From positions 1 to 24,301 of the IMG/VR virus record IMGVR_UViG_3300025125_000826: 24,301 bases of DNA; one strand, given 5' to 3'. A program made the translations under genes and the position numbers. Position 1 is the first letter of the stretch; each line of letters begins with the position of its first letter. This document shows, piece by piece, positions 1-24,301 of this stretch. A model generated the notes under the pieces. It made no database searches and had not been told where the DNA came from. It worked only from the letters and a program-made list of their open reading frames with translations. Source of the DNA: a virus.

Positions 1-1
1 A

Positions 2-226
2 GATGAAAAGAAGCGCCGCCTTCAACTCGCTGAGCAAGTCGCAGGCTTCAGCCCAACGCTCGGCTACTGGGTGGCCTGCGAGGCCAACGCCACGCGCAAC
101 GAGGCGCAGGCCGCGCTGTCTCTGATCGTCTTCCATGTGTTCGATCGGTTTGGCTACCACCCGCCGGACGAGTGCATCTGTGGCGGCGACACCAAGACCG
201 GGAGCCCGTGGGCCGATGCCAGATAG
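2..226 (+). CDS. C-terminal fragment of an unknown phage protein (cut by window edge)
   Basis: An open frame enters from the left edge and stops at TAG 224-226, giving 74 residues of a C-terminus. It begins DEKKRRLQLAEQ and looks helical, with a Cys pair (CICGG) near the end. I do not recognise the family. Codon use matches the neighbours, and the stop overlaps the ATG of the next gene at 216, the close packing typical of this operon, so I take it as a real gene whose start lies outside the window. Its place upstream of the ERF/SSB/RusA genes suggests a replication or recombination role, but that is only context. Confidence 0.6.
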   Translation, partial: DEKKRRLQLAEQVAGFSPTLGYWVACEANATRNEAQAALSLIVFHVFDRFGYHPPDECICGGDTKTGSPWADAR

Positions 227-437
227 CCGCATCCAAGCAGCCCTCGGAGACTACGATCCAGGCCCGCGCAGGCAGGCTACCGGGCTTGAGCCGCCGATCC
301 CCTGTGACTTCTGCGGGTCTGAAGCCCTGCACATCATGGCAGAGCATGGCCGATCCACATTCACCGCGCGCTGTGCTGACTGCACCGCGAGCCACCTGAT
401 AGCAACAGCCAACCCGGAGGACACCAATGGCAAGTAA
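216..437 (+). CDS. Lar-like zinc ribbon protein
   Basis: A 73-residue protein with one four-cysteine zinc ribbon: CDFCGSEAL around residues 30-38, then CADCTASH about 22 residues later. The CxFCGS...CxxC spacing resembles the restriction alleviation protein Lar family (PF14354), short phage and prophage proteins known in some cases to modulate type I restriction-modification. The assignment rests on the motif only. I chose the ATG at 216 because it overlaps the preceding stop; an upstream in-frame ATG at 135 would overlap that gene deeply. The 3' end overlaps the ERF gene by 11 bases, indicating translational coupling. Function beyond zinc binding is inference. Confidence 0.6.
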   Translation: MPDSRIQAALGDYDPGPRRQATGLEPPIPCDFCGSEALHIMAEHGRSTFTARCADCTASHLIATANPEDTNGK

Positions 438-1095
438 ACACGAGAGCCTAGCGGAGGCACTAGCAGCCGCCCAAGCAGAGATGAGTAACGTGGGAAAAAA
501 CGCGGAGAACTCGCACTTCAGGAGCAGCTACGCCGACCTGTCTGCGGTGCGCGACGCTGTGATCCCTCACCTCGCCAAGCATGGGATCGCATGCGTCCAG
601 AGCGTCAACGGCTGCGCCGCTGAGGACTCCGCGACCATCGTCACCACGATCTACTTTGGCGCAGAGTCGCTAGAGGTCGCGCGGTGCTCTGTGTCGCTGG
701 CTGGCGAGAAGGTGAAGCCGCCCGGCATCGGCAAGGCGAGTTCCTACCTGCGCCGCTACCAACTGGCCGGGCTGGGATCTGTCGCACAGACGGACGATCC
801 CGGAGACTCAGACTACGCGGCAGAGGCAGAAGAGGCCGAGAAGAAAGCCAGCACGGCACAGCAGCAATACAGCAAGGCCAAGCGGATCCTGCATGACGAG
901 GTCGGCTGTGCCAGCGAGGAAGCTGCAGACGCTGTGATCCGCTGGGTGACTGGCGGCAACTGGTCACTCAAGACCATGAGCGAGGATCCCGGTGACGTGC
1001 TGGCGGCGCTTCAAGAGAAGAACGACAACGGCACGCCCTACGGCGACATGCTGGGCGAGGCGGCAGAGGCCGCACGATTGGAGGCAGTACGATGA
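427..1095 (+). CDS. erf: ERF family single-strand DNA annealing protein
   Basis: The 222-residue product matches the ERF recombinase family. The N-terminal core (about residues 15-60) has the family pattern K-N...F-x-S-x-Y-A-D-L-x-x-V, followed by an HGI segment. The second signature, PGIGKASSYLRRYQLAGL (about 99-116), with QTDDPGD just after, corresponds to the G-S/A-x-x-Y-x-R-R-Y-x-L and DDDG-type motifs. ERF proteins form rings that anneal complementary single strands for phage recombination and genome circularisation. The C-terminal 90 residues are charged and helical and resemble no domain I know. The start is supported by GGAGG at 416-420. It overlaps the SSB gene by ATGA, and this pairing with SSB and RusA is a standard phage recombination module. 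Confidence 0.9.
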   Translation: MASKHESLAEALAAAQAEMSNVGKNAENSHFRSSYADLSAVRDAVIPHLAKHGIACVQSVNGCAAEDSATIVTTIYFGAESLEVARCSVSLAGEKVKPPGIGKASSYLRRYQLAGLGSVAQTDDPGDSDYAAEAEEAEKKASTAQQQYSKAKRILHDEVGCASEEAADAVIRWVTGGNWSLKTMSEDPGDVLAALQEKNDNGTPYGDMLGEAAEAARLEAVR

Positions 1096-1478
1096 TCAAC
1101 GTATTCACGGTGTTTGGACATCTGGCCGCAGACCCAGAAGAGAGGGAGGGCAACGCGCGCACCTTCGCCAAGGGTCGGCTGGGCGTGAGCCAGCCCAAAG
1201 ACAAGCCTACGATGTGGTTCGATCTGGTCTGCTTCAATCAGTGGGCGATGCGCGATCTGATGCGCGGCGGGCGCGGCTCTGGCTGTGTCGTCACCGGTCA
1301 GCTTGAAATGCGCGAGTACCAGGGCAAGCTCTACTACTCGATCGTGTGCTCCGGTGTCCGTGTCGAGGGCCCAGACGCTCACGATGTCGGAGCCACCGAG
1401 CGACCCTATAGCAAAGCACCATCGCCCGGCAGCGGCACGGCAGATCCCGAGGATGACCTCTCGGACATCCCCTTTTAA
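1092..1478 (+). CDS. ssb: Single-stranded DNA-binding protein
   Basis: A 128-residue protein with an OB-fold N-terminus (MINVFTVFGHLAADPE, then WFDLVCFNQWA and a GCVVTGQLEMREYQGKLYYSI segment) and an acidic tip DDLSDIPF, the bacterial SSB C-terminal peptide that recruits replication and repair partners. A Gly/Pro/Ser-rich linker (about residues 96-118) joins the two. It is shorter than typical chromosomal SSB (about 170), as usual in phages. The start overlaps the ERF stop as ATGA. It would coat single strands produced during phage replication and support ERF annealing. The intact bacterial-type tip is one of the better signs that the host is a bacterium. Confidence 0.93.
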   Translation: MINVFTVFGHLAADPEEREGNARTFAKGRLGVSQPKDKPTMWFDLVCFNQWAMRDLMRGGRGSGCVVTGQLEMREYQGKLYYSIVCSGVRVEGPDAHDVGATERPYSKAPSPGSGTADPEDDLSDIPF

Positions 1479-1480
1479 CC

Positions 1481-1951
1481 ATGACGACAACAACCACAGG
1501 CGGGGAGATGTTGCGAGCGTGGCTCAGCCGCCATCGGTTCAAGCAGAACGACCTTGCTGTTCGGGTGGGAGCCTCGCAGGCGACCATCAGCAAGATCATC
1601 TCGGGCGGGACCAGACCGGGCCTTGCGCTGGCTGAGCGGATCGCGGTAGCCACCATCTACCCAGACGAGTCAGCGCGGGCTGCCGTGGATGGCGTGCCTG
1701 CCTCGGCGTGGCTAACCGACACGGAGCGATCACAGCTTGACCTGCTCCGGGCCGCTGCGGCCCAGGTTGACGAGCGGGCGAGACAGGACACAGCCGCCGC
1801 CGTTGGCCGATGGCTTGAGTGGATGATGTGCGAGCGGGATCGCATGATCTCGGAGGTCGGCGGCCCGGCTACAGTGGAGACGATGGGCAGGCTGTTGGCA
1901 CACGATCGGCTCATTGAGGCCGGGCAAACACTTGTGGGAGGTCTGACATGA
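1481..1951 (+). CDS. Cro/CI-type helix-turn-helix regulator
   Basis: The protein is 156 residues from the ATG at 1481. Residues 11-55 form a Cro/CI (HTH_3) domain: LRAWLSRHRFKQNDLAVRVG, then ASQATISKIISGGTRPG and LALAERIAV. The C-terminal 90 residues are helical and not recognised; there is no obvious LexA-type protease domain. An internal ATG at 1508 sits 7 bases after AGG (1498-1500), whereas no SD precedes 1481, so the true protein may be 147 residues starting at the HTH. It lies inside the recombination operon between ssb and rusA, so it probably controls its own operon or the downstream GTGGATAC promoters. The target is not shown by sequence. Confidence 0.8.
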   Translation: MTTTTTGGEMLRAWLSRHRFKQNDLAVRVGASQATISKIISGGTRPGLALAERIAVATIYPDESARAAVDGVPASAWLTDTERSQLDLLRAAAAQVDERARQDTAAAVGRWLEWMMCERDRMISEVGGPATVETMGRLLAHDRLIEAGQTLVGGLT

Positions 1952-2217
1952 TCGACGACGGATACAACCACCTCAACGACTGCGACGACGGCACCCACAG
2001 AGGAGCCGCAGAGCCGCCAGGGAGCCGTTGCCGGTGCTGCGGCAAGCCACTGCACGAGATGAGCTTGGAGCACGTTCAGCTTGCCGCACAGGCTGCGACA
2101 GGGGCCACCGCGGATCCCGTCGAGGAGTTCACCGAAGAGGATCGGCAGTGGGCGCGCGATGAGCAGGCCGATCACATCAGCAGTGATCGCGGTCGCTGGC
2201 GATGGTGGGGCCGCTGA
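1948..2217 (+). CDS. Small hypothetical protein with CxCC motif
   Basis: An 89-residue acidic protein coupled to the HTH gene by an ATGA overlap. Its only motif is CRCCGKPL at about residues 28-35, half of a possible zinc-binding site. The rest is Asp/Glu-rich and hydrophilic, ending in an unusual RGRWRWWGR stretch. I recognise no family. It lies directly upstream of rusA and shares TGATG with it, so translation is likely coupled. A role as an accessory factor of the recombination genes is possible but unsupported. Confidence 0.6.
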   Translation: MIDDGYNHLNDCDDGTHRGAAEPPGSRCRCCGKPLHEMSLEHVQLAAQAATGATADPVEEFTEEDRQWARDEQADHISSDRGRWRWWGR

Positions 2218-2714
2218 TGTCAGACGTTGAGGGCTTGGAGTGCTGGACCTGCACGATCTACGGTGACCCCGTCGCCAAGGGTCGGCCCAGGTTCGCCCGG
2301 CGCGGGCGAGGCGTGGTCAGCTACACGCCAGCCAAGACGCAGGTCTTTGAGGCCGAGGCAGCGGCGCTCTTCGTTGAGTCGTGGGGCGACCGTCCACCAC
2401 TGGCCCAGCCCTGTGAGCTAACCGTGGTCAGCATCTTCAAGCGGCCCGAGCGGCTGAGGTGCAAGCACAAGCGGCCATGCAAGTGCGACCCGCGCAGGCT
2501 CCCTCACGTCTCGCGCCCGGACCTAGACAACTGCCTAAAAGCTTGCGCTGACGCCCTGCAACGCTTCACGGCAGACGGGCGATCCGTGCTTGCCGATGAC
2601 TCGCTGATCTGCTCTCTGCATGCCGTCAAGGTGTACGCAGCAGACGATCCCTATGATGAGCCGCGCACAGAGGTGCGGCTCTGCTGGGGCGATGCTGTCG
2701 AGGCGATGCGGTGA
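2217..2714 (+). CDS. rusA: RusA-like Holliday junction resolvase
   Basis: The 165-residue product matches the RusA endodeoxyribonuclease family. YGDPVAKGRPRF (about residues 15-26) and YTPAKT (about 36-41) form the N-terminal signature. The metal-binding acidic residues are in RPDLDNCLKACADAL (D102, D104) and LADDSL (D127, D128). RusA dimers cut four-way junctions symmetrically and in phages often process recombination intermediates before packaging. An insert CKHKRPCKC at about 82-90 adds a Cys/Lys cluster not usual in Escherichia coli RusA and may bind metal or DNA. I chose ATG 2217 over 2202 because it overlaps the upstream stop as TGATG and follows GGTGGGG with a 6-base gap. Confidence 0.88.
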   Translation: MSDVEGLECWTCTIYGDPVAKGRPRFARRGRGVVSYTPAKTQVFEAEAAALFVESWGDRPPLAQPCELTVVSIFKRPERLRCKHKRPCKCDPRRLPHVSRPDLDNCLKACADALQRFTADGRSVLADDSLICSLHAVKVYAADDPYDEPRTEVRLCWGDAVEAMR

Positions 2715-2932
2715 GGTCGTTTGAGTCCATGCAGGCAGCGGCTGATCATGCTGTCGAGAACGCGGATCGCTGTGGCTGGTGCGGCTATCTCACCGGGCAC
2801 AATGTCGCGGTGCCGTGCGAGCTTATGGCTCAGGAGAAGCCGCCCGTCCTGATCGTCTCGGTGATCTGCCAGGACTGCGCCGAGGCGATGCAGGACACGA
2901 TCGCCGCATGCAGACCACAGGTGCCGCTGTGA
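2711..2932 (+). CDS. Small zinc ribbon hypothetical protein
   Basis: A 73-residue protein from a GTG at 2711 that overlaps the rusA stop as GTGA. Two cysteine pairs, CGWC (about residues 21-24) and CQDC (about 53-56), suggest one zinc-binding site. The segment between them is neutral to hydrophobic (PPVLIVSVI) and probably forms beta strands. There is no family I can name. GTGA coupling to both neighbours indicates it is co-translated with the recombination operon. Confidence 0.65.
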   Translation: MRSFESMQAAADHAVENADRCGWCGYLTGHNVAVPCELMAQEKPPVLIVSVICQDCAEAMQDTIAACRPQVPL

Positions 2933-3270
2933 GGGCACGGCGCGTCTATTGGAAGGGGCACACCTATCCAACGATCGGATGGGCTCTCGGCGACGTGCTG
3001 TTAGCCTTCCCGCTGGCAAGCGATCAGCAGGTGGCCGAGTGGCTGAACGTGACACCTCAAACGATCTGCCTGTGGCGGCGCAAGGTGGGAATCGCAGAGT
3101 ACAGAATCAGGCACCAGACCAACCCCTACCGGCTCCGCAGCCGCCTCGCTAGGTGTGCCCATTGCCAGCGCTCGCACCGGCTGAAGCCTGCCCAGGTGCG
3201 CCGCAAGTGCCCCGGCTGCCAGCGGGCGATCGAGTTGACGGCGATCGAAGTCAGGGAGGCGGGGCGGTGA
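2929..3270 (+). CDS. HTH plus zinc ribbon DNA-binding protein
   Basis: A 113-residue basic protein starting at GTG 2929 (GTGA overlap with the upstream stop). Residues about 31-52 (SDQQVAEWLNVTPQTICLWR) form a clear helix-turn-helix of the AlpA/MerR/transposase-like type, followed by RRKVGI. Residues 76-97 hold CAHC...CPGC, a zinc ribbon. The combination suggests sequence-specific DNA binding, perhaps regulation or a replication accessory role. It abuts the methyltransferase gene by GTGA. I do not recognise a named family. A longer in-frame version beginning at 2779 would overlap the neighbouring gene almost wholly and is rejected. Confidence 0.7.
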   Translation: MRARRVYWKGHTYPTIGWALGDVLLAFPLASDQQVAEWLNVTPQTICLWRRKVGIAEYRIRHQTNPYRLRSRLARCAHCQRSHRLKPAQVRRKCPGCQRAIELTAIEVREAGR

Positions 3271-4463
3271 GGACCTGGGACATCCAGCAAGGCGACTGCC
3301 TCGACCTGCTGCGGGCTCTGCCTGACAACTGCATCGACGCCATCGTGACGGATCCGCCCTATGGGCTGGGATTCATGGGCAAGCAATGGGACGCGCTGCC
3401 GCCCGGCAAGGAGTGGGGCGCGGAGTGTCTGAGGGTCTGCAAGCCCGGATCGCACATCGTAGCCTTTGGCGGGCAGCGCACGATCCACCGCTTGATCTGC
3501 GGGCTTGAGGATGCCGGGTGGATGATCAGAGACTTGGGCGCGCACCAGCAGTGGCAAGGATTCCCAAAATCGCTCGCGGTCGGCAAGGCCATTGACGCGC
3601 ATCACGGCGCAAAGCGTGAGGTGGTGGGGCAGGGAGCCTTTGCAAGTCGCCGCCCCAAGGGGATCGGGTCGAGCGTGGCGCACGGCGACTACTCCACCGA
3701 GCCGGGGCACCCCATCACAGCACCAGCCACCGACGACGCCCGCAAGTGGGAAGGCTACGGCACCGCGCTCAAGCCTTGCCTCGAACCGTGGACCCTGGCC
3801 CGCAAGCCGCTGGACGGCACAGTCGCGGAGAACGTCCTGAAGTGGGGCACAGGTGCGCTCAACATCGACGGGTGCAGGTACGGGCACGGTGATCCGGCAT
3901 GGCCTGGGCCGCAGGAGAACGACGACACGGCGCGGCCTAACGGCACCTCCCCGATCTACGGCAGCGCCAAGGCCCCGCTTCAGGACATAGAATCATCGTC
4001 CCTAGGCCGCTGGCCCGCCAATGTGTTCGCGTGCCCGAAGGCATCCAGGGCAGAGCGTGAGGCGGGCTGCGGGCATCTCCCGGCATCCACCGCGGCAGAG
4101 GCCACAGGACGGAAGCCGGGATCCGCTGGACTCAACAACCCAAGAGCCGGGATCCGCGCCGGGATCGCTACCTCCGCAGCGAGGGCGGCGGGCAAGTTCA
4201 CGGAGGCCAGCCCGATCAGGAACCACCACCCCACTGTAAAGCCCGTCGCCCTCATGGCTTGGCTATGCAGGCTCGTGGGCGGGCAACCCGGCAGCCTGAT
4301 CCTAGACCCCTTCTGCGGCAGCGGCACCACCGGGATCGCAGCCCTGCGCGAGGGCTTCCGGTTCCTGGGCTTCGAGCTTGATCCTGAGTACATCCAGATC
4401 GCAGAGGCTCGGATCACTGGAGACGCTCCGCTCTTTAATCGCCGGGAGTCCGTGCTAGGCTGA
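3267..4463 (+). CDS. Orphan DNA methyltransferase, beta class (N6-adenine or N4-cytosine)
   Basis: The 398-residue protein starts at GTG 3267 (GTGA overlap). The catalytic motif IV TDPPYG is at residues 28-33 and the SAM-binding motif DPFCGSGTTG at about 347-356, so motif order is IV then I, the beta class (N6_N4_Mtase, PF01555). HPTVKPVALMAWL just before motif I matches motif X. About 300 residues lie between, including a long target-recognition region and a WGTGALNIDGCRYG segment common in phage members. No restriction gene is near, so it is an orphan enzyme, probably protecting phage DNA from host restriction or modulating expression. The recognition sequence cannot be read from the protein; the excess of GATC in the window makes GATC one candidate. 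Confidence 0.88.
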   Translation: MRTWDIQQGDCLDLLRALPDNCIDAIVTDPPYGLGFMGKQWDALPPGKEWGAECLRVCKPGSHIVAFGGQRTIHRLICGLEDAGWMIRDLGAHQQWQGFPKSLAVGKAIDAHHGAKREVVGQGAFASRRPKGIGSSVAHGDYSTEPGHPITAPATDDARKWEGYGTALKPCLEPWTLARKPLDGTVAENVLKWGTGALNIDGCRYGHGDPAWPGPQENDDTARPNGTSPIYGSAKAPLQDIESSSLGRWPANVFACPKASRAEREAGCGHLPASTAAEATGRKPGSAGLNNPRAGIRAGIATSAARAAGKFTEASPIRNHHPTVKPVALMAWLCRLVGGQPGSLILDPFCGSGTTGIAALREGFRFLGFELDPEYIQIAEARITGDAPLFNRRESVLG

Positions 4464-4477
4464 CCCTCCCCCACTCC

Positions 4478-4538
4478 TCGGCCCGTCCTCAACCCGGGCC
4501 GACCAGCAGCGCCCCGTTGGTGTCCTCCGCGGGGCGTT
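4478..4538 (+). terminator. Tandem hairpins after the methyltransferase gene
   Basis: Two hairpins follow the stop at 4463. The first has an 8-bp perfect stem TCGGCCCG (4478-4485) / CGGGCCGA (4495-4502). The second has a 9-bp stem AGCGCCCCG (4508-4516) / CGGGGCGTT (4530-4538) with one G-T pair and a 13-base loop. There is no long T run, only GTTGCT, so this is an atypical intrinsic terminator or a 3' stabilising structure. Its position, just before a new promoter, supports termination of the recombination operon. Confidence 0.5.
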
Positions 4539-4584
4539 GCTATGTGCGGTGCTGCTCTGCTGTCGGTGGCTGTGCGAAAAGAAA

Positions 4585-4627
4585 GGTGGATACTTCCTTG
4601 ACCATTGTTGTGGATACGCGCTACGCT
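4585..4627 (+). promoter_or_regulatory. Early promoter/operator module 1 with paired GTGGATAC boxes
   Basis: The -35 hexamer TTGACC is at 4598-4603 and the -10 TACGCT at 4622-4627, separated by 18 bases. Two copies of GTGGATAC, at 4586-4593 and 4610-4617, are 24 bases apart and flank or lie inside the promoter, so they are probably operator half-sites or activator boxes. The block recurs almost identically at 5171-5213. The -35 lies 70 bases before the ATG of the next gene in both copies. Confidence 0.75.
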
Positions 4628-4667
4628 CTCTCTAGTTGCTGCATTGAGCAGCGCGGAGGACAAGACG

Positions 4668-4877
4668 ATGAGACTCACTTACTGGCACGCAAGCTACACC
4701 AGAGAGAGCCACAGGAATTACGACATCCGCACCAAGACGAAGCGAGAGGCTGTAGCCGTGAAGGCAGAGCAGCCCGAGTGCTACGGACCGATCACTAAAA
4801 TAGTGGTCGAGTATGCCGATGGATTCGATCTCATGTGCATGGCGGCGTCCGATGGGATCGGCGAAAGAGACTACTAA
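4668..4877 (+). CDS. Hypothetical protein, first gene of promoter module 1
   Basis: The product has 69 residues, MRLTYWHASYTRESHRN..., mixed basic and beta-rich, with a charged helix around residues 20-34. The start is fixed by GGAGGA (4655-4660) seven bases ahead and by its position 70 bases after the -35. No family is recognised. Small early phage proteins in such positions often redirect host functions, but nothing in this sequence shows what it does. Its leader GGAGGACNAGACN-ATG is shared with the gene at 5254, although the proteins are not similar. Confidence 0.65.
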   Translation: MRLTYWHASYTRESHRNYDIRTKTKREAVAVKAEQPECYGPITKIVVEYADGFDLMCMAASDGIGERDY

Positions 4878-4889
4878 CCCCAACGGCCC

Positions 4890-4920
4890 GCCGGAGCCCG
4901 TCCGGCAGGAGGACGCCATG
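4890..4920 (+). promoter_or_regulatory. Hairpin abutting the SD (start-associated element)
   Basis: A perfect 6-bp hairpin, GCCGGA (4890-4895) / TCCGGC (4901-4906) with a 5-base loop, ends at the base before AGGAGGA (4907-4913); the ATG follows at 4918. Comparable hairpin-SD-ATG units occur before 5508, 6086 and 6221. Confidence 0.65.
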
Positions 4921-5127
4921 AACGAAGCAACAAGCATCACGGCAGCAGACCCATGGATCGGCCCTCGACCCCTCACGGAGCAGCGGCGCGACACCATAGC
5001 GCGGGAGATCCGGGAGGCGTTTGATCGGGCCATTCTGATCCACGGGGCAGAGCCAGCGGACGCGCTCCAGATATTGAGGGAGTTCGCAGCGGATGAGTCC
5101 CAACTACAGATCGACCTGACCACCTAA
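4918..5127 (+). CDS. Hypothetical helical protein, second gene of module 1
   Basis: The product has 69 residues, MNEATSITAADPWIGPRPLT..., with a long amphipathic helix (about residues 20-58: RRDTIAREIREAFDRAIL, then PADALQILREFAADE). The start is set by AGGAGG five bases ahead, directly after a hairpin. It is acidic overall, and no family is recognised. It is the distal gene of the first two-gene module and is replaced in the second module by the unrelated gene at 5508. Confidence 0.6.
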   Translation: MNEATSITAADPWIGPRPLTEQRRDTIAREIREAFDRAILIHGAEPADALQILREFAADESQLQIDLTT

Positions 5128-5170
5128 CCACCACGCCACGGAAGGGGCACTGCTCTGCCGTGAAAATAAA

Positions 5171-5213
5171 GGTGGATACTTCCTTGACCGTAGGCGTGGA
5201 TACGCGCTAGGTT
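5171..5213 (+). promoter_or_regulatory. Early promoter/operator module 2 with paired GTGGATAC boxes
   Basis: The -35 TTGACC is at 5184-5189 and the -10 TAGGTT at 5208-5213, with an 18-base spacer. GTGGATAC occurs at 5172-5179 and 5196-5203, again 24 bases apart. From AAAGGTGGATAC to GATACGCGCTA the block matches module 1 (4584-4623) except for a few bases just after the -35. The -35 to ATG distance (70) is also identical. Confidence 0.75.
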
Positions 5214-5253
5214 ATACGCAGATGGTCACATCAGGCCACCGGAGGACGAGACA

Positions 5254-5463
5254 ATGAGCGCAGCCAAGACAACAGAAACCCCTCGCGGAACCTGCACCCC
5301 CACCCCGATCGTGATCGACTGGTGCGGATGCGGCGACTCATCTTGCAAGTTCGGCGACTACGAGCCGATCAGCGCAGAAGACGCCAAGTGTCTGACCCTA
5401 GACGACATCTTCCTGGCGGACGGTGTTTGGGTGGTCGGCATCGAGGTCTGCACAAGCCGCTAA
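5254..5463 (+). CDS. Small Cys-rich hypothetical protein, first gene of module 2
   Basis: The product has 69 residues with a cysteine cluster DWCGCGDSSCKFGDY (about residues 22-36) and two further Cys residues, C46 and C66, suggesting metal binding. The C-terminal half (LDDIFLADGVWVVGIEV) is beta-like. The start at ATG 5254 follows GGAGG (5241-5245), in a leader matching that of the 4668 gene (GGAGGACNAGACN-ATG). I do not recognise a family. It occupies the same position in module 2 as the unrelated 4668 gene does in module 1. Confidence 0.62.
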   Translation: MSAAKTTETPRGTCTPTPIVIDWCGCGDSSCKFGDYEPISAEDAKCLTLDDIFLADGVWVVGIEVCTSR

Positions 5464-5475
5464 CCACCACAGCCA

Positions 5476-5510
5476 GCCGGGGCATCGTACCGGCGCAGGA
5501 GGACACCATG
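5476..5510 (+). promoter_or_regulatory. Hairpin and SD start-associated element
   Basis: A hairpin GCCGG (5476-5480) / CCGGC (5490-5494) with a 9-base loop is followed two bases later by AGGAGG (5497-5502) and ATG at 5508. The 3' part (CAGGAGGACRCCATG) is shared with the element before 4918. Confidence 0.6.
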
Positions 5511-5798
5511 TATATGAAACAAGTACAAGACGTCGCCACAGGCAAGGCGACCCTCACAGAGGAGCAGGTTCAGATAGTCTGCTGCCTCCTCATGCGGGCG
5601 GCACAACTGCTTCTCTGGATGATGGACCGCCCGACGACACCACCCCACAAGCACCAGCCCAAGGGCAGCACAGGCGAGAGGGTCTTGGCGGCCGAAGCGG
5701 GCCTGTTCCTGAATGACCTCCGCCGGGTGCTGTCCGAGAACACCCTGCTCGGGACTCCCACGTTCGACCCTAGCTGGGCCGAAGGGCGGCGACCGTGA
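5508..5798 (+). CDS. Hypothetical helical protein, second gene of module 2
   Basis: A 96-residue protein. The N-terminal helix (LTEEQVQIVCCLLMRAAQLLLWMMDR, split here by function: a helix at residues 16-41) is hydrophobic enough to be an amphipathic or weakly membrane-associated segment. A Pro/His/Lys linker follows, then a second helix around ERVLAAEAGLFLNDLRRVL. The start is supported by AGGAGG five bases ahead. The stop overlaps the next gene as GTGA. No family is recognised. Confidence 0.62.
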   Translation: MYMKQVQDVATGKATLTEEQVQIVCCLLMRAAQLLLWMMDRPTTPPHKHQPKGSTGERVLAAEAGLFLNDLRRVLSENTLLGTPTFDPSWAEGRRP

Positions 5799-6049
5799 GC
5801 CCTCGCTATAAAACGAAAGATGGCAGGCCGCTGTGCCGCTACTGCCGCAAGCTGTTGGCTGAGGGGCGGCGAGTGGTGGATAACGTGAACGTCAGTTCGA
5901 CGGGAACAGACATGCGCTACATCTACGAGCCGATAGGCACCTACGGGCGGCTTGGCCGCAGCCTTTTTTGCACCATGACGTGCGCTGAGGAGTGGGCAAG
6001 CAGGCGAATCACTGGCCGCTCGGTGCCCCGAGGCAAGTCACACACCTAG
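5795..6049 (+). CDS. Small treble-clef/TRASH-like zinc-binding protein
   Basis: An 84-residue basic protein from GTG 5795 (GTGA overlap). CRYC (about residues 15-18) and FCTMTCAEEWA (about 61-71) resemble the two halves of a treble-clef or TRASH-type zinc site, where F-C-x3-C followed by an acidic helix is typical. About 42 residues separate the halves. It may bind nucleic acid or protein. The family assignment is a motif impression only. Confidence 0.6.
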   Translation: MSPRYKTKDGRPLCRYCRKLLAEGRRVVDNVNVSSTGTDMRYIYEPIGTYGRLGRSLFCTMTCAEEWASRRITGRSVPRGKSHT

Positions 6050-6060
6050 CCACCCACAAC

Positions 6061-6088
6061 GCCCCACGGGGCACAGGAGACAGACATG
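6061..6088 (+). promoter_or_regulatory. Hairpin and SD start-associated element, copy A
   Basis: The palindrome GCCCCACGGGGC (6061-6072) is followed by ACAGGAGACAGAC and ATG 6086. The 21 bases 6068-6088 are identical to 6203-6223 (copy B), a clear duplication of the translation start region. Confidence 0.65.
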
Positions 6089-6427
6089 AGCGAGCCCGCC
6101 CACTGCGGCACATGCTTTGGCGACCTAGAAGGGGGTCGGCGTTACCCCTGCGACAGTGTAGCCGCGACCCGCGCGGCCTATTTATCCCACTTCACCCCGC
6201 AAGGGGCACAGGAGACAGACATGCTGAAGGCAGAGCCCAAGGAACAACCCACGGAACAACCCAAGCGAGGACGAAAGAAGCGCGCGGCTGCCCTGGTCGA
6301 GCGCCACCGCAGCATCAGGATCAACGATCAGAAGTGGGCCAAGATCCAGGCAGCCGCGAAGAAGGCGGGCAAGCCCACCACCACCTGGGCGCGTGATGTG
6401 CTTGAGGCTGCTAGCGAGCCAGCCTAG
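6086..6427 (+). CDS. Ribbon-helix-helix protein with two nested starts
   Basis: The frame gives 113 residues from ATG 6086 and 68 from the in-frame ATG 6221. The C-terminal part (RHRSIRINDQKWAKIQ, then AAKKAGKPTTTWARDVLEAA) is a ribbon-helix-helix DNA-binding domain of the Arc/CopG type: a beta strand SIRIND followed by two helices. It is preceded by a basic stretch RGRKKR. The N-terminal 45 residues contain HCGTC and YPCDS and look like a separate small Cys protein. Because the second start carries its own hairpin and SD, identical to the first, the long frame may be a fusion of two small genes, or a gene making two products. The RHH protein is a candidate regulator of the nearby GTGGATAC promoters. 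The 3' end overlaps the convergent gene by 17 bases. Confidence 0.75.
   Translation: MSEPAHCGTCFGDLEGGRRYPCDSVAATRAAYLSHFTPQGAQETDMLKAEPKEQPTEQPKRGRKKRAAALVERHRSIRINDQKWAKIQAAAKKAGKPTTTWARDVLEAASEPA
6195..6223 (+). promoter_or_regulatory. Internal hairpin and SD start element, copy B
   Basis: CCCC (6195-6198) GCAA GGGG (6203-6206) makes a hairpin with a GNRA-type tetraloop. AGGAG (6210-6214) and ATG 6221 follow. It lies inside the frame that starts at 6086 and would direct translation of the 68-residue RHH protein alone. Confidence 0.65.
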
Positions 6428-6911
6428 CGATCCGCTTCTCCAGCCGTTGCCGGGCTAGCTTGGACATCGCCGGGCCTCGGTCTTCCAGTTTCTTGCGGAG
6501 ACGGTCCAGCCGCTTGCCCTTCATGCGGGATCGGCGCTCGATCGATCTGTAGATGCCCACGGCGGCGGCAGCCACAAAGAAGATGATCAGCCCGTCGAGC
6601 GCTTCAAGGATCGGATCGCTCAGCTTGATCGCTTTGTCGATGCGGTGCGCTAGCTCCATGCAGTGCGCCAGATCCTCCTCAACCTGGGACAGCCCCTCTA
6701 CCTCATCGGCGAGATCGTGGACTACCTCAGACAGCAGGTTCAGCACCGGGCCCGAGTGCTTCTCGATAGCCTCGGCTGCCTTGCGCTTGTGCTCAAGCCT
6801 ACGGGATCTGGTGGCCTCGGCCTCGCTGCGCCTGGGCGCTGGCTTCTTCCTGGGCGCTGGCTTGCGCGCTGTCGGCTTCCTGGCTGTGGGCTTCTTCTTC
6901 GCGGTGGGCAT
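6411..6911 (-). CDS. Membrane protein with basic Lys/Arg/Pro/Ala N-terminal repeats
   Basis: A 166-residue protein. Residues 4-28 are a histone H1-like repeat region (KPTARKPTARKPAPRKKPAP), followed by a charged helix (29-52), another helical region and one membrane segment (about 103-121, ILEALDGLIIFFVAAAAVGIY), then a very basic C-terminus. It is the last gene of the late operon and starts within TAATG of the upstream holin-like gene. The strongly basic ends contrast with the acidic tails of the two nearby lysis-region proteins, so charge pairing is conceivable. No family is recognised. The 3' end overlaps the converging plus-strand gene by 17 bases. Confidence 0.7.
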   Translation of the reverse strand: MPTAKKKPTARKPTARKPAPRKKPAPRRSEAEATRSRRLEHKRKAAEAIEKHSGPVLNLLSEVVHDLADEVEGLSQVEEDLAHCMELAHRIDKAIKLSDPILEALDGLIIFFVAAAAVGIYRSIERRSRMKGKRLDRLRKKLEDRGPAMSKLARQRLEKRIARLAR

Positions 6912-7099
6912 TACTCCGCCGCCTTGCCGTCTTGATATGCTTGGCCGAGGATGTAGGAAACCAGCACAGCAGCCGCAGCCTCAAGGCCGCGCTCCGGCGG
7001 GATCTCTCCGTTGATGATCGGCATCGCGATGCCCATCAGAGCGCCCATGACTGCAAGCCAAAACTTGCGACTACGAAGTCGGGCCGGGATCTTGTCCAT
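6911..7099 (-). CDS. Small holin-like membrane protein
   Basis: A 62-residue protein with two hydrophobic segments: WLAVMGALMGIAMPII (about residues 14-29) and AAAAVLVSYILGQAY (about 41-55). They are joined by a short NGEIPPERG turn, with a basic N-terminus (PARLRSRKF). The RSRKFW...SYILGQAYxDGK layout resembles small phage holin-like or membrane proteins encoded beside endolysins. The ATG at 7099 is chosen over an upstream start because AGGAGGT lies seven bases ahead. That SD is inside the codons for the last DDDSAGG repeat of the upstream gene, so the two genes overlap by 29 bases. Holin function is inferred from size, topology and location. Confidence 0.65.
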   Translation of the reverse strand: MDKIPARLRSRKFWLAVMGALMGIAMPIINGEIPPERGLEAAAAVLVSYILGQAYQDGKAAE

Positions 7100-7457
7100 G
7101 CTCTGCACCTCCTGCGCTGTCGTCATCGCCAGCCGAGTCATCATCGCCCGCGCTGTCGTCGTCATCGCCCGCATATTCTACACGCCCGGCGCGCGCCTGC
7201 AATTGCTGCAGAAGCTCCCGCCGCTGCTGGGCCTTGTCCTGCCTCGCCCCTGCCGCGTGGAACGCCTCAGCGTGGCGCACAGAGGCCCTGACGGGCGGAT
7301 GTAGCAGGGCCACGATCTCCACGGTCTCCGTCAGGTCGTCTTCCAGCAGAGCTACGCGCACATCAATGTCACGCACCCAGGCAGCGCCGCCCAGGATCGC
7401 AGCGGTGCCGAGGCTGACCGCCAGCCCCGCGATCCTCTTATCGATCTGCGCTGTCAT
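7071..7457 (-). CDS. Single-span membrane protein with coiled coil and DDDSA repeat tail (spanin-like?)
   Basis: A 128-residue protein: N-terminal membrane segment (about residues 9-28, IAGLAVSLGTAAILGGAAWV), an acidic region, a Gln/Arg-rich coiled-coil segment (about 71-90, RQDKAQQRRELLQQLQARAG) and a repeat tail at 97-116 (GDDDDSA, GDDDSA, GDDDSAGG). An N-terminal anchor plus periplasmic coiled coil beside an endolysin resembles an inner-membrane spanin, but this is only topology. The tail closely parallels that of the adjacent upstream gene. The ATG lies inside the repeat codons of that gene (20-base overlap) without a clear SD, so translational coupling is likely. Confidence 0.65.
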   Translation of the reverse strand: MTAQIDKRIAGLAVSLGTAAILGGAAWVRDIDVRVALLEDDLTETVEIVALLHPPVRASVRHAEAFHAAGARQDKAQQRRELLQQLQARAGRVEYAGDDDDSAGDDDSAGDDDSAGGAEHGQDPGPTS

Positions 7458-7605
7458 CGTCGCCCGCCGAGTCGTCGTCGTCCGCGCTGTCGTCGTCGTC
7501 GCTGAACGTGGGCGGGCCTCCGTCGCTCCAGTACATCAAAGACATGAGGCCCAGGATCGCAAGGATCGCCAGGGCTGTCAGGGTTCGCTCTTGTTTGGCT
7601 GTCAT
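7438..7605 (-). CDS. Small membrane protein with DDDDSA repeat tail
   Basis: A 55-residue protein: a polar N-terminus (MTAKQERT), one membrane helix (about residues 9-26, LTALAILAILGLMSLMYW), a short SDGGPPTF linker and the acidic tail DDDDSADDDDSAGDDDSADR. The ATG at 7605 overlaps the endolysin stop as ATGA. The tail would lie in the periplasm if the N-terminus stays inside. Asp-rich Ser-Ala repeats of this kind are, as I recall, common next to membrane anchors in Myxococcota-like proteins. Function unknown; its place suggests lysis control or envelope anchoring. Confidence 0.65.
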   Translation of the reverse strand: MTAKQERTLTALAILAILGLMSLMYWSDGGPPTFSDDDDSADDDDSAGDDDSADR

Positions 7606-8015
7606 CTGTTCAACTCGAAGTGAGGGAGATCCATGAATGACTGATCGCGCAGACCGTCTCTGCTCGTCCAAACGTCGCCGCTCCAGTCGCCGCCCCAGCG
7701 AAGATCCTTGATCCCTAGCTGAGATGCAACCCCAAAGACGAAGCCCGCAAAGTGCCGCATCCTCTCTTGGCCGCGGCGCGTCCACTCGACCGGGTACGGC
7801 ACCACGTCGCAGGCCAGCGACAGGGGCTCGGCCAAGTGCTTGCTAAACATGGTCCGAGACTTGCCTGTTCGCACAAGCTCGCGCTGCCGCTCCTCGCTGC
7901 GCTGGCCTTCCAGCACCGTGCAGTCGTAACGCTTGATCACAGCATTGAACAGGATCACGAGATCGGGATGGCAGGTGTGCAGGTGTCCAAGGCTGCGCTT
8001 GCTAAAGGCGGGCAT
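7602..8015 (-). CDS. M15-type peptidase endolysin (L-Ala-D-Glu/D-Ala-D-Ala family)
   Basis: The 137-residue protein has the zinc-peptidase signature of the M15/VanY-like phage endolysins: S-K-H60 followed by D70 in FSKHLAEPLSLACDVVPYPV, and H132 in the final DLPHFEL motif. VLEGQRSEERQRELV upstream (about residues 34-48) matches the family GxRSxxxQ region. It should cut the peptide crosslinks of peptidoglycan at lysis. It has no signal peptide, so it needs a holin. It starts at ATG 8015 (TGATG overlap with the upstream gene); a longer frame to 8186 lies over that gene and is rejected. The H-to-D spacing is two or three residues longer than in classical SxHxxxxAxD members. Confidence 0.88.
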   Translation of the reverse strand: MPAFSKRSLGHLHTCHPDLVILFNAVIKRYDCTVLEGQRSEERQRELVRTGKSRTMFSKHLAEPLSLACDVVPYPVEWTRRGQERMRHFAGFVFGVASQLGIKDLRWGGDWSGDVWTSRDGLRDQSFMDLPHFELNR

Positions 8016-8215
8016 CAGCGAGCCGGGATCACCACGCTGCCGGTCTCTGGATCGTGCTTGTGTGTTGCGATGTTCTGGCCCATGCAATCGATCTTCGACT
8101 CGATCCCCTTGAGCATGAATAGGATCTTGGAAGCCCAGGCGGCGGCAGTGATAATTGCAAGCACGATCCCGGTGACGATCGGCCATGCCTCAGAGAGCGC
8201 GTGGAGTGTCTGCAT
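8015..8215 (-). CDS. Small membrane protein, candidate holin
   Basis: A 66-residue protein with one N-terminal membrane segment (about residues 10-35, AWPIVTGIVLAIITAAAWAS then KILFML) followed by a polar tail with helix KGIESKIDCMGQNIA and a short HKHDPETG region. It sits immediately upstream of the endolysin gene with a TGATG overlap, the usual holin position. The SD is AGGA nine bases ahead of ATG 8215. It could alternatively be a regulator of lysis; sequence alone does not decide between this gene and the one at 6911-7099. Confidence 0.65.
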   Translation of the reverse strand: MQTLHALSEAWPIVTGIVLAIITAAAWASKILFMLKGIESKIDCMGQNIATHKHDPETGSVVIPAR

Positions 8216-8232
8216 GTGTCATCATCCTACTG

Positions 8233-9852
8233 CTACAGGGTGCGCGGGTCACGGGCGGGATCTTCAATAGCCCGCAGGGTGATCTCCATTGAACGGCCAG
8301 ACATCCAACGGATCGCAGACACGAGACAGAGTTGCGACGAGAAGGAGATCTCTGCGTCCGTCAATAGCACAGGATCGCCAAGCTCCAAGTAACCGAATGA
8401 CGACGGCGCGGAATATGACACAGACCGGGACGCCAGAGCAAAGGCGCGAGACCACCAGCCGCAGACCTTCGCAGCCGTCGGATCGTCATAGATGATCTCG
8501 CTGCTGTCTTCCCGCACCCTGCTGCCGTATCTGCCCGCGGATACGCGACAGTAGTTGTTGCTGCTGGCTCCACCAGCGATCACAAGCTCATCACCGCTCA
8601 GCGTATAGTCTTTCGTTGGCTTGCCGGTGTCCGCATTGAAGGCGTATGCGAGCCGGTATTCGTTGGCGATCCCGTCGATGTCCGAGAAGCTCACGGCGGT
8701 CTGCCGCTGCACCTCTGCCCGGTCAGCGCGCAGGTGTGCGATAGCATCGCCCGCTAGCGCGTCAAACCGCCACAGCACAAAGGCCAGCCCGCCGGATGTC
8801 GTGGCGTGCGCTGGAGTGATCGGCAGGATCGGCAACAGGTGCTGTTGAATGTAGGCCCACGGATCCACCCGACGATCTGGCGCAGCCTGGATCGCACAGT
8901 CAACCCGGTAGGCATTGAGCGCAGGCAGGATCGCAGCCAGTCGCCCACGATCCCAGCGCAGCGACGATCGCTCAAGCAGCCAGCGCAGGACAGAGCCCGC
9001 GCCGCTGATCGCCCCGCCGTCGTGGTCTGCGTGTCCTCCGGCATCGGCGGGCCACTTGATCCAATAGGCGGCGTCGTCGTCTGTGGTAAGCCCCTCATTA
9101 AATCCGGCACAGTCCAGCATCGCCACCGTCCGACCGCTGCCGTCCGTCTGGTGCTCAACAGCAACGGCGCTGTCGTCTGTGCCGTCGGTGGCATTCAGGA
9201 CTCCCACGCTTGCCGCCTGCACCGCATGCCCGGCGATCAGCAGGTGCTTGTTTCCAGAAGCGTTCGTATCGACAAAGAGCGCAGCAGATCCGTAGGTCTC
9301 GCCCGCTCCGGGGCTGCCCAGGATCTGCGGGTACCACATGAGCGCCGCGGGCTCTGCATGATCTGCCCAGGTGTCATCATTCACGCGCTCGCGGAAGTCT
9401 GGGATCAAGTCGGGTTCGGTCGCTGGGAACTCCTCAAGCGTTGCGGTGATCGGCTCCGCTGCGCTGCCATACTCAGGCGCGCGGAACCGCCCAGAGACAA
9501 CAACGATCCGGTAGCTGTCCTCCGTCGAGTCTCCCTCGGCCCACAGAGACAGCACGCCGGTTGCTGCCGAGAAGTCGCGACCCGCCGCGATCTCCGCTGG
9601 CACATCCACGATCCCGGCGAGGTTCAGAGTCACCGAGACGGACGGCAGCGACGAAGCATCCGCGAACAGGTCCAGCACCTGATCCACGCTCCCGCCCATG
9701 TCGAGGCCCGGCAGGTAATCTACCATCGCGTGATGCTCGCCAAAGGGTGCGCGGCGGTGCTGCTCAGACAGCCGCAGCGAGCGGCCAAGCCAGTCAACGT
9801 CGAGCAGCCAGACCAGATCGGAGCCAGCCAGATTGGCGGGCAGGAAGGACAC
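8233..9852 (-). CDS. Tail hub / baseplate-like tail tip protein
   Basis: A 539-residue protein starting at GTG 9852 (shared with the upstream TAG). It follows the large tail protein downstream of the tape measure, the place of siphovirus tail hub genes. The C-terminal 100 residues (SRAFALASRSVSYSAP, FGYLELGDPVLLTDAE, then LCLVSAIRWMSGRSMEITL) match the terminal beta domain I know from phage tail hub proteins, where a YLELGD/GD-I-V-x-L-T-D motif is frequent. The middle (about residues 160-340) is unrecognised. It would close the distal tail and connect to receptor-binding parts. There is no sign of a peptidase motif. Confidence 0.65.
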   Translation of the reverse strand: MSFLPANLAGSDLVWLLDVDWLGRSLRLSEQHRRAPFGEHHAMVDYLPGLDMGGSVDQVLDLFADASSLPSVSVTLNLAGIVDVPAEIAAGRDFSAATGVLSLWAEGDSTEDSYRIVVVSGRFRAPEYGSAAEPITATLEEFPATEPDLIPDFRERVNDDTWADHAEPAALMWYPQILGSPGAGETYGSAALFVDTNASGNKHLLIAGHAVQAASVGVLNATDGTDDSAVAVEHQTDGSGRTVAMLDCAGFNEGLTTDDDAAYWIKWPADAGGHADHDGGAISGAGSVLRWLLERSSLRWDRGRLAAILPALNAYRVDCAIQAAPDRRVDPWAYIQQHLLPILPITPAHATTSGGLAFVLWRFDALAGDAIAHLRADRAEVQRQTAVSFSDIDGIANEYRLAYAFNADTGKPTKDYTLSGDELVIAGGASSNNYCRVSAGRYGSRVREDSSEIIYDDPTAAKVCGWWSRAFALASRSVSYSAPSSFGYLELGDPVLLTDAEISFSSQLCLVSAIRWMSGRSMEITLRAIEDPARDPRTL

Positions 9853-12800
9853 TAGACCACCTCGGTGATGGTGATCGTTGCGATCCGATCCACCTCGCCC
9901 ACCGTCTCATCTCCGGTGATGTGCTCGCGCCTGAACTCGCCCGAAGCGCGCCCGTACATGAACTGGCGCGGGTTGTTGATAGTGTCAGGCGTTGCGCTGT
10001 TGGTCGGGATCCGTCCGATGTAGACGACTGGAGCATCAGCCGATGTCGCCTCACGTAGCGCGCCCTCAAGCGTCCGGGCGATGTCCGATCGCGTCGCAAC
10101 CGGGAGCCCGCCTGTGGTGCCCGCTACGTAGTCGGGAACCGCTGAGGCTGCCTGTGTCTGGCTGGCGTCCACTCCATCGCTCCACGATAGCTCAAGGGCC
10201 CGCAGCGGCGGGCCTGTGCGGTGCGCTCTGGTGCTGCCGTCTGGATAGTCCAGCACGGTGGATCCTGACGTGGTGATGGTGGTGAATCCTCGGCTTGGCT
10301 GGTGGCCGAAGATCAGCAGAGAGCCGATCAGGATCTGGCCGATCTTGTAGGTGCCGCTCACCGTGCCCTGGCTCGCCGGGATCCGCAGCCGGATATATCG
10401 CGGCCCGTCTGTGATCTCGTGGGCGATCCCCAGCATGTCGGGGAACCAGATCCGGCAGTCTCCGGTGTCTGCCTCTGAGTCGTCCACGTCGTCCAGCAGC
10501 AGGCGCGGGCGCTTTGCCGTGCTGTCCGTCCACGCGCCCTCAGTCTGCGTCAGGATCTCGCGGCTCTTAGAGTTGGTCGTGTCTCGCCATGTGGCTCCGC
10601 GCACATCGTCGAAGTTGAGATAACGGCCCGCAGTGTTCGCGCTGGCCGCGTTCACTGTGACGACGTTGCCGGAGCGGGTGAACTTCAGCGCGTCAAAGCC
10701 CTCCGCAGCGTCAAGCGTGATCCATGTCTCCCATGATGTGCCGCCAGCGTCCCACCACTCAAGGTATGCGGTGCGGAAGTTGCAGCCCAACAGCGCACAG
10801 CCGATCGAAGAGTTGAGCATCGAGCTTGCTGTTGCCCCTGTCAGATTGTGGAGATCGAAGACGATCTCTTGTGCCGCCTCGTCCTCAGACTCCCACCGCA
10901 CGCGCGGGCTTTGCACGTCCAGAGCGTGATCGATTGGGCCATCGTAGCTCGCGCCGATCGTCCACGTCTCGCCCTCAAGCGTGGGCCCGTCAATGGCTGC
11001 GATCTTTGTGTTGCCGTCCAGCAGCGCAGGCGAGCCCAGCGGCGGGACGTTGCGCGGGTGCAGGTCTGCGGGAGTTGTCCAGCTTGTGCCGATCCCGTCG
11101 TCGTGAGTCGGTGCCCACCGATCAGCCCAGCCGCACAGCCCGAACATATACCAAGATGCCACGTCGTCTGTGACTCCGTTGAAGGATCCAAACTCGATGA
11201 CAGACTTGTTGCCGCCGACTCCGTTGTCACCGATCGCGCCGCCTGGGCCTTCTGTCCACTCAAGCACATGAGCCGCGCGAGCCCACCACGTCTGGGCCGT
11301 TGCGGTCGCTCCGTCCATGGAGATCGCTACCCGGTGATAGATCAGAGAATCGCCCGTGGTCGTGTCTTCCGTGACGGTGCCCAGCACCGATGGGGTCTTT
11401 GCGTCGAGCACCTTCCAGCCAGAGGACGCGAAGCGATACCGCACTTCATGGCTCACGCCTGCGCTTGGAGACAGGCGCACCTTCACAGCCACGTCATCGG
11501 AGGCAGTGTTGCCCGCTCCGTCGGCAAGCGTCACCGCAAAGGTCGCGAAGATGTGATCCGTTGCTGTGACATCCTCAATGAAGTTGGTATTGCCGCTCGC
11601 GCTGTCTGTCTGGAAGACGATCGCGACGCTCGGCACCAGCACCCCGGCTCGGCTCTGCGTCGTCAGGGTCCCGGCAGATCCGGTCTTCGTCCACCCGGAG
11701 TTCTCCGCATTGTTGATCGGCACATAGAAGAAGCCCTCGCCGCTGCCGCCGCTGATCTGGTCGCCGTATCCGCTGCCGTCAGTGTCTGAAAACTCGGTGC
11801 CGGAGTCTCCGAGCGGGGCGGTGTGCGTGCCGTATCCTCCCAGGTGGATCGCCGCCAAACTCTGATCGTCGTGGCTGCTGTGCTCTGCGTCCCACCGAGT
11901 CACCATGATCGCCCGGCCAGAGGTAGACGCCACAGCAAAGCGCAGGAAGGCGGGAGAGTTGCCGGTGCTGAACACGTCAAGGCCGCGCGCTACGTTGTGG
12001 CTGGCGAAGGTCCGGGCATCATCGTGCGAGACATAGATCGCGGCCTCTGAGTGCGTGAGCAGTTCGCACATCACAAAGATCGATCCCGTCTCGTCTCGCC
12101 ACAGGGCGATCGGCGTGTTGTCTCCAAAGGGGTGAGTAGCTAAGAGCGTAGCAACATCTACCGCGGTCTGAGATGTCGAGTAGGCCGAGGCGATCCGGTA
12201 AACCCTGGACTCGCCATCGGCGCGGTGAGCCACAGCCACAACGAAGCCGCCACCGTCTCCAGCTATTACAGCGGGAGCCGTGATCGTTGAGGCATCTATG
12301 TCAGCGTTCCAGTCGTCTACCACCTGAGTAAAGCGCAGCCCGAGATCGTCGCTGGCGTATTGGCTCATTGTGTAGTTGCTGCTGCCGTCCTCCCACATCA
12401 GCCACAAGCCGACCTCTCCAGCCGAGTAGGCCGCTGCGATCTTGAGAATGGATCCACTACAAGCCGTCCGCAGAGCGCGCGTGGACGCCAGCGCCCAGGT
12501 ATCCATCTCATCGTCCGAGTAATAGACGGTCACCTGTGCCGTTTGGCGAGCGATGCCGAACCACAAGATCCGGCCTGACGGCAACTCGACCAGCGCGGGC
12601 CCGGTCTGCTCTTGACCGCTGCCGAGGGTGCGAGTCTTGACGGTCCAGATCGCAGTTGTGGGATCGTATAGGTGGAAGGTCTGGAACTGCCCAGAGCCTG
12701 CCGGGGTCTGGCCTCCGGCACACAGCAGCTTGCCGTTAGCAAGCCGGATGATCGCGGGGTATTCGTCCGACGCGCTGCCGTCTGTGCTTTCTACCAGGGT

Positions 12801-13136
12801 CTCCCATCCAGTCACGACGCTGTAGGGATCCCATCCGTTCCAGTTGGGCCCCAGTCCGCTGCTGTTGTCTCGCCATAGAAAGCCTGCGCCGTCTCTGCCA
12901 GGATGCCCGGCGCGCTGCGTGTAGACCTCCAGCAAGCCGCCCTCATCCATGTCTCCTGTTGCCTGCAGAAGCATGTCCGTATCTGCCGTGGGGCTTGGCA
13001 CGTCCGGCCTTGAGCCCGCCTGCCCGAAGTCGCTGTCAGTGTTGCCGGTGCCGTGCTGCGTGATGTTGTCAATGGTGATCCGCGAGTCTGGGATCAACAA
13101 CCCTTGATAGCGTGACGCGCTGCGATCTGTGGACAT
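9852..13136 (-). CDS. Large tail protein with sialidase-like propeller and lectin-like domains
   Basis: At 1094 residues, this is the largest gene in the window, next to the tape measure. Residues about 110-430 look like a sialidase/BNR beta-propeller. Three Asp-box motifs (S-x-D-x-x-x-x-W/F) occur: SDDEMDTW (207-214), SDDLGLRF (262-269) and SHDDARTF (370-377). Blade-like repeats are also present (AIIRLANGKLLCAGG, ALVELPSGRILWFG). The following 250 residues look like a concanavalin/LamG-type jelly roll, and the C-terminal third is beta-rich and unrecognised. The likely role is host glycan recognition or trimming at the tail tip. I cannot confirm catalytic residues, so a binding-only propeller is equally possible. 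The start at ATG 13136 is preceded by AGGAG that partly overlaps the end of the tape measure gene. Confidence 0.75.
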   Translation of the reverse strand: MSTDRSASRYQGLLIPDSRITIDNITQHGTGNTDSDFGQAGSRPDVPSPTADTDMLLQATGDMDEGGLLEVYTQRAGHPGRDGAGFLWRDNSSGLGPNWNGWDPYSVVTGWETLVESTDGSASDEYPAIIRLANGKLLCAGGQTPAGSGQFQTFHLYDPTTAIWTVKTRTLGSGQEQTGPALVELPSGRILWFGIARQTAQVTVYYSDDEMDTWALASTRALRTACSGSILKIAAAYSAGEVGLWLMWEDGSSNYTMSQYASDDLGLRFTQVVDDWNADIDASTITAPAVIAGDGGGFVVAVAHRADGESRVYRIASAYSTSQTAVDVATLLATHPFGDNTPIALWRDETGSIFVMCELLTHSEAAIYVSHDDARTFASHNVARGLDVFSTGNSPAFLRFAVASTSGRAIMVTRWDAEHSSHDDQSLAAIHLGGYGTHTAPLGDSGTEFSDTDGSGYGDQISGGSGEGFFYVPINNAENSGWTKTGSAGTLTTQSRAGVLVPSVAIVFQTDSASGNTNFIEDVTATDHIFATFAVTLADGAGNTASDDVAVKVRLSPSAGVSHEVRYRFASSGWKVLDAKTPSVLGTVTEDTTTGDSLIYHRVAISMDGATATAQTWWARAAHVLEWTEGPGGAIGDNGVGGNKSVIEFGSFNGVTDDVASWYMFGLCGWADRWAPTHDDGIGTSWTTPADLHPRNVPPLGSPALLDGNTKIAAIDGPTLEGETWTIGASYDGPIDHALDVQSPRVRWESEDEAAQEIVFDLHNLTGATASSMLNSSIGCALLGCNFRTAYLEWWDAGGTSWETWITLDAAEGFDALKFTRSGNVVTVNAASANTAGRYLNFDDVRGATWRDTTNSKSREILTQTEGAWTDSTAKRPRLLLDDVDDSEADTGDCRIWFPDMLGIAHEITDGPRYIRLRIPASQGTVSGTYKIGQILIGSLLIFGHQPSRGFTTITTSGSTVLDYPDGSTRAHRTGPPLRALELSWSDGVDASQTQAASAVPDYVAGTTGGLPVATRSDIARTLEGALREATSADAPVVYIGRIPTNSATPDTINNPRQFMYGRASGEFRREHITGDETVGEVDRIATITITEVV

Positions 13137-13139
13137 CTG

Positions 13140-15335
13140 TCAACTCCTGTAGGGGTTGTATCTGCCGACCCGGCGCGGGCGCACAGCGCGAAGCTCTCGT
13201 GTAAGCCTGCCGCCCGGACGGCGCAGGCTCTCGTGGATCATGGCATCGACTGCACGATGTCCCACTTGGAAGACCGTCACATTGGCACCGCCAGCACCGC
13301 CGCCCGCGTTCAGAGCGTTGACGCCGCCAGCGCCGCCAGCAGCAGCCACCCCTTGCGGAGACAGCACAGCCTCGCCAGCACGGGCGCGGATGTTTACCTC
13401 GTCATGGGCGCGCATCTGAGAACTGATCATGCCGCCCGCGTGAAACTGTGGCGGCGGCTCTGCGGCAATTGCAGCAACCTGAGCCGCTCCCATGGCCCCA
13501 GCAATCGCGGCCAAGACAAAGGCCGGAGGGCCGGGCGTGCCTGCTAGCTGCATCGCGATCCCCGCCGCCGCATTGATCACGGCTTGGCTGATGGCGAATG
13601 CCTGCGAGACGTGCCACGCCTCAAGCACCTCCTCCTTCTGTGCGGCCTGCCGCGCCTTGAGCATGTTGCGGTGCTCGAAGAGCCGCTCGCGCTCTGTCTC
13701 TGTGGCGGCTCCGGCGATCCTCTTCTCAACGTCCTTGAGCCTGTCTGCCGTCTCCTCAGCCGCTGCAGTGCGGTCTGCCAGGATCTGATCGCTCACCTGG
13801 GACATGATGTCTAACGTGGCATTTGCCACGTCCTGAGCAAGGCTGATCGCCTGCTGGCGAGCGCTCTCCGCATCTTCCGCAGAGAATCGCGGGGTAAGGT
13901 CGAGGGCCTCATCGAAGAGATCCTCATCGATGAGTCTGTCAGCGAACTCCGAGAATGTCTCCCCGGCTGCCGCTAGGGCGCGGTCAAAGGATCCGAAGTC
14001 GGTGAGGGTATCAACGAGATCAGACAGGCCCTCAGCCGCGCCCTCGGCTGCCGTGCCGATGTCGTCTAGCTCCTCCTCCATCCCGCCAGCGCTCTTGGTT
14101 GCCTTGGTTGTCTCTTCTCCGAGCTTGCCGATCTCCGCACTGGCGCGGGCTATCACCTCAAGCATCGACTCCGCAGCAAGATCGATCGCTCCGATCTCAA
14201 AGCCAAGCGAGTCCGCCTGCTCCATAAGCTCGTCAAAGGACTGTCCGACAGCGAACATCCCATCCGTCGCATCCTCCATGAGCGACCGAGCGAGCGACAG
14301 GTTGCCCAGAGTCAGCGCACGCACCGCCCCAAGAGTCCGCCAAAGGGCCGGATTCATCGCAAGCGCAGCCTGAGCAGCCAGAGCCATCGCACTGCCCAGG
14401 ACGCCGATCGACAGTGCAGCCTTGCCAGATCCGCGAGTCACGATCACAAGCAACGGCGCAACTACGTCAAGCATCGTGCGGCTGAATGCTTGACTGAGGC
14501 CCTCTATCTGCTCAGGGTCTGCGGCACCCATGGCCTCACTCAAGCCGTCGGATAGCTTTGTAAGCACCGGCAACATCGGCGCGAGGGCATCATCCCGCAA
14601 GGCGTTGGCCCTGCGCTTGAGCAGAGTCAGCGCGTCGGCTAGATCCTCACCCTGCCGCGCCGTCTCGTTGCTGATGATCCCCGCGTCCTCGATGAGCTTG
14701 GACGACTCGCGGATAGCGTCGCCGCCCTCGGTGAAGGCTGCAAGCATGTCCAGGGCACCGCGCCCAAGCAGCGCCTGCGCTGTCTGCGCGCGCTTGCTCT
14801 GGCTCGTCATCGTGCCCAAGCCGTCAGCGATTAACGCGATCCGCTCATCCAACGGCACCCTGTCGAGTTGCTCAAACGTGAGGCCCAGATCCTCAAGGGC
14901 CTCGACCTGCATCTTGCTGCCCTTGGCGGCCATGCCTAGATTGACGCTCAGCTTCTGGATCGCGTTGGCTGTCGTCTCTGCCTGCACGCCTCCAAGCTCA
15001 AGGGCCCCGGTGAGAATCTGTAGCTCTTCTGCCGTGGTGCCGATCGCTTTGGCCCTTTTGGCGATTTCGTCGGCTCGCTTGGCGAGGTCAACCGCAGCGC
15101 CCACGATCTTGCTGGTGGCAACAGCGGCGGCGGCGGCAGCTACAGCGATAGCACCAAGCCCGGCCTTGAGCGCCTTGCTTGCCTTCTCCGCATTGCTCAG
15201 TCCAGCAGCGCCGCGCTTGCCTGCGCTCTCCATCTCGTCGCCAGCCTCGCGGCCCTCGCTCTGGACGGACCGAAGCGCACGCTCCAGATCGGAGGCATCG
15301 CCTACAAAGCTGAACTCGATCCGCTTGCCAGCCAT
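13140..15335 (-). CDS. Tail tape measure protein
   Basis: A 731-residue protein rich in Ala, Glu, Lys and Arg, with long helical and coiled-coil stretches, a hydrophobic segment near the N-terminus (about residues 58-85, with a run of eight alanines) and another near 615-650, typical of phage tape measure proteins. EEVLEAWHVSQAFAISQAV and the Ala/Gly-rich HAGGMISSQ...GEAVLSPQGV near the end are common in this family. Its length would predict a tail of roughly 110 nm at about 0.15 nm per residue. I chose ATG 15335 over an in-frame TTG at 15356 because it follows the chaperone stop (15337-15339) by one base, as in many phages. It lies between the chaperones and the tail tip genes. Confidence 0.92.
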   Translation of the reverse strand: MAGKRIEFSFVGDASDLERALRSVQSEGREAGDEMESAGKRGAAGLSNAEKASKALKAGLGAIAVAAAAAAVATSKIVGAAVDLAKRADEIAKRAKAIGTTAEELQILTGALELGGVQAETTANAIQKLSVNLGMAAKGSKMQVEALEDLGLTFEQLDRVPLDERIALIADGLGTMTSQSKRAQTAQALLGRGALDMLAAFTEGGDAIRESSKLIEDAGIISNETARQGEDLADALTLLKRRANALRDDALAPMLPVLTKLSDGLSEAMGAADPEQIEGLSQAFSRTMLDVVAPLLVIVTRGSGKAALSIGVLGSAMALAAQAALAMNPALWRTLGAVRALTLGNLSLARSLMEDATDGMFAVGQSFDELMEQADSLGFEIGAIDLAAESMLEVIARASAEIGKLGEETTKATKSAGGMEEELDDIGTAAEGAAEGLSDLVDTLTDFGSFDRALAAAGETFSEFADRLIDEDLFDEALDLTPRFSAEDAESARQQAISLAQDVANATLDIMSQVSDQILADRTAAAEETADRLKDVEKRIAGAATETERERLFEHRNMLKARQAAQKEEVLEAWHVSQAFAISQAVINAAAGIAMQLAGTPGPPAFVLAAIAGAMGAAQVAAIAAEPPPQFHAGGMISSQMRAHDEVNIRARAGEAVLSPQGVAAAGGAGGVNALNAGGGAGGANVTVFQVGHRAVDAMIHESLRRPGGRLTRELRAVRPRRVGRYNPYRS

Positions 15336-15336
15336 G

Positions 15337-15681
15337 TCAGTCAAGCCACCAATCAACGGCTTCCGGCGAGAACTTCTCAGCCATGGCAGATCGCACGGCG
15401 CGCGACTGCGTGGGCTTCTTCTGTGGCGGGTGAGTCATGAGCCAGAAGTGTGCGAGGTCTCCCACGGTAGCAGGAGCGCCCAGCATCATCCGCGCGGAGG
15501 CCGGAGTCACCACGTCCGAGCCCTTGCCGGGCGGTTGGTCTGAGGCCCGCGCGATCTTCCAGTAGGCCAGAAGGTCACACTGGGTCTCACGATCAAACCT
15601 CCAAAGAGCGTGCGGATCGCGGAAGAGACTGACCCCTAGATCGATCGCGATCAGGTCGCCAACGCCGGGCCCGGTGCAGTA
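15337..15681 (-). CDS. Frameshift extension of the tail assembly chaperone (gpT-like)
   Basis: An open frame of 114 codons has no good start of its own and lies in the -1 frame relative to the chaperone gene at 15651-16127. It opens at the slippery heptamer 15681-15687 and reads YCTGPGVGDLIAIDLG..., continues through DPHALWRFDRETQCDLLAYW, and ends WWLD one base before the tape measure ATG. This is the layout of the gpG/gpGT pair of lambda and of most siphoviruses, in which a -1 slip makes a longer chaperone that helps load tail tube protein on the tape measure. Fused to the first 149 residues it gives about 263. Without the frameshift this 300-base stretch would appear non-coding. Confidence 0.85.
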   Translation of the reverse strand, partial: YCTGPGVGDLIAIDLGVSLFRDPHALWRFDRETQCDLLAYWKIARASDQPPGKGSDVVTPASARMMLGAPATVGDLAHFWLMTHPPQKKPTQSRAVRSAMAEKFSPEAVDWWLD

Positions 15682-16127
15682 AAATTTACCTGATCAGCCA
15701 CCTCCGCAGGGCCGGGCAGGATCGAGGTGAGCAGGCGGGAGCCGACAGCCGAGATGATCGGGGTCAGGTCCTCGGTGCTGTATCCCTCCTCGTAGAGTTC
15801 CTCCAGCACCGCGCTGCCGTAGTCAAGCAGCCCGTCAGCGTCTCTGTCGTGGTGGCTGCGCTTGGCCTCAAGCTCTAGCGTCTCGTGCCGCCAGCAGGTC
15901 CCAACAGCAGCACCGACAGCCTCCTCTGTGAGCAGTGCCGATGCTTGGCTCATCTTTGCGCCCGACTCGCCAGCGTCCCAGATCCCAGACGAGATCATCG
16001 GAGACACCAGCCGGGCAGCCATGCTTGGGCGAGGCAGGCGGAAGGCGTGCGGCCCCTTGCCGGGTACGTCTACAGAGAAGTAGATCGGGCTATCAGGAAT
16101 CGTCCGCGGGTGTGTCAGCTTTCGCAC
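15651..16127 (-). CDS. Tail assembly chaperone, zero-frame product (gpG-like)
   Basis: A 158-residue protein from GTG 16127, located between the major tail protein and tape measure genes. The sequence (HAFRLPRPSMAARLV, then SQASALLTEEAVGAAVGTCW and EEGYSTEDLTPIISAVGSRLL) is mainly helical and consistent with a tail assembly chaperone. I do not see a family signature, so the call rests on position and the frameshift. The start is uncertain: an ATG at 16166 is in frame but overlaps the preceding small gene by about 70 bases, while GTG 16127 follows AAGG. Its last codons contain the slippery heptamer. The upstream helper gene at 16093-16260 overlaps its 5' end. Confidence 0.75.
   Translation of the reverse strand: MRKLTHPRTIPDSPIYFSVDVPGKGPHAFRLPRPSMAARLVSPMISSGIWDAGESGAKMSQASALLTEEAVGAAVGTCWRHETLELEAKRSHHDRDADGLLDYGSAVLEELYEEGYSTEDLTPIISAVGSRLLTSILPGPAEVADQVNFTAPGPALAT
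15681..15687 (-). promoter_or_regulatory. Slippery heptamer for -1 programmed ribosomal frameshift
   Basis: In the mRNA sense the sequence is A AAT TTT in the zero frame (codons GTA AAT TTT ACT), an exact X XXY YYZ heptamer. After slipping, the tRNAs re-pair on AAA and TTT and translation continues with TAC. It is an AT-rich island within a GC-rich gene. A 10-base palindrome, CCGGGCCCGG, begins seven bases after the last T (15674 down to 15665) and might act as a stimulator. Confidence 0.85.
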
Positions 16128-16260
16128 TGGCCTTGCCTTTCTTGTTGTTGACCTTCGCCACCTCATCGGATAGCTGAGCCTGTAGCTCGCTGATCTCCGA
16201 GGATCGGCGGCGGCGAGCGTCCGCGATCTGCGCTTGCAGCTTCTCGATCTTGCCAGACAT
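16093..16260 (-). CDS. Short coiled-coil protein between tail tube and chaperone genes
   Basis: A 55-residue protein, MSGKIEKLQAQIADARRRRS..., highly charged, with a leucine-spaced coiled-coil helix over about residues 5-37 and a Lys/Ala-rich tail ending PADDS. The ATG at 16260 overlaps the stop of the major tail protein gene as TGATG, and the frame fills otherwise unexplained sequence with the same codon use. It overlaps the start of the chaperone gene. It may be an extra chaperone or tube-binding factor. No family is recognised. Confidence 0.7.
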   Translation of the reverse strand: MSGKIEKLQAQIADARRRRSSEISELQAQLSDEVAKVNNKKGKASAKADTPADDS

Positions 16261-16817
16261 CAGAGCAGCACCGAAGGCTCAACAGCCCAGGACGTGCCGC
16301 TGATCGTCACGGTGTTTGGGTCGCCTTCTGCGATGGCGCAGTTGACCGTGCATGCAGAGAGGACGAGCTTATGAACGTCGGTCGCGTCTCCCTGATTGGT
16401 CACGACCCAGCGCAGATCGATGGCGAACACCTCGGCATCATCTGCGGCGATCGAGGTGCTCAGAGTGCTCACCCAGTTGCTGCCCGCATAGCCCTGATTG
16501 CTGATGATGTCCACCAGCGCAGGCGCGGATGAGTCAGTCAGATCGCGGAAGTATGCCGAGAAGGAAAAGGTGATCGCCTGATCGTCGCCGTACCTCACGG
16601 ACGGCGGCAAGGTGAACTTGCCCCGATCGAGATAGCTGGAGATCGTAGCCTGCGGGATCGTCAGGCTGAGATCGCCCGCCTCGTAAGCAACGGTATATGT
16701 GTCTGCTCCCGAGTTGATCCCCGCCGACGCGCTGAATGCGCCGCCGCCTGCCGTGCATTGTGAGCCCAGCGTGAGAACACCGTCCAGCTTGGTGTGAATG
16801 ATCGTGGATTCTGACAT
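16260..16817 (-). CDS. Major tail (tube) protein
   Basis: A 185-residue beta-rich protein, MSESTIIHTKLDGVLTLGSQ..., with the size, position (before the chaperones and tape measure) and Thr/Ser/Gly-rich composition of siphovirus tail tube proteins. It ends GTSWAVEPSVLL. No tail sheath gene is nearby, so the tail is non-contractile. AGGAG stands eight bases before ATG 16817, making it one of the better SDs of the late operon, as expected for an abundant protein. A hairpin CGGGC/GCCCG (16837-16850) lies just upstream, within the end of the preceding gene. The name is based on position and composition rather than a specific motif. Confidence 0.8.
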   Translation of the reverse strand: MSESTIIHTKLDGVLTLGSQCTAGGGAFSASAGINSGADTYTVAYEAGDLSLTIPQATISSYLDRGKFTLPPSVRYGDDQAITFSFSAYFRDLTDSSAPALVDIISNQGYAGSNWVSTLSTSIAADDAEVFAIDLRWVVTNQGDATDVHKLVLSACTVNCAIAEGDPNTVTISGTSWAVEPSVLL

Positions 16818-16832
16818 GACTTCGGCTCCTGT

Positions 16833-17399
16833 TTACCGGGCGCGAGCCCGCGTGTTAGTTCGCTGCCTGCCGCGCTCGCGTTGTGCGATCCGCTGAATAC
16901 TAAACCCCTGCTGCAACGAGGTAAAGAGCGATCCTCCTGGGATCTGCGATAGACCCGCCGCTTCCATGAGTTGGCGGCGCAGGGCTGCCCGCGCAAAGTC
17001 TCCCAGAAGCGTGCCCTCCGGCTGCCTGAATAGTTCCTGCTGGCGCGTAGCCTCTGCCAAGATGTCGGAGATCTCCCCGCTCAGCCGCGCCCACGATTTA
17101 TCCAGAGCATCCTCGACTGCCTGGGCCGCATCTCCCTGCACCGTATAGGTCCCGCCGTTAATGAACGAGACATACTCCACCGGGTTCTGCACGACCAGCA
17201 CGACGCCATCCACGAACACGCGCCACGCTCTGAGGCTGCGCCCGGTATCGACGGGGAAGCTGCCGAAGATGTGGCCCTCTACGTCGTTGCCAATGGCCCG
17301 CAGCACCTCACCGATTTCTGCGATGGTGTCCGCTGTCAGCCCGGATTCACTGAAGCCCAGGCGCTGACCTGCGTCGATGCTGAAGTCTACCCCGCTCAC
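16833..17399 (-). CDS. Tail completion / HK97 gp10-like protein
   Basis: A 188-residue protein. The segment GSFPVDTGRSLRAWRVFVDG...VQNPVEYVSFINGGT (about residues 47-83) has the V-D-T-G-x-L-x-x-S/A-W...Y-x-x-Y/F-I-E/N-G-G pattern of the HK97 gp10 family of head-tail joining or tail completion proteins. The C-terminus is strongly basic (ERGRQRTNTRARAR). I prefer GTG 17399, which overlaps the upstream stop as GTGA, over GTG 17408. It lies between the neighbouring neck gene and the tail tube gene, as expected. Confidence 0.75.
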   Translation of the reverse strand: MSGVDFSIDAGQRLGFSESGLTADTIAEIGEVLRAIGNDVEGHIFGSFPVDTGRSLRAWRVFVDGVVLVVQNPVEYVSFINGGTYTVQGDAAQAVEDALDKSWARLSGEISDILAEATRQQELFRQPEGTLLGDFARAALRRQLMEAAGLSQIPGGSLFTSLQQGFSIQRIAQRERGRQRTNTRARAR

Positions 17400-17827
17400 A
17401 GGAACCACCCGGCGATAGCAACCGACATCTCATCCGCCACCTTGTCCCAGTCCTCGCGCAAGTGCTTCTCGACATTCTTTACCCCGTCGCCCTCGTCCTC
17501 TCCCACCTTGCGCGCCCACTTTGCATAGGGCACCTGACTGGAGACGGTGGCGTTGAGCCCGTGGATCTTCCAGTTCCAGCCAGCAGCAAAGCGCCCAGAC
17601 TTGACCGGCAAGGGGCCCGCCGTTTCCGGGTTCAGTGCGGATAGCGTGGGCCTGACCCTGCGACGCTTGACCACCGAGCCGAAGTCCGACGCGCGCACCC
17701 AGAGATCATACCGGGCCTCGCTGCGGGCCAGTGCGTTGGTTAGCTCCTTCGCCCGCGATGGCGTGATCTCAAGATCGGCAAGCATGTCTTGCAGGTCTCG
17801 ATCCAGTACCTTGACTTCGCCGCCCAT
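17396..17827 (-). CDS. Neck / head-tail joining protein
   Basis: A 143-residue mixed alpha-beta protein. KELTNALARSEARYDLWVRAS and VKSGRFAAGWNWKIHG...SSQVPYAKWARKVGED suggest a second gp10-like fold, since V-K-S-G-R...SSQVPYAKW resembles the V-D-T-G-x-L...N-x-x-x-Y-A-x-x-x-E/V pattern. That would make it a diverged paralog of the next gene. Start options GTG 17830 and ATG 17827 both overlap the upstream stop; I give the ATG. Its function at the connector is inferred from position. Confidence 0.65.
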   Translation of the reverse strand: MGGEVKVLDRDLQDMLADLEITPSRAKELTNALARSEARYDLWVRASDFGSVVKRRRVRPTLSALNPETAGPLPVKSGRFAAGWNWKIHGLNATVSSQVPYAKWARKVGEDEGDGVKNVEKHLREDWDKVADEMSVAIAGWFL

Positions 17828-18273
17828 CACGAGCCCGCCAGATCAAAGGCTGAATGGATCCCAAGGTCGATGTCCCAGACGAGCCACTCACGCGATCCGC
17901 TCTGCCGCTCTTTGTCCGTCCAGTCCACGATCTCAAGGTTGGCGCGGGCGGCGTTGCTGCTGTTGCGGATCGCCCGCTCCAGTGCGTCCAGATTGTCCAA
18001 GGCTGCGTCTCTGGATGTCTCGCGATCCTTGGGGTTGACTCGATAAGCTACGCGCGCCTGTACGCTGTAGCGCTTGCCGATCACAACGCCCACCCGCGCA
18101 CGGTGGCCTGCGTCTCTGCTGCTGATAGAGGCGATCGACCAATACTGATGAGCGCGTCCCTGCGGCCCGGCCTCAAGATCGATGAAGGCAGACTCAGCCA
18201 CGCCAGAGGCCGCACCTAGTAAGGTGCTCAGGTGTGCGCGCAGTGCGCTGCGATCTAAGGCCCCGATCGCCAT
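17827..18273 (-). CDS. Tail terminator-like protein
   Basis: A 148-residue protein, MAIGALDRSALRAHLSTLLG..., with a central YWSIASISSRDAGHRARVGVVIGKRYSVQARVAYRVN region that predicts beta strands. It sits directly before the two gp10-like proteins, where tail terminator genes usually stand. The organisation NSSNAARANLEIVDWTDKERQSGSREWLVWDIDL at the end is compatible with the alpha-beta fold of tail terminators. Homology is not proven. It is coupled to both neighbours by overlapping stop and start codons (TAATG upstream; TGATG/GTGA downstream). Confidence 0.6.
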   Translation of the reverse strand: MAIGALDRSALRAHLSTLLGAASGVAESAFIDLEAGPQGRAHQYWSIASISSRDAGHRARVGVVIGKRYSVQARVAYRVNPKDRETSRDAALDNLDALERAIRNSSNAARANLEIVDWTDKERQSGSREWLVWDIDLGIHSAFDLAGS

Positions 18274-19010
18274 TAGTAGAACCCTCGGCCCGGACCTCCA
18301 AAGAAAACAGCAGTGGTGCCCGCTGTGCCCTGCTCGTCAGCCTCTACAAGCCCGTCCTCATCCGTGTCATACGTCAGGCTCAGCCGTGCCCACTCCTGCT
18401 CGTATCTGTCTAGGTGGTGCTCGGACATCTCAGACCAGCGACCATCGCCCACGCTTGATGCTGCATCATTGAAGAGCAGATATGCAGCAAGGTGCCGGTG
18501 GCAATCGAAGAGCGCGAAGTCCGACAGGATGAGATAGGGGCGGCGACCCACAGCCAAGAGCCGACGCTGCACCATGTCCCACGCCTGATCGAGGAAGTCC
18601 GCCAGGGTCTGCCCGGCAGCCAGCAGGGACGATGCGTCTTGGTGCAGCGCCGTCAAGTCGGCGGGCGTGACTACGGGGTGAAGCTCCCGGCGCACCAAGG
18701 CCGCAGGTCTCTGGAAGATGTGGGCGCTGCCGGACAGCACGAGCGACCAGACGATCAGCCACTCATCGCTCAGGCTCAGCGTGCTTGGCAGTGTTGCCGC
18801 CGTGACGTTATAGGTGGCGGTGCTGGCGGTGACGGTCACTGCTGCCGCATCCACCAGCACCGTGCCGCCCTCGTAGATCGTGACCGTGCCGGAGGCTGGC
18901 GCGGTGAGCGTGCCTGCCGCGTACACCGGACACTCGATCAGGTTGTCGCGCTCTCTAACAAGGAAGTCAGGCAGCCCGTGCTTGTGCGCGTATAGGGTCT
19001 CCTGTGGCAT
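18273..19010 (-). CDS. Head-tail connector candidate with beta insertion
   Basis: A 245-residue protein from ATG 19010 (TGATG overlap). The N-terminal half has a Thr/Ala/Val-rich beta domain (VYAAGTLTAPASGTVTIYEG, continuing to VTVTASTATYNVT), like an Ig- or tail-decoration fold. The C-terminal half is helical (LHQDASSLLAAGQTLADFL and the following DQAWDMVQRRLLAVG), as in gp6/gp15-type connector proteins. The acidic tail LSLTYDTDEDGLVEADEQ looks like an EF-hand or dockerin-type calcium loop: D-T-D-E-D-G-L-V-E. That loop would be a structural calcium site, worth testing. Position among head completion genes supports a connector role. Confidence 0.6.
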   Translation of the reverse strand: MPQETLYAHKHGLPDFLVRERDNLIECPVYAAGTLTAPASGTVTIYEGGTVLVDAAAVTVTASTATYNVTAATLPSTLSLSDEWLIVWSLVLSGSAHIFQRPAALVRRELHPVVTPADLTALHQDASSLLAAGQTLADFLDQAWDMVQRRLLAVGRRPYLILSDFALFDCHRHLAAYLLFNDAASSVGDGRWSEMSEHHLDRYEQEWARLSLTYDTDEDGLVEADEQGTAGTTAVFFGGPGRGFY

Positions 19011-20104
19011 CAGGAAGTAAGCAATCCAAAGAGCTTGATACCCTCGATGATGCCGACGTTGGAGCCGCTGCCGTCGTGGATCGCAAAGCCCGCTACCAGA
19101 TTTGAATTGCCCGCGATGTCTGCCGCTTCCGCAAAGGTCCAGAAGGTCGTCTCGGTCTCCCAATCGTCGTCAGAATATCGCAGCGTCACATCGTCATCCT
19201 CAATATAGATCCGCAAGGATCGATCCGCGGCCATCTGGGCAAGCGTGGTGTCGCCGTCGCCGGACGGGTGCCCGCCGCCATCGGTGAGCGTGGTGCCGCC
19301 GGGTGACTGTGCTGCGATAGGCCCGCCTCCCCAGCAGTAAACATTCCACGTCATCCACTCAAAGCCATAGGTTCCCGCCGCGAAGTCGTCCACGTAGCCG
19401 AAGCCGACCATCCAGTGATGCGCGTCCGTGTGCGGGCTGGAGGTGCTCATGACGGTCGGCGTCACTTCGATGTAGGCATGATCGCTGCTAGTCACCTCGC
19501 GGACAGAGTGGCATCGGGTGCCCCAGACTCCACCAGAAGACGAGCGCTTCAGACCCTCCAGCGCGCCGCCCACGCCGCCCGTGCCAAACACCAAGCCGGT
19601 TGCGTTGTCGATGTCTGCCGCCTCCGTCAGGTTGATCTCCACTCTGCCGCTATAAGTGAAGGTCGCCGTCAGCGTCCCGGCGCTCTCGCCCTCGTGATCG
19701 TACACCGTGATCGTCATGCTCTTTGCGCTGGTGTCTATCATCACCGGTTCGATCTTAACTTCGATCTCGCTGTTGCCTGAACTCGCCGTGCCCTTGAAGG
19801 CGATGTACATATAGTCGCTGCTATTGGTCAGGCTGGTGAAGGTGGCTGGTGAGTCGAGGTCTTCCCCTTCCACTGACACCAGCTTAAATGCGGCGGTATC
19901 TCCCGTACATTCCAGGCGCGCAAAGCCTGCCGTGCCTGTCGATGACGTGTAGCCCAAGATGAGGGTCTCATCCTCGCCCTCGTCTACCTCGCCCCAAGCT
20001 CCCGCGCCGCTGGTGGGCCCGCCGCTCTTCCAGCCGGGCGCGTTGAGATCTCCTATATCAGAGGACGAGCCCAGCCCCGCGCCACCCCTGCTGAGAATCG
20101 GCAC
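19010..20104 (-). CDS. Lectin-like (concanavalin/LamG-type) virion protein
   Basis: The product has 364 residues from GTG 20104, which begins after the upstream stop with a four-base gap. It is almost entirely beta, rich in Gly/Ser/Thr/Asp. Its end, SLRIYIEDDDVTLRYSDD...GFAIHDGSGSNVGIIEG, resembles the last strands of concanavalin A-like or LamG jelly rolls. It lies between the capsid genes and the connector, so it may be a head fibre or decoration protein that binds glycans. A longer frame to 20281 is open but would overlap the next gene. The specific fold is a judgement from strand pattern. Confidence 0.55.
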   Translation of the reverse strand: MPILSRGGAGLGSSSDIGDLNAPGWKSGGPTSGAGAWGEVDEGEDETLILGYTSSTGTAGFARLECTGDTAAFKLVSVEGEDLDSPATFTSLTNSSDYMYIAFKGTASSGNSEIEVKIEPVMIDTSAKSMTITVYDHEGESAGTLTATFTYSGRVEINLTEAADIDNATGLVFGTGGVGGALEGLKRSSSGGVWGTRCHSVREVTSSDHAYIEVTPTVMSTSSPHTDAHHWMVGFGYVDDFAAGTYGFEWMTWNVYCWGGGPIAAQSPGGTTLTDGGGHPSGDGDTTLAQMAADRSLRIYIEDDDVTLRYSDDDWETETTFWTFAEAADIAGNSNLVAGFAIHDGSGSNVGIIEGIKLFGLLTS

Positions 20105-20108
20105 GCGG

Positions 20109-20375
20109 TCACCTGAACCAGAGCACGGATGCGGCAGGCGTGCCGCTCGCTGACTTGACCTTGAGAGACAAGGCAGACGTGACGGATGCTCCCGCGTTGA
20201 GCACCCAGGAGGATCCCGCGGGTACTGCCTCTTCGTTGGCTGCGTCGATCTCGACAATGAAGCCGATCGAAGCATCGTCAAGCGTGACGCTCACGCTGTC
20301 CCATCCAGTCTCCACAGAGATCGCTGCGCCGTAGGACGTGCTCAGCGTTTGAGCGGCTGATCGTAGCTGTGCCAT
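20109..20375 (-). CDS. Small beta-rich virion protein, possible capsid decoration
   Basis: An 88-residue protein, MAQLRSAAQTLSTSYGAAIS..., rich in Ser, Ala and Val with alternating strand patterns (SVSVTLDDASIGFIVEIDAA; ALSLKVKSASG). It has an excellent SD, AGGAGGG, seven bases before ATG 20375, suggesting high expression. The small size, beta content and place near the capsid gene fit a decoration or auxiliary head protein. No family is recognised. Confidence 0.6.
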   Translation of the reverse strand: MAQLRSAAQTLSTSYGAAISVETGWDSVSVTLDDASIGFIVEIDAANEEAVPAGSSWVLNAGASVTSALSLKVKSASGTPAASVLWFR

Positions 20376-20398
20376 TGTCTAACCCTCCTGGGCTTGGG

Positions 20399-20623
20399 CT
20401 AGTCGAAGGCCACTGTGAGGGTCTTGCTGGTCGTGCCGTTGCTGTAGACCACGGACGCTTTTAGATTGTGCCCGGACTCGTCCAGATAGAAGGAGATCTC
20501 TCCCGCCCTGCCCGACGCTGCCGCGAAGCCGCTGGTGACTGCATCAGGGTTGACCCGGATGTATACGTCTCCGTCGTCATTCACCTTGACACCGTGCTGA
20601 ATTACTTTGCTGCCTTTTGACAT
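20399..20623 (-). CDS. Small beta-rich hypothetical virion protein
   Basis: A 74-residue protein, MSKGSKVIQHGVKVNDDGDV..., with strands around YIRVNPDAV, GEISFYLDESGHNLKASVVYS and KTLTVAFD. AAGGAG precedes ATG 20623, and a hairpin TCGCTC/GAGCGA (about 20628-20644) sits over that SD, so initiation may be regulated. It has no predicted membrane segment. It is probably a head accessory or decoration protein by context. Family unknown. Confidence 0.6.
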   Translation of the reverse strand: MSKGSKVIQHGVKVNDDGDVYIRVNPDAVTSGFAAASGRAGEISFYLDESGHNLKASVVYSNGTTSKTLTVAFD

Positions 20624-20665
20624 GTCACTCGCTCCTTGAGAGCGACGCCTAAGCGCCGAGTGTTG

Positions 20666-20836
20666 TTAGCTGTCTCGCTGGTGGCCTCGCGGCCTGTCTG
20701 ATTTCTCTCCGTGGTACATAGCCCGGATCGCCTTGCGTGCCTTCTCTTTGGCCCATGCAGGATCCGCCCCGTGCTTCACCGCGCGGCGCGTGAGCTTGTC
20801 CACAGCCTCGCGCCCCTTGGGATGCTCTCCGCTCAC
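20666..20836 (-). CDS. Short basic protein, head region
   Basis: A 56-residue basic protein, VSGEHPKGREAVDKLTRRAV..., starting at GTG 20836, which overlaps the upstream stop as GTGA, and stopping at TAA (20666-20668). It consists mainly of Lys/Arg/Ala-rich helix (REAVDKLTRRAVKHGADPAW, then AKEKARKAIRAMYHG). The coupling and codon pattern make it a real gene despite its size. A nucleic acid- or capsid-interacting role is possible given the charge. No family is recognised. Confidence 0.7.
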   Translation of the reverse strand: MSGEHPKGREAVDKLTRRAVKHGADPAWAKEKARKAIRAMYHGEKSDRPRGHQRDS

Positions 20837-21513
20837 GGGCTGGCCTCTTCCTGCACGCGCGTTGCCTTGACCTTGCGCCGCTTGCTGCGCTTGGGCTTGA
20901 CCTCGTCCAGATGTGCGGGCCGGGCTGATAGCATAGAGTCGAGCCGCTCGCGCTCTCTGACGAGCCGGGAAGTCACCACCTGATTGTGAGGCATGGAAGC
21001 CGCCCGGCCCTCCAGCCGATCCACTGCGCTGCGCTGCTTGTCTACCTCAAGATCGAAGACCTGCCGCGTGATAGGCTCGCAGATCCCAGCGGTCACAAGA
21101 TGCCGCCGGAAGTCGCGCCAGCCCTCGTCGTCGTGATCCCAGAAGACGCGAGAGCCCACCACAGACGCCTCATCGAAGACGCTTGTATAGACGCGCCCGC
21201 GGCCCTGCTTGGGCACCTCCTGAACGTACCACTGCCAGTCACCCAGGCGCGGATCGTTTGGTCGCACGATCTGCCAGCCGTTGCGGTTGAGTTGAGCCAC
21301 GGCAAGATCAGTCCCGCCGCCGTCGGATACTCCGTTGCAGCCAGGATCCAAGCTCATCTTGCTTGGAGTCGGCAGCCACTCGCCACCGTCAAAGGCCCAG
21401 CAGTGCGGATGCACGATGTACCAGAAGCGAGGGCGGGCACGCACTGAGCGCGGCAGCTTCTCCGATTCAAGCGCGTTCGTCTCTGTTACCCGCTGGCCTA
21501 TGATTGCTGACAT
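20833..21513 (-). CDS. Hypothetical virion-region protein with basic C-terminus
   Basis: A 226-residue protein. The N-terminal half is Trp/Pro/Gly-rich (RPRFWYIVHPHCWAFDGGEW; DWQWYVQEVPKQGRGRVY), suggesting a compact beta domain. The C-terminal third is helical and basic, ending in a Lys/Arg cluster (VKPKRSKRRKVKATR). It begins at ATG 21513, with AAGGAC upstream, just after the hairpin that follows the capsid gene. Position suggests a head protein, for example head completion or internal. I do not recognise it. Confidence 0.6.
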   Translation of the reverse strand: MSAIIGQRVTETNALESEKLPRSVRARPRFWYIVHPHCWAFDGGEWLPTPSKMSLDPGCNGVSDGGGTDLAVAQLNRNGWQIVRPNDPRLGDWQWYVQEVPKQGRGRVYTSVFDEASVVGSRVFWDHDDEGWRDFRRHLVTAGICEPITRQVFDLEVDKQRSAVDRLEGRAASMPHNQVVTSRLVRERERLDSMLSARPAHLDEVKPKRSKRRKVKATRVQEEASP

Positions 21514-21540
21514 CGATCATCCGTCCTTCTGTGGTGGTTC

Positions 21541-21576
21541 GCGGGCAGCCGGACGAAGGACGATCCGGCCACCCGC
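21541..21576 (-). terminator. Strong hairpin downstream of the capsid gene
   Basis: A 36-base element. Outer stem GCGGG (21541-21545) / CCCGC (21572-21576), a two-base mismatch on each side, inner stem GCCGGA (21548-21553) / TCCGGC (21564-21569) and a 10-base loop. It lies between the capsid stop and the next gene. Without a T run it is probably a partial terminator or an mRNA 3'-end stabiliser that sets capsid above downstream expression. Confidence 0.55.
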
Positions 21577-21587
21577 TCGCCGGGTTG

Positions 21588-22502
21588 TTAGGCGTCCGTG
21601 GTGATGTTCACACCTCGGGCCGTTTCGAGCAGACCCACAGCCACGAAGGCGTGAGCCACGACGCGACTGATGCCGGGGTCGCCTGCGCGGACGAACTCCG
21701 CATAGACCGGCGAGCCGGGAGCACCTGCGCTGATCGCTCCGGGCATGTTGCCCCGTGCGCTGGCTTCGACGTACCCAAGGCAGCCGTCGCCAAACATCGC
21801 GCCGACACGGTTTCCGCCACTGGTCGAAACTGAATCGCTCTGCCAGATGTCAACGCCCATGAAGGAGCCCTGAAACCCTGGCCCCTTCAGGCTCAACTGT
21901 GCGGCAGTGGCTGGCAGGAACTGGATCGCGCCGCCCTCGCTGCGAAGGCTGGCCTGCAAGTCAGTCACCTGCACGGGTGCCAGGATCGCGGTGTACGGTC
22001 CGGGGCACACAGCCTGCTGGAGAGTCGCAGTAGCGCTGAACCAGTCATCTACGGTCATGTCTGCGGCGCTGGTGCCGACGTTGGCGGTGATGGTGTCAGC
22101 CGCTGCCATAGTCAGATCGGTGAAGCGCAGCCCGTATGCCTGAGCCGCCTTTCCTGCGAGCGCCTGCAGATCGAGCATACCGGGTGCCCCGGTGACGCTG
22201 TGAAGATCCGACATACCGAAGCTGATGATCTGGTGTGCGACCGTCAGCGAGACTGCGCCCACTGTCACCGCAGTATTGTCGGCGGCGGTCACCTCATCGG
22301 CGTTGGCTGCGGCCATTGCAAGATCATAATCAACGGTGCCCGTGGTGAGCACAGCGGATCCGCTGCCGCCGATGTCTCCCAGGTTCCGCACGACTCCGCG
22401 CAGATCCGTGGGGTCCATCAGGAGTTCATGGATGAGCCGGTTGTATACCTCGGCGGCACGAGTTGACGCGCCCGATCCGGTTAGTGTGATTTCGTTGGCC
22501 AT
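21588..22502 (-). CDS. Major capsid protein
   Basis: A 304-residue protein following portal and scaffold-like genes. The sequence (MANEITLTGSGASTRAAEVY; GTVDYDLAMAAANADEV; LTVAHQIISFGMSDLH; DDWFSATATLQQAVCPGPYT; VRAGDPGISRVVAHAFVAVG) fits a HK97-fold capsid protein with an N-arm, a spine-helix region and a C-terminal beta-rich part, but it has no diagnostic motif I can cite. It has the longest 5' leader of the window (180 bases, with its own promoter and hairpin) and AAAGGA nine bases before ATG 22502, consistent with the most abundant virion protein. It ends TAA at 21588-21590, with a hairpin behind it. Confidence 0.85.
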   Translation of the reverse strand: MANEITLTGSGASTRAAEVYNRLIHELLMDPTDLRGVVRNLGDIGGSGSAVLTTGTVDYDLAMAAANADEVTAADNTAVTVGAVSLTVAHQIISFGMSDLHSVTGAPGMLDLQALAGKAAQAYGLRFTDLTMAAADTITANVGTSAADMTVDDWFSATATLQQAVCPGPYTAILAPVQVTDLQASLRSEGGAIQFLPATAAQLSLKGPGFQGSFMGVDIWQSDSVSTSGGNRVGAMFGDGCLGYVEASARGNMPGAISAGAPGSPVYAEFVRAGDPGISRVVAHAFVAVGLLETARGVNITTDA

Positions 22503-22681
22503 GGTGAGCAGTCCTTTATCTTGAGCGCAACGCGCTCTTGGTTATTCGATCGGCCCTTTGCGCCCGACTGCCCGGCGGCGGCATGGCCCCTTGCGCCCGC
22601 ATCCCTTATCGCCCGTTGTGGTCGGCGGCACCGTGGATGCTGGCTCGTCAATGCTAAGCACCCTGCGGCGCTGCTGTCAAC
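22503..22681 (-). promoter_or_regulatory. Capsid gene promoter and structured leader
   Basis: The minus strand shows TTGACA (22680-22675), an 18-base spacer and TAGCAT (22656-22651), a sigma70 promoter with a perfect -35, starting one base after the scaffold stop. The transcript leader holds a direct repeat GGGCGCAARGGGCC (22598-22585 and 22565-22552, 33 bases apart) and a perfect hairpin GAGCGC-GTT-GCGCTC ahead of the SD. Confidence 0.7.
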
Positions 22682-23278
22682 CTAGAAGCTGCCGCCCTTC
22701 AGCGAAGCCAGGATGTCGCCTTTGTTCGCGGTCCAGTCTGCCGGGCTCATCGTCGCATACATGCCCGGCGTGTAGGTCTGTGCGGGTGCTGGGCTGGGCT
22801 GTGCGCCGTTGTTGGTTGTGGGCTGGGCCGGGCGTGCCGCCTCTGGCGCTGCCTCCGCTGTCGGCTCTGCTGTGGGCTGTGGCGCAAGGTCTGCGATCAT
22901 GCCCTCGCGGTTAGCCTCCCACCAATCGCCCCAGGGCTTCGCCTTGTCGCCCTCGGCCTTGACGTGCTGCTGATGCTGGAATAGCGCGAAGTCTCGCACG
23001 CTGCCCTTGGTTACGCCCGCCTCTAGCATGCTGATGTGTGCGGTGCTGGTGGCGTTGCCGCTGGCGAGATCGGCGCGGGCCGTCTCAAGCTCAGTGCGGA
23101 GATCCCCGACGCCTTCGACCTGGGCCGCGAACTGGTCGCGCTCTTTGGTGAGCGTCTTGATCTGTGACTGCACCTCAGAGAGTTGCTCGGTGAGCGTCTT
23201 GCGCTGTGCCTCTGCGGCCTTGCGCTTCTCGACCTCTGCCTTGAGTCGCTCTTCTGGGATCATACCGTCGCTCATCAT
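22682..23278 (-). CDS. Scaffold-like capsid assembly protein
   Basis: A 198-residue protein. The N-terminal third is a long coiled coil (about residues 7-75: RLKAEVEKRKAAEAQRKTLT; EQLSEVQSQIKTLTKERDQF). After that comes a helical region, a low-complexity Pro/Ala/Thr linker (about 132-168), and a C-terminal YTPGMYATMSPADWTANKGD segment likely to bind the shell protein. Coiled-coil proteins with Pro/Ala linkers between portal and capsid genes are commonly scaffolds. I see no protease domain. Starts at 23278 (ATGA overlap with portal) and 23275 are both possible; the first is given. The TAG stop precedes the capsid promoter. Confidence 0.75.
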   Translation of the reverse strand: MMSDGMIPEERLKAEVEKRKAAEAQRKTLTEQLSEVQSQIKTLTKERDQFAAQVEGVGDLRTELETARADLASGNATSTAHISMLEAGVTKGSVRDFALFQHQQHVKAEGDKAKPWGDWWEANREGMIADLAPQPTAEPTAEAAPEAARPAQPTTNNGAQPSPAPAQTYTPGMYATMSPADWTANKGDILASLKGGSF

Positions 23279-24301
23279 TCACCTCCGGTTGCGGGGAACA
23301 GTGCCCGCTCTTGTCTCACGCGCTCAAGCCAAGAGATCGCCTCTTCGCGGGTGAAGCCGGGCTGCTCTGCCATGACGAGATCCACCACGCTCTGGGTGCC
23401 CATAGCGATCCCTGCCGCGGCTGCCTCGCGGCGGGCCTTGCGCTCGTCTGCGCCAAGCGGGATCTGCTGATAGCGCAGATTGTAGCCGCCCTCTGGATAC
23501 GAGGTGCCCTCGGTCGCGTTGCACAGACTCGCAGCCAGGGCCAGCACGCGCCGATCTCCGGCCTCCATCTGAGGCACCATGGCCGCCTGTCGCTCGCGGA
23601 TGAATGACCGCTTGAGGCTGATCGCATAGCCGCTCTGAGCCGCCCCGCTCTGCTGGATGTCTGCCGGGCTGATGCCGCTGCTGATGAGCGCGCGTTGCTC
23701 GTAAGCATCGATCGCCAACTGCAGCCGCTCAGGATCACAGCCCGCAGCCCACTGCATCGCTTGGACTGGGCCGGGCCCTGTCTGGTCAATCATGACCATC
23801 GTGGTGGGGTCGTGCGCCACCTCGCGCCGTGTGCCCGCGTTGCTGCCCTTCGTTGAGACTCCCCGGACCTCTCCGTTGACCAGCCCACGGATCGGGCTGC
23901 TCGCATCTCTTACGCAATAGTTCCAGAGCGTCCAGAGCGTGGACACGGTGAGCGTGCTTTCGATCTGCTCCTTGCCGGTGTACGGATCCCACAGCGCAGA
24001 GCCGCCGCCCTCCGCGTGATAGAGCACATAAGGCATCACGGGCTCGCCCTCGACCAAGTAAGGGTAGGCCTCTCCGCTGAACTCAGCACCAAGCACCTGG
24101 GCTGTGATGTCTGCCTTGGCCTTGCTGGGGTCTGGCCCGTCTGGGATCAGGATCCGATAACTGGGCTCATCTCTGATGTCGAGAACGTCCCAGGTCCAAT
24201 GCGCTTCTTTCTTTCCGTTGCGCTCCACCGTCCTGATCCGGGCCTCGACCACAACGGACGGATCCGTCGGGCGGTCAGGGTGGGCCGAGGCCCAGACCAT
24301 G
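23275..24301 (-). CDS. Portal protein, C-terminal part (cut by window edge)
   Basis: The 341 residues shown end at the TGA at 23275 and run beyond the right edge; the first Met at 24300 is probably internal, since family members are usually 400 to 500 residues or longer. Residues 205-260 (YEQRALISSGISPADIQQSG; AQSGYAISLKRSFIRERQA; AAMVPQMEAGDRRVLALAAS) match the crown/wing helices typical of portal proteins. SALWDPYTGKEQIESTLTVS and LWNYCVRDASSPIRG belong to the core. The portal forms the 12-mer at the capsid vertex for packaging and tail attachment. Overlapping ATGA with the next gene shows the expected portal-scaffold-capsid order. Confidence 0.8.
   Translation of the reverse strand, partial: MVWASAHPDRPTDPSVVVEARIRTVERNGKKEAHWTWDVLDIRDEPSYRILIPDGPDPSKAKADITAQVLGAEFSGEAYPYLVEGEPVMPYVLYHAEGGGSALWDPYTGKEQIESTLTVSTLWTLWNYCVRDASSPIRGLVNGEVRGVSTKGSNAGTRREVAHDPTTMVMIDQTGPGPVQAMQWAAGCDPERLQLAIDAYEQRALISSGISPADIQQSGAAQSGYAISLKRSFIRERQAAMVPQMEAGDRRVLALAASLCNATEGTSYPEGGYNLRYQQIPLGADERKARREAAAAGIAMGTQSVVDLVMAEQPGFTREEAISWLERVRQERALFPATGGE

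Follow-up and report, generated by a model that had tools for sequence, protein, structure and literature searches.

Two small membrane proteins of a phage lysis cassette carry aspartate-rich tails that match a motif signature of one bacterial family

Two neighbouring genes in the lysis cassette of a viral genome fragment (IMG/VR record IMGVR_UViG_3300025125_000826; "the window" denotes the whole 24.3 kb stretch of DNA analysed) encode a 55-residue protein, here called T, and a 128-residue protein, p128, each with a tail of tandem DDDDSA-type repeats. The same motif is the signature of one bacterial family and is not phage-specific, a point missed by the earlier note on this DNA that explains the source of the phage tails. 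Our preferred reading, to which we assign a probability of roughly 0.6, is that both lysis-cassette proteins, T and p128, are bitopic in the inner membrane and have host-style polyanionic tails in the periplasm; the phage would infect the DDDDSA family and would have adopted its extracytoplasmic linker. T and p128 would represent two previously undescribed lysis-cassette protein families with exchangeable tails.

The lysis cassette and its repeat tails

The cassette genes lie on the minus strand in the order 539-aa tail protein, 66-aa single-span protein, M15-type endolysin, T, p128, hol64 and basic 166-aa protein (Table 1), with the endolysin gene directly upstream of T. Both the Shine-Dalgarno sequence and the start codon of hol64 fall within the end of the p128 gene. 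The earlier note mentions neither this overlap nor the position of the p128 start codon within the last T repeat. Its description of T and p128 as proteins with a single N-terminal hydrophobic span each, encoded beside an M15-type endolysin, agrees with our analysis. T terminates in SDDDDSADDDDSAGDDDSADR, and the repeats of p128 read GDDDDSAGDDDSAGDDDSAGG, followed by AEHGQDPGPTS. Three D3-4SA units are present in each protein, as had been claimed; those of p128 stop 11 residues short of its C-terminus. All six exact D3-[ST]-A sites in the window lie within these two tails and, with one mismatch allowed, 10 matches were found against 1.9 expected, a count that none of 100 shuffles reached.

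In both window tails the serine codons run AGC/TCG/AGC, an order that had been taken as a trace of duplication. Agreement at three positions would arise by chance with a probability of about 0.02 (from host Ser codon usage, before allowing for post hoc choice), but the order is not a conserved feature: T of the closest relative, viral contig L005, has AGC/AGC/AGC, and one p128 relative has TCG/TCG/AGC. This argument was therefore dropped, and codon order was rejected as proof of duplication.

Searches of Pfam and PHROGs with T and p128 returned chance-level matches only, none of them to a lysis or holin family, whereas the coupled hol64 weakly matches the phrog_9987 holins. No match to p128 was found among 50,697 named phage genomes. 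Literature searches retrieved nothing on DDDDSA, on Myxococcota aspartate-rich lipoproteins or on holins with acidic C-termini, and a search for GDDDDS gave a single match, to an unrelated plant paper.

Table 1. Positions of cassette genes and tail features in the window
Feature	Position	Strand	Remarks
Basic 166-aa single-span protein, Lys/Ala/Pro-rich N-terminal arm	6411..6911	-	Motif-free bait for the cassette
hol64, 62-aa holin-like protein, begins MDKIPARLRSRKFW	6911..7099	-	Weak phrog_9987 holin match, E 0.013
p128, 128 aa, one N-terminal span, helical stalk (low-confidence model), acidic tail	7071..7457	-	
Tail of p128, GDDDDSA-GDDDSA-GDDDSAGG	7107..7169	-	
Shine-Dalgarno AGGAGG of hol64, encoded by the A-G-G codons ending the p128 tail	7108..7113	-	
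T, 55-aa single-span protein, acidic C-terminal tail	7438..7605	-	ATGA overlap with endolysin stop
Tail of T, DDDDSA-DDDDSAG-DDDSA-DR	7441..7500	-	
Start codon of p128, inside the last repeat of T	7455-7457	-	
M15-type endolysin	7602..8042	-	phrog_465, E 4.7e-36; Pfam Peptidase_M15_4 below cut-off
66-aa single-span protein, upstream of endolysin	8015..8215	-	Kept in relatives

The motif in bacterial genomes and viral contigs

When 84,980 species, each represented by one genome, were scanned for (GDDDDSA)3, the motif turned up only in five metagenome-assembled genomes (MAGs) of Deltaproteobacteria: UBA6601, RS363, GY13CH_bin.27, ERR2206771_bin.20 and ERR2206756_bin.78. D3[ST]A sites number 302-486 per genome in these five, compared with 2-15 for the reversed pattern. 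The tandem motif is present in 6/6 genomes of the UBA6601 family, the sixth of them also being rich in it, and these six were the only positives in a sample of 379 genomes from the phylum, which we take to be Myxococcota. Within the family genomes the motif follows lipobox cysteines, separates domains of exported proteins or stands at their ends. Proteins with the motif are enriched in lipoboxes (odds ratio 7.9, p 1.6e-5), with the motif 9 to 275 residues from the lipobox Cys and often far from it. The linkers of this UBA6601/RS363/GY13CH_bin.27 family share with the phage tails both the DDDDSA unit and an exported setting, and pure lipidated tails also occur among them; in contrast to the phage tails, the bacterial arrays are often longer and favour the serine codons TCC/TCG over AGC. 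Many contigs of the family MAGs (L071, L080, L081, L113, L117, L119 and others) terminate within the repeat; the motif is thus a probable cause of assembly breaks in this family.

Tandem D3SA was found in 17 of 2.9 million viral contigs. Apart from L142, and L135, which gave no protein, the proteins that carry it are small single-span proteins, lipobox proteins or p128. The large viral contigs L067, L134, L137 and L146 encode small lipoproteins, most of which consist largely of this kind of tail, and no lysis genes were seen beside these.

A link between the phage and the bacterial family comes from ERR2206756_bin.78, in which two contigs hold seven and six homologues of window proteins in matching order and orientation. 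The shared proteins include the 539-aa protein (36% identity, E 5e-69), a 1094-aa protein and proteins that, from length and order, were named portal-like, major-capsid-like and tape-measure-like. Through this one MAG bin, the DDDDSA family probably includes the host of the phage. A search for the window endolysin in five genomes of the family found none. On one of the two contigs from this bin (L150, 2235-2603) an antisense, moron-like gene for a DDDDDSA lipoprotein lies between the homologues of the 539-aa and 1094-aa proteins.

Outside the UBA6601 family, 3/189 genomes of the phylum encode weaker homologues of the 539-aa protein, so this type of phage extends beyond the family. Phage fragments from three non-family genomes (G106, G092 and G145), intended as a control, are free of the DDDS/T motif. 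Since a search for the lysis cassette in these fragments was also negative, they are no test of the signature idea. It is conceivable, if doubtful, that DDDDSA is an envelope tag of the whole family, one that its periplasm requires or recognises, and that unrelated phages of the family adopted it independently on membrane proteins and lipoproteins. If so, DDDDSA would serve as a sequence marker from which the uncultured host of a phage could be read. Through the shared protein motif, viral contigs can be linked in a testable way to an uncultured bacterial family.

Predicted topology and comparison with known systems

The N-in/C-out layout that had been proposed for T and p128 is supported by their basic N-terminal end, one span and acidic end, and judging from sequence both are most likely inner-membrane proteins with an outward-facing tail. 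For p128, which has one hydrophobic segment near the N-terminal end, the side assigned to the remainder is a prediction. The p128 structure model, considered for the periplasmic coiled coil of an i-spanin, is helical to residue 90 with a mean pLDDT of 50 and no confident part, too poor for a fold search. What suggests a role in lysis for either protein is its position in the cassette. We propose that the basic end stays inside the cell while the acidic tail enters the periplasm, where it would be a disordered, hydrated polyanionic spacer that sets the N-in/C-out topology and holds the periplasmic end away from membrane and wall. Since translation of T is usually coupled to that of hol64, T may assist or regulate the holin step.

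Spanins, in particular the lambda Rz-type i-spanins (PMC6139136), provide a comparison system. They too are encoded by small overlapping genes in the lysis cassette, and p128 may resemble them in its N-terminal span and predicted helical, putatively periplasmic part. Unlike spanin systems, however, the window has no lipobox partner, no Asp-Ser-Ala tail is reported for spanins and there is no sequence match. No plausible lipobox ORF for an o-spanin partner was found in or near the window cassette on either strand, and without a lipoprotein partner p128 does not qualify as an i-spanin. A unimolecular spanin was rejected for both T and p128, in which the span is N-terminal and Cys is absent.

The comparison bears on a second explanation of the tails, that the polyanion takes up the LPS-bridging Ca2+/Mg2+, helps to break the outer membrane and so replaces a spanin. 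We regard this as quite unlikely. Although the window cassette is without a lipoprotein of the o- or u-spanin type and p128 has the span and helical stalk expected of an i-spanin, the tails present no binding site, and in viral contigs L143, L144 and L006 T adjoins a lipoprotein with a C-terminal span (u-spanin layout), so that T is no spanin replacement there.

In the lipoprotein export signal of Bacteroidetes, for example SDDDD in B. fragilis (PMC5080379), exported proteins likewise carry an Asp run at or close to their membrane anchor. That signal is one short motif directly after the lipobox Cys, with the acidic run at +2 to +6, whereas DDDDSA is tandem and often distal. It was rejected for T and p128, which are without a lipobox.

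Relatives of T and p128

The nearest viral contig, L005, has the same cassette, with an endolysin 96% identical to that of the window and a p128 tail with the same repeat residues and codons. Tandem-motif searches, together with searches that used the motif-free basic 166-aa protein as bait, raised the set of T-type proteins from related lysis cassettes to 17; two of the alignments varied too much for use as search seeds. These proteins, which follow the endolysin also in L006, L008, L009 and L012, have 43-65 aa, a basic N-terminal end (net charge +1 to +4), one membrane span and an acidic tail with 6-16 Asp and 1-4 D3-4S clusters. Relatives of p128 were found in L005, L008, L012, L132 and L139, each with at least one D3-4SA unit. 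The genes are not always arranged alike. The window and L005 have T-p128-hol64, L008 and L012 have T-hol64-p128, and the cassette ends with p128 in L132 and with T in L133 and L141.

The bait survey yielded 22 loci. A tailed T or p128 is present in 14 and absent from 8, so the tailed protein is a common but not universal, accessory part of the cassette; T is missing from several relatives whose basic protein is 50-59% identical. In L132, L141, L136 and L143 all otherwise related phages, the endolysin slot is occupied by proteins without a match to the window M15 endolysin, and the other cassette genes stay.

The earlier note had suggested that the tails might bind cations such as calcium, the cell wall or the basic 166-aa protein. 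As to the last, the two kinds of gene are adjacent, and a long basic arm is encoded in the window, L005, L136, L139 and L166-L171, but L008, L012, L132 and L141 retain the tails although their basic protein is without the Lys-rich arm, and the arm is probably on the cytoplasmic side. The persistence of tails without the arm makes binding to the basic protein less likely and speaks against any need for this neighbour; we consider such binding highly improbable. The arm itself (window, 6411-6911; L166-L171) is Lys/Ala/Pro-rich, N-terminal and histone-H1-like, and is missing in some cassettes.

Lysis-region lipoproteins with a lipobox and a C-terminal span were observed at 2692-3126 of L143 and 1288-1734 of L144 (reverse-strand coordinates in both) and at about 7251-7868 of L006. 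This is the layout of unimolecular spanins, of which none was found in the window.

Selection on the tails

Tail identity exceeds N-part identity in 128/136 pairs of T proteins (median 67% versus 34%), a figure partly inflated by low complexity, and pairs of near relatives such as L166/L167 and L008/L012 differ by synonymous changes in their Asp codons. Since the tails are better conserved than the spans and their Asp codons drift synonymously, selection probably acts on the protein sequence of the tails. This sustains the earlier proposal that the tails are kept by selection on the amino acids, for they are retained in 17 T proteins while the spans diverge.

Two observations named beforehand as counting against such selection were found in part: T is missing from several relatives, and unit number ranges from 1 to 4. 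The latter would also fit neutral low-complexity drift, in which slippage of Asp codons is tolerated at a free C-terminus and the tail has no function, as would the middle repeat of T, which differs between the window and L005 in an otherwise almost unchanged gene. We consider drift unlikely, however, because residues are kept where the Asp codons differ synonymously, D3-4S clusters are retained in all 17 T proteins despite the low N-part identity, and every p128 relative retains at least one unit.

Dual coding and origin of the p128 tail

The end of the tail coincides with the ribosome site of the next gene wherever hol64 follows: the hol64 Shine-Dalgarno lies inside the tail end in 12/12 tailed genes that precede hol64 and in 0/10 with another neighbour. 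The L166 case, with the hol64 start in frame with the stop, was judged by eye. Tail ends accommodate AGGAGG as S-A-G-G, AAGGAG as P-K-E, GAGGAG as E-E, and weaker forms. The tail DNA is used twice, its last codons doubling as the hol64 ribosome site. These overlaps, and the p128 start inside a T repeat, could be taken to mean that the tail is a by-product of overlapping DNA, with selection on coupled start sites and not on acidic residues. The Asp clusters, however, lie upstream of the start signals and are retained in 10 tailed genes without a following hol64, which makes this explanation very unlikely.

The claim that one segment was copied between the two genes stands on other evidence than codon order. 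The p128 of L139 ends SAGGA-stop before hol64, like T of L184; the DNA at the window p128 end is nearly the same as at these two ends, with the stop shifted, and the p128 tail has an ending like that of T from L184 or L136. The window p128 also differs at its start: its first residues, MTAQ, are read from repeat DNA, whereas those of relatives are MKDK or MSKD. The repeated tail of p128 was probably copied from T by recombination, as these sequence comparisons suggest. Under our preferred reading, in-frame recombination at the repeats would have given p128 its tandem tail from T and, in the window lineage, moved p128 between T and hol64; both the MTAQ start and the SAGGA-like tail would be explained by such an event. 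Tail DNA then does double duty, for besides being a probable recombination site it provides the following gene with its ribosome site. The p128 genes of L008, L012 and L132, which do not precede hol64, have other endings.

Follow-up and report, generated by a model that had tools for sequence, protein, structure and literature searches.

The window, that is, the whole stretch of viral DNA analysed here (24,301 nucleotides), is a virus record of 24.3 kb and a fragment, and other fibre genes may be missing from it. According to its list of open reading frames, the minus-strand ORF 9852–13136 starts with ATG and encodes 1094 amino acids (Table 1). A gap of 3 bases separates it from the tape measure gene, while its stop codon and the start codon of the gene that comes next overlap by a single base. 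This next gene was assigned as a hub on the basis of its copy at locus L016, which scored above the Phage-tail_3 cut-off (26.2 vs. 23 bits) and also matched phrog_31 (central tail fiber J), together with a below-cut-off Phage-tail_3 match in the window itself (19.6 of 23 bits). Beyond the hub, no other ORF of tail-fibre size was present in the window. The 8.2 kb past the hub hold an endolysin gene directly after it (7602–8186, minus strand; phrog_465, E 1e-35; weak Peptidase_M15_4 match) and, on the opposite strand, a block of early genes (427–4463, plus strand) for an ERF annealing protein, SSB, an HTH regulator, a RusA resolvase and an N6/N4 DNA methylase. Three related loci (L014, L021 and L028) carry an extra ORF of 502–625 amino acids past the hub, which is absent from the window and possibly encodes a fibre.

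Table 1. Genes and predicted features of the tail-tip locus (positions in the window)
Feature	Position	Strand	Evidence
Tape measure protein, gene before	13140..15356	-	phrog_8462 E 4.4e-20, best among PHROG tape-measure families
Tail-tip protein, whole gene	9852..13136	-	ORF, family of 24 viral contigs, gene order
N-terminal beta-rich domain, residues 1-105	12822..13136	-	Predicted strands, pLDDT mostly 80-91
Predicted six-bladed sialidase-type propeller, residues about 106-455	11772..12821	-	AF2, VIA-align, A2 profile
E125-Y126-P127, where GH33 has its RIP motif, without the arginine	12756..12764	-	Proline anchor and co-linear VIA start
Asp-box 1, SDDEMDTW, residues 207-214	12495..12518	-	Alignment A2, pattern scan
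Asp-box 2, SDDLGLRF, residues 262-269	12330..12353	-	Alignment A2, pattern scan
Asp-box 3, SHDDARTF, residues 370-377	12006..12029	-	Alignment A2, pattern scan
Predicted beta-sandwich, residues about 490-690	11067..11669	-	AF2 strands; Foldseek GH43/GH32 match span
Predicted discoidin/CBM32-type jelly roll, residues about 730-941	10314..10949	-	VIA Z 9.8-8.0, F5/8C and CBM32 chains
Putative C-terminal tail-ring (Dit/gpM-like) domain, residues about 938-1094	9855..10325	-	VIA, Foldseek
Hub / J-like tail protein, gene after, 539 aa	8233..9852	-	Phage-tail_3, phrog_31 in L016 copy

The window protein alone gave no significant Pfam, PHROGs or PADLOC match. A phmmer search of the PDB placed a Kelch protein first (E 0.014) ahead of a sialidase (E 0.21), so that the single sequence left the fold unsettled and only the family profile settled it. 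Likewise, tblastn with the window protein had no match among phages (50,697 records) or plasmids (72,556 records), nor did three of its relatives match the phage records. Scanning IMG/VR with the single protein retrieved one copy (L002, 97% identity). Searches via the tape measure led from its relatives to proteins in the same slot with 30–32% identity, and the resulting family profile recovered 24 viral contigs in all from IMG/VR. The gene order is well preserved: with a threshold of E 1e-2, the propeller gene is preceded by a tape-measure match and followed by a hub match in 23 of 24 loci, the sole exception on both sides being L027, whose record stops inside the gene. The original prediction, which placed the protein on the tail and next to the tape measure, was borne out. 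Of two genome contig searches, one returned no relative, and the other had L053 among the matches listed. BFVD contained two full-length homologues, A0A0F7L6H2 and A0A0F7L5L8, both from uncultured marine virus (TM about 0.86, 27–29% identity to the window protein); one is already named 'Sialidase domain-containing protein', a name that is fold-based. With 24 viral contigs, 12 of 377 genomes sampled in one phylum and two BFVD homologues, the description of such propellers in phage tails as rare proved too strong. Word searches of the literature found no published description of this protein family.

Three alignments were used, namely A1 (4 rows), A2 (25 rows) and a 35-row set for active-site counts and the tree. 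The 35 members share mostly 20–35% identity; they include L089, which was kept although its N-terminal half is probably misframed, the truncated L027 and the near-duplicate pairs L009/L010 and L020/L030, while split or partial copies (L088, L091, L092 and L093) and the doubtful L090 stayed outside. In the tree, the window pairs with L002 and then joins a 9-row clade (95/97) that includes G252 and G199. A diverged relative on a 99-kb viral contig (L071, positions 2–2805) showed a propeller with five Asp-box-like repeats, and its ring-like C-terminal part is located on a separate ORF of 227 amino acids. A protein encoded at 16260–16817 of the window (minus strand), which had no Pfam or PHROG match, is 84–88% identical in L009–L011, where the propeller protein is only 28–29% identical.

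The AlphaFold2 model computed with A2 (pLDDT 76.8, pTM 0.71) was compared with known structures. Superposition of residues 106–455 by VIA-align yielded human Neu2 (4ncs) with Z 27.9, an rmsd of 3.4 and 306 aligned residues, as well as GH93 enzymes with Z 26.7. Profile searches agreed with this result: among 100 distinct PDB sequences at E up to 10, the A2 profile matched GH33 sialidases (sialidase B 4xe9, E 1.3e-10), the best PDB sequences for A1 were 2w38/3h6j, a Pseudomonas aeruginosa sialidase entitled pseudaminidase in its entry, and hhalign against three GH33 sequences gave E 1.8e-7. A Foldseek search of the PDB with the full model had GH43/GH32 enzymes on top and the pseudaminidase 2w38 at rank 27. 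A Kelch or WD fold was rejected, as none of the 50 VIA matches listed for the full model was a Kelch protein; apart from sialidases and GH93 arabinanases/arabinofuranosidases, they included two chains that are either uncharacterised or designed. The model and the profiles firmly support a six-bladed sialidase-type propeller, not a seven-bladed WD fold, and the BNR/sialidase-type propeller that had been proposed from blade-like sequence at residues about 110–430 agrees with the predicted extent.

The three Asp-box motifs on which that proposal was built are indeed present (starting at residues 207, 262 and 370), in degenerate form: none fits the strict pattern S-x-D-x-G-x-T-W. From composition, 0.46 occurrences of the loose pattern S-x-D-x4-[WF] are expected, and at least three arose in 210 of 20,000 shuffles; taken alone, the three boxes are evidence at the level of about 1%, which is modest. 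They become convincing because relatives carry consensus boxes at the same places, most of them showing SDD-N/E/S-GATW, SxDLGxTF and SxDGGxTW at the aligned positions, and A2 shows no variation among its 25 rows at S207, D208, D209, T213 and W214. The excerpt of PMC2716378 describes Asp-boxes as repeated S/T-x-D/N-x-G-x-T/S-W/F/Y hairpins, in which the Asp and the final aromatic residue are obligatory; every box in the window has both. Pfam BNR_2 matched 15 of 25 members (best E 3.8e-10) and did not match the window's own copy.

Beyond the propeller, a beta-sandwich, a discoidin/CBM32-type module and a tail-ring candidate were predicted. The Foldseek GH43/GH32 matches span about 590 columns, corresponding to the propeller plus the adjoining beta-sandwich, by which we infer that the predicted sandwich is concanavalin-like. 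Residues 730–941 were modelled with a CBM32/discoidin fold, matching 2yc2 (Z 9.8) and the CBM32 chain 2xqx (Z 9.4) over about 112 residues. The lectin-like domains of the original prediction hence stand for this module and are plausible for residues 490–690. Residues 690–1094 were also folded apart (pLDDT 77.5, pTM 0.75). VIA-align superposed the C-terminal domain on DT57C baseplate chain H (Z 7.5), diffocin (Z 6.5), the lambda tail tip (Z 6.2, 107/109 aligned) and T1 (Z 6.2, 107/116), all scores (Z 6.2–7.5) falling short of 8, the value under which the tool itself advises caution. The matches are labelled by assembly only; judging by chain length, we take the tail-tip chains to be Dit-type ring subunits (gpM in lambda). 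The top three Foldseek matches of the 690–1094 part were baseplate chains with weak E values (0.028–0.039), and hhalign against lambda gpM was not significant (E 0.19), the aligned piece joining the same helix-strand element. These moderate structural scores and the gene position provide moderate support for a Dit/gpM-like ring fold in the modelled C-terminal ~155 residues. The Dit slot and this putative ring-type domain, which the original prediction had missed, are the more informative context of the propeller.

Catalytic positions in the propeller were mapped approximately, via proline and Asp-box anchors and not on a superposed model, since the register of the global hhalign alignment with GH33 made no sense and the local one slipped by one blade. 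In the column of the RIP arginine (125), the window has Glu and 2 of 35 rows have Arg, while P127 is kept in 23 of 35. Reference GH33-type genes (L077–L079) contained FRIP/YRIP and GPGHG/GPGRG in all three cases. A G-X-G-X-G bulge in blade 3 is given as a GH33 feature in the excerpt of PMC2716378; G-x-G-x-G is absent from the window and occurs in 1 of 35 rows, inside an insertion. The only widely conserved arginines of the 35 rows that are present in the window are R189 in the LPSGR strand (33/35) and R408 in an SGR turn (25/35); column 234 has Arg in 24/35 and Ala in the window. Under this approximate mapping, none of the remaining Arg pair, the Tyr/Glu nucleophile or the Asp acid-base is conserved across the 35 rows. 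If the slipped register is taken instead (blade 2, 'PALV-LPSGR'), the residue two places ahead of the proline is Arg in 3/35 rows and Thr in the window. Of the 35 members, 17 contain 'RIP' at some point of the sequence, the window copy being Arg918-Ile-Pro920 in the C-terminal half, outside the propeller. The arginine triad, Tyr and Asp that the original prediction had suggested looking for therefore appear to be absent as a set at sequence level, and none of the findings singles out sialic or nonulosonic acids, of which the latter had been suggested as possible host glycans. Because the RIP arginine is replaced, G-X-G-X-G is missing and no family-wide arginine fits the triad, the propeller is probably a sialidase-shaped, non-catalytic module. 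GH33 catalysis appears unlikely, and some other chemistry is possible.

With the order tape measure, propeller gene and hub, the gene occupies the slot of a Dit. The protein is not a free tailspike: the gene sits in this slot in 23 of 24 contigs. Instead, we consider it probable that it is an 'evolved Dit'-like tail-tip ring protein with glycan-binding decorations, most plausibly of a siphovirus-like temperate phage. The C-terminal ring domain would occupy the tail axis, flanked by tape measure and hub, with the propeller, the beta-sandwich and the discoidin/CBM32 module projecting outward. The propeller, apparently devoid of the GH33 catalytic set, would serve as a glycan-binding surface, and the arms, multiplied by ring symmetry, may bind a host surface polysaccharide so that the tail adsorbs before the hub engages or opens. 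That the protein assembles into a ring, that its arms project and bind sugar, and that it does not catalyse are inferences. A bolder version, which we regard as tentative, is that a Myxococcota temperate siphovirus-like lineage has replaced separate fibres by an enlarged Dit ring, whose pseudo-enzyme crown of disabled sialidase propellers and CBM32-like domains would recognise the host's polysaccharide coat.

Most of the conserved residues in the propeller belong to the Asp-box fold, as would also be expected if the propeller were purely a structural spacer or ring-stabilising decoration and recognition were left to the discoidin domain, the hub or an unsequenced fibre. The fragmentary nature of the 24.3-kb window, from which fibre genes may be missing, and the further 502–625 aa ORF after the hub in L014, L021 and L028 fit this alternative. 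However, the inter-blade loops are highly variable in the alignment, as for a recognition surface, and the fold of the discoidin module belongs in its own right to a sugar-binding type; we rate the spacer as rather unlikely. The propeller might also be enzymatically active, as a glycosidase or lyase on the tail that represents a different Asp-box type (GH93-like or new) and trims a host glycan. GH93 enzymes superpose almost as well as Neu2 (Z 26.7), GH43/GH32 enzymes lead the Foldseek PDB matches, and some columns have catalytic-type residues, namely Glu in column 364 (17/35, window included) and Tyr in column 396 (15/35, Ala in the window), close to where the nucleophile strand is expected. 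Against an enzyme of this kind, the invariant or near-invariant acids of the 35 members are those of the Asp-boxes, and no invariant Asp, Glu, Tyr or Arg was found outside Asp-box or structural-strand positions, whereas enzyme families this deep normally retain their catalytic acids; this makes it an improbable reading. A genuine GH33-like sialidase, of exo or endo type, that attacks host nonulosonic acids, for which the propeller fold (Z 27.9 to Neu2) and the pseudaminidase 2w38/3h6j as best PDB match of A1 could be cited, is very hard to reconcile with Glu125 in place of the RIP arginine, the missing G-x-G-x-G and the lack of a conserved triad.

The evolved Dit-like reading finds its closest counterparts in siphophages. 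The excerpt of PMC7291167 describes a TMP-Dit-Tal triad and terms CBM-bearing Dits 'evolved Dits', and according to that of PMC10688798 an evolved Dit helps adsorption to exopolysaccharide-bearing hosts. Like the evolved Dits of lactococcal, streptococcal and Lactobacillus siphophages covered there, the window protein lies in the slot between TMP and Tal/hub, combines a putative ring-type domain with putative carbohydrate-binding decorations and has a proposed role in adsorption. It differs in that the CBM-like domain and the propeller are N-terminal to the ring-like domain, whereas the classical CBM resides in loops of the peripheral galectin domain, in its six-bladed sialidase-fold propeller and in its larger size (1094 aa). 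Among the ring proteins of lambda (gpM), T1 and T5-like phages (DT57C), its modelled C-terminal ~155 residues align with 107/109 residues of gpM; gpM, in contrast, is a ring-only Dit (PMC7291167, in part), and the two lack a significant sequence match. With GH33 sialidases (Neu2, NanB, NanI and PaNA) it shares the six-bladed Asp-box propeller and family-level profile homology, but not the RIP arginine, G-x-G-x-G or a conserved triad. A0A0F7L6H2 and A0A0F7L5L8 are its full-length structural homologues, both uncharacterised database entries. Sialidase-fold propellers on phage tails are also known from the endosialidase tailspikes of K1F and phi92. These are trimeric catalytic tailspikes and not ring proteins. 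Both are mentioned in the excerpt of PMC4901313, which reports a GlcNAc-sized cavity in the propeller of the phi11 RBP (Gp45). Gp45 likewise employs a propeller at the baseplate of the tail to recognise glycans, a role that would apply here by analogy; unlike the window protein, it is five-bladed, forms a coiled-coil trimer and lies outside the Dit slot. If the evolved Dit-like reading is true, such adhesion devices, documented mainly for siphophages of Gram-positive bacteria as far as the excerpt of PMC7291167 goes, would extend to a catalytically stripped sialidase fold. A 'sialidase domain' in a phage annotation should not be equated with sialidase activity.

The A2 profile matched 12 of 377 genomes, all from the phylum of G001 (the genome that contains L053), a frequency sampled in a single phylum; eleven matches were strong and one, G371, was doubtful (E 5.5e-11, partial, one stop). 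MYXO-CTERM (TIGR03901) was detected in 7 of the 8 genomes tested of these 12 and in 0 of 14 controls, pointing to Myxococcota as the hosts of the family, and the window's own host would by extension belong there as well. The G001 record is labelled Pseudomonadota, in contrast to its MYXO-CTERM signal. In G001:C110, L053 belongs to a phage with the same tail module inside a 315-kb chromosomal contig. At 20–30 kb off, the flanks (L095–L098) encode OmpA, a DegT aminotransferase and two radical SAM proteins, with Pfam matches for 4 of 10 flanking ORFs, a setting that suits a prophage. If these assignments are true, the protein is a receptor-binding candidate for phages with relatives in Myxococcota genomes. 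Among known myxophages, Mx8 and Mx9 are podoviruses and the word Siphoviridae is absent from the excerpted text of the myxophage review (PMC6070905), while Mx1 and Mx4 have contractile tails according to the excerpt of PMC10720576. In a further genome, the 36.9-kb contig G229:C27 (L099) carries a phage integrase gene (5516–6700, plus strand) near the propeller gene.
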